A stretch of DNA of 64,000 nt. Source: Odiellus spinosus. Taxonomy: Eukaryota; Arthropoda; Arachnida; Opiliones; Phalangiidae. Made by a program: the position numbers and the translations under genes. Location: the NCBI GenBank assembly GCA_963920705.1, contig CAWUCO010000232.1, positions 124,001 to 188,000 on the forward strand, given 5' to 3'. Below, in pieces: positions 1 through 64,000 of this stretch; the stretch's first letter is position 1, and each line of letters starts with the position of its first letter. Below the pieces are notes generated by a model. It saw only the letters and a list, made by a program, of their open reading frames with translations, ran no database searches and was not told where the DNA came from.

Positions 1-822
1 CTTGGATTTTTAAGCGTTTTTGCTTAATTTTAACCAATTTTATATTTGTCACAATTTTGCAATTTAGACAAAACCAAAGTCATTCGAAAGAGCAATTAAT
101 GGACAGTCTAAATAATAATAGTTTTCAAAAATCCGTTGAAAAACAAGAAAAATATGGCCAATTCAAGAAATCATAGAATATCAAAATAGTCAAATTTCAG
201 ATTTTCAAAATTCGCTTTTTGATATTAGATGTTTTTTGAATTGTCCATATTTTCCATGTTTTTCAACGGATTTTCCAAAACTCTTGATTTTCAGATAGAC
301 CAATATTTGCTCTTTCGAGTGGTCTTAATTTTATCTAAATCGCTTAAAAATCAAAAGTTTTGTGTCCATTTTAATCCAATAATCTTGGATTTTTTAGTGT
401 TTTTGCTTTATTTTAACCAATTTTATATTTGTCACAATTTGGCAATTTAGACAAAACCAAAGTCATTCGAAAGAGCAATTAATGGACAGTCTAAATAACA
501 AGAGTTTTCAAAAATCCGTTGAAAAACAAGAAAAATATGGCCAATTCAAGAAATCATACAATATCAAAATAGTCAAATTTCAGATTTTCAAAATTCGCTT
601 TTTGATATTAGATGCTTTTTGAATTGTCCAGATTTTCCATGTTTTTCAACGGATTTTCCAAAACTCTTGATTTTCAGATAGACCAATATTTGCTCTTTCG
701 AGTGGTCTTAATTTTGTCTAAATCGCTTAAAAATCAAAAGTTTTGTGTCCATTTTAATCCAATAATCTTGGATTTTTAAGTGTTTTTGCTTTATTTTAAC
801 CAATTTTATATTTGTCACAATT
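1..822 (+). repeat. Left-edge monomers (one partial, two full)
   Basis: The window opens inside linker L; the first marks are at 57 and 440. The unit at 57 carries the 'aataataatag' and 'tcatag' variants; the unit at 440 has a g in the mark itself ('ttggcaattt'). The array clearly continues to the left of the window. Confidence 0.9.
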
Positions 823-3503
823 TTGCAATTTAGACAAAACCAAAGTCATACGAAAGAGCAATTAATGGACAGTCTAAATAACAAGAGTTTTCAAAAATCC
901 GTTGAAAAACAAGAAAAATATGGCCAATTCAAGAAATCAAACAATATCAAAATAGTCAAATTTCAGATTTGAAAAATTCGCTTTTTGATATTAGATGTTT
1001 TTTGAACTGTCCATATTTTCCATGTTTTTCAACGGATTTTCCAAAACTCTTGTTTTTTAGATAGACCAATATTTGCTCTTTCGAGTGGTCTTAATTTTGC
1101 CTAAATCGCTTAAAAATCAAAAGTTTTGTGTCCATTTTAATCCAATAATCTTGGATTTTTAAGCGTTTTTGCTTAATTTTAACCAATTTTATATTTGTCA
1201 CAATTTTGCAATTTAGACAAAACCAAAGTCATTCGAAAGAGCAATTAATGGACAGTCTAAATAATAATAGTTTTCAAAAATCCGTTGAAAAACAAGAAAA
1301 ATATGGCCAATTCAAGAAATCATAGAATATCAAAATAGTCAAATTTCAGATTTTAAAAATTCGCTTTTTGATATTAGATGTTTTTTGATTTGGCTATATT
1401 TTCCATGTTTTTCAACGGATTTTCCAAAATTCTTGTTTTTTAGATAGACCAATATTTGCTCTTTCGAGTGGTCTTAATTTTGTCTAAATCGCTTAAAAAT
1501 CAAAAGTTTTGTGTCCATTTTAATCCAATAATCTTGGATTTTTTAGTGTTTTTTCTTTATTTTAACCAATTTTATATTTGTCACAGTTTTGCAATTTAGA
1601 CAAAACCAAAGTCATTCGAAAGAGCAATTAATGGACAGTCTAAATAACAAGAGTTTTCAAAAATCCGTTGAAAAACAAGAAAAATATGGCCAATTCAAGA
1701 AATCATACAATATCAAAATAGTCAAATTTCAGATTTTAAAAATTCGCTTTTTGATATTAGATGTTTTTTGAATTGTCCATATTTTCCATGTTTTTCAACG
1801 GATTTTCCAAAACTCTTGTTTTTTAGATAGACCAATATTTGCTCTTTCGAGTTGTCTTAATTTTGTCTAAATCACTTAAAAATCAAAAGTTTTGTGTCCA
1901 TTTTAATCCAATAATCTTGGATTTTTAAGCGTTTTTGCTTAATTTTAACCAATTTTATATTTGTCACAATTTTGCAATTTAGACAAAACCAAAGTCATTC
2001 GAAAGAGCAATTAATGGACAGTCTAAATAATAAGAGTTTTCAAAAATCCGTTGAAAAACAAGAAAAATATGGCCAATTCAAGAAATCATAGAATATCAAA
2101 ATAGTCAAATTTCAGATTTTCAAAATTCGTTTTTTGATATTAGATGTTTTTTGAATTGTCCATATTTTCCATGTTTTTCAACGGATTTTCCAAAACTCTT
2201 GATTTTCAGATAGACCAATATTTGCTCTTTCGAGTGGTCTTAATTTTGTCTAAATCGCTTAAAAATCAAAAGTTTTGTGTCCATTTGAATCCTATAATCT
2301 CGGATTTTTAAGCGTTTTTGCTTAATTTTAACCAATTTTATATTTGTCACAATTTTGCAATTTAGACAAAACCAAAGTCATTCGAAAGAGCAATTAATGG
2401 ACAGTCTAAATAATAAGAGTTTTCAAAAATCCGTTGAAAAACAAGAAAAATATGGCCAATTCAAGAAATCAAACAATATCAAAATAGTCAAATTTCAGAT
2501 TTGAAAAATTCGCTTTTTGATATTAGATGTTTTTTGAACTGTCCATATTTTCCATGTTTTTCAACGGATTTTCCAAAACTCTTGTTTTTTAGATAGACCA
2601 ATATTTGCTCTTTCGAGTGGTCTTAATTTTGCCTAAATCGCTTAAAAATCAAAAGTTTTGTGTCCATTTTAATCCAATAATCTTGGATTTTTAAGCGTTT
2701 TTGCTTAATTTTAACCAATTTTATATTTGTCACAATTTTGCAATTTAGACAAAACCAAAGTCATTCGAAAGAGCAATTAATGGACAGTCTAAATAATAAT
2801 AGTTTTCAAAAATCCGTTGAAAAACAAGAAAAATATGGCCAATTCAAGAAATCATAGAATATCAAAATAGTCAAATTTCAGATTTTAAAAATTCGCTTTT
2901 TGATATTAGATGTTTTTTGATTTGGCTATATTTTCCATGTTTTTCAACGGATTTTCCAAAATTCTTGTTTTTTAGATAGACCAATATTTGCTCTTTCGAG
3001 TGGTCTTAATTTTGTCTAAATCGCTTAAAAATCAAAAGTTTTGTGTCCATTTTAATCCAATAATCTTGGATTTTTTAGTGTTTTTTCTTTATTTTAACCA
3101 ATTTTATATTTGTCACAGTTTTGCAATTTAGACAAAACCAAAGTCATTCGAAAGAGCAATTAATGGACAGTCTAAATAACAAGAGTTTTCAAAAATCCGT
3201 TGAAAAACAAGAAAAATATGGCCAATTCAAGAAATCATACAATATCAAAATAGTCAAATTTCAGATTTTAAAAATTCGCTTTTTGATATTAGATGTTTTT
3301 TGAATTGTCCATATTTTCCATGTTTTTCAACGGATTTTCCAAAACTCTTGTTTTTTAGATAGACCAATATTTGCTCTTTCGAGTGGTCTTAATTTTGTCT
3401 AAATCGCTTAAAAATCAAAAGTTTTGTGTCCATTTGAATTCTATAATCTTGGATTTTTAAGCGTTTTTGCTTAATTTTAACCAATTTTATATTTGTCACA
3501 ATT
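823..3503 (+). repeat. Partial four-monomer HOR (1532-bp spacing)
   Basis: Monomers at 823, 1206 and 1589 match those at 2355, 2738 and 3121 in order, 1532 bp (4 x 383) apart. Shared rare variants are 'tcaaac' with 'atttgaaaaa' and 'gaactgtcc' (823/2355), 'gatttggct' with 'attcttg' (1206/2738), and 'cacagttttg' before 1589/3121. The fourth position differs (1972 has tcatag, 3504 has tcatac), so the repeat is incomplete. The first unit also differs: 823 has atacg/aacaag, 2355 has attcg/aataag. Confidence 0.75.
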
Positions 3504-3506
3504 TTG

Positions 3507-3614
3507 CAATTTAGACAAAACCAAAGTCATTCGAAAGAGCAATTAATGGACAGTCTAAATAACAAGAGTTTTCAAAAATCCGTTGAAAAACAAGAAAAAT
3601 ATGGCCAATTCAAG
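3507..3614 (+). repeat. Arm 1 of the monomer's inverted repeat
   Basis: 108 bp running from 'caatttagac' to 'ccaattcaag'. Aligned by hand against the reverse complement of 3682-3789, about 87 of 108 bases match without gaps. The longest shared runs are the 18-bp box (3575-3592), a 12-bp run around 'tcgaaagagcaa', a 12-bp run 'atttagacaaaa' and a 10-bp run 'caagagtttt'. The most diverged part is the middle, around 'ttaatggacagtctaaata'. Confidence 0.93.
3575..3592 (+). other. 18-bp box shared by both arms (arm 1 copy)
   Basis: The run aaaatccgttgaaaaaca is identical in arm 1 and, inverted, in arm 2 of the reference unit, and is the longest perfect match between arms that otherwise differ at about one base in five. 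It recurs at the same offset in nearly every monomer. Its left part, tccgttgaaaa, resembles the start of the mammalian CENP-B box, but the cggg end is missing. A protein-binding role is inference only. Confidence 0.5.
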
Positions 3615-3681
3615 AAATCATACAATATCAAAATAGTCAAATTTCAGATTTTAAAAATTCGCTTTTTGATATTAGATGTTT
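3615..3681. repeat. Spacer S with its own 10-bp inverted repeat
   Basis: 67-bp loop between the two arms, about 19% G+C. It holds 'aatatcaaaa' near its left end and the exact inverse 'ttttgatatt' near its right end, about 30 bp apart, so it extends the dyad of the arms. Common variants across the array are tcatac / tcatag / tcaaac / ccatac at the left end, gattttc or gatttta in the middle, and gatgtttt or gatgcttt at the right end. The tag variant puts a stop codon in the frame that otherwise runs through arm 1. Confidence 0.85.
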
Positions 3682-3789
3682 TTTGAATTGTCCATATTTT
3701 CCATGTTTTTCAACGGATTTTCCAAAACTCTTGTTTTTTAGATAGACCAATATTTGCTCTTTCGAGTGGTCTTAATTTTGTCTAAATCG
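3682..3789 (-). repeat. Arm 2 of the monomer's inverted repeat
   Basis: 108 bp from 'tttgaattgtcc' to 'gtctaaatcg', reverse-complement partner of arm 1 at about 81% identity. It is the more variable arm across the array: its first bases occur as gaattgtcc, gaattggct, gaactgtcc, gatttggct and gaattctcc, and its middle as either 'cttgttttttag' or 'cttgattttcag'. These alternatives are the best markers of monomer subfamilies. Confidence 0.93.
3704..3721 (-). other. 18-bp box shared by both arms (arm 2 copy)
   Basis: Exact reverse complement of the arm 1 box at 3575-3592. Subfamilies alter this copy: caacgg becomes caatgg in many units of 44.7-54.5 kb, caaggg in most units after 57.9 kb, and caactg in the five units that begin at 20738, 23773, 30960, 33245 and 35913. 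Confidence 0.5.
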
Positions 3790-3889
3790 CTTAAAAATCA
3801 AAAGTTTTGTGTCCATTTGAATTCTATAATCTTGGATTTTTAAGCGTTTTTGCTTAATTTTAACCAATTTTATATTTGTCACAATTTTG
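3790..3889. repeat. Linker L with a second 10-bp inverted repeat
   Basis: 100 bp joining arm 2 of one unit to arm 1 of the next, about 22% G+C. It begins 'cttaaaaatc' and holds the exact inverse 'gatttttaag' about 40 bp later, giving a second dyad axis per monomer. Variant forms are 'aagcgtttttgcttaatt', 'aagtgtttttgctttatt' and 'ttagtgttttt', plus a form with a 13-bp deletion ('ggattgcttt'). Confidence 0.85.
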
Positions 3890-5801
3890 CAATTTAGACA
3901 AAACCAAAGTCATACGAAAGAGCAATTAATGGACAGTCTAAATAACAAGAGTTTTCAAAAATCCGTTGAAAAACAAGAAAAATATGGCCAATTCAAGAAA
4001 TCATACAATATCAAAATAGTCAAATTTCAGATTTTAAAAATTCGCTTTTTGATATTAGATGCTTTTTGAATTGTCCAGATTTTCCATGTTTTTCAACGGA
4101 TTTTCCAAAACTCTTGATTTTCAGATAGACCAATATTTGCTCTTTCGAGTGGTCTTAATTTTGTCTAAATCGCTTAAAAATCAAAAGTTTTGTGTCCATT
4201 TTAATCCAATAATCTTGGATTTTTAAGTGTTTTTGCTTTATTTTAACCAATTTTATATTTGTCACAATTTTGCAATTTAGACAAAACCAAAGTCATACGA
4301 AAGAGCAATTAATGGACAGTCTAAATAACAAGAGTTTTCAAAAATCCGTTGAAAAACAAGAAAAATATGGCCAATTCAAGAAATCATACAATATCAAAAT
4401 AGTCAAATTTCAGATTTTAAAAATTCGCTTTTTGATATTAGATGCTTTTTGAATTGTCCATATTTTCCATGTTTTTCAACGGATTTTCCAAAACTTTTGT
4501 TTTTTAGATAGACCAATATTTGCTATTTCGAGTGGTCTTAATTTTGTCTAAATCGCTTAAAAATCAAAAGTTTTGTGTCCATTTGAATCCAATAATCTTG
4601 GATTTTTAAGTGTTTTTGCTTTATTTTAACCAATTTTATATTTGTCACAATTTTGCAATTTAGACAAAACCAAAGTCATTCGAAAGAGCAATTAATGGAC
4701 AGTCTAAATAACAAGAGTTTTCAAAAATCCGTTGAAAAACAAGAAAAATATGGCCAATTCAAGAAATCATACAATATCAAAATAGTCAAATTTCAGATTT
4801 TAAAAATTCGCTTTTTGATATTAGATGTTTTTTGAACTGTCCATATTTTCCATGTTTTTCAACGGATTTTCCAAAACTCTTGTTTTTTAGATAGACCAAT
4901 ATTTGCTCTTTCGAGTGGTCTTAATTTTGCCTAAATCGCTTAAAAATCAAAAGTTTTGTGTCCATTTTAATCCAATAATCTTGGATTTTTAAGCGTTTTT
5001 GCTTAATTTTAACCAATTTTATATTTGTCACAATTTTGCAATTTAGACAAAACCAAAGTCATTCGAAAGAGCAATTAATGGACAGTCTAAATAATAAGAG
5101 TTTTCAAAAATCCGTTGAAAAACAAGAAAAATATGGCCAATTCAAGAAATCATAGAATATCAAAATAGTCAAATTTCAGATTTTAAAAATTCGCTTTTTG
5201 ATATTAGATGTTTTTTGAATTGGCTATATTTTCCATGTTTTTCAACGGATTTTCCAAAACTCTTGTTTTTTAGATAGACCAATATTTGCTCTTTTGAGTG
5301 GTCTTAATTTTGTCTAAATCGCTTAAAAATCAAAAGTTTTGTGTCCATTTGAATCCTATAATCTTGGATTTTTAAGCGTTTTTGCTTAATTTTAACCAAT
5401 TTTATATTTGTCACAATTTTGCAATTTAGACAAAACCAAAGTCATTCGAAAGAGCAATTAATGGACAGTCTAAATAACAAGAGTTTTCAAAAATCCGTTG
5501 AAAAACAAGAAAAATATGGCCAATTCAAGAAATCATACAATATCAAAATAGTCAAATTTCAGATTTTCAAAATTCGCTTTTTGATATTAGATGTTTTTTG
5601 AATTGGCTATATTTTCCATGTTTTTCAACGGATTTTCCAAAACTCTTGTTTTTTAGATAGACCAATATTTGCTCTTTCGAGTGGTCTTAATTTTGTCTAA
5701 ATCGCTTAAAAATCAAAAGTTTTGTGTCCATTTTAATCCAATAATCTTGGATTTTTTAGTGTTTTTGCTTTATTTTAACCAATTTTATATTTGTCACAAT
5801 T
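3887..5801 (+). repeat. Five-monomer block B, copy 1
   Basis: Monomers at 3887, 4270, 4653, 5036 and 5419 follow the order: atacg unit ending gattttcag; atacg unit ending aaacttttg; gaactgtcc unit; tcatag unit with cttttgag; gattttc unit. The same order recurs at 13461 and 16908. Copy 1 differs in the last unit (gaattggct and ttttttag, where the others have gaattgtcc and gattttcag) and carries a private change (tgctatttcg) in the second. Confidence 0.75.
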
Positions 5802-6566
5802 TTGCAATTTAGACAAAACCAAAGTCATTCGAAAGAGCAATTAATGGACAGTCTAAATAACAAGAGTTTTCAAAAATCCGTTGAAAAACAAGAAAAATAT
5901 GGCCAATTCAAGAAATCATACAATATCAAAATAGTCAAATTTCAGATTTTAAAAATTCGCTTTTTGATATTAGATGTTTTTTGAATTGTCCATATTTTCC
6001 ATGTTTTTCAACGGATTTTCCAAAACTCTTGTTTCTTATATAGACCAATATTTGCTCTTTCGAGTGGTCTTAATTTTGTCTAAATCGCTTAAAAATCAAA
6101 AGTTTTGTGTCCATTTGAATCCTATAATCTTGGATTTTTAAGCGTTTTTGCTTAATTTTAACCAATTTTATATTTGTCACAATTTTGCAATTTAGACAAA
6201 ACCAAAGTCATTCGAAAGAGCAATTAATGGACAGTCTAAATAACAAGAGTTTTCAAAAATCCGTTGAAAAACAAGAAAAATATGGCCAATTCAAGAAATC
6301 ATACAATATCAAAATAGTCAAATTTCAGATTTTAAAAATTCGCTTTTTGATATTAGATTTTTTTGAATTCTCCATATTTTCCATGTTTTTCAACGGATTT
6401 TCCAAAACTCTTGATTTTCAGATAGACCAATATTTGCTCTTTCGAGTGGTCTTAATTTTGTCTAAATCGCTTAAAAATCAAAAGTTTTGTGTCCATTTGA
6501 ATCCTATAATCTTGGATTTTTAAGTGTTTTTGCTTTATTTTAACCAATTTTATATTTGTCACAATT
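5802..6566 (+). repeat. Two monomers leading into the first inversion
   Basis: The unit at 5802 has a private 'gtttcttatatag' in arm 2. The unit at 6185 has a 1-bp shorter T run ('gatttttttgaattc'), so it is 382 bp; the lost base removes a stop codon and lengthens an open frame to 112 codons from a TTG, which I regard as chance. The same shortened form precedes the second inversion at 26.99 kb. Confidence 0.8.
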
Positions 6567-6676
6567 TTGCAATTTAGACAAAACCAAAGTCATTCGAAAG
6601 AGCAATTAATGGACAGTCTAAATAATAAGAGTTTTCAAAAATCCGTTGAAAAACAAGAAAAATATGGCCAATTCAA

Positions 6677-7020
6677 AAAACATCTAATATCAAAAAGCGA
6701 ATTTTTAAAATCTGAAATTTGACTATTTTGATATTGTATGGTTTCTTGAATTGGCCATATTTTTCTTGTTTTTCAACAGATTTTTGAAAACTCTTATTAT
6801 TTAGACTGTCCATTAATTGCTCTTTCGAATGACTTTGGTTTTGTCTAAATTGCAAAATTGTGACAAATATAAATTTGGTTAAAATAATGCAAAAACACTT
6901 AAAAATCCAAGATTATTGGATTCAAATGGACACAAAACTTTTGATTTTTAAGCGATTTAGACAAAACTAAGACCACTCGAAAGAGCAAATATTGGTCTAT
7001 CTGAAAATCAAGAGTTTTGG
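6677..7020 (-). repeat. Inverted satellite unit 1
   Basis: Within the plus-oriented array this tract reads as the reverse complement: S', then arm 1 inverted (6745-6852), L' (6853-6952), then arm 2 inverted up to 7020. The left junction lies in 'caattcaa' (6669-6676), where arm 1 changes into inverted arm 2. The right junction lies in the 18-bp box (7021-7038), where inverted arm 2 changes back to arm 1. Because the arms are inverted homologues, the 383-bp register is unbroken: marks fall at 6567, 6950 and 7333. A simple flip would leave the same crossover point at both ends; here the points differ, which favours a template switch out and back. Confidence 0.93.
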
Positions 7021-7715
7021 AAAATCCGTTGAAAAACAAGAAAAATATGGCCAATTCAAGAAATCATACAATATCAAAATAGTCAAATTTCAGATTTTCA
7101 AAATTCGCTTTTTGATATTAGATGTTTTTTGAATTGTCCATATTTTCCATGTTTTTCAACGGATTTTCCAAAACTCTTGATTTTCAGATAGACCAATATT
7201 TGCTCTTTCGAGTGGTCTTAATTTTATCTAAATCGCTTAAAAATCAAAAGTTTTGTGTCCATTTTAATCCAATAATCTTGGATTTTTTAGTGTTTTTGCT
7301 TTATTTTAACCAATTTTATATTTGTCACAATTTTGCAATTTAGACAAAACCAAAGTCATTCGAAAGAGCAATTAATGGACAGTCTAAATAACAAGAGTTT
7401 TCAAAAATCCGTTGAAAAACAAGAAAAATATGGCCAATTCAAGAAATCATACAATATCAAAATAGTCAAATTTCAGATTTTCAAAATTCGCTTTTTGATA
7501 TTAGATGTTTTTTGAATTGTCCATATTTTCCATGTTTTTCAACGGATTTTCCAAAACTCTTGTTTTTTAGATAGACCAATATTTGCTCTTTCGAGTGGTC
7601 TTAATTTTGTCTAAATCGCTTAAAAATCAAAAGTTTTGTGTCCATTTTAATCCAATAATCTTGGATTTTTAAGTGTTTTTGCTTTATTTTAACCAATTTT
7701 ATATTTGTCACAATT

Positions 7716-9630
7716 TTGCAATTTAGACAAAACCAAAGTCATACGAAAGAGCAATTAATGGACAGTCTAAATAACAAGAGTTTTCAAAAATCCGTTGAAA
7801 AACAAGAAAAATATGGCCAATTCAAGAAATCATACAATATCAAAATAGTCAAATTTCAGATTATAAAAATTCGCTTTTTGATATTAGATGCTTTTTGAAT
7901 TGTCCATATTTTCCATGTTTTTCAACGGATTTTCCAAAACTTTTGTTTTTTAGATAGACCAATATTTGCTCTTTCGAGTGGTCTTAATTTTGTCTAAATC
8001 GCTTAAAAATCAAAAGTTTTGTGTCCATTTGAATCCAATAATCTTGGATTTTTAAGTGTTTTTGCTTTATTTTAACCAATTTTATATTTGTCACAATTTT
8101 GCAATTTAGACAAAACCAAAGTCATTCGAAAGAGCAATTAATGGACAGTCTAAATAACAAGAGTTTTCAAAAATCCGTTGAAAAACAAGAAAAATATGGC
8201 CAATTCAAGAAATCATACAATATCAAAATAGTCAAATTTCAGATTTTAAAAATTCGCTTTTTGATATTAGATGCTTTTTGAATTGTCCAGATTTTCCATG
8301 TTTTTCAACGGATTTTCCAAAACTCTTGATTTTCAGATAGACCAATATTTGCTCTTTCGAGTGGTCTTAATTTTGTCTAAATCGCTTAAAAATCAAAAGT
8401 TTTGTGTCCATTTTAATCCAATAATCTTGGATTTTTAAGTGTTTTTGCTTTATTTTAACCAATTTTATATTTGTCACAATTTTGCAATTTAGACAAAACC
8501 AAAGTCATACGAAAGAGCAATTAATGGACAGTCTAAATAACAAGAGTTTTCAAAAATCCGTTGAAAAACAAGAAAAATATGGCCAATTCAAGAAATCAAA
8601 CAATATCAAAATAGTCAAATTTCAGATTTGAAAAATTCGCTTTTTGATATTAGATGTTTTTTGAACTGTCCATATTTTCCATGTTTTTCAACGGATTTTC
8701 CAAAACTCTTGTTTTTTAGATAGACCAATATTTGCTCTTTCGAGTGGTCTTAATTTTGCCTAAATCGCTTAAAAATCAAAAGTTTTGTGTCCATTTTAAT
8801 CCAATAATCTTGGATTTTTAAGCGTTTTTGCTTAATTTTAACCAATTTTATATTTGTCACAATTTTGCAATTTAGACAAAACCAAAGTCATTCGAAAGAG
8901 CAATTAATGGACAGTCTAAATAATAATAGTTTTCAAAAATCCGTTGAAAAACAAGAAAAATATGGCCAATTCAAGAAATCATAGAATATCAAAATAGTCA
9001 AATTTCAGATTTTAAAAATTCGCTTTTTGATATTAGATGTTTTTTGAATTGGCTATATTTTCCATGTTTTTCAACGGATTTTCCAAAACTCTTGTTTTTT
9101 AGATAGACCAATATTTGCTCTTTCGAGTGGTCTTAATTTTGTCTAAATCGCTTAAAAATCAAAAGTTTTGTGTCCATTTTAATCCAATAATCTTGGATTT
9201 TTTAGTGTTTTTTCTTTATTTTAACCAATTTTATATTTGTCACAGTTTTGCAATTTAGACAAAACCAAAGTCATTCGAAAGAGCAATTAATGGACAGTCT
9301 AAATAACAAGAGTTTTCAAAAATCCGTTGAAAAACAAGAAAAATATGGCCAATTCAAGAAATCATACAATATCAAAATAGTCAAATTTCAGATTTTAAAA
9401 ATTCGCTTTTTGATATTAGATGTTTTTTGAATTGTCCATATTTTCCATGTTTTTCAACGGATTTTCCAAAACTCTTGTTTTTTAGATAGACCAATATTTG
9501 CTCTTTCGAGTGGTCTTAATTTTGTCTAAATCGCTTAAAAATCAAAAGTTTTGTGTCCATTTTAATCCAATAATCTTGGATTTTTAAGTGTTTTTGCTTT
9601 ATTTTAACCAATTTTATATTTGTCACAATT
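7716..9630 (+). repeat. Five-monomer HOR (1915 bp), copy 1
   Basis: Units at 7716, 8099, 8482, 8865 and 9248. Order of markers: atacg with the rare 'gattataaaa' and aaacttttg; attcg with gatgc and gtccaga; atacg with tcaaac and gaactgtcc; aataataatag with tcatag and gaattggct; cacagttttg with tcatac. The next 1915 bp repeats the order and, as far as I can read, nearly every base. Confidence 0.88.
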
Positions 9631-11545
9631 TTGCAATTTAGACAAAACCAAAGTCATACGAAAGAGCAATTAATGGACAGTCTAAATAACAAGAGTTTTC
9701 AAAAATCCGTTGAAAAACAAGAAAAATATGGCCAATTCAAGAAATCATACAATATCAAAATAGTCAAATTTCAGATTATAAAAATTCGCTTTTTGATATT
9801 AGATGCTTTTTGAATTGTCCATATTTTCCATGTTTTTCAACGGATTTTCCAAAACTTTTGTTTTTTAGATAGACCAATATTTGCTCTTTCGAGTGGTCTT
9901 AATTTTGTCTAAATCGCTTAAAAATCAAAAGTTTTGTGTCCATTTGAATCCAATAATCTTGGATTTTTAAGTGTTTTTGCTTTATTTTAACCAATTTTAT
10001 ATTTGTCACAATTTTGCAATTTAGACAAAACCAAAGTCATTCGAAAGAGCAATTAATGGACAGTCTAAATAACAAGAGTTTTCAAAAATCCGTTGAAAAA
10101 CAAGAAAAATATGGCCAATTCAAGAAATCATACAATATCAAAATAGTCAAATTTCAGATTTTAAAAATTCGCTTTTTGATATTAGATGCTTTTTGAATTG
10201 TCCAGATTTTCCATGTTTTTCAACGGATTTTCCAAAACTCTTGATTTTCAGATAGACCAATATTTGCTCTTTCGAGTGGTCTTAATTTTGTCTAAATCGC
10301 TTAAAAATCAAAAGTTTTGTGTCCATTTTAATCCAATAATCTTGGATTTTTAAGTGTTTTTGCTTTATTTTAACCAATTTTATATTTGTCACAATTTTGC
10401 AATTTAGACAAAACCAAAGTCATACGAAAGAGCAATTAATGGACAGTCTAAATAACAAGAGTTTTCAAAAATCCGTTGAAAAACAAGAAAAATATGGCCA
10501 ATTCAAGAAATCAAACAATATCAAAATAGTCAAATTTCAGATTTGAAAAATTCGCTTTTTGATATTAGATGTTTTTTGAACTGTCCATATTTTCCATGTT
10601 TTTCAACGGATTTTCCAAAACTCTTGTTTTTTAGATAGACCAATATTTGCTCTTTCGAGTGGTCTTAATTTTGCCTAAATCGCTTAAAAATCAAAAGTTT
10701 TGTGTCCATTTTAATCCAATAATCTTGGATTTTTAAGCGTTTTTGCTTAATTTTAACCAATTTTATATTTGTCACAATTTTGCAATTTAGACAAAACCAA
10801 AGTCATTCGAAAGAGCAATTAATGGACAGTCTAAATAATAATAGTTTTCAAAAATCCGTTGAAAAACAAGAAAAATATGGCCAATTCAAGAAATCATAGA
10901 ATATCAAAATAGTCAAATTTCAGATTTTAAAAATTCGCTTTTTGATATTAGATGTTTTTTGAATTGGCTATATTTTCCATGTTTTTCAACGGATTTTCCA
11001 AAACTCTTGTTTTTTAGATAGACCAATATTTGCTCTTTCGAGTGGTCTTAATTTTGTCTAAATCGCTTAAAAATCAAAAGTTTTGTGTCCATTTTAATCC
11101 AATAATCTTGGATTTTTTAGTGTTTTTTCTTTATTTTAACCAATTTTATATTTGTCACAGTTTTGCAATTTAGACAAAACCAAAGTCATTCGAAAGAGCA
11201 ATTAATGGACAGTCTAAATAACAAGAGTTTTCAAAAATCCGTTGAAAAACAAGAAAAATATGGCCAATTCAAGAAATCATACAATATCAAAATAGTCAAA
11301 TTTCAGATTTTAAAAATTCGCTTTTTGATATTAGATGTTTTTTGAATTGTCCATATTTTCCATGTTTTTCAACGGATTTTCCAAAACTCTTGTTTTTTAG
11401 ATAGACCAATATTTGCTCTTTCGAGTGGTCTTAATTTTGTCTAAATCGCTTAAAAATCAAAAGTTTTGTGTCCATTTGAATTCTATAATCTTGGATTTTT
11501 AAGCGTTTTTGCTTAATTTTAACCAATTTTATATTTGTCACAATT
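9631..11545 (+). repeat. Five-monomer HOR (1915 bp), copy 2
   Basis: Units at 9631, 10014, 10397, 10780 and 11163 match 7716-9630 at a constant 1915-bp shift, including the private 'gattataaaa' (7861 region and 9776 region). The last three unit types occur once more at 12312, 12695 and 13078, so a third, broken copy follows. Confidence 0.88.
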
Positions 11546-13460
11546 TTGCAATTTAGACAAAACCAAAGTCATTCGAAAGAGCAATTAATGGACAGTCTAA
11601 ATAACAAGAGTTTTCAAAAATCCGTTGAAAAACAAGAAAAATATGGCCAATTCAAGAAATCATACAATATCAAAATAGTCAAATTTCAGATTTTAAAAAT
11701 TCGCTTTTTGATATTAGATGTTTTTTGAATTGTCCATATTTTCCATGTTTTTCAACGGATTTTCCAAAACTCTTGTTTTTTAGATAGACCAATATTTGCT
11801 CTTTCGAGTGGTCTTAATTTTGTCTAAATCGCTTAAAAATCAAAAGTTTTGTGTCCATTTGAATTCTATAATCTTGGATTTTTAAGCGTTTTTGCTTAAT
11901 TTTAACCAATTTTATATTTGTCACAATTTTGCAATTTAGACAAAACCAAAGTCATACGAAAGAGCAATTAATGGACAGTCTAAATAACAAGAGTTTTCAA
12001 AAATCCGTTGAAAAACAAGAAAAATATGGCCAATTCAAGAAATCATACAATATCAAAATAGTCAAATTTCAGATTTTAAAAATTCGCTTTTTGATATTAG
12101 ATGCTTTTTGAATTGTCCAGATTTTCCATGTTTTTCAACGGATTTTCCAAAACTCTTGATTTTCAGATAGACCAATATTTGCTCTTTCGAGTGGTCTTAA
12201 TTTTGTCTAAATCGCTTAAAAATCAAAAGTTTTGTGTCCATTTTAATCCAATAATCTTGGATTTTTAAGTGTTTTTGCTTTATTTTAACCAATTTTATAT
12301 TTGTCACAATTTTGCAATTTAGACAAAACCAAAGTCATACGAAAGAGCAATTAATGGACAGTCTAAATAACAAGAGTTTTCAAAAATCCGTTGAAAAACA
12401 AGAAAAATATGGCCAATTCAAGAAATCAAACAATATCAAAATAGTCAAATTTCAGATTTGAAAAATTCGCTTTTTGATATTAGATGTTTTTTGAACTGTC
12501 CATATTTTCCATGTTTTTCAACGGATTTTCCAAAACTCTTGTTTTTTAGATAGACCAATATTTGCTCTTTCGAGTGGTCTTAATTTTGCCTAAATCGCTT
12601 AAAAATCAAAAGTTTTGTGTCCATTTTAATCCAATAATCTTGGATTTTTAAGCGTTTTTGCTTAATTTTAACCAATTTTATATTTGTCACAATTTTGCAA
12701 TTTAGACAAAACCAAAGTCATTCGAAAGAGCAATTAATGGACAGTCTAAATAATAATAGTTTTCAAAAATCCGTTGAAAAACAAGAAAAATATGGCCAAT
12801 TCAAGAAATCATAGAATATCAAAATAGTCAAATTTCAGATTTTAAAAATTCGCTTTTTGATATTAGATGTTTTTTGAATTGGCTATATTTTCCATGTTTT
12901 TCAACGGATTTTCCAAAACTCTTGTTTTTTAGATAGACCAATATTTGCTCTTTCGAGTGGTCTTAATTTTGTCTAAATCGCTTAAAAATCAAAAGTTTTG
13001 TGTCCATTTTAATCCAATAATCTTGGATTTTTTAGTGTTTTTTCTTTATTTTAACCAATTTTATATTTGTCACAGTTTTGCAATTTAGACAAAACCAAAG
13101 TCATTCGAAAGAGCAATTAATGGACAGTCTAAATAACAAGAGTTTTCAAAAATCCGTTGAAAAACAAGAAAAATATGGCCAATTCAAGAAATCATACAAT
13201 ATCAAAATAGTCAAATTTCAGATTTTAAAAATTCGCTTTTTGATATTAGATGTTTTTTGAATTGTCCATATTTTCCATGTTTTTCAACGGATTTTCCAAA
13301 ACTCTTGTTTTTTAGATAGACCAATATTTGCTCTTTCGAGTGGTCTTAATTTTGTCTAAATCGCTTAAAAATCAAAAGTTTTGTGTCCATTTGAATTCTA
13401 TAATCTTGGATTTTTAAGCGATTTTGCTTAATTTTAACCAATTTTATATTTGTCACAATT
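11546..13460 (+). repeat. Broken third copy of the five-monomer HOR
   Basis: Units at 11546 and 11929 match units 3504 and 3887 instead of the first two HOR units; units at 12312, 12695 and 13078 match the last three HOR units. The block is therefore a hybrid of the 3.5-4.3 kb order and the 7.7-11.5 kb order, as expected from unequal exchange out of HOR phase. Confidence 0.7.
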
Positions 13461-15375
13461 TTGCAATTTAGACAAAACCAAAGTCATACGAAAGAGCAAT
13501 TAATGGACAGTCTAAATAACAAGAGTTTTCAAAAATCCGTTGAAAAACAAGAAAAATATGGCCAATTCAAGAAATCATACAATATCAAAATAGTCAAATT
13601 TCAGATTTTAAAAATTCGCTTTTTGATATTAGATGCTTTTTGAATTGTCCAGATTTTCCATGTTTTTCAACGGATTTTCCAAAACTCTTGATTTTCAGAT
13701 AGACCAATATTTGCTCTTTCGAGTGGTCTTAATTTTGTCTAAATCGCTTAAAAATCAAAAGTTTTGTGTCCATTTTAATCCAATAATCTTGGATTTTTAA
13801 GTGTTTTTGCTTTATTTTAACCAATTTTATATTTGTCACAATTTTGCAATTTAGACAAAACCAAAGTCATACGAAAGAGCAATTAATGGACAGTCTAAAT
13901 AACAAGAGTTTTCAAAAATCCGTTGAAAAACAAGAAAAATATGGCCAATTCAAGAAATCATACAATATCAAAATAGTCAAATTTCAGATTTTAAAAATTC
14001 GCTTTTTGATATTAGATGCTTTTTGAATTGTCCATATTTTCCATGTTTTTCAACGGATTTTCCAAAACTTTTGTTTTTTAGATAGACCAATATTTGCTCT
14101 TTCGAGTGGTCTTAATTTTGTCTAAATCGCTTAAAAATCAAAAGTTTTGTGTCCATTTGAATCCAATAATCTTGGATTTTTAAGTGTTTTTGCTTTATTT
14201 TAACCAATTTTATATTTGTCACAATTTTGCAATTTAGACAAAACCAAAGTCATTCGAAAGAGCAATTAATGGACAGTCTAAATAACAAGAGTTTTCAAAA
14301 ATCCGTTGAAAAACAAGAAAAATATGGCCAATTCAAGAAATCATACAATATCAAAATAGTCAAATTTCAGATTTTAAAAATTCGCTTTTTGATATTAGAT
14401 GTTTTTTGAACTGTCCATATTTTCCATGTTTTTCAACGGATTTTCCAAAACTCTTGTTTTTTAGATAGACCAATATTTGCTCTTTCGAGTGGTCTTAATT
14501 TTGCCTAAATCGCTTAAAAATCAAAAGTTTTGTGTCCATTTTAATCCAATAATCTTGGATTTTTAAGCGTTTTTGCTTAATTTTAACCAATTTTATATTT
14601 GTCACAATTTTGCAATTTAGACAAAACCAAAGTCATTCGAAAGAGCAATTAATGGACAGTCTAAATAATAAGAGTTTTCAAAAATCCGTTGAAAAACAAG
14701 AAAAATATGGCCAATTCAAGAAATCATAGAATATCAAAATAGTCAAATTTCAGATTTTAAAAATTCGCTTTTTGATATTAGATGTTTTTTGAATTGGCTA
14801 TATTTTCCATGTTTTTCAACGGATTTTCCAAAACTCTTGTTTTTTAGATAGACCAATATTTGCTCTTTTGAGTGGTCTTAATTTTGTCTAAATCGCTTAA
14901 AAATCAAAAGTTTTGTGTCCATTTGAATCCTATAATCTTGGATTTTTAAGCGTTTTTGCTTAATTTTAACCAATTTTATATTTGTCACAATTTTGCAATT
15001 TAGACAAAACCAAAGTCATTCGAAAGAGCAATTAATGGACAGTCTAAATAACAAGAGTTTTCAAAAATCCGTTGAAAAACAAGAAAAATATGGCCAATTC
15101 AAGAAATCATACAATATCAAAATAGTCAAATTTCAGATTTTCAAAATTCGCTTTTTGATATTAGATGTTTTTTGAATTGTCCATATTTTCCATGTTTTTC
15201 AACGGATTTTCCAAAACTCTTGATTTTCAGATAGACCAATATTTGCTCTTTCGAGTGGTCTTAATTTTGTCTAAATCGCTTAAAAATCAAAAGTTTTGTG
15301 TCCATTTTAATCCAATAATCTTGGATTTTTTAGTGTTTTTGCTTTATTTTAACCAATTTTATATTTGTCACAATT
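13461..15375 (+). repeat. Five-monomer block B, copy 2
   Basis: Units at 13461, 13844, 14227, 14610 and 14993 repeat the block B order and match the copy at 16908 at a shift of 3447 bp (9 x 383). The preceding unit at 13078 also matches 16525. A private change marks this copy: 'aagcgattttgctt' near 13420. Confidence 0.78.
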
Positions 15376-16907
15376 TTGCAATTTAGACAAAACCAAAGTC
15401 ATTCGAAAGAGCAATTAATGGACAGTCTAAATAACAAGAGTTTTCAAAAATCCGTTGAAAAACAAGAAAAATATGGCCAATTCAAGAAATCATACAATAT
15501 CAAAATAGTCAAATTTCAGATTTTCAAAATTCGCTTTTTGATATTAGATGTTTTTTGAATTGTCCATATTTTCCATGTTTTTCAACGGATTTTCCAAAAC
15601 TCTTGTTTTTTAGATAGACCAATATTTGCTCTTTCGAGTGGTCTTAATTTTGTCTAAATCGCTTAAAAATCAAAAGTTTTGTGTCCATTTGAATTCAATA
15701 ATCTTGGATTTTTAAGCGTTTTTGCTTTATTTTAACCAATTTTATATTTGTCACAATTTTGCAATTTAGACAAAACCAAAGTCATTCGAAAGAGCAATTA
15801 ATGGACAGTCTAAATAACAAGAGTTTTCAAAAATCCGTTGAAAAACAAGAAAAATATGGCCAATTCAAGAAATCATACAATATCAAAATAGTCAAATTTC
15901 AGATTTTAAAAATTCGCTTTTTGATATTAGATGTTTTTTGAATTGTCCATATTTTCCATGTTTTTCAACGGATTTTCCAAAACTCTTGATTTTCAGATAG
16001 ACCAATGTTTGCTCTTTCGAGTGGTCTTAATTTTGTCTAAATCGCTTAAAAATCAAAAGTTTTGTGTCCATTTTAATCCAATAATCTTGGATTTTTAAGC
16101 GTTTTTGCTTAATTTTAACCAATTTTATATTTGTCACAATTTTGCAATTTAGACAAAACCAAAGTCATTCGAAAGAGCAATTAATGGACAGTCTAAATAA
16201 TAAGAGTTTTCAAAAATCCGTTGAAAAACAAGAAAAATATGGCCAATTCAAGAAATCATAGAATATCAAAATAGTCAAATTTCAGATTTTAAAAATTCGC
16301 TTTTTGATATTAGATGTTTATTAAATTGGCTATATTTTCCATGTTTTTCAACGGATTTTTCAAAACTCTTGTTCTTTAGATAGACCAATATTTGCTCTTT
16401 CGAGTGGTCTTAATTTTGTCTAAATCGCTTAAAAATCAAAAGTTTTGTGTCCATTTGAATTCTATAATCTTGGATTTTTAAGCGTTTTTGCTTAATTTTA
16501 ACCAATTTTATATTTGTCACAATTTTGCAATTTAGACAAAACCAAAGTCATTCGAAAGAGCAATTAATGGACAGTCTAAATAACAAGAGTTTTCAAAAAT
16601 CCGTTGAAAAACAAGAAAAATATGGCCAATTCAAGAAATCATACAATATCAAAATAGTCAAATTTCAGATTTTAAAAATTCGCTTTTTGATATTAGATGT
16701 TTTTTGAATTGTCCATATTTTCCATGTTTTTCAACGGATTTTCCAAAACTCTTGTTTTTTAGATAGACCAATATTTGCTCTTTCGAGTGGTCTTAATTTT
16801 GTCTAAATCGCTTAAAAATCAAAAGTTTTGTGTCCATTTGAATTCTATAATCTTGGATTTTTAAGCGTTTTTGCTTAATTTTAACCAATTTTATATTTGT
16901 CACAATT
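15376..16907 (+). repeat. Four monomers between block B copies
   Basis: Units at 15376, 15759, 16142 and 16525. The unit at 15759 has 'caatgtttgc'. The unit at 16142 has the unusual 'gtttattaaattggct' with 'gttctttag', shared with the unit at 19589; the variant without ttctttag is seen again at 34764. Confidence 0.8.
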
Positions 16908-18822
16908 TTGCAATTTAGACAAAACCAAAGTCATACGAAAGAGCAATTAATGGACAGTCTAAATAACAAGAGTTTTCAAAAATCCGTTGAAAAACAAGAA
17001 AAATATGGCCAATTCAAGAAATCATACAATATCAAAATAGTCAAATTTCAGATTTTAAAAATTCGCTTTTTGATATTAGATGCTTTTTGAATTGTCCAGA
17101 TTTTCCATGTTTTTCAACGGATTTTCCAAAACTCTTGATTTTCAGATAGACCAATATTTGCTCTTTCGAGTGGTCTTAATTTTGTCTAAATCGCTTAAAA
17201 ATCAAAAGTTTTGTGTCCATTTTAATCCAATAATCTTGGATTTTTAAGTGTTTTTGCTTTATTTTAACCAATTTTATATTTGTCACAATTTTGCAATTTA
17301 GACAAAACCAAAGTCATACGAAAGAGCAATTAATGGACAGTCTAAATAACAAGAGTTTTCAAAAATCCGTTGAAAAACAAGAAAAATATGGCCAATTCAA
17401 GAAATCATACAATATCAAAATAGTCAAATTTCAGATTTTAAAAATTCGCTTTTTGATATTAGATGCTTTTTGAATTGTCCATATTTTCCATGTTTTTCAA
17501 CGGATTTTCCAAAACTTTTGTTTTTTAGATAGACCAATATTTGCTCTTTCGAGTGGTCTTAATTTTGTCTAAATCGCTTAAAAATCAAAAGTTTTGTGTC
17601 CATTTGAATCCAATAATCTTGGATTTTTAAGTGTTTTTGCTTTATTTTAACCAATTTTATATTTGTCACAATTTTGCAATTTAGACAAAACCAAAGTCAT
17701 TCGAAAGAGCAATTAATGGACAGTCTAAATAACAAGAGTTTTCAAAAATCCGTTGAAAAACAAGAAAAATATGGCCAATTCAAGAAATCATACAATATCA
17801 AAATAGTCAAATTTCAGATTTTAAAAATTCGCTTTTTGATATTAGATGTTTTTTGAACTGTCCATATTTTCCATGTTTTTCAACGGATTTTCCAAAACTC
17901 TTGTTTTTTAGATAGACCAATATTTGCTCTTTCGAGTGGTCTTAATTTTGCCTAAATCGCTTAAAAATCAAAAGTTTTGTGTCCATTTTAATCCAATAAT
18001 CTTGGATTTTTAAGCGTTTTTGCTTAATTTTAACCAATTTTATATTTGTCACAATTTTGCAATTTAGACAAAACCAAAGTCATTCGAAAGAGCAATTAAT
18101 GGACAGTCTAAATAATAAGAGTTTTCAAAAATCCGTTGAAAAACAAGAAAAATATGGCCAATTCAAGAAATCATAGAATATCAAAATAGTCAAATTTCAG
18201 ATTTTAAAAATTCGCTTTTTGATATTAGATGTTTTTTGAATTGGCTATATTTTCCATGTTTTTCAACGGATTTTCCAAAACTCTTGTTTTTTAGATAGAC
18301 CAATATTTGCTCTTTTGAGTGGTCTTAATTTTGTCTAAATCGCTTAAAAATTAAAAGTTTTGTGTCCATTTGAATCCTATAATCTTGGATTTTTAAGCGT
18401 TTTTGCTTAATTTTAACCAATTTTATATTTGTCACAATTTTGCAATTTAGACAAAACCAAAGTCATTCGAAAGAGCAATTAATGGACAGTCTAAATAACA
18501 AGAGTTTTCAAAAATCCGTTGAAAAACAAGAAAAATATGGCCAATTCAAGAAATCATACAATATCAAAATAGTCAAATTTCAGATTTTCAAAATTCGCTT
18601 TTTGATATTAGATGTTTTTTGAATTGTCCATATTTTCCATGTTTTTCAACGGATTTTCCAAAACTCTTGATTTTCAGATAGACCAATATTTGCTCTTTCG
18701 AGTGGTCTTAATTTTGTCTAAATCGCTTAAAAATCAAAAGTTTTGTGTCCATTTTAATCCAATAATATTGGATTTTTAAGCGTTTTTGCTTAATTTTAAC
18801 CAATTTTATATTTGTCACAATT
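16908..18822 (+). repeat. Five-monomer block B, copy 3
   Basis: Units at 16908, 17291, 17674, 18057 and 18440, 3447 bp after copy 2 and in the same order. Its last two units are also the first copy of the 766-bp dimer that follows. Confidence 0.78.
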
Positions 18823-19588
18823 TTGCAATTTAGACAAAACCAAAGTCATTCGAAAGAGCAATTAATGGACAGTCTAAATAATAAGAGTTTTCAAAAATCC
18901 GTTGAAAAACAAGAAAAATATGGCCAATTCAAGAAATCATAGAATATCAAAATAGTCAAATTTCAGATTTTAAAAATTCGCTTTTTGATATTAGATGTTT
19001 TTTGAATTGGCTATATTTTCCATGTTTTTCAACGGATTTTCCAAAACTCTTGTTTTTTAGATAGACCAATATTTGCTCTTTTGAGTGGTCTTAATTTTGT
19101 CTAAATCGCTTAAAAATTAAAAGTTTTGTGTCCATTTGAATCCTATAATCTTGGATTTTTAAGCGTTTTTGCTTAATTTTAACCAATTTTATATTTGTCA
19201 CAATTTTGCAATTTAGACAAAACCAAAGTCATTCGAAAGAGCAATTAATGGACAGTCTAAATAACAAGAGTTTTCAAAAATCCGTTGAAAAACAAGAAAA
19301 ATATGGCCAATTCAAGAAATCATACAATATCAAAATAGTCAAATTTCAGATTTTCAAAATTCGCTTTTTGATATTAGATGTTTTTTGAATTGTCCATATT
19401 TTCCATGTTTTTCAACGGATTTTCCAAAACTCTTGATTTTCAGATAGACCAATATTTGCTCTTTCGAGTGGTCTTAATTTTGTCTAAATCGCTTAAAAAT
19501 CAAAAGTTTTGTGTCCATTTTAATCCAATAATATTGGATTTTTAAGCGTTTTTGCTTAATTTTAACCAATTTTATATTTGTCACAATT
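18057..19588 (+). repeat. Two-monomer HOR (766 bp), two copies
   Basis: Units 18057+18440 and 18823+19206 are near-identical pairs. Both pairs carry the same private changes: 'cttttgagtgg' and 'aaattaaaag' in the first unit, and 'ataatattgg' in the linker of the second. A third pair begins at 19589 but has the gtttattaaattggct arm. Confidence 0.85.
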
Positions 19589-21490
19589 TTGCAATTTAGA
19601 CAAAACCAAAGTCATTCGAAAGAGCAATTAATGGACAGTCTAAATAATAAGAGTTTTCAAAAATCCGTTGAAAAACAAGAAAAATATGGCCAATTCAAGA
19701 AATCATAGAATATCAAAATAGTCAAATTTCAGATTTTAAAAATTCGCTTTTTGATATTAGATGTTTATTAAATTGGCTATATTTTCCATGTTTTTCAACG
19801 GATTTTTCAAAACTCTTGTTCTTTAGATAGACCAATATTTGCTCTTTCGAGTGGTCTTAATTTTGTCTAAATCGCTTAAAAATCAAAAGTTTTGTGTCCA
19901 TTTGAATCCTATAATCTTGGATTTTTAAGCGTTTTTGCTTAATTTTAACCAATTTTATATTTGTCACAATTTTGCAATTTAGACAAAACCAAAGTCATTC
20001 GAAAGAGCAATTAATGGACAGTCTAAATAATAAGAGTTTTCAAAAATCCGTTGAAAAACAAGAAAAATATGGCCAATTCAAGAAATCATACAATATCAAA
20101 ATAGTCAAATTTCAGATTTTCAAAATTCGCTTTTTGATATTAGATGTTTTTTGAATTGTCCATATTTTCCATGTTTTTCAACGGATTTTTCAAAACTATT
20201 GTTTTTTAGATAGACCAATATTTGCTCTTTCGAGTAGTCTTAATTTTGTCTAAATCGCTTAAAAATCAAAAGTTTTGTGTCCATTTGAATTCAATAATCT
20301 TGGATTTTTAAGTGTTTTTGCTTTATTTTAACCAATTTTATATTTGTCACAATTTTGCAATTTAGACAAAACCAAAGTCATTCGAAAGAGCAATTAATGG
20401 ACAGTCTAAATAACAAGAGTTTTCAAAAATCCGTTGAAAAACAAGAAAAATATGGCCAATTCAAGAAATCATACAATATCAAAATAGTCAAATTTCAGAT
20501 TTTCAAAATTCGCTTTTTGATATTAGATGTTTTTTGAATTGTCCATATTTTCCATGTTTTTCAACGGATTTTCCAAAACTCTTGATTTTCAGTTAGACCA
20601 ATATTTGCTCTTTCGAGTGGTCTTAATTTTGTCTAAATCGCTTAAAAATCAAAAGTTTTGTGTCCATTTTAATCCAATAATCTTGGATTTTTAAGTGTTT
20701 TTGCTTTATTTTAACCAATTTTATATTTGTCACAATTTTGCAATTTAGACAAAACCAAAGTCATTCGAAAGAGCAATTAATGGACAGTCTAAATAACAAG
20801 AGTTTTCAAAAATCCGTTGAAAAAAGAGAAAAATATGGCCAATTCAAGAAATCATACAATATCAAAATAGTCAAATTTCAGATTTTCAAAATTCGCTTTT
20901 TGAAATTAGATGTTTTTTGAATTGTCCATATTTTCCATGTTTTTCAACTGATTTTCCAAAACTCTTGATTTTCAGATAGACCAATATTTGCTCTTTCGAG
21001 TGGTCTTAATTTTGTCTAAATCGCTTAAAAATCAAAAGTTTTGTGTCCATTTTAATCCAATAATCTTGGATTGCTTTATTTTAACCAATTTCATATTTGT
21101 CACAATTTTGCAATTTAGACAAAACCAAAGTCATTCGAAAGAGCAATTAATGGACAGTCTAAATAACAAGAGTTTTCAAAAATCCGTTGAAAAACAAGAA
21201 AAATATGGCCAATTCAAGAAATCATACAATATCAAAATAGTCAAATTTCAGATTTTAAAAATTCGCTTTTTGATATTAGATGTTTTTTGAATTGTCCATA
21301 TTTTCCATGTTTTTCAACGGATTTTCCAAAACTCTTGTTTTTTAGATAGACCAATATTTGCTCTTTCGAGTGGTCTTAATTTTGTCTAAATCGCTTAAAA
21401 ATCAAAAGTTTTGTGTCCATTTGAATCCTATAATCTTGGATTTTTAAGTGTTTTTGCTTTATTTTAACCAATTTTATATTTGTCACAATT
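19589..21490 (+). repeat. Transition into the 20-38 kb family
   Basis: Units at 19589, 19972, 20355, 20738 and 21108. The unit at 19972 introduces 'ttttcaaaactattg' with 'gagtagtc', which recurs at 28.1, 32.7 and 35.4 kb. The unit at 20738 is the first with 'gaaaaaagagaaaa' in arm 1, 'tgaaattag' in S and 'caactgatt' in arm 2, and the first followed by the 13-bp linker deletion (junction near 21072). Confidence 0.8.
21060..21107 (+). repeat. Linker with 13-bp deletion (first of eight)
   Basis: 'cttggattgctttatt' replaces 'cttggatttttaagtgtttttgctttatt', with 'aatttcatattt' always linked. The same form has junctions near 21072, 22589, 24107, 26007, 29775, 31294, 33579 and 36247 and nowhere outside 20-37 kb, so it arose once and was amplified. 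The deletion removes one half of the linker's 10-bp inverted repeat. Confidence 0.9.
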
Positions 21491-23772
21491 TTGCAATTTA
21501 GACAAAACCAAAGTCATTCGAAAGAGCAATTAATGGACAGTCTAAATAACAAGAGTTTTCAAAAATCCGTTGAAAAACAAGAAAAATATGGCCAATTCAA
21601 GAAATCATACAATATCAAAATAGTCAAATTTCAGATTTTCAAAATTCGCTTTTTGATATTAGATGTTTTTTGAATTGTCCATATTTTCCATGTTTTTCAA
21701 CGGATTTTCCAAAACTCTTGATTTTCAGATAGACCAATATTTGCTCTTTCGAGTGGTCTTAATTTTGTCTAAATCGCTTAAAAATCAAAAGTTTTGTGTC
21801 CATTTTAATCCAATAATCTTGGATTTTTAAGTGTTTTTGCTTTATTTTAACCAATTTTATATTTGTCACAATTTTGCAATTTAGACAAAACCAAAGTCAT
21901 TCGAAAGAGCAATTAATGGACAGTCCAAATAACAAGAGTTTTCAAAAATCCGTTGAAAAACAAGAAAAATATGGCCAATTCAAGAAATCATACAATATCA
22001 AAATAGTCAAATTTCAGATTTTAAAAATTCGCTTTTTGATATTAGATGCTTTTTGAATTGTCCATATTTTCCATGTTTTTCAACGGATTTTCCAAAACTC
22101 TTGTTTTTTAGATAGACCAATATTTGCTCTTTGAGTGGTCTTAATTTTGTCTAAATCGCTTAAAAATCAAAAGTTTTGTGTCCATTTGAATCCAATAATC
22201 TTGGATTTTTAAGTGTTTTTGCTTTATTTTAACCAATTTTATATTTGTCACAATTTTGCAATTTAGACAAAACCACAGTCATTCGAAAGAGCAATTAATG
22301 GACAGTCTAAATAACAAGAGTTTTCAAAAATCCGTTGAAAAACAAGAAAAATATGGCCAATTAAAGAAATCATACAATATCAAAATAGTCAAATTTCAGA
22401 TTTTAAAAATTCGCTTTTTGATATTAGATTTTTTTGAATTCTCCATATTTTCCATGTTTTTCAACGGATTTTCCAAAACTCTTGATTTTCAGATAGACCA
22501 ATATTTGCTCTTTCGAGTGGTCTTAATTTTGTCTAAATCGCTTAAAAATCAAAAGTTTTGTGTCCATTTTAATCCAATAATCTTGGATTGCTTTATTTTA
22601 ACCAATTTCATATTTGTCACAATTTTGCAATTTAGACAAAACCAAAGTCATTCGAAAGAGCAATTAATGGACAGTCTAAATAACAAGAGTTTTCAAAAAT
22701 CCGTTGAAAAACAAGAAAAATATGGCCAATTCAAGAAATCATACAATATCAAAATAGTCAAATTTCAGATTTTAAAAATTCGCTTTTTGATATTAGATGT
22801 TTTTTGAATTGTCCATATTTTCCATGTTTTTCAACGGATTTTCCAAAACTCTTGTTTTTTAGATAGACCAATATTTGCTCTTTCGAGTGGTCTTAATTTT
22901 GTCTAAATCGCTTAAAAATCAAAAGTTTTGTGTCCATTTTAATCCAATAATCTTGGATTTTTAAGCGTTTTTGCTTAATTTTAACCAATTTTATATTTGT
23001 CACAATTTTGCAATTTAGACAAAACCAAAGTCATTCGAAAGAGCAATTAATGGACAGTCTAAATAATAAGAGTTTTCAAAAATCCGTTGAAAAACAAGAA
23101 AAATATGGCCAATTCAAGAAATCATACAATATCAAAATAGTCAAATTTCAGATTTTCAAAATTCGCTTTTTGATATTAGATGTTTTTTGAATTGTCCATA
23201 TTTTCCATGTTTTTCAACGGATTTTCCAAAACTCTTGATTTTCAGATAGACCAATATTTGCTCTTTCGAGTGGTCTTAATTTTGTCTAAATCGCTTAAAA
23301 ATCAAAAGTTTTGTGTCCATTTTAATCCAATAATCTTGGATTTTTAAGTGTTTTTGCTTTATTTTAACCAATTTTATATTTGTCACAATTTTGCAATTTA
23401 GACAAAACCAAAGTCATTCGAAAGAGCAATTAATGGACAGTCCAAATAACAAGAGTTTTCAAAAATCCGTTGAAAAACAAGAAAAATATGGCCAATTCAA
23501 GAAATCATACAATATCAAAATAGTCAAATTTCAGATTTTAAAAATTCGCTTTTTGATATTAGATGCTTTTTGAATTGTCCATATTTTCCATGTTTTTCAA
23601 CGGATTTTCCAAAACTCTTGTTTTTTAGATAGACCAATATTTGCTCTTTGAGTGGTCTTAATTTTGTCTAAATCGCTTAAAAATCAAAAGTTTTGTGTCC
23701 ATTTGAATCCAATAATCTTGGATTTTTAAGTGTTTTTGCTTTATTTTAACCAATTTTATATTTGTCACAATT
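21491..23772 (+). repeat. Six-monomer block C, copy 1
   Basis: Units at 21491, 21874, 22256, 22625, 23008 and 23391. Markers in order: gattttc unit; 'cagtccaaat' unit with the 1-bp loss 'ctctttgag'; 'accacagtc' plus 'caattaaag' unit with a short T run and 13-bp linker deletion; plain unit; aataag/tcatac unit; a second 'cagtccaaat' unit. Copies 2 and 3 start at 24909 and 28677. Confidence 0.85.
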
Positions 23773-26042
23773 TTGCAATTTAGACAAAACCAAAGTCATT
23801 CGAAAGAGCAATTAATGGACAGTCTAAATAACAAGAGTTTTCAAAAATCCGTTGAAAAAAGAGAAAAATATGGCCAATTCAAGAAATCATACAATATCAA
23901 AATAGTCAAATTTCAGATTTTCAAAATTCGCTTTTTGAAATTAGATGTTTTTTGAATTGTCCATATTTTCCATGTTTTTCAACTGATTTTCCAAAACTCT
24001 TGATTTTCAGATAGACCAATATTTGCTCTTTCGAGTGGTCTTAATTTTGTCTAAATCGCTTAAAAATCAAAAGTTTTGTGTCCATTTTAATCCAATAATC
24101 TTGGATTGCTTTATTTTAACCAATTTCATATTTGTCACAATTTTGCAATTTAGACAAAACCAAAGTCATTCGAAAGAGCAATTAATGGACAGTCTAAATA
24201 ACAAGAGTTTTCAAAAATCCGTTGAAAAACAAGAAAAATATGGCCAATTCAAGAAATCATACAATATCAAAATAGTCAAATTTCAGATTTTAAAAATTCG
24301 CTATTTGATATTAGATGCTTTTTGAATTGTCCATATTTTCCATGTTTTTCAACGGATTTTCCAAAACTCTTGTTTTTTAGATAGACCAATATTTGCTCTT
24401 TCGAGTGGTCTTAATTTTGTCTAAATTGCTTAAAAATCAAAAGTTTTGTGTCCATTTGAATCCTATAATCTTGGATTTTTAAGCGTTTTTGCTTAATTTT
24501 AACCAATTTTATATTTGTCACAATTTTGCAATTTAGACAAAACCAAAGTCATTCGAAAGAGCAATTAATGGACAGTCTAAATAATAAGAGTTTTCAAAAA
24601 TCCGTTGAAAAACAAGAAAAATATGGCCAATTCAAGAAATCATAGAATATCAAAATAGTCAAATTTCAGATTTTCAAAATTCGCTTTTTGATATTAGATG
24701 TTTTTTGAATTGTCCATATTTTCCATGTTTTTCAACGGATTTTCCAAAACTCTTGTTTTTTAGATAGACCAATATTTGCTCTTTCGAGTAGTCTTAATTT
24801 TGTCTAAATCGCTTAAAAATCAAAAGTTTTGTGTCCATTTGAATCCAATAATCTTGGATTTTTTAGTGTTTTTGCTTTATTTTAACCAATTTTATATTTG
24901 TCACAATTTTGCAATTTAGACAAAACCAAAGTCATTCGAAAGAGCAATTAATGGACAGTCTTAATAACAAGAGTTTTCAAAAATCCGTTGAAAAACAAGA
25001 AAAATATGGCCAATTCAAGAAATCATACAATATCAAAATAGTCAAATTTCAGATTTTCAAAATTCGCTTTTTGATATTAGATGTTTTTTGAATTGTCCAT
25101 ATTTTCCATGTTTTTCAACGGATTTTCCAAAACTCTTGATTTTCAGATAGACCAATATTTGCTCTTTCGAGTGGTCTTAATTTTGTCTAAATCGCTTAAA
25201 AATCAAAAGTTTTGTGTCCATTTTAATCCAATAATCTTGGATTTTTAAGTGTTTTTGCTTTATTTTAACCAATTTTATATTTGTCACAATTTTGCAATTT
25301 AGACAAAACCAAAGTCATTCGAAAGAGCAATTAATGGACAGTCCAAATAACAAGAGTTTTCAAAAATCCGTTGAAAAACAAGAAAAATATGGCCAATTCA
25401 AGAAATCATACAATATCAAAATAGTCAAATTTCAGATTTTAAAAATTCGCTTTTTGATATTAGATGCTTTTTGAATTGTCCATATTTTCCATGTTTTTCA
25501 ACGGATTTTCCAAAACTCTTGTTTTTTAGATAGACCAATATTTGCTCTTTGAGTGGTCTTAATTTTGTCTAAATCGCTTAAAAATCAAAAGTTTTGTGTC
25601 CATTTGAATCCAATAATCTTGGATTTTTAAGTGTTTTTGCTTTATTTTAACCAATTTTATATTTGTCACAATTTTGCAATTTAGACAAAACCACAGTCAT
25701 TCGAAAGAGCAATTAATGGACAGTCTAAATAACAAGAGTTTTCAAAAATCCGTTGAAAAACAAGAAAAATATGGCCAATTAAAGAAATCATACAATATCA
25801 AAATAGTCAAATTTCAGATTTTAAAAATTCGCTTTTTGATATTAGATTTTTTTGAATTCTCCATATTTTCCATGTTTTTCAACGGATTTTCCAAAACTCT
25901 TGATTTTCAGATAGACCAATATTTGCTCTTTCGAGTGGTCTTAATTTTGTCTAAATCGCTTAAAAATCAAAAGTTTTGTGTCCATTTTAATCCAATAATC
26001 TTGGATTGCTTTATTTTAACCAATTTCATATTTGTCACAATT
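23773..26042 (+). repeat. Long duplicated segment, left copy (partner 35913-38195)
   Basis: Units at 23773, 24143, 24526, 24909, 25292 and 25674 match 35913, 36283, 36666, 37049, 37432 and 37814 at a constant shift of 12,140 bp. Shared private changes are 'cgctatttgatatt' and 'aaattgctt' in the unit at 24143/36283. The copies part company in the last unit: the left one has gaattctcc and a 13-bp linker deletion, the right one has gaattgtcc and a full linker. Confidence 0.8.
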
Positions 26043-27190
26043 TTGCAATTTAGACAAAACCTAAGTCATTCGAAAGAGCAATTAATGGACAGTCTAAATA
26101 ACAAGAGTTTTCAAAAATCCGTTGAAAAACAAGAAAAATATGGCCAATTCAAGAAATCATACAATATCAAAATAGTCAAATTTCAGATTTTAAAAATTCG
26201 CTTTTTGATATTAGATGTTTTTTGAATTGTCCATATTTTCCATGTTTTTCAACGGATTTTCCAAAACTCTTGTTTTTTAGATAGACCAATATTTGCTCTT
26301 TCGAGTGGTCTTAATTTTGTCTAAATCGCTTAAAAATCAAAAGTTTTGTGTCCATTTTAATCCAATAATCTTGGATTTTTAAGCGTTTTTGCTTAATTTT
26401 AACCAATTTTATATTTGTCACAATTTTGCAATTTAGACAAAACCAAAGTCATTCGAAAGAGCAATTAATGGACAGTCTAAATAATAAGAGTTTTCAAAAA
26501 TCCGTTGAAAAACAAGAAAAATATGGCCAATTCAAGAAATCATACAATATCAAAATAGTCAAATTTCAGATTTTCAAAATTCGCTTTTTGATATTAGATG
26601 TTTTTTGAATTGTCCATATTTTCCATGTTTTTCAACGGATTTTCCAAAACTCTTGATTTTCAGATAGACCAATATTTGCTCTTTCGAGTGGTCTTAATTT
26701 TGTCTAAATCGCTTAAAAATCAAAAGTTTTGTGTCCATTTTAATCCAACAATCTTGGATTTTTAAGTGTTTTTGCTTTATTTTAACCAATTTTATATTTG
26801 TCACAATTTTGCAATTTAGACAAAACCAAAGTCATTCGAAAGAGCAATTAATGGACAGTCCAAATAACAAGAGTTTTCAAAAATCCGTTGAAAAACAAGA
26901 AAAATATGGCCAATTCAAGAAATCATACAATATCAAAATAGTCAAATTTCAGATTTTAAAAATTCGCTTTTTGATATTAGATTTTTTTGAATTCTCCATA
27001 TTTTCCATGTTTTTCAACGGATTTTCCAAAACTCTTGATTTTCAGATAGACCAATATTTGCTCTTTCGAGTGGTCTTAATTTTGTCTAAATCGCTTAAAA
27101 ATCAAAAGTTTTGTGTCCATTTGAATCCTATAATCTTGGATTTTTAAGTGTTTTTGCTTTATTTTAACCAATTTTATATTTGTCACAATT
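24909..27190 (+). repeat. Six-monomer block C, copy 2
   Basis: Units at 24909, 25292, 25674, 26043, 26426 and 26809, the same order as copy 1. The last unit is a hybrid: it starts with 'cagtccaaat' but ends with the short 'gatttttttgaattc' and leads into inverted unit 2, exactly as the unit at 6185 leads into inverted unit 1. A single change (aataatc to aacaatc, near 26750) opens a longer spurious frame here. Confidence 0.83.
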
Positions 27191-27300
27191 TTGCAATTTA
27201 GACAAAACCAAAGTCATTCGAAAGAGCAATTAATGGACAGTCTAAATAATAAGAGTTTTCAAAAATCCGTTGAAAAACAAGAAAAATATGGCCAATTCAA

Positions 27301-27644
27301 AAAACATCTAATATCAAAAAGCGAATTTTTAAAATCTGAAATTTGACTATTTTGATATTGTATGGTTTCTTGAATTGGCCATATTTTTCTTGTTTTTCAA
27401 CAGATTTTTGAAAACTCTTATTATTTAGACTGTCCATTAATTGCTCTTTCGAATGACTTTGGTTTTGTCTAAATTGCAAAATTGTGACAAATATAAATTT
27501 GGTTAAAATAATGCAAAAACACTTAAAAATCCAAGATTATTGGATTCAAATGGACACAAAACTTTTGATTTTTAAGCGATTTAGACAAAACTAAGACCAC
27601 TCGAAAGAGCAAATATTGGTCTATCTGAAAATCAAGAGTTTTGG
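27301..27644 (-). repeat. Inverted satellite unit 2
   Basis: A copy of inverted unit 1 at a shift of 20,624 bp, with the same junctions ('caattcaa' at 27293-27300; 18-bp box at 27645-27662) and the same private bases (caacagattttt, aaatttggttaaaataatg, caaaactaagacc). Descent from one event followed by duplication is far likelier than two events. Just downstream it differs, with 'aaaccttac' and a 46-bp deletion. Confidence 0.93.
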
Positions 27645-27689
27645 AAAATCCGTTGAAAAACAAGAAAAATATGGCCAATTCAAGAAACC

Positions 27690-27725
27690 TTACAATATCA
27701 AAATAGTCAAATTGTCCACATTTTC
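27690..27725 (+). other. 46-bp deletion junction in S and arm 2
   Basis: Spacer S runs from 'aatagtcaaatt' directly into 'gtccacattttcc' of arm 2; the 46 bp between are missing, leaving a 337-bp unit (27574 to 27911). The junction at 27710-27713 is a shared aatt, so 4-bp microhomology is visible. It is the only deletion of this size in the window. Confidence 0.9.
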
Positions 27726-27910
27726 CATGTTTTTCAACGGATTTTCCAAAACTCTTGTTTTTTAGATAGACCAATATTTGCTCTTTCGAGTGGTCTTAAT
27801 TTTGTCTAAATCGCTTAAAAATCAAAAGTTTTGTGTCCATTTGAATCCTATAATCTTGGATTTTTAAGCGTTTTTGCTTAATTTTAACCAATTTTATATT
27901 TGTCACAATT

Positions 27911-28676
27911 TTGCAATTTAGACAAAACCAAAGTCATTCGAAAGAGCAATTAATGGACAGTCTAAATAATAAGAGTTTTCAAAAATCCGTTGAAAAACAA
28001 GAAAAATATGGCCAATTCAAGAAATCATAGAATATCAAAATAGTCAAATTTCAGATTTTCAAAATTCGCTTTTTGATATTAGATGTTTTTTGAATTGTCC
28101 ATATTTTCCATGTTTTTCAACGGATTTTTCAAAACTATTGTTTTTTAGATAGACCAATATTTGCTCTTTCGAGTAGTCTTAATTTTGTCTAAATCGCTTA
28201 AAAATCAAAAGTTTTGTGTCCATTTGAATTCAATAATCTTGGATTTTTAAGTGTTTTTGCTTTATTTTAACCAATTTTATATTTGTCACAATTTTGCAAT
28301 TTAGACAAAACCAAAGTCATTCGAAAGAGCAATTAATGGACAGTCTAAATAACAAGAGTTTTCAAAAATCCGTTGAAAAACAAGAAAAATATGGCCAATT
28401 CAAGAAATCATACAATATCAAAATAGTCAAATTTCAGATTTTCAAAATTCGCTTTTTGATATTAGATGTTTTTTGAATTGTCCATATTTTCCATGTTTTT
28501 CAACGGATTTTCCAAAACTCTTGATTTTCAGATAGACCAATATTTGCTCTTTCGAGTGGTCTTAATTTTGTCTAAATCGCTTAAAAATCAAAAGTTTTGT
28601 GTCCATTTTAATCCAATAATCTTGGATTTTTAAGTGTTTTTGCTTTATTTTAACCAATTTTATATTTGTCACAATT
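27911..28676 (+). repeat. Two monomers after inverted unit 2
   Basis: The unit at 27911 has tcatag with 'ttttcaaaactattg' and 'gagtagtc'; the unit at 28294 is a plain gattttc unit. The same pair of types occurs at 32479-33244 and 35147-35912, and a close relative at 19972-20737. Confidence 0.8.
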
Positions 28677-30959
28677 TTGCAATTTAGACAAAACCAAAGT
28701 CATTCGAAAGAGCAATTAATGGACAGTCTAAATAACAAGAGTTTTCAAAAATCCGTTGAAAAACAAGAAAAATATGGCCAATTCAAGAAATCATACAATA
28801 TCAAAATAGTCAAATTTCAGATTTTCAAAATTCGCTTTTTGATATTAGATGTTTTTTGAATTGTCCATATTTTCCGTGTTTTTCAACGGATTTTCCAAAA
28901 CTCTTGATTTTCAGATAGACCAATATTTGCTCTTTCGAGTGGTCTTAATTTTGTCTAAATCGCTTAAAAATCAAAAGTTTTGTGTCCATTTTAATCCAAT
29001 AATCTTGGATTTTTAAGTGTTTTTGCTTTATTTTAACCAATTTTATATTTGTCACAATTTTGCAATTTAGACAAAACCAAAGTCATTCGAAAGAGCAATT
29101 AATGGACAGTCCAAATAACAAGAGTTTTCAAAAATCCGTTGAAAAACAAGAAAAATATGGCCAATTCAAGAAATCATACAATATCAAAATAGTCAAATTT
29201 CAGATTTTAAAAATTCGCTTTTTGATATTAGATGCTTTTTGAATTGTCCATATTTTCCATGTTTTTCAACAGATTTTCCAAAACTCTTGTTTTTTAGATA
29301 GACAAATATTTGCTCTTTGAGTGGTCTTAATTTTGTCTAAATCGCTTAAAAATCAAAAGTTTTGTGTCCATTTGAATCCAATAATCTTGGATTTTTAAGT
29401 GTTTTTGCTTTATTTTAACCAATTTTATATTTGTCACAATTTTGCAATTTAGACAACACCACAGTCATTCGAAAGAGCAATTAATGGACAGTCTAAATAA
29501 CAAGAGTTTTCAAAAATCCGTTGAAAAACAAGAAAAATATGGGCAATTAAAGAAATCATACAATATCAAAATAGTCAAATTTCAGATTTTAAAAATTCGC
29601 TTTTTGATATTAGATTTTTTTGAATTGTCCATATTTTCCATGTTTTTCAACGGATTTTCCAAAACTCTTGATTTTCAGATAGACCAATATTTGCTCTTTC
29701 GAGTGGTCTTAATTTTGTCTAAATCGCTTAAAAATCAAAAGTTTTGTGTCCATTTTAATCCAATAATCTTGGATTGCTTTATTTTAACCAATTTCATATT
29801 TGTCACAATTTTGCAATTTAGACAAAACCAAAGTCATTCGAAAGAGCAATTAATGGACAGTCTAAATAACAAGAGTTTTCAAAAATCCGTTGAAAAACAA
29901 GAAAAATATGGCCAATTCAAGAAATCATACAATATCAAAATAGTCAAATTTCAGATTTTAAAAATTCGCTTTTTGATATTAGATGTTTTTTGAATTGTCC
30001 ATATTTTCCATGTTTTTCAACGGATTTTCCAAAACTCTTGTTTTTTAGATAGACCAATATTTGCTCTTTCGAGTGGTCTTAATTTTGTCTAAATCGCTTA
30101 AAAATCAAAAGTTTTGTGTCCATTTTAAGCCAATAATCTTGGATTTTTAAGCGTTTTTGCTTAATTTTAACCAATTTTATATTTGTCACAATTTTGCAAT
30201 TTAGACAAAACCAAAGTCATTCGAAAGAGCAATTAATGGACAGTCTAAATAATAAGAGTTTTCAAAAATCCGTTGAAAAACAAGAAAAATATGGCCAATT
30301 CAAGAAATCATACAATATCAAAATAGTCAAATTTCAGATTTTCAAAATTCGCTTTTTGATATTAGATGTTTTTTGAATTGTCCATATTTTCCATGTTTTT
30401 CAACGGATTTTCCAAAACTCTTGATTTTCAGATAGACCAATATTTGCTCTTTCGAGTGGTCTTAATTTTGTCTAAATCGCTTAAAAATCAAAAGTTTTGT
30501 GTCCATTTTAATCCAATAATCTTGGATTTTTAAGTGTTTTTGCTTTATTTTAACCAATTTTATATTTGTCACAATTTTGCAATTTAGACAAAACCAAAGT
30601 CATTCGAAAGAGCAATTAATGGACAGTCCAAATAACAAGAGTTTTCAAAAATCCGTTGAAAAACAAGAAAAATATGGCCAATTCAAGAAATCATACAATA
30701 TCAAAATAGTCAAATTTCAGATTTTAAAAATTCGCTTTTTGATATTAGATGTTTTTTGAATTGTCCATATTTTCCATGTTTTTCAACGGATTTTCCAAAA
30801 CTCTTGATTTTCAGATAGACCAATATTTGCTCTTTCGAGTGGTCTTAATTTTGTCTAAATCGCTTAAAAATCAAAAGTTTTGTGTCCATTTTAATCCAAT
30901 AATCTTGGATTTTTAAGTGTTTTTGCTTTATTTTAACCAATTTTATATTTGTCACAATT
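28677..30959 (+). repeat. Six-monomer block C, copy 3
   Basis: Units at 28677, 29060, 29442, 29811, 30194 and 30577 in block C order. Private changes: 'ttttccgtg' (28.87 kb), 'caacagattttcc' and 'agacaaatatt' (29.27-29.31 kb), 'gacaacaccacag' (29.45 kb), 'atgggcaatt' (29.54 kb) and 'ttaagccaat' (30.13 kb). It is the most diverged of the three copies. Confidence 0.83.
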
Positions 30960-33900
30960 TTGCAATTTAGACAAAACCAAAGTCATTCGAAAGAGCAATT
31001 AATGGACAGTCTAAATAACAAGAGTTTTCAAAAATCCGTTGAAAAAAGAGAAAAATATGGCCAATTCAAGAAATCATACAATATCAAAATAGTCAAATTT
31101 CAGATTTTCAAAATTCGCTTTTTGAAATTAGATGTTTTTTGAATTGTCCATATTTTCCATGTTTTTCAACTGATTTTCCAAAACTCTTGATTTTCAGATA
31201 GACCAATATTTGCTCTTTCAAGTGGTCTTAATTTTGTCTAAATCGCTTAAAAATCAAAAGTTTTGTGTCCATTTTAATCCAATAATCTTGGATTGCTTTA
31301 ATTTAACCAATTTCATATTTGTCACAATTTTGCAATTTAGACAAAACCAAAATCATTCGAAAGAGCAATTAATGGACAGTTTAAATAACAAGAGTTTTCA
31401 AAAATCCGTTGAAAAACAAGAAAAATATGGCCAATTCAAGAAATCATACAATATCAAAATAGTCAAATTTCAGATTTTAAAAATTCGCTTTTTGATATTA
31501 GATGTTTTTTGAATTGTCCATATTTTCCATGTTTTTCAACGGATTTTCCAAAACTCTTGTTTTTTAGATAGACCAATATTTGCTCTTTCGAGTGGTCTTA
31601 ATTTTGTCTAAATCGCTTAAAAATCAAAAGTTTTGTGTCCATTTTAATCCAATAATCTTGGATTTTTAAGCGTTTTTGCTTAATTTTAACCAATTTTATA
31701 TTTGTCACAATTTTGCAATTTAGACAAAACAAAAGTCATTCGAAAGAGCAATTAATGGACAGTCTAAATAATAAGAGTTTTCAAAAATCCGATTAAAAAC
31801 AAGAAAAATATGGCCAATTCAAGAAATCATAGAATATCAAAATAGTCAAATTTCAGATTTTAAAAATTCGCTTTTTGATATTAGATGTTTATTTAATTGG
31901 CTATATTTTCCATGTTTTTCAACGGATTTTCCAAAACTCTTGTTTTTTAGATAGACCAATATTTGCTCTTTCGAGTGGTCTTAATTTTGTCTAAATCGCT
32001 CAAAAATCAAAAGTTTTGTGTCCATTTGAATCCTATAATCTTGGATTTTTAAGCGTTTTTGCTTAATTTTAACCAATTTTATATTTGTCACAATTTTGCA
32101 ATTTAGACAAAACCAAAGTCATTTGAAAGAGCAATTAATGGACAGTCTAAATAATAAGAGTTTTCAAAAATCCGTTGAAAAACAAGAAAAATATGGCCAA
32201 TTCAAGAAATCATAGAATATCAAAATAGTCAAATTTCAGATTTTCAAAATTCGCTTTTTGATATTAGATGTTTTTTGAATTGTCCATATTTTCCATGTTT
32301 TTCAACGGATTTTCCAAAACTATTGTTTTTTAGATAGACCAATATTTGCTCTTTCGAGTAGTCTTAATTTTGTCTAAATCGCTTAAAAATCAAAAGTTTT
32401 GTGTCCATTTGAATTCAATAATCTTGGATTTTTAAGTGTTTTTGCTTTATTTTAACCAATTTTATATTTGTCACAATTTTGCAATTTAGACAAAACCAAA
32501 GTCATTCGAAAGAGCAATTAATGGACAGTCTAAATAATAAGAGTTTTCAAAAATCCGTTGAAAAACAAGAAAAATATGGCCAATTAGAGAAATCATAGAA
32601 TATCAAAATAGTCAAATTTCAGATTTTCAAAATTCGCTTTTTGATATTAGATGTTTTTTGAATTGTCCATATTTTCCATGTTTTTCAACGGATTTTTCAA
32701 AACTATTGTTTTTTAGATAGACCAATATTTGCTCTTTCGAGTAGTCTTAATTTTGTCTAAATCGCTTAAAAATCAAAAGTTTTGTGTCCATTTGAATCCA
32801 ATAATCTTGGATTTTTTAGTGTTTTTGCTTTATTTTAACCAATTTTATATTTGTCACAATTTTGCAATTTAGACAAAACCAAAGTCATTCGAAAGAGCAA
32901 TTAATGGACAGTCTAAATAACAAGAGTTTTCAAAAATCCGTTGAAAAACAAGAAAAATATGGCCAGTTCAAGAAATCATACAATATCAAAATAGTCAAAT
33001 TTCAGATTTTCAAAATTCGCTTTTTGATATTAGATGTTTTTTGAATTGTCCATATTTTCCATGTTTTTCAACGGATTTTCCAAAACTCTTGATTTTCAGA
33101 TAGACCAATATTTGCTCTTTCGAGTGGTCTTAATTTTGTCTAAATCGCTTAAAAATCAAAAGTTTTGTGTCCATTTTAATCCAATAATCTTGGATTTTTA
33201 AGTGTTTTTGCTTTATTTTAACCAATTTTATATTTGTCACAATTTTGCAATTTAGACAAAACCAAAGTCATTCGAAAGAGCAATTAATGGACAGTCTAAA
33301 TAACAAGAGTTTTCAAAAATCCGTTGAAAAAAGAGAAAAATATGGCCAATTCAAGAAATCATACAATATCAAAATAGTCAAATTTCAGATTTTCAAAATT
33401 CGCTTTTTGAAATTAGATGTTTTTTGAATTGTCCATATTTTCCATGTTTTTCAACTGATTTTCCAAAACTCTTGATTTTCAGATAGACCAATATTTGCTC
33501 TTTCGAGTGGTCTTAATTTTGTCTAAATCGCTTAAAAATCAAAAGTTTTGTGTCCATTTTAATCCAATAATCTTGGATTGCTTCATTTTAACCAATTTCA
33601 TATTTGTCACAATTTTGCAATTTAGACAAAACCAAAGTCATTCGAAAGAGCAATTAATGGACAGTCTAAATAACAAGAGTTTTCAAAAATCCGTTGAAAA
33701 ACAAGAAAAATATGGCCAATTCAAGAAATCATACAATATCAAAATAGTCAAATTTCAGATTTTAAAAATTCGCTATTTGATATTAGATGCTTTTTGAATT
33801 GTCCATATTTTCCATGTTTTTCAACGGATTTTCCAAAACTCTTGTTTTTTAGATAGACCAATATTTGCTCTTTCGAGTGGTCTTAATTTTGTCTAAATTG

Positions 33901-35912
33901 CTTAAAAATCAAAAGTTTTGTGTCCATTTGAATCCTATAATCTTGGATTTTTAAGCGTTTTTGCTTAATTTTAACCAATTTTATATTTGTCAAAATTTTG
34001 CAATTTAGACAAAACCAAAGTCATTCGAAAGAGCAATTAATGGACAGTCTAAATAATAAGAGTTTTCAAAAATCCGTTGAAAAACAAGAAAAATATGGCC
34101 AATTCAAGAAATCATACAATATCAAAATAGTCAAATTTCAGATTTTCAAAATTCGCTTTTTGATATTAGATGTTTTTTGAATTGTCCATATTTTCCATGT
34201 TTTTCAACGGATTTTCCAAAACTCTTGATTTTCAGATCGACCAATATTTGCTCTTTCGAGTGGTCTTAATTTTGTCTAAATCGCTTAAAAATCAAAAGTT
34301 TTGTGTCCATTTTAATCCAATAATCTTGGATTTTTAAGTGTTTTTGCTTTATTTTAACCAATTTTATATTTGTCACAATTTTGCAATTTAGACAAAACCA
34401 AAGTCATTCGAAAGAGCAATTAATGGACAGTCTAAATAACAAGAGTTTTCAAAAATCCGTTGAAAAACAAGAAAAATATGGGCAATTAAAGAAATCATAC
34501 AATATCAAAATAGTCAAATTTCAGATTTTCAAAATTCGCTTTTTGATATTAGATGTTTTTTGAATAATCCATATTTTCCATGTTTTTCAACGGATTTTCC
34601 AAAACTTTTGTTTTTTAGATAGACCAATATTTGCTCTTTCGAGTGGTCTTAATTTTGTCTAAATCGCTTAAAAATCAAAAGTTTTGTGTCCATTTTAATC
34701 CAATAATCTTGGATTTTTAAGCGTTTTTGCTTAATTTTAACCAATTTTATATTTGTCACAATTTTGCAATTTAGACAAAACCAAAGTCATTCGAAAGAGC
34801 AATTAATGGACAGTCTAAATAATAAGAGTTTTCAAAAATCCGTTGAAAAACAAGAAAAATATGGCCAATTCAAGAAATCATAGAATATCAAAATAGTCAA
34901 ATTTCAGATTTTAAAAATTCGCTTTTTGATATTAGATGTTTATTAAATTGGCTATATTTTCCATGTTTTTCAACGGATTTTTCAAAACTCTTGTTTTTTA
35001 GATAGACCAATATTTGCTCTTTCGAGTGGTCTTAATTTTGTCTAAATCGCTTAAAAATCAAAAGTTTTGTGTCCATTTGAATCCTATAATTTTGGATTTT
35101 TAAGCGTTTTTGCTTAATTTTAACCAATTTTATATTTGTCACAATTTTGCAATTTAGACAAAACCAAAGTCATTCGAAAGAGCAATTAATGGACAGTCTA
35201 AATAATAAGAGTTTTCAAAAATCCGTTGAAAAACAAGAAAAATATGGCCAATTCAAGAAATCATAGAATATCAAAATAGTCAAATTTCAGATTTTCAAAA
35301 TTCGCTTTTTGATATTAGATGTTTTTTGAATTGTCCATATTTTCCATGTTTTTCAACGGATTTTTCAAAACTATTGTTTTTTAGATAGACCAATATTTGC
35401 TCTTTCGAGTAGTCTTAATTTTGTCTAAATCGCTTAAAAATCAAAAGTTTTGTGTCCATTTGAATTCAATAATCTTGGATTTTTAAGTGTTTTTGCTTTA
35501 TTTTAACCAATTTTATATTTGTCACAATTTTGCAATTTAGACAAAACCAAAGTCATTCGAAAGAGCAATTAATGGACAGTCTAAATAACAAGAGTTTTCA
35601 AAAATCCGTTGAAAAACAAGAAAAATATGGCCAATTCAAGAAATCATACAATATCAAAATAGTCAAATTTCAGATTTTCAAAATTCGCTTTTTGATATTA
35701 GCTGTTTTTTGAATTGTCCATATTTTCCATGTTTTTCAACGGATTTTCCAAAACTCTTGATTTTCAGATAGACCAATATTTGCTCTTTCGAGTGGTCTTA
35801 ATTTTGTCTAAATCGCTTAAAAATCAAAAGTTTTGTGTCCATTTTAATCCAATAATCTTGGATTTTTAAGTGTTTTTGCTTTATTTTAACCAATTTTATA
35901 TTTGTCACAATT
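30960..35912 (+). repeat. Mixed 20-38 kb family monomers
   Basis: Units at 30960, 31330, 31713, 32096, 32479, 32862, 33245, 33615, 33998, 34381, 34764, 35147 and 35530. Units 31713-33997 and 34764-36665 follow the same order (gtttatt(t/a)aattgg unit; tcatag unit(s); gattttc unit; the gaaaaaagag unit; the 'cgctatttg' unit), the first with one extra tcatag unit. Unit 34381 has 'gggcaattaaag' and 'gaataatcc', apparently private. Unit 31713 has 'tccgattaaaaac', which damages its 18-bp box. Confidence 0.78.
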
Positions 35913-38195
35913 TTGCAATTTAGACAAAACCAAAGTCATTCGAAAGAGCAATTAATGGACAGTCTAAATAACAAGAGTTTTCAAAAATCCGTTGAAAAAA
36001 GAGAAAAATATGGCCAATTCAAGAAATCATACAATATCAAAATAGTCAAATTTCAGATTTTCAAAATTCGCTTTTTGAAATTAGATGTTTTTTGAATTGT
36101 CCATATTTTCCATGTTTTTCAACTGATTTTCCAAAACTCTTGATTTTCAGATAGACCAATATTTGCTCTTTCGAGTGGTCTTAATTTTGTCTAAATCGCT
36201 TAAAAATCAAAAGTTTTGTGTCCATTTTAATCCAATAATCTTGGATTGCTTTATTTTAACCAATTTCATATTTGTCACAATTTTGCAATTTAGACAAAAC
36301 CAAAGTCATTCGAAAGAGCAATTAATGGACAGTCTAAATAACAAGAGTTTTCAAAAATCCGTTGAAAAACAAGAAAAATATGGCCAATTCAAGAAATCAT
36401 ACAATATCAAAATAGTCAAATTTCAGATTTTAAAAATTCGCTATTTGATATTAGATGCTTTTTGAATTGTCCATATTTTCCATGTTTTTCAACGGATTTT
36501 CCAAAACTCTTGTTTTTTAGATAGACCAATATTTGCTCTTTCGAGTGGTCTTAATTTTGTCTAAATTGCTTAAAAATCAAAAGTTTTGTGTCCATTTGAA
36601 TCCTATAATCTTGGATTTTTAAGCGTTTTTGCTTAATTTTAACCAATTTTATATTTGTCACAATTTTGCAATTTAGACAAAACCAAAGTCATTCGAAAGA
36701 GCAATTAATGGACAGTCTAAATAATAAGAGTTTTCAAAAATCCGTTGAAAAACAAGAAAAATATGGCCAATTCAAGAAATCATAGAATATCAAAATAGTC
36801 AAATTTCAGATTTTCAAAATTCGCTTTTTGATATTAGATGTTTTTTGAATTGTCCATATTTTCCATGTTTTTCAACGGATTTTCCAAAACTCTTGTTTTT
36901 TAGATAGACCAATATTTGCTCTTTCGAGTAGTCTTAATTTTGTCTAAATCGCTTAAAAATCAAAAGTTTTGTGTCCATTTGAATCCAATAATCTTGGATT
37001 TTTTAGTGTTTTTGCTTTATTTTAACCAATTTTATATTTGTCACAATTTTACAATTTAGACAAAACCAAAGTCATTCGAAAGAGCAATTAATGGACAGTC
37101 TAAATAACAAGAGTTTTCAAAAATCCGTTGAAAAACAAGAAAAATATGGCCAATTCAAGAAATCATACAATATCAAAATAGTCAAATTTCAGATTTTCAA
37201 AATTCGCTTTTTGATATTAGATGTTTTTTGAATTGTCCATATTTTCCATGTTTTTCAACGGATTTTCCAAAACTCTTGATTTTCAGATAGACCAATATTT
37301 GCTCTTTCGAGTGGTCTTAATTTTGTCTAAATCGCTTAAAAATCAAAAGTTTTGTGTCCATTTTAATCCAATAATCTTGGATTTTTAAGTGTTTTTGCTT
37401 TATTTTAACCAATTTTATATTTGTCACAATTTTGCAATTTAGACAAAACCAAAGTCATTCGAAAGAGCAATTAATGGACAGTCCAAATAACAAGAGTTTT
37501 CAAAAATCCGTTGAAAAACAAGAAAAATATGGCCAATTCAAGAAATCATACAATATCAAAATAGTCAAATTTCAGATTTTAAAAATTCGCTTTTTGATAT
37601 TAGATGCTTTTTGAATTGTCCATATTTTCCATGTTTTTCAACGGATTTTCCAAAACTCTTGTTTTTTAGATAGACCAATATTTGCTCTTTGAGTGGTCTT
37701 AATTTTGTCTAAATCGCTTAAAAATCAAAAGTTTTGTGTCCATTTGAATCCAATAATCTTGGATTTTTAAGTGTTTTTGCTTTATTTTAACCAATTTTAT
37801 ATTTGTCACAATTTTGCAATTTAGACAAAACCACAGTCATTCGAAAGAGCAATTAATGGACAGTCTAAATAACAAGAGTTTTCAAAAATCCGTTGAAAAA
37901 CAAGAAAAATATGGCCAATTAAAGAAATCATACAATATCAAAATAGTCAAATTTCAGATTTTAAAAATTCGCTTTTTGATATTAGATTTTTTTGAATTGT
38001 CCATATTTTCCATGTTTTTCAACGGATTTTCCAAAACTCTTGTTTTTTAGATAGACCAATATTTGCTCTTTCGAGTTGTCTTAATTTTGTCTAAATCACT
38101 TAAAAATCAAAAGTTTTGTGTCCATTTTAATCCAATAATCTTGGATTTTTAAGCGTTTTTGCTTAATTTTAACCAATTTTATATTTGTCACAATT
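35913..38195 (+). repeat. Long duplicated segment, right copy (partner 23773-26042)
   Basis: Same unit order and private changes as the left copy, 12,140 bp later. The last unit (37814) departs inside arm 2: after 'gatttttttgaattg' it has ttttttag, gagttgtc and aaatcactt, the latter two matching the unit at 1589 instead of 25674. Confidence 0.8.
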
Positions 38196-41100
38196 TTGCA
38201 ATTTAGACAAAACCAAAGTCATTCGAAAGAGCAATTAATGGACAGTCTAAATAATAAGAGTTTTCAAAAATCCGTTGAAAAACAAGAAAAATATGGCCAA
38301 TTCAAGAAATCATAGAATATCAAAATAGTCAAATTTCAGATTTTCAAAACTCGTTTTTTGATATTAGATGTTTTTTGAATTGTCCATATTTTCCATGTTT
38401 TTCAACGGATTTTCCAAAACTCTTGATTTTCAGATAGACCAATATTTGCTCTTTCGAGTGGTCTTAATTTTGTCTAAATCGCTTAAAAATCAAAAGTTTT
38501 GTGTCCATTTGAATCCTATAATCTCGGATTTTTAAGCGTTTTTGCTTAATTTTAACCAATTTTATATTTGTCACAATTTTGCAATTTAGACAAAACCAAA
38601 GTCATTCGAAAGAGCAATTAATGGACAGTCTAAATAATAAGAGTTTTCAAAAATCCGTTGAAAAACAAGAAAAATATGGCCAATTCAAGAAATCATAGAA
38701 TATCAAAATAGTCAAATTTCAGATTTTAAAAATTCGCTTTTTGATATTAGATGTTTTTTGAATTGGCTATATTTTCCATGTTTTTCAACGGATTTTCCAA
38801 AACTCTTGTTTTTTAGATAGACCAATATTTGCTCTTTCGAGTGGTCTTAATTTTGTCTAAATCGCTTAAAAATCAAAAGTTTTGTGTCCATTTTAATCCA
38901 ATAATCTTGGATTTTTAAGCGTTTTTGCTTAATTTTAACCAATTTTATATTTGTCACAATTTTGCAATTTAGACAAAACCAAAGTCATTCGAAAGAGCAA
39001 TTAATGGACAGTCTAAATAATAAGAGTTTTCATAAATCCGTTGAAAAACAAGAAAAATATGGCCAATTCAAGAAATCATAGAATATCAAAATAGTCAAAT
39101 TTCAGATTTTCAAAATTCGTTTTTTGATATTAGATGTTTTTTGAATTGTCCATATTTTCCATGTTTTTCAACGGATTTTCCAAAACTCTTGATTTTCAGA
39201 TAGACCAATATTTGCTCTTTCGAGTGGTCTTAATTTTGTCTAAATAGCTTAAAAATCAAAAGTTTTGTGTCCATTTTAATCCAATAATCTTGGATTTTTA
39301 AGTGTTTTTGCTTTATTTTAACCAATTTTATATTTGTCACAATTTTGCAATTTAGACAAAACCAAAGTCATACGAAAGAGCAATTAATGGACAGTCTAAA
39401 TAACAAGAGTTTTCAAAAATCCGTTGAAAAACAAGAAAAATATGGCCAATTCAAGAAATCATACAATATCAAAATAGTCAAATTTCAGATTTTAAAAATT
39501 CGCTTTTTGATATTAGATGCTTTTTGAATTGTCCATATTTTCCATGTTTTTCAACGGATTTTCCAAAACTCTTGATTTTCAGATAGACCAAAATTTGCTC
39601 TTTCAAGTGGTCTTAATTTTGTCTAAATCGCTTAAAAATCAAAAGTTTTGTGTCCATTTTAATCCAATAATATTGGATTTTTTAAGCGTTTTTGCTTAAT
39701 TTTAACCAATTTTATATTTGTCACAATTTTGCAATTTAGACAAAACCAAAGTCATTCGAAAGAGCAATTAATGGACAGTCTAAATAATAAGAGTTTTCAA
39801 AAATCCGTTGAAAAACAAGAAAAATATGGCCAATTCAAGAAATCATAGAATATCAAAATAGTCAAATTTCAGATTTTCAAAATTCGTTTTTTGATATTAG
39901 ATGTTTTTTGAATTGTCCATATTTTCCATGTTTTTCAACGGATTTTCCAAAACTCTTGATTTTCAGATAGACCAATATTTGCTCTTTCGAGTGGTCTTAA
40001 TTTTGTCTAAATCGCTTAAAAATCAAAAGTTTTGTGTCCATTTTAATCCAATAATCTTGGATTTTTAAGTGTTTTTGCTTTATTTTAACCAATTTTATAT
40101 TTGTCACAATTTTGCAATTTAGACAAAACCAAAGTCATACGAAAGAGCAATTAATGGACAGTCTAAATAACAAGAGTTTTCAAAAATCCGTTGAAAAACA
40201 AGAAAAATATGGCCAATTCAAGAAATCATACAATATCAAAATAGTCAAATTTCAGATTTTAAAAATTCGCTTTTTGATATTAGATGCTTTTTGAATTGTC
40301 CATATTTTCCATGTTTTTCAACGGATTTTCCAAAACTCTTGATTTTCAGATAGACCAAAATTTGCTCTTTCGAGTGGTCTTAATTTTGTCTAAATCGCTT
40401 AAAAATCAAAAGTTTTGTGTCCATTTGAATCCTATAATCTTGGATTTTTAAGCGTTTTTGCTTAATTTTAACCAATTTTATATTTGTCACAATTTTGCAA
40501 TTTAGACAAAACCAAAGTCATTCGAAAGAGCAATTAATGGACAGTCTAAATAATAAGAGTTTTCAAAAATCCGTTGAAAAACAAGAAAAATATGGCCAAT
40601 TCAAGAAATCATAGAATATCAAAATAGTCAAATTTCAGACTTTCAAAACTCGTTTTTTGATATTAGATGTTTTTTGAATTGTCCATATTTTCCATGTTTT
40701 TCAACGGATTTTCCAAAACTCTTGATTTTCAGATAGACCAATATTTGCTCTTTCGAGTGGTCTTAATTTTGTCTAAATCGCTTAAAAATCAAAAGTTTTG
40801 TGTCCATTTGAATCCTATAATCTCGGATTTTTAAGCGTTTTTGCTTAATTTTAACCAATTTTATATTTGTCACAATTTTGCAATTTAGACAAAACCAAAG
40901 TCATTCGAAAGAGCAATTAATGGACAGTCTAAATAATAAGAGTTTTCAAAAATCCGTTGAAAAACAAGAAAAATATGGCCAATTCAAGAAATCATAGAAT
41001 AACAAAATAGTCAAATTTCAGATTTTAAAAATTCGCTTTTTGATATTAGATGTTTTTTGAATTGGCTATATTTTCCATGTTTTTCAACGGATTTTCCAAA

Positions 41101-42026
41101 ACTCTTGTTTTTTAGATAGACCAATATTTGCTCTTTCGAGTGGTCTTAATTTTGTCTAAATCGCTTAAAAATCAAAAGTTTTGTGTCCATTTTAATCCAA
41201 TAATCTTGGATTTTTAAGCGTTTTTGCTTAATTTTAACCAATTTTATATTTGTCACAATTTTGCAATTTAGACAAAACCAAAGTCATTCGAAAGAACAAT
41301 TAATGGACAGTCTAAATAATAAGAGTTTTCAAAAATCCGTTGAAAAACAAGAAAAATATGGCCAATTCAAGAAATCATAGAATATCAAAATAGTCAAATT
41401 TCAGATTTTCAAAATTTGTTTTTTGATATTAGATGTTTTTTGAATTGTCCATATTTTCCATGTTTTTCAACGGATTTTCCAAAACTCTTGTTTTTTAGAT
41501 AGACCAATATTTGCTCTTTCGAGTGGTCTTAATTTTGTCTAAATCGCTTAAAAATCAAAAGTTTTGTGTCCATTTTAATCCAATAATCTTGGATTTTTAA
41601 GCGTTTTTGCTTAATTTTAACCAATTTTATATTTGTCACAATTTTGCAATTTAGACAAAACCAAAGTCATTCGAAAGAACAATTAATGGACAGTCTAAAT
41701 AATAAGAGTTTTCAAAAATCCGTTGAAAAACAAGAAAAATATGGCCAATTCAAGAAATCATAGAATATCAAAATAGTCAAATTTCAGATTTTCAAAATTC
41801 GTTTTTTGATATTAGATGTTTTTTGAATTGTCCATATTTTCCATGTTTTTCAACGGATTTTCCAAAACTCTTGATTTTCAGATAGACCAATATTTGCTCT
41901 TTCGAGTGGTCTTAATTTTGTCTAAATCGCTTAAAAATCAAAAGTTTTGTGTCCATTTTAATCCAATAATCTTGGATTTTTAAGTGTTTTTGCTTTATTT
42001 TAACCAATTTTATATTTGTCACAATT
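38196..42026 (+). repeat. Monomers with the 'ttcgtttttt' spacer
   Basis: Units at 38196, 38579, 38962, 39345, 39729, 40112, 40495, 40878, 41261 and 41644. Several have cgtttttt in S where others have cgctttt, as the unit at 1972 does, and 'ataatctcgg' in L. The unit at 39345 has an added T ('ggattttttaagcg', near 39676), making it 384 bp and lengthening an ATG-started frame by chance. Units at 41261 and 41644 carry 'gaaagaacaatt'. Confidence 0.8.
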
Positions 42027-44324
42027 TTGCAATTTAGACAAAACCAAAGTCATACGAAAGAGCAATTAATGGACAGTCTAAATAACAAGAGTTTTCAAAA
42101 ATCCGTTGAAAAACAAGAAAAATATGGCCAATTCAAGAAATCATACAATATCAAAATAGTCAAATTTCAGATTTTAAAAATTCGCTTTTTGATATTAGAT
42201 GCTTTTTGAATTGTCCATATTTTCCATGTTTTTCAACGGATTTTCCAAAACTCTTGATTTTCAGATAGACCAAAATTTGCTCTTTCGAGTGGTCTTAATT
42301 TTGTCTAAATCGCTTAAAAATCAAAAGTTGTGTGTCCATTTTAATCCAATAATCTTGGATTTTTAAGCGTTTTTGCTTAATTTTAACCAATTTTATATTT
42401 GTCACAATTTTGCAATTTAGACAAAACCAAAGTCATTCGAAAGAGCAATTAATGGACAGTCTAAATAATAAGAGTTTTCAAAAATCCGTTGAAAAACAAG
42501 AAAAATATGGCCAATTCAAGAAATCATAGAATATCAAAATAGTCAAATTTCAGATTTTCAAAATTCGTTTTTTGATATTAGATGTTTTTTGAATTGTCCA
42601 TATTTTCCATGTTTTTCAACGGATTTTCCAAAACTCTTGATTTTCAGATAGACCAATATTTGCTCTTTCGAGTGGTCTTAATTTTGTCTAAATCGCTTAA
42701 AAATCAAAAGTTTTGTGTCCATTTGAATCCTATAATCTCGGATTTTTAAGCGTTTTTGCTTAATTTTAACCAATTTTATATTTGTCACAATTTTGCAATT
42801 TAGACAAAACCAAAGTCATTCGAAAGAGCAATTAATGGACAGTCTAAATAATAAGAGTTTTCAAAAATCCGTTGAAAAACAAGAAAAATATGGCCAATTC
42901 AAGAAATCATAGAATAACAAAATAGTCAAATTTCAGATTTTAAAAATTCGCTTTTTGATATTAGATGTTTTTTGAATTGGCTATATTTTCCATGTTTTTC
43001 AACGGATTTTCCAAAACTCTTGTTTTTTAGATAGACCAATATTTGCTCTTTCGAGTGGTCTTAATTTTGTCTAAATCGCTTAAAAATCAAAAGTTTTGTG
43101 TCCATTTTAATCCAATAATCTTGGATTTTTAAGCGTTTTTGCTTAATTTTAACCAATTTTATATTTGTCACAATTTTGCAATTTAGACAAAACCAAAGTC
43201 ATTCGAAAGAACAATTAATGGACAGTCTAAATAATAAGAGTTTTCAAAAATCCGTTGAAAAACAAGAAAAATATGGCCAATTCAAGAAATCATAGAATAT
43301 CAAAATAGTCAAATTTCAGATTTTCAAAATTCGTTTTTTGATATTAGATGTTTTTTGAATTGTCCATATTTTCCATGTTTTTCAACGGATTTTCCAAAAC
43401 TCTTGATTTTCAGATAGACCAATATTTGCTCTTTCGAGTGGTCTTAATTTTGTCTAAATCGCTTAAAAATCAAAAGTTTTGTGTCCATTTTAATCCAATA
43501 ATCTTGGATTTTTAAGTGTTTTTGCTTTATTTTAACCAATTTTATATTTGTCACAATTTTGCAATTTAGACAAAACCAAAGTCATACGAAAGAGCAATTA
43601 ATGGACAGTCTAAATAACAAGAGTTTTCAAAAATCCGTTGAAAAACAAGAAAAATATGGCCAATTCAAGAAATCATACAATATCAAAATAGTCAAATTTC
43701 AGATTTTAAAAATTCGCTTTTTGATATTAGATGCTTTTTGAATTGTCCATATTTTCCATGTTTTTCAACGGATTTTCCAAAACTCTTGATTTTCAGATAG
43801 ACCAAAATTTGCTCTTTCGAGTGGTCTTAATTTTGTCTAAATCGCTTAAAAATCAAAAGTTGTGTGTCCATTTTAATCCAATAATCTTGGATTTTTAAGC
43901 GTTTTTGCTTAATTTTAACCAATTTTATATTTGTCACAATTTTGCAATTTAGACAAAACCAAAGTCATTCGAAAGAGCAATTAATGGACAGTCTAAATAA
44001 TAAGAGTTTTCAAAAATCCGTTGAAAAACAAGAAAAATATGGCCAATTCAAGAAATCATAGAATATCAAAATAGTCAAATTTCAGATTTTCAAAATTCGT
44101 TTTTTGATATTAGATGTTTTTTGAATTGTCCATATTTTCCATGTTTTTCAACGGATTTTCCAAAACTCTTGATTTTCAGATAGACCAATATTTGCTCTTT
44201 CGAGTGGTCTTAATTTTGTCTAAATCGCTTAAAAATCAAAAGTTTTGTGTCCATTTTAATCCAATAATCTTGGATTTTTAAGTGTTTTTGCTTTATTTTA
44301 ACCAATTTTATATTTGTCACAATT
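42027..44324 (+). repeat. Four-monomer HOR (1532 bp), first form
   Basis: Units at 42027, 42410, 42793 and 43176 form one HOR; 43559 and 43942 start the next. The private 'aaaagttgtgtgtcc' at 42327 and 43859 lies exactly 1532 bp apart. The unit with 'agaataacaaa' (42793) also occurs at 40878, 1915 bp earlier, where one extra 'gaaagaac' unit is present. Confidence 0.8.
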
Positions 44325-47300
44325 TTGCAATTTAGACAAAACCAAAGTCATACGAAAGAGCAATTAATGGACAGTCTAAATAACAAGAGTTTTCAAAAAT
44401 CCGTTGAAAAACAAGAAAAATATGGCCAATTCAAGAAATCATACAATATCAAAATAGTCAAATTTCAGATTTTAAAAATTCGCTTTTTGATATTAGATGC
44501 TTTTTGAATTGTCCATATTTTCCATGTTTTTCAACGGATTTTCCAAAACTCTTGATTTTCAGATAGACCAAAATTTGCTCTTTCGAGTGGTCTTAATTTT
44601 GTCTAAATCGCTTAAAAATCAAAAGTTTTGTGTCCATTTGAATCCTATAATCTTGGATTTTTAAGCGTTTTTGCTTAATTTTAACCAATTTTATATTTGT
44701 CACAATTTTGCAATTTAGACAAAACCAAAGTCATTCGAAAGAGCAATTAATGGACAGTCTAAATAACAAGAGTTTTCAAAAATCCGTTGAAAAACAAGAA
44801 AAATATGGCCAATTCAAGAAATCATAGAATATCAAAATAGTCAAATTTCAGATTTTCAAAATTCGCTTTTTGATATTAGATGCTTTTTGAATTGTCCATA
44901 TTTTCCATGTTTTTCAATGGATTTTCCAAAACTCTTGATTTTCAGATAGACCAATATTTGCTCTTTCGAGTGGTCTTAATTTTGTCTAAATCGCTTAAAA
45001 ATCAAAAGTTTTGTGTCCATTTGAATCCTATAATCTCGGATTTTTAAGCGTTTTTGCTTAATTTTAACCAATTTTATATTTGTCACAATTTTGCAATTTA
45101 GACAAAACCAAAGTCATTCGAAAGAGCAATTAATGGACAGTCTAAATAATAAGAGTTTTCAAAAATCCGTTGAAAAACAAGAAAAATATGGCCAATTCAA
45201 GAAATCATAGAATATCAAAATAGTCAAATTTCAGATTTTAAAAATTCGCTTTTTGATATTAGATGTTTTTTGAATTGGCTATATTTTCCATGTTTTTCAA
45301 CGGATTTTCCAAAACTCTTGTTTTTTAGATAGACCAATATTTGCTCTTTCGAGTGGTCTTAATTTTGTCTAAATCGCTTAAAAATCAAAAGTTTTGTGTC
45401 CATTTTAATCCAATAATCTTGGATTTTTAAGCGTTTTTGCTTAATTTTAACCAATTTTATATTTGTCACAATTTTGCAATTTAGACAAAACCAAAGTCAT
45501 TCGAAAGAACAATTAATGGACAGTCTAAATAATAAGAGTTTTCAAAAATCCGTTGAAAAACAAGAAAAATATGGCCAATTCAAGAAATCATAGAATATCA
45601 AAATAGTCAAATTTCAGATTTTCAAAATTCGTTTTTTGATATTAGATGTTTTTTGAATTGTCCATATTTTCCATGTTTTTCAACGGATTTTCCAAAACTC
45701 TTGATTTTCAGATAGACCAATATTTGCTCTTTCGAGTGGTCTTAATTTTGTCTAAATCGCTTAAAAATCAAAAGTTTTGTGTCCATTTTAATCCAATAAT
45801 CTTGGATTTTTAAGTGTTTTTGCTTTATTTTAACCAATTTTATATTTGTCACAATTTTGCAATTTAGACAAAACCAAAGTCATACGAAAGAGCAATTAAT
45901 GGACAGTCTAAATAACAAGAGTTTTCAAAAATCCGTTGAAAAACCAGAAAAATATGGCCAATTCAAGAAATCATACAATATCAAAATAGTCAAATTTCAG
46001 ATTTTAAAAATTCGCTTTTTGATATTAGATGCTTTTTGAATTGTCCATATTTTCCATGTTTTTCAACGGATTTTCCAAAACATTTGTTTATTAGATAGAC
46101 CAATATTTGCTCTTTCGAGTGGTCTTAATTTTGTCTAAATCGCTTAAAAATCAAAAGTTTTTTGTCCATTTGAATCCAATAATCTTGGATTTTTAAGTGT
46201 TTTTGCTTTATTTTAACCAATTTTATATTTGTCACAATTTTGCAATTTAGACAAAACCAAAGTCATTCGAAAGAGCAATTAATGGACAGTCTAAATAACA
46301 AGAGTTTTCAAAAATCCGTTGAAAAACAAGAAAAATATGGCCAATTCAAGAAATCATAGAATATCAAAATAGTCAAATTTCAGATTTTCAAAATTCGCTT
46401 TTTGATATTAGATGCTTTTTGAATTGTCCATATTTTCCATGTTTTTCAATGGATTTTCCAAAACTCTTGATTTTCAGATAGACCAATATTTGCTCTTTCG
46501 AGTGGTCTTAATTTTGTCTAAATCGCTTAAAAATCAAAAGTTTTGTGTCCATTTGAATCCTATAATCTCGGATTTTTAAGCGTTTTTGCTTAATTTTAAC
46601 CAATTTTATATTTGTCACAATTTTGCAATTTAGACAAAACCAAAGTCATTCGAAAGAGCAATTAATGGACAGTCTAAATAATAAGAGTTTTCAAAAATCC
46701 GTTGAAAAACAAGAAAAATATGGCCAATTCAAGAAATCATAGAATATCAAAATAGTCAAATTTCAGATTTTAAAAATTCGCTTTTTGATATTAGATGTTT
46801 TTTGAATTGGCTATATTTTCCATGTTTTTCAACGGATTTTCCAAAACTCTTGTTTTTTAGATAGACCAATATTTGCTCTTTCGAGTGGTCTTAATTTTGT
46901 CTAAATCGCTTAAAAATCAAAAGTTTTGTGTCCATTTTAATCCAATAATCTTGGATTTTTAAGCGTTTTTGCTTAATTTTAACCAATTTTATATTTGTCA
47001 CAATTTTGCAATTTAGACAAAACCAAAGTCATTCGAAAGAACAATTAATGGACAGTCTAAATAATAAGAGTTTTCAAAAATCCGTTGAAAAACAAGAAAA
47101 ATATGGCCAATTCAAGAAATCATAGAATATCAAAATAGTCAAATTTCAGATTTTCAAAATTCGTTTTTTGATATTAGATGTTTTTTGAATTGTCCATATT
47201 TTCCATGTTTTTCAACGGATTTTCCAAAACTCTTGATTTTCAGATAGACCAATATTTGCTCTTTCGAGTGGTCTTAATTTTGTCTAAATCGCTTAAAAAT

Positions 47301-48154
47301 CAAAAGTTTTGTGTCCATTTTAATCCAATAATCTTGGATTTTTAAGTGTTTTTGCTTTATTTTAACCAATTTTATATTTGTCACAATTTTGCAATTTAGA
47401 CAAAACCAAAGTCATACGAAAGAGCAATTAATGGACAGTCTAAATAACAAGAGTTTTCAAAAATCCGTTGAAAAACCAGAAAAATATGGCCAATTCAAGA
47501 AATCATACAATATCAAAATAGTCAAATTTCAGATTTTAAAAATTCGCTTTTTGATATTAGATGCTTTTTGAATTGTCCATATTTTCCATGTTTTTCAACG
47601 GATTTTCCAAAACATTTGTTTATTAGATAGACCAATATTTGCTCTTTCGAGTGGTCTTAATTTTGTCTAAATCGCTTAAAAATCAAAAGTTTTTTGTCCA
47701 TTTGAATCCAATAATCTTGGATTTTTAAGTGTTTTTGCTTTATTTTAACCAATTTTATATTTGTCACAATTTTGCAATTTAGACAAAACCAAAGTCATTC
47801 GAAAGAGCAATTAATGGACAGTCTAAATAACAAGAGTTTTCAAAAATCCGTTGAAAAACAAGAAAAATATGGCCAATTCAAGAAATCATAGAATATCAAA
47901 ATAGTCAAATTTCAGATTTTCAAAATTCGCTTTTTGATATTAGATGCTTTTTGAATTGTCCATATTTTCCATGTTTTTCAATGGATTTTCCAAAACTCTT
48001 GATTTTCAGATAGACCAATATTTGCTCTTTCGAGTGGTCTTAATTTTGTCTAAATCGCTTAAAAATCAAAAGTTTTGTGTCCATTTTAATCCAATAATCT
48101 TGGATTTTTAAGTGTTTTTGCTTTATTTTAACCAATTTTATATTTGTCACAATT
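44325..48154 (+). repeat. Four-monomer HOR (1532 bp), second form, two and a half copies
   Basis: Order: atacg unit; unit with tcatag and 'tttcaatgg'; unit with gaattggct and ctcgg before it; 'gaaagaac' unit. Full copies begin at 44325 and 45857, and a half copy at 47389. From 45857 the first unit also has 'gaaaaaccag', 'aacatttg' with 'tttattag', and 'agttttttgtcc'. Confidence 0.85.
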
Positions 48155-51100
48155 TTGCAATTTAGACAAAACCAAAGTCATACGAAAGAGCAATTAATGG
48201 ACAGTCTAAATAACAAGAGTTTTCAAAAATCCGTTGAAAAACCAGAAAAATATGGCCAATTCAAGAAATCATACAATATCAAAATAGTCAAATTTCAGAT
48301 TTTAAAAATTCGCTTTTTGATATTAGATGCTTTTTGAATTGTCCATATTTTCCATGTTTTTCAACGGATTTTCCAAAACATTTGTTTATTAGATAGACCA
48401 ATATTTGCTCTTTCGAGTGGTCTTAATTTTGTCTAAATCGCTTAAAAATCAAAAGTTTTTTGTCCATTTGAATCCAATAATCTTGGATTTTTAAGTGTTT
48501 TTGCTTTATTTTAACCAATTTTATATTTGTCACAATTTTGCAATTTAGACAAAACCAAAGTCATTCGAAAGAGCAATTAATGGACAGTCTAAATAACAAG
48601 AGTTTTCAAAAATCCGTTGAAAAATAAGAAAAATATGGCCAATTCAAGAAATCATACAATATCAAAATAGTCAAATTTCAGATTTTAAAAATTCGCTTTT
48701 TGATATTAGATGCTTTTTGAATTGTCCATATTTTCCATGTTTTTCAACGGATTTTCCAAAACTTTTGTTTATTAGATAGACCAATATTTGCTCTTTCGAG
48801 TGGTCTTAATTTTGTCTAAATCGCTTAAAAATCAAAAGTTTTGTGTCCATTTGAATCCTATAATCTCGGATTTTTAAGCGTTTTTGCTTAATTTTAACCA
48901 ATTTTATATTTGTCACAATTTTGCAATTTAGACAAAACCAAAGTCATTCGAAAGAGCAATTAATGGACAGTCTAAATAATAAGAGTTTTCAAAAATCCGT
49001 TGAAAAACAAGAAAAATATGGCCAATTCAAGAAATCATAGAATATCAAAATAGTAAAATTTCAGATTTTAAAAATTCGCTTTTTGATATTAGATGTTTTT
49101 TGAATTGGCTATATTTTCCATGTTTTTCAACGGATTTTCCAAAACTCTTGTTTTTTAGATAGACTAATATTTGCTCTTTCGAGTGGTCTTAATTTTGTCT
49201 AAATCGCTTAAAAATCAAAAGTTTTGTGTTCATTTTAATCCAATAATCTTGGATTTTTAAGTGTTTTTGCTTTATTTTAACCAATTTTATATTTGTCACA
49301 ATTTTGCAATTTAGACAAAACCAAAGTCATACGAAAGAGCAATTAATGGACAGTCTAAATAACAAGAGTTTTCAAAAATCCGTTGAAAAACAAGAAAAAT
49401 ATGGCCAATTCAAGAAATCATACAATATCAAAATAGTCAAATTTCAGATTTTAAAAATTCGCTTTTTGATATTAGATGCTTTTTGAATTGTCCATATTTT
49501 CCATGTTTTTCAACGGATTTTCCAAAACTTTTGTTTATTAGATAGACCAATATTTGCTCTTTCGAGTGGTCTTAATTTTGTCTAAATCGCTTAAAAATCA
49601 AAAGTTTTGTGTCCATTTGAATCCAATAATCTTGGATTTTTAAGTGTTTTTGCTTTATTTTAACCAATTTTATATTTGTCACAATTTTGCAATTTAGACA
49701 AAACCAAAGTCATTCGAAAGAGCAATTAATGGACAGTCTAAATAACAAGAGTTTTCAAAAATGCGTTGAAAAACAAGAAAAATATGGCCAATTCAAGAAA
49801 TCATAGAATATCAAAATAGTCAAATTTCAGATTTTCAAAATTCGCTTTTTGATATTAGATGCTTTTTGAATTATCCATATTTTCCATGTTTTTCAATGGA
49901 TTTTCCAAAACTCTTGATTTTCAGATAGACCAATATTTGCTCTTTCGAGTGGTCTTAATTTTGTCTAAATCGCTTAAAAATCAAAAGTTTTGTGTCCATT
50001 TGAATCCTATAATCTCGGATTTTTAAGCGTTTTTGCTTAATTTTAACCAATTTTATATTTGTCACAATTTTGCAATTTAGACAAAACCAAAGTCATTCGA
50101 AAGAGCAATTAATGGACAGTCTAAATAATAAGAGTTTTCAAAAATCCGTTGAAAAACAAGAAAAATATGGCCAATTCAAGAAATCATAGAATATCAAAAT
50201 AGTCAAATTTCAGATTTTAAAAATTCGCTTTTTGATATTAGATGTTTTTTGAATTGGCTATATTTTCCATGTTTTTCAACGGATTTTCCAAAACTCTTGT
50301 TTTTTAGATAGACCAATATTTGCTCTTTCGAGTGGTCTTAATTTTGTCTAAATCGCTTAAAAATCAAAAGTTTTGTGTCCATTTTAATCCAATAATCTTG
50401 GATTTTTAAGCGTTTTTGCTTAATTTTAACCAATTTTATATTTGTCACAATTTTGCAATTTAGACAAAACCAAAGTCATTCGAAAGAACAATTAATGGAC
50501 AGTCTAAATAATAAGAGTTTTCAAAAATCCGTTGAAAAACAAGAAAAATATGGCCAATTCAAGAAATCATAGAATATCAAAATAGTCAAATTTCAGATTT
50601 TCAAAATTCGTTTTTTGATATTAGATGTTTTTTGAATTGTCCATATTTTCCATGTTTTTCAACGGATTTTCCAAAACTCTTGATTTTCAGATAGACCAAT
50701 ATTTGCTCTTTCGAGTGGTCTTAATTTTGTCTAAATCGCTTAAAAATCAAAAGTTTTGTGTCCATTTTAATCCAATAATCTTGGATTTTTAAGTGTTTTT
50801 GCTTTATTTTAACCAATTTTATATTTGTCACAATTTTGCAATTTAGACAAAACCAAAGTCATACGAAAGAGCAATTAATGGACAGTCTAAATAACAAGAG
50901 TTTTCAAAAATCCGTTGAAAAACCAGAAAAATATGGCCAATTCAAGAAATCATACAATATCAAAATAGTCAAATTTCAGATTTTAAAAATTCGCTTTTTG
51001 ATATTAGATGCTTTTTGAATTGTCCATATTTTCCATGTTTTTCAACGGATTTTCCAAAACATTTGTTTATTAGATAGACCAATATTTGCTCTTTCGAGTG

Positions 51101-54100
51101 GTCTTAATTTTGTCTAAATCGCTTAAAAATCAAAAGTTTTTTGTCCATTTGAATCCAATAATCTTGGATTTTTAAGTGTTTTTGCTTTATTTTAACCAAT
51201 TTTATATTTGTCACAATTTTGCAATTTAGACAAAACCAAAGTCATTCGAAAGAGCAATTAATGGACAGTCTAAATAACAAGAGTTTTCAAAAATCCGTTG
51301 AAAAACAAGAAAAATATGGCCAATTCAAGAAATCATAGAATATCAAAATAGTCAAATTTCAGATTTTCAAAATTCGCTTTTTGATATTAGATGCTTTTTG
51401 AATTGTCCATATTTTCCATGTTTTTCAATGGATTTTCCAAAACTCTTGATTTTCAGATAGACCAATATTTGCTCTTTCGAGTGGTCTTAATTTTGTCTAA
51501 ATCGCTTAAAAATCAAAAGTTTTGTGTCCATTTGAATCCTATAATCTCGGATTTTTAAGCGTTTTTGCTTAATTTTAACCAATTTTATATTTGTCACAAT
51601 TTTGCAATTTAGACAAAACCAAAGTCATTCGAAAGAGCAATTAATGGACAGTCTAAATAATAAGAGTTTTCAAAAATCCGTTGAAAAACAAGAAAAATAT
51701 GGCCAATTCAAGAAATCATAGAATATCAAAATAGTCAAATTTCAGATTTTAAAAATTCGCTTTTTGATATTAGATGTTTTTTGAATTGGCTATATTTTCC
51801 ATGTTTTTCAACGGATTTTCCAAAACTCTTGTTTTTTAGATAGACCAATATTTGCTCTTTCGAGTGGTCTTAATTTTGTCTAAATCGCTTAAAAATCAAA
51901 AGTTTTGTGTCCATTTTAATCCAATAATCTTGGATTTTTAAGTGTTTTTGCTTTATTTTAACCAATTTTATATTTGTCACAATTTTGCAATTTAGACAAA
52001 ACCAAAGTCATACGAAAGAGCAATTAATGGACAGTCTAAATAACAAGAGTTTTCAAAAATCCGTTGAAAAATAAGAAAAATATGGCCAATTCAAGAAATC
52101 ATACAATATCAAAATAGTCAAATTTCAGATTTTAAAAATTCGCTTTTTGATATTAGATGCTTTTTGAATTGTCCATATTTTCCATGTTTTTCAACGGATT
52201 TTCCAAAACTTTTGTTTATTAGATAGACCAATATTTGCTCTTTCGAGTGGTCTTAATTTTGTCTAAATCGCTTAAAAATCAAAAGTTTTGTGTCCATTTG
52301 AATCCTATAATCTCGGATTTTTAAGCGTTTTTGCTTAATTTTAACCAATTTTATATTTGTCACAATTTTGCAATTTAGACAAAACCAAAGTCATTCGAAA
52401 GAGCAATTAATGGACAGTCTAAATAATAAGAGTTTTCAAAAATCCGTTGAAAAACAAGAAAAATATGGCCAATTCAAGAAATCATAGAATATCAAAATAG
52501 TAAAATTTCAGATTTTAAAAATTCGCTTTTTGATATTAGATGTTTTTTGAATTGGCTATATTTTCCATGTTTTTCAACGGATTTTCCAAAACTCTTGTTT
52601 TTTAGATAGACTAATATTTGCTCTTTCGAGTGGTCTTAATTTTGTCTAAATCGCTTAAAAATCAAAAGTTTTGTGTCCATTTTAATCCAATAATCTTGGA
52701 TTTTTAAGTGTTTTTGCTTTATTTTAACCAATTTTATATTTGTCACAATTTTGCAATTTAGACAAAACCAAAGTCATACGAAAGAGCAATTAATGGACAG
52801 TCTAAATAACAAGAGTTTTCAAAAATCCGTTGAAAAACAAGAAAAATATGGCCAATTCAAGAAATCATACAATATCAAAATAGTCAAATTTCAGATTTTA
52901 AAAATTCGCTTTTTGATATTAGATGCTTTTTGAATTGTCCATATTTTCCATGTTTTTCAACGGATTTTCCAAAACTTTTGTTTATTAGATAGACCAATAT
53001 TTGCTCTTTCGAGTGGTCTTAATTTTGTCTAAATCGCTTAAAAATCAAAAGTTTTGTGTCCATTTGAATCCAATAATCTTGGATTTTTAAGTGTTTTTGC
53101 TTTATTTTAACCAATTTTATATTTGTCACAATTTTGCAATTTAGACAAAACCAAAGTCATTCGAAAGAGCAATTAATGGACAGTCTAAATAACAAGAGTT
53201 TTCAAAAATGCGTTGAAAAACAAGAAAAATATGGCCAATTCAAGAAATCATAGAATATCAAAATAGTCAAATTTCAGATTTTCAAAATTCGCTTTTTGAT
53301 ATTAGATGCTTTTTGAATTATCCATATTTTCCATGTTTTTCAATGGATTTTCCAAAACTCTTGATTTTCAGATAGACCAATATTTGCTCTTTCGAGTGGT
53401 CTTAATTTTGTCTAAATCGCTTAAAAATCAAAAGTTTTGTGTCCATTTGAATCCTATAATCTCGGATTTTTAAGCGTTTTTGCTTAATTTTAACCAATTT
53501 TATATTTGTCACAATTTTGCAATTTAGACAAAACCAAAGTCATTCGAAAGAGCAATTAATGGACAGTCTAAATAATAAGAGTTTTCAAAAATCCGTTGAA
53601 AAACAAGAAAAATATGGCCAATTCAAGAAATCATAGAATATCAAAATAGTCAAATTTCAGATTTTAAAAATTCGCTTTTTGATATTAGATGTTTTTTGAA
53701 TTGGCTATATTTTCCATGTTTTTCAACGGATTTTCCAAAACTCTTGTTTTTTAGATAGACCAATATTTGCTCTTTCGAGTGGTCTTAATTTTGTCTAAAT
53801 CGCTTAAAAATCAAAAGTTTTGTGTCCATTTTAATCCAATAATCTTGGATTTTTAAGTGTTTTTGCTTTATTTTAACCAATTTTATATTTGTCACAATTT
53901 TGCAATTTAGACAAAACCAAAGTCATACGAAAGAGCAATTAATGGACAGTCTAAATAACAAGAGTTTTCAAAAATCCGTTGAAAAACAAGAAAAATATGG
54001 CCAATTCAAGAAATCATACAATATCAAAATAGTCAAATTTCAGATTTTAAAAATTCGCTTTTTGATATTAGATGCTTTTTGAATTGTCCATATTTTCCAT

Positions 54101-54282
54101 GTTTTTCAACGGATTTTCCAAAACTTTTGTTTATTAGATAGACCAATATTTGCTCTTTCGAGTGGTCTTAATTTTGTCTAAATCGCTTAAAAATCAAAAG
54201 TTTTGTGTCCATTTGAATCCAATAATCTTGGATTTTTAAGTGTTTTTGCTTTATTTTAACCAATTTTATATTTGTCACAATT
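48155..54282 (+). repeat. Rearranged four-monomer HOR with a 3447-bp duplication
   Basis: The same unit types as 44.3-48.1 kb in varied order. A segment of about 1.8 kb from roughly 48.6 kb recurs 3447 bp (9 x 383) later from roughly 52.05 kb. Shared private changes: 'gaaaaataag' (48623/52070), 'agtaaaatt' (49053/52500), 'agactaatatt' (49163/52610), 'aaaatgcgttg' (49760/53207) and 'gaattatcc' (49870/53317). The copies end where 50453 ('gaaagaac') and 53900 (atacg) differ. Confidence 0.82.
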
Positions 54283-54775
54283 TTGCAATTTAGACAAAAC
54301 CAAAGTCATTCGAAAGAGCAATTAATGGACAGTCTAAATAACAAGAGTTTTCAAAAATCCGTTGAAAAACAAGAAAAATATGGCCAATTCAAGAAATCAT
54401 AGAATATCAAAATAGTCAAATTTCAGATTTTCAAAATTCGCTTTTTGATATTAGATGCTTTTTGAATTGTCCATATTTTCCATGTTTTTCAATGGATTTT
54501 CCAAAACTCTTGATTTTCAAATAGACCAATATTTGCTCTTTCGAGTGGTCTTAATTTTGTCTAAATCGCTTAAAAATCAAAAGTTTTGTGTCCATTTGAA
54601 TCCTATAATCTTGGATTTTTAAGCGTTTTTGCTTAATTTTAACCAATTTTATATTTGTCACAATTTTGCAATTTAGACAAAACCAAAGTCATTCGAAAGA
54701 GCAATTAATGGACAGTCTAAATAATAAGAGTTTTCAGAAATCCGTTGAAAAACAAGAAAAATATGGCCAATTCAA

Positions 54776-55119
54776 AAAACATCTAATATCAAAAAGCGAA
54801 TTTTTAAAATCTGAAATTTGACTATTTTGATATTGTATGGTTTCTTGAATTGGCCATATTTTTCTTGTTTTTCAACGGATTTTTGAAAACTCTTATTATT
54901 TAGACTGTCCATTAATTGCTCTTTCGAATGACTTTGGTTTTGTCTAAATTTCAAAATTGTGACAAATATAAAATTGGTTAAAATAAAGCAAAAACACTTA
55001 AAAATCCAAGATTATTGGATTCAAATGGACACAAAACGTTTGATTTTTAAGCGATTTAGACAAAATTAAGACCACTCGAAAGAGCAAATATTGGTCTATC
55101 TGAAAATCAAGAGTTTTGG
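54776..55119 (-). repeat. Inverted satellite unit 3
   Basis: Same architecture and same two junctions as units 1 and 2 ('caattcaa' at 54768-54775; 18-bp box at 55120-55137). It differs from them in keeping caacgg, in 'aaatttcaaaattg', in 'aaaattggttaaaataaag' and in a private 'aaaacgtttg'. The arm before it has 'ttttcagaaatcc'. Confidence 0.93.
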
Positions 55120-55541
55120 AAAATCCGTTGAAAAACAAGAAAAATATGGCCAATTCAAGAAACCATACAATATCAAAATAGTCAAATTTCAGATTTTCAA
55201 AATTCGCTTTTTGATATTAGATGCTTTTTGAATTGTCCATATTTTCCATGTTTTTCAACGGATTTTCCAATACTCTTGATTTTCAGATAGACCAATATTT
55301 GCTCTTTCGAGTGGTCTTAATTTTGTCTAAATCGCTTAAAAATCAAAAGTTTTGTGTCCATTTGAATCCTATAATCTTGGATTTTTAAGCGTTTTTGCTT
55401 AATTTTAACCAATTTTATATTTGTCACAATTTTGCAATTTAGACAAAACCAAAGTCATTCGAAAGAGCAATTAATGGACAGTCTAAATAATAAGAGTTTT
55501 CAGAAATCCGTTGAAAAACAAGAAAAATATGGCCAATTCAA

Positions 55542-55885
55542 AAAACATCTAATATCAAAAAGCGAATTTTTAAAATCTGAAATTTGACTATTTTGATATT
55601 GTATGGTTTCTTGCATTGGCCATATTTTTCCTGTTTTTCAACGGATTTTTGAAAACTCTTATTATTTAGACTGTCCATTAATTGCTCTTTCGAATGACTT
55701 TGGTTTTGTCTAAATTTCAAAATTGTGACAAATATAAAATTGGTTAAAATAAAGCAAAAACACTTAAAAATCCAAGATTATTGGATTCAAATGGACACAA
55801 AACTTTTGATTTTTAAGCGATTTAGACAAAATTAAGACCACTCGAAAGAGCAAATATTGGTCTATCTGAAAATCAAGAGTTTTGG
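55542..55885 (-). repeat. Inverted satellite unit 4
   Basis: 766 bp after unit 3 with the same junctions (55534-55541 and 55886-55903) and the same diagnostic bases, plus private 'cttgcattgg' and 'tttttcctg'. The array in 54666-56197 therefore alternates plus and minus orientation twice. Confidence 0.93.
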
Positions 55886-56197
55886 AAAATCCGTTGAAAA
55901 ACAAGAAAAATATGGCCAATTCAAGAAACCATACAATATCAAAATAGTCAAATTTCAGATTTTCAAAATTCGCTTTTTGATATTAGATGCTTTTTTAATT
56001 GTCCATATTTTCCATGTTTTTCAACGGATTTTCCAATACTCTTGATTTTCAGATAGACCAATATTTGCTCTTTCGAGTGGTCTTAATTTTGTCTAAATCG
56101 CTTAAAAATCAAAAGTTTTGTGTCCATTTTAATCCAATAATCTTGGATTTTTAAGTGTTTTTGCTTTATTTTAACCAATTTTATATTGGTCACAATT

Positions 56198-57729
56198 TTG
56201 CAATTTAGACAAAACCAAAGTCATTCGAAAGAGCAATTAATGGACAGTCTAAATAATAAGAGTTTTCAAAAATCCGTTGAAAAACAAGAAAAATATGGCC
56301 AATTCAAGAAACCATACAATATCAAAATAGTCAAATTTCAGATTTTCAAAATTCGCTTTTTGATATTTGATGTTTTTTGAAATGGCTATATTTTCCATGT
56401 TTTTCAACGGATTTTCCAAATTTCTTGTTTTTTAGATAGACCAATATTTGCTCTTTCGAGTGGTCTTAATTTTGTCTAAATCGCTTAAAAATCAAAAGTT
56501 TTGTGTCCATTTTAATCCAATAATCTTGGATTTTTAAGCGTTTTTGCTTAATTTTAACCAATTTTATATTTGTCACAATTTTGCAATTTAGACAAAACCA
56601 AAGTCATTCGAAAGAGCAATAAATGGACAGTCTAAATAATAAGAGTTTTCAAAAATCCGTTGAAAAACAAGAAAAATATGGCCAATTCAAGAAACCATAC
56701 AATATCAAAATAGTCAAATTTCAGATTTTCAAAATTCGCTTTTTGATATTAGATGCTTTTTGAATTGTCCATATTTTCCATGTTTTTCAACGGATTTTCC
56801 AAAACTCTTGTTTTTTAGATAGACCAATATTTGCTCTTTCGAGTGGTCTTAATTTTGTCTAAATCGCTTAAAAATCAAAAGTTTTGTGTCCATTTGAATC
56901 CAATAATCTTGGATTTTTAAGTGTTTTTGCTTTATTTTAACCAATTTTATATTTGTCACAATTTTGCAATTTAGACAAAACCAAAGTCATACGAAAGAGC
57001 AATTAATGGACAGTCTAAATAACAAGAGTTTTCAAAAATCCGTTGAAAAACAAGAAAAATATGGCCAATTCAAGAAATCATACAATATCAAAATAGTCAA
57101 ATTTCAGATTTTCAAAATTCGCTTTTTGATATTAGATGCTTTTTGAATTGTCCATATTTTCCATGTTTTTCAACGGATTTTCCAAAACTTTTGTTTATTA
57201 GATAGACCAATATTTGCTCTTTCGAGTGGTCTTAATTTTGTCTAAATCGCTTAAAAATCAAAAGTTTTGTGTCCATTTTAATCCAATAATCTTGGATTTT
57301 TAAGTGTTTTTGCTTTATTTTAACCAATTTTATATTTGTCACAATTTTGCAATTTAGACAAAACCAAAGTCATACGAAAGAGCAATTAATGGACAGTCTA
57401 AATAACAAAAGTTTTCAAAAATCCGTTGAAAAACAAGAAAAATATGGCCAATTCAAGAAATCATACAATATCAAAATAGTCAAATTTCAGATTTTAAAAA
57501 TTCGCTTTTTGATATTAGATGCTTTTTGAATTGTCCATATTTTCCATGTTTTTCAACGGATTTTCCAAAACTCTTGATTTTCAGATAGACCAAAATTTGC
57601 TCTTTCGAGTGGTCTTAATTTTGTCTAAATCGCTTAAAAATCAAAAGTTTTGTGTCCATTTTAATCCAATAATCTTGGATTTTTAAGCGTTTTTGCTTAA
57701 TTTTAACCAATTTTATATTTGTCACAATT
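56198..57729 (+). repeat. Four monomers right of the inverted pair
   Basis: Units at 56198, 56581, 56964 and 57347. The first two carry 'gaaaccatac' in plus orientation and the first is preceded by 'atattggtcac'. Private changes in the first: 'gatatttgatg', 'gaaatggct' and 'aaatttcttg'. The last two are atacg units like those at 40-54 kb. Confidence 0.82.
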
Positions 57730-60700
57730 TTTCAATTTAGACAAAACCAAAGTCATTCGAAAGAGCAATTAATGGACAGTCTAAATAATAAGAGTTTTCA
57801 AAAATCCGTTGAAAAACAAGAAAAATATGGCCAATTCAAGAAATCATAGAATATAAAAATAGTCAAATTTCAGATTTTAAAAATTCGCTTTTTGATATTA
57901 GATATTTTTTTTAATTGTCCATATTTTCCATGTTTTTCAAGGGATTTTCCAAAACTCATGTTTTTTAGATAGACCAATATTTGCTCTTTCGAGTGGTCTA
58001 ATTTTGTCTAAATCGCTTAAAAATCAAAAGTTTTGTGTCCATTTGAATCCAATAATCTTGGATTTTTAAGCGTTTTTGCTTAATTTTAACAAATTTTATA
58101 TTGGTCACAATTTTGCAATTTAGACAAAACCAAAGTCATTCGAAAGAGCAATTAATGGACAGTCTAAATAACAAGAATTTTTTAAAAATCCGTTGAAAAA
58201 CAAGAAAAATATGGCCAATTCAAGAAACCATACAATATCAAAATAGTCAAATTTCAGATTTTCAAAATTCGCTTTTTGATATTAGATGCTTTTTGAATTG
58301 TCCATATTTTCCATGTTTTTCAACGGATTTTCCAAAACTCTTGTTTTTTAGATAGACCAATATTTGCTCTTTCGAGTGGTCTTAATTTTGTCTAAATCGC
58401 TTAAAAATCAAAAGTTTTGTGTCCATTTGAATCCAATAATCTTGGATTTTTAAGTGTTTTTGCTTTATTTTAACCAATTTTATATTTGTCACAATTTTGC
58501 AATTTAGACAAAACCAAAGTCATTCGAATGAGCAATTAATGGACAGTCTAAATAACAAAAGTTTTCAAAAATCCGTTGAAAAACAAGAAAAATATGGCCA
58601 ATTCAAGAAATCATACAATATCAAAATAGTCAAATTTCAGATTTTAAAAATTCGCTTTTTGATATTAGATATTTTTTGAATTGTCCATATTTTCCATGTT
58701 TTTCAAGGGATTTTCCAAAACTCATGTTTTTTAGATATAACAATATTTGCTCTTTCGAGTGGTCTAATTTTGTCTAAATCGCTTAAAAATCAAAAGTTTT
58801 GTGTCCATTTGAATCCAATAATCTTGGATTTTTAAGCGTTTTTGCTTAATTTTAACCAATTTTATATTGGTCACAATTTTGCAATTTAGACAAAACCAAA
58901 GTCATTCGAAAGAGCAATTAATGGACAGTCTAAATAACAAGAATTTTTTAAAAATCCGTTGAAAAACAAGAAAAATATGGCCAATTCAAGAAACCATACA
59001 ATATCAAAATAGTCAAATTTCAGATTTTCAAAATTCGCTTTTTGATATTAGATGCTTTTTGAATTGTCCATATTTTCCATGTTTTTCAACGGATTTTCCA
59101 AAACTCTTGTTTTTTAGATAGACCAATATTTGCTCTTTCGAGTGGTCTTAATTTTGTCTAAATCGCTTAAAAATCAAAAGTTTTGTGTCCATTTGAATCC
59201 AATAATCTTGGATTTTTAAGTGTTTTTGCTTTATTTTAACCAATTTTATATTTGTCACAATTTTGCAATTTAAACAAAACCAAAGTCATTCGAATGAGCA
59301 ATTAATGGACAGTCTAAATAACAAAAGTTTTCAAAAATCCGTTGAAAAACAAGAAAAATATGGCCAATTCAAGAAATCATACAATATCAAAATAGTCAAA
59401 TTTCAGATTTTAAAAATTCGCTTTTTGATATTAGATGTTTTTTGAATTGTCCATATTTTCCATGTTTTTCAACGGATTTTCCAAAACTCTTGTTTTTTAG
59501 ATAGACCAATATTTGCTCTTTCGAGTGGTCTTAATTTTGTCTAAATCGCTTAAAAATCAAAAGTTTTGTGTCCATTTTAATCCAATAATCTTGGATTTTT
59601 AAGCGTTTTTGCTTAATTTTAACCAATTTTATATTTGTCACAATTTTTCAATTTAGACAAAACCAAAGTCATTCGAAAGAGCAATTAATGGACAGTCTAA
59701 ATAATAAGAGTTTTCAAAAATCCGTTGAAAAACAAGAAAAATATGGCCAATTCAAGAAATCATAGAATATAAAAATAGTCAAATTTCAGATTTTAAAAAT
59801 TCGCTTTTTGATATTAGATATTTTTTTTAATTGTCCATATTTTCCATGTTTTTCAAGGGATTTTCCAAAACTCATGTTTTTTAGATAGACCAATATTTGC
59901 TCTTTCGAGTGGTCTAATTTTGTCTAAATCGCTTAAAAATCAAAAGTTTTGTGTCCATTTGAATCCAATAATCTTGGATTTTTAAGCGTTTTTGCTTAAT
60001 TTTAACAAATTTTATATTGGTCACAATTTTGCAATTTAGACAAAACCAAAGTCATTCGAAAGAGCAATTAATGGACAGTCTAAATAACAAGAATTTTTTA
60101 AAAATCCGTTGAAAAACAAGAAAAATATGGCCAATTCAAGAAATCATACAATATCAAAATAGTCAAATTTCAGATTTTAAAAATTCGCTTTTTGATATTA
60201 GATGTTTTTTGAATTGTCCATATTTTCCATGTTTTTCAACGGATTTTCCAAAACTCTTGTTTTTTAGATAGACCAATATTTGCTCTTTCGAGTGGTCTTA
60301 ATTTTGTCTAAATCGCTTAAAAATCAAAAGTTTTGTGTCCATTTTAATCCAATAATCTTGGATTTTTAAGCGTTTTTGCTTAATTTTAACCAATTTTATA
60401 TTTGTCACAATTTTTCAATTTAGACAAAACCAAAGTCATTCGAAAGAGCAATTAATGGACAGTCTAAATAATAAGAGTTTTCAAAAATCCGTTGAAAAAC
60501 AAGAAAAATATGGCCAATTCAAGAAATCATAGAATATAAAAATAGTCAAATTTCAGATTTTCAAAATTCGCTTTTTGATATTAGATGCTTTTTGAATTGT
60601 CCATATTTTCCATGTTTTTCAAGGGATTTTCCAAAACTCATGTTTTTTAGATAGACCAATATTTGCTCTTTCGAGTGGTCTAATTTTGTCTAAATCGCTT

Positions 60701-63700
60701 AAAAATCAAAAGTTTTGTGTCCATTTGAATCCAATAATCTTGGATTTTTAAGTGTTTTTGCTTTATTTTAACCAATTTTATATTTGTCACAATTTTGCAA
60801 TTTAGACAAAACCAAAGTCATTCGAATGAGCAATTAATGGACAGTCTAAATAACAAAAGTTTTCAAAAATCCGTTGAAAAACAAGAAAAATATGGCCAAT
60901 TCAAGAAATCATACAATATCAAAATAGTCAAATTTCAGATTTTAAAAATTCGCTTTTTGATATTAGATGTTTTTTGAATTGTCCATATTTTCCATGTTTT
61001 TCAACGGATTTTCCAAAACTCTTGTTTTTTAGATAGACCAATATTTGCTCTTTCGAGTGGTCTTAATTTTGTCTAAATCGCTTAAAAATCAAAAGTTTTG
61101 TGTCCATTTTAATCCAATAATCTTGAATTTTTAAGCGTTTTTGCTTAATTTTAACCAATTTTATATTTGTCACAATTTTGCAATTTAGACAAAACCAAAG
61201 TCATTCGAAAGAGCAATTAATGGACAGTCTAAATAATAAGAGTTTTCAAAAATCCGTTGAAAAACAAGAAAAATATGGCCAATTCAAGAAATCATAGAAT
61301 ATCAAAATAGTCAAATTTCAGATTTTAAAAATTCGCTTTTTGATATTAGATATTTTTTGAATTGTCCATATTTTCCATGTTTTTCAAGGGATTTTCCAAA
61401 ACTCATGTTTTTTAGATATACCAATATTTGCTCTTTCGAGTGGTCTAATTTTGTCTAAATCGCTTAAAAATCAAAAGTTTTGTGTCCATTTGAATCCAAT
61501 AATCTTGGATTTTTAAGCGTTTTTGCTTAAATTTAACCAATTTTATATTGGTCACAATTTTGCAATTTAGACAAAACCAAAGTCATTCGAAAGAGCAATT
61601 AATGGACAGTCTAAATAACAAGAATTTTTTAAAAATCCGTTGAAAAACAAGAAAAATATGGCCAATTCAAGAAACCATACAATATCAAAATAGTCAAATT
61701 TCAGATTTTCAAAATTCGCTTTTTGATATTAGATGCTTTTTGAATTGTCCATATTTTCCATGTTTTTCAACGGATTTTCCAAAACTCTTGTTTTTTAGAT
61801 AGACCAATATTTGCTCTTTCGAGTGGTCTAATTTTGTCTAAATCGCTTAAAAATCAAAAGTTTTGTGTCCATTTGAATCCAATAATCTTGGATTTTTAAG
61901 CGTTTTTGCTTAATTTTAACCAATTTTATATTGGTCACAATTTTGCAATTTAGACAAAACCAAAGTCATTCGAAAGAGCAATTAATGGACAGTCTAAATA
62001 ACAAGAGTTTTCAAAAATCCGTTGAAAAACATGAAAAATATGGCCAATTCAAGAAACCATACAATATCAAAATAGTCAAGTTTCAGATTTTCAAAATTCG
62101 CTTTTTGATATTAGATGTTTTTTGAATTGTCCATATTTTCCATGTTTTTCAACGGATTTTCCAAAACTCTTGTTTTTTAGATAGACCAATATTTGCTCTT
62201 TCGAGTGGTCTTAATTTTGTCTAAATCGCTTAAAAATCAAAAGTTTTGTGTCCATTTTAATCCAATAATCTTGGATTTTTAAGCGTTTTTGCTTAATTTT
62301 AACCAATTTTATATTTGTCACAATTTTGCAATTTAGACAACACCAAAGTCATTCGAAAGAGCAATTAATGGACAGTCTAAATAATAAGAGTTTTCAAAAA
62401 TCCGTTGAAAAACAAGAAAAATATGGCCAATTCAAGAATTCATAGAATATCAAAATAGTCAAATTTCAGATTTTAAAGATTCGCTTTTTGATATTAGATA
62501 TTTTTTGAATTGTCCATATTTTCCATGTTTTTCAAGGGATTTTCCAAAACTCATGTTTTTTAGATAGACCAATATTTGCTCTTTCGAGTGGTCTAATTTT
62601 GTCTAAATCGCTTAAAAATCAAAAGTTTTGTGTCCATTTGAATCCAATAATTTTGGATTTTTAAGTGTTTTTGCTTTATTTTAACCAATTTTATATTTGT
62701 CACAATTTTGCAATTTAGACAAAACCAAAGTCATTCGAAAGAGCAATTAATGGACAGTCTAAATAACAAAAGTTTTCAAAAATCCGTTGAAAAACAAGAA
62801 AAATATGGCCAATTCAAGAAATCATACAATATCAAAATAGTCAAATTTCAGATTTTAAAAATTCGCTTTTTGATATTAGATGTTTTTTGAATTGTCCATA
62901 TTTTCCATGTTTTTCAACGGATTTTCCAAAACTCTTGTTTTTTAGATAGACCAATATTTGCTCTTTCGAGTGGTCTTAATTTTGTCTAAATCGCTTAAAA
63001 ATCAAAAGTTTTGTGTCCATTTTAATCCAATAATCTTGGATTTTTAAGCGTTTTTGCTTAATTTTAACCAATTTTATATTTGTCACAATTTTGCAATTTA
63101 GACAAAACCAAAGTCATTCGAATGAGCAATTAATGGACAGTCTAAATAACAAAAGTTTTCAAAAATCCGTTGAAAAACAAGAAAAATATGGCCAATTCAA
63201 GAAATCATACAATATCAAAATAGTCAAATTTCAGATTTTAAAAATTCGCTTTTTGATATTAGATGTTTTTTGAATTGTCCATATTTTCCATGTTTTTCAA
63301 CGGATTTTCCAAAACTCTTGTTTTTTAGATAGACCAATATTTGCTCTTTCGAGTGGTCTTAATTTTGTCTAAATCGCTTAAAAATCAAAAGTTTTGTGTC
63401 CATTTTAATCCAATAATCTTGGATTTTTAAGCGTTTTTGCTTAATTTTAACCAATTTTATATTTGTCACAATTTTGCAATTTAGACAAAACCAAAGTCAT
63501 TCGAAAGAGCAATTAATGGACAGTCTAAATAATAAGAGTTTTCAAAAATCCGTTGAAAAACAAGAAAAATATGGCCAATTCAAGAAATCATAGAATATCA
63601 AAATAGTCAAATTTCAGATTTTAAAAATTCGCTTTTTGATATTAGATATTTTTTGAATTGTCCATATTTTCCATGTTTTTCAAGGGATTTTCCAAAACTC

Positions 63701-64000
63701 ATGTTTTTTAGATAGACCAATATTTGCTCTTTCGAGTGGTCTAATTTTGTCTAAATCGCTTAAAAATCAAAAGTTTTGTGTCCATTTGAATCCAATAATC
63801 TTGGTTTTTTAAGCGTTTTTGCTTAATTTTAACCAATTTTATATTGGTCACAATTTTGCAATTTAGACAAAACCAAAGTCATTCGAAAGAGCAATTAATG
63901 GACAGTCTAAATAATAAGAGTTTTCAAAAATCCGTTGAAAAACAAGAAAAATATGGCCGATTCAAGAAATCATAGAATATCAAAATAGTCAAATTTCAGA
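57730..64000 (+). repeat. Right-edge monomer subfamily
   Basis: Most units here carry a set of changes absent elsewhere: 'tttcaaggg' with 'aaactcatg' in arm 2, loss of one T in 'gtggtctaatt', 'aagaattttttaaaa' (1 bp longer) in arm 1, 'cgaatgagc', 'aacaaaag', and 'atattggtcac' in L. Marks: 57730, 58113, 58497, 58879, 59263, 59646, 60029, 60413, 60795, 61178, 61560, 61943, 62326, 62708, 63091, 63474, 63856. Plus and minus 1-bp changes alternate, so the mean period stays near 383. The window ends inside the last unit. Confidence 0.85.

Follow-up and report, generated by a model that had tools for sequence, protein, structure and literature searches.

In Odiellus spinosus DNA, a 352-bp stretch at 6669-7020 of the window lies inverted inside an array of 383-bp repeats. 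How this unit came to be turned round is the question addressed here. The window, i.e. the whole stretch of DNA that was analysed, comprises 64,000 nucleotides (C229:124001-188000) of a genome assembly of 443,074,358 bases in 286 contigs. An earlier note on this DNA had proposed that a replication fork at 6669 changed its template in one arm, copied the other strand for about one unit and then returned.

The entire window was recognized by TRF as one 383-bp tandem array. The array is AT-rich (26.7% GC), the window contains no open reading frame longer than 183 codons, and its sequence matched no Rfam family and no plasmid or phage; one exact pattern each, searched against viral contigs and prokaryote genomes, gave no match. 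As a long tandem array of near-identical non-coding units, the window is satellite DNA. In the monomer, two arms alternate with two spacers, a short one (S, about 62 bp) following arm a and a long one (L, about 104 bp) following arm A. Arm A is an imperfect inverted copy of arm a, and each arm measures about 108 bp (consensus 275-382 and 62-170). Laid on its mirror image, the consensus matched at 240 of 383 positions in the best register and at 156 in the next best, and the skeleton a-?-A-?-a-?-A maps onto itself when mirrored. The best match of the consensus to the CENP-B box agreed at 7 of 9 core bases (TTTCGAATGACTTTGGT at 286, minus strand), so that no complete core was found in the consensus.

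Higher-order repeats in the window were represented by just short shuffled blocks, the longest run being five monomers with at most two differences each. A 13-bp deletion (consensus 220-232) was present in eight monomers (window 21071, 22588, 24106, 26006, 29774, 31293, 33578 and 36246) that flank the second inverted unit on both sides; its recurrence marks duplication of blocks. At 57906-63742, where the window ends on the right, lies a subfamily that has 1-bp indels in common near consensus 62, 155 and 333.

To locate the turning points, the window was decomposed against the consensus by a Viterbi procedure having no preference for the mirror register, and orientation changes were placed at 6669 and 7021. 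Read base by base, the last clear forward base on the left was at offset -11 (offset -1 was ambiguous) and the first clear inverted base at +8, while on the right the last inverted base was at +351 and the sequence was forward again from +370. These readings put the left switch inside 6669-6676 or immediately ahead of it and the right one within 7021-7038; both switches preserve the mirror register. At offset 298, inside the inverted tract, two of the four copies described below had the forward reading. The description in the earlier note (orientation changes in these two blocks, the order arm 1, S', arm 1 inverted, L', arm 2 inverted, S, and junctions inside arm homology with the 383-bp register preserved) was borne out in all these points by the decomposition and the site-by-site reading, and we agree that one simple crossover inversion did not make the unit; that origin was rejected. 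The features are collected in Table 1. Folded as a single strand, the unit was far more stable than its own shuffles (z -26), as was, to a lesser degree, an ordinary stretch (z -12). The left junction (window 6560-7070) forms a nearly perfect hairpin, with -167 kcal/mol vs -101 kcal/mol for an ordinary stretch of equal length.

Table 1. Coordinates of the array, the inverted units and the parts of the unit at 6669 (window positions)
Feature	Position	Strand	Remark	Basis
383-bp satellite array	1..64000	+	almost all head-to-tail; S 163 forward/4 reverse, L 164/4	TRF, decomposition, k-mer counts
Inverted unit 1 (the finding)	6669..7020	-		decomposition, site-by-site reading
Inverted unit 2	27293..27644	-	followed by a 46-bp deletion at 27710	
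Inverted unit 3	54768..55119	-		decomposition
Inverted unit 4	55534..55885	-	two monomers past unit 3	
Left switch block CAATTCAA, 8 bp	6669..6676	+	common to both arms; within the second switch zone of the sampled arrays	
Right switch block, 18-bp box AAAATCCGTTGAAAAACA	7021..7038	+	common to both arms; main switch zone of the sampled arrays	
Recombinant arm	6572..6679	+	arm 1 to inverted arm 2 near its S end	
Short spacer S, inverted	6680..6741	-		
Middle arm	6742..6850	-	arm 1 inverted, without arm 2 patch at two strict sites	
Long spacer L, inverted	6851..6954	-		
Recombinant arm	6955..7062	+	inverted arm 2 to arm 1 in the 18-bp box	

The unit at 6669 is not a one-off: the eight orientation changes found in the 64 kb by Viterbi decomposition are two for each of four 352-bp tracts, and the same unit with the same junctions was also present at 27293, 54768 and 55534. 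The left junction occurred in the window four times exactly and at 87 places with at most one mismatch, because ordinary arms are close to it in sequence; the right junction occurred four times with at most one mismatch, and shuffled sequences gave no match to either. Units 6669 and 27293 were identical across the inverted tract and the preceding monomer, and this pair differed from the pair 54768/55534 by five fixed differences. All four units had in common a five-site haplotype whose combination was absent from the 137 forward tracts of the window that were compared (tracts with indels were left out). The four units are copies of one older unit, with some divergence since. With this shared descent, a read artefact becomes less likely and no fork event is needed here. 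Within the window, seven of eight segregating sites of the four units were private, and the corresponding value for 1,000 control quartets was 4%. The idea that the inverted unit is isolated from exchange was dropped, as it holds for the window alone and close relatives exist in other arrays, e.g. on C47. In the sampled arrays the nearest relatives of the unit's parts were on C47, C104 and C197, with 0-4 differences over 162-250 bp (counted to the nearest of the four units, among 69 matches with full flanks).

Copies of the unit were also found outside the window. A 501-base query spanning both junctions matched at 95-100% at all 40 places scored among 1,235 first-look candidates; 38 of the 40 are on 14 other contigs (95-97%), and each of the 40 covers at least 480 of the 501 bases. 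A plain reversed stretch of the consensus would match just 450 of them. Six of the 38 were decomposed, and in every case an inverted S-L unit was flanked by two switches; four had the window's two switch blocks, and in two both switches were in the 18-bp box. A genome search for a junction, as suggested in the earlier note, was run with a 29-mer of the left junction and returned 10,852 exact copies (4,992 and 5,860 on the two strands; 0 for the reversed control). A 39-mer of the right junction returned 1,320 (633 and 687; control 0). In the 18 sampled stretches described below, the 29-mer marked a true orientation switch at 49 of 53 non-edge matches and the 39-mer at 14 of 16 (edge matches left out were 2 of 55 for the left junction and 2 of 121 for the reciprocal one). 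The 29-mer is not always a junction: in a dispersed transposon copy it is an ordinary arm variant.

These copies bear directly on the proposed fork. Template switching at 6669 would account for one continuous tract, for the inverted-template bases in the middle arm and for two different switch points on the mirror register, and the unit does have two switches in arm homology around an inverted spacer; switching between the arms of inverted repeats is known to invert spacers and to homogenise the arms (PMC8604942). Against it stand the fourfold presence of the identical unit in the window, the same two switch blocks on other contigs, and the close relatives of the tract and its flank in other arrays. 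As an event at this locus, the fork is therefore unlikely. The part of the proposal that may stand concerns the founding exchanges, which could have been crossovers, conversions or template switches, the last being possible. Synthesis and breakage with crossover give the same final sequence; for a single event, the middle arm agrees better with continuous copying than with two crossovers.

To see how spacers are oriented in other arrays, twenty 10-kb stretches (L021-L040) were fetched and decomposed, and 18 of them, on 11 contigs, were counted; L026 (no satellite) and L032 (part satellite) were left out. Thirteen of the 18 had been placed on listed matches to the unit or a junction (L021 and L027 among them), and five (L022, L024, L025, L028 and L030, on C6 and C112) at round coordinates without a listed match. 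S and L alternated with two exceptions, and both lay in either direction: forward and reverse counts were 226/243 for S and 208/266 for L. Model-free raw k-mer counts were 210/229 and 182/239, compared with 160/4 and 148/2 in the window, which is the least mixed array seen. The five unmatched stretches showed a like mix (S 60/71, L 59/71), with 114 recombinant arms among 256, and the other thirteen had 257 among 667. Mixing was lower in L033, with 4 recombinant arms, and in L031, with 9. The orientation changes by single slots in most stretches; L alone was turned in 34 triplets and S alone in 68, and single-spacer flips were also read directly in L018.

Some further regularities were observed in these stretches. 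S tended to alternate, the next S having the same orientation in 34% of cases (n=451) and the second-next in 60% (n=433), and L had no such lag-1 pattern. The alternation of S is beyond chance and is not predicted by random flipping; perhaps it comes from amplification of a 766-bp dimer. In L021 a jump from consensus 197 to 154 on the minus strand, with about 42 bases missing, recurred at 1678, 3933, 5422 and 7676.

The positions of the switches were highly regular. Of 386 orientation changes in the 18 stretches, 385 fell within 2 bases of the mirror register between the arms (the count omits 7 same-strand jumps), and with equal penalties, which give the register no advantage, the figure was 101 of 101 in four stretches. 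The 923 arms counted, which omit arms between same-kind slots (2) or far-apart slots, comprised 552 parental (276 + 276) and 371 recombinant ones (186 + 185). In 279 of the 371 the switch was in the 18-bp box and in 52 it was in 362-379; among the identical blocks of 12 bp, 327-338 had 12 switches, 297-308 had 2 and the third none singly, and the remaining recombinant arms had other or several switches. Of the window's two junctions, the right one is of the most frequent recombinant class (157 of 371), the left one of the third most frequent (50 of 371). The two different breakpoints of the unit are two common recombinant arm types.

The focus on one box invites the explanation that a recombinase or nicking protein acts there and flips the spacers, since block length alone predicts a share of 23-38% for the box, well below the 279 of 371 observed. 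No special constraint on the box was seen, however, its conservation ranking 56 and 78 among 365 windows, and 52 arms switch in 362-379 instead; moreover, copying of founders can yield a like picture. The focus may be founder history, with copies representing non-independent events, and we consider site-specific inversion quite improbable. Two simple in-place crossover inversions at 6669, one of S and one of L, are made thinkable by the single-spacer flips counted above, but the middle arm would then contain a 31-bp patch that comes from the other arm. Two strict sites are diagnostic for this patch, and the inverted base was found in all four copies at one and in three of four at the other (the fourth had neither base), and even though later conversion could have erased the patch, such an origin is very improbable. 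Finally, inverted joins in satellite arrays are a known type of artefact, but an assembly error or fold-back read chimera is scarcely credible for four copies that have the same junctions and yet five fixed differences between pairs, in a genome with more than 10,000 exact junction 29-mers.

The spacer haplotypes suggest that turning happened more than once. All haplotypes with at least six copies were found in both orientations (S 4/4, L 5/5), and linkage between L and S was near zero (mean r2 0.007-0.039 for four L and two S sites, compared with 0.50 within L). Since exchange between arms of the same direction cannot turn a spacer on its chromosome, we infer that inversions have recurred. 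Common haplotypes with at least six copies in one 10-kb stretch were present in both orientations in 43 of 44 cases, the random expectation being 43.5, those with 2-5 copies per stretch in 26 of 49, below the 37.2 expected, and rare haplotypes found in one stretch in 8 of 48, where random orientation predicts 28.5. Orientation mixing lags behind local copying.

Six of the eight rare two-way haplotypes lay in mirrored blocks of L022, L033 and L035, as judged from their contexts. Of the other two, the one in L035 had a mirrored context on just one side, and that in L028 kept the order of its neighbours with the pieces turned. Five of the eight are one base away from a common haplotype, and for these five recurrent mutation is possible. 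The alignments of the mirrored blocks measured 2.39 kb (96.5%), 2.27 kb (96.4%) and 0.96 kb (98.4%), with the other listed alignments at 79-92%. In four of five well-marked runs no flips were found between recent direct duplicates, and the fifth was a self-comparison.

The repeat is also present in a dispersed element. Palindromic copies of about 5.5 kb, with ends GGCTCCGTCAACTTGG..., were found at C3:23305487-23311007 (L045, L013, L046) and C5:7088625-7094145 (L047, L015, L048). Each is bounded by a perfect 9-bp target-site duplication, of different sequence on C3 and on C5, the flanks are unrelated, and the inverted halves are long; these are the hallmarks of a foldback transposon. The halves carry 383-bp monomers, mostly head-to-tail. 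Over 3,029 bp of their middle parts the copies show 99.97% identity, which suggests that the element moved recently. Element-related sequence was also seen on C1, C2, C4 and C5 (L009-L012, L014, L016, L017). The candidate identification of the element's centre with the window's left junction was dropped: the 29-mer is an ordinary arm variant there, and the turning point is elsewhere, off the mirror register.

Taking all this into account, the unit at 6669 is probably one copy of a genome-wide, orientation-switched monomer type in an orientation-scrambled satellite. Exchange of any arm a with any arm A would invert what lies between them and leave the period, the arm order and the alternation of spacers intact; in an ordinary satellite, such inversions would break the register. 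As the mirror skeleton keeps its period and order through every opposed-arm exchange, inversions could accumulate whatever number of units they span. Exchanges of this sort, whether inversions or inverted duplications, with sizes between about one unit and 2 kb or more, would flip S and L until old variants occur both ways, and unequal exchange and amplification would then copy flipped units within and between arrays. In the window, a reversed monomer stretch would have entered a mostly head-to-tail array by copying and increased to four copies, the two recombinant arm types that bound it having presumably been made in separate exchanges. As a copied recombinant unit explains the finding, no local event is needed. 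Weighing against this scheme are the absence of flips between recent direct duplicates, the shortfall of two-way haplotypes at 2-5 copies per stretch, the alternation of S, the chance that the sharp switch zone stems from a few founders, and the placing of thirteen of the 18 stretches on listed matches. A stronger version, in which the array scrambles itself by continual turning aimed at the 18-bp box, with large heterochromatin blocks kept near 1:1 and perhaps with selection for alternating S and long hairpins, appears doubtful to us.

The usual picture of a satellite array is head-to-tail, and mirrored subarrays count as exceptions. Here, monomer pieces lie both ways at near 1:1 in a fixed skeleton, which records inversions as point mutations record time. 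With rare variants mostly one-way and common variants both ways, the inversion rate and the site of exchange in satellite DNA become measurable from an assembly. The repeat period alone can hide heavy rearrangement.

Segments between inverted repeats that occur in both orientations are familiar from the flip-flop isomers of chloroplasts and herpesviruses and from bacterial shufflons, where one or a few segments are turned by way of long repeats or a dedicated enzyme. The present case differs from these in being a tandem satellite with imperfect arms of about 108 bp. For spacers within satellite monomers, no description of both orientations was found in the literature searched, in which subscription journals were thinly covered. 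A search for 383-bp satellites led to HSR1 of hop (PMC12406709), which came up by its length; the KpnI site (GGTACC) that is a feature of HSR1 is absent from the window.

The foldback element resembles Tetris/TIR-220 of Drosophila virilis, whose foldback terminal inverted repeats carry a satellite-forming repeat (PMC4079207); orientation-scrambled arrays distinguish the 383-bp repeat from that system. It is also like the TCAST elements of Tribolium castaneum, in which satellite monomers are part of dispersed elements with terminal inverted repeats and target-site duplications, but those are at most 1,181 bp long and have a 3-bp duplication (PMC3411249), in contrast to about 5.5 kb and 9 bp here.

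In yeast, template switching between the arms of inverted repeats inverts the spacer and homogenises the arms, and the unit at 6669 is similar in its inverted spacer and in switch points inside the arms; the yeast cases involve short arms at single sites in genes (PMC8604942), whereas the arms of about 108 bp described here run through large satellite contigs. A close parallel is provided by the macro-dyads of Tribolium, documented in that genus only according to the authors who describe them: TmSat1 and TmSat2 of T. madens show mirror symmetry at the level of arrays with conserved, widely copied inversion sites, and the TmSat2 monomer also has a large internal inverted repeat (PMC13081366). 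The 383-bp satellite likewise changes orientation at conserved sites, nearly always on one register and mostly in one box. In Tribolium the mirroring involves entire subarrays of kb size, as a rule two in an array, and the subunits at the inversion sites have diverged (PMC13081366). Here, inverted blocks of 0.96-2.39 kb were seen in three stretches, and most stretches change orientation in single slots. Unlike in Tribolium, single spacers within the monomer lie both ways in the sampled arrays of the 383-bp satellite, while the arm skeleton stays fixed.
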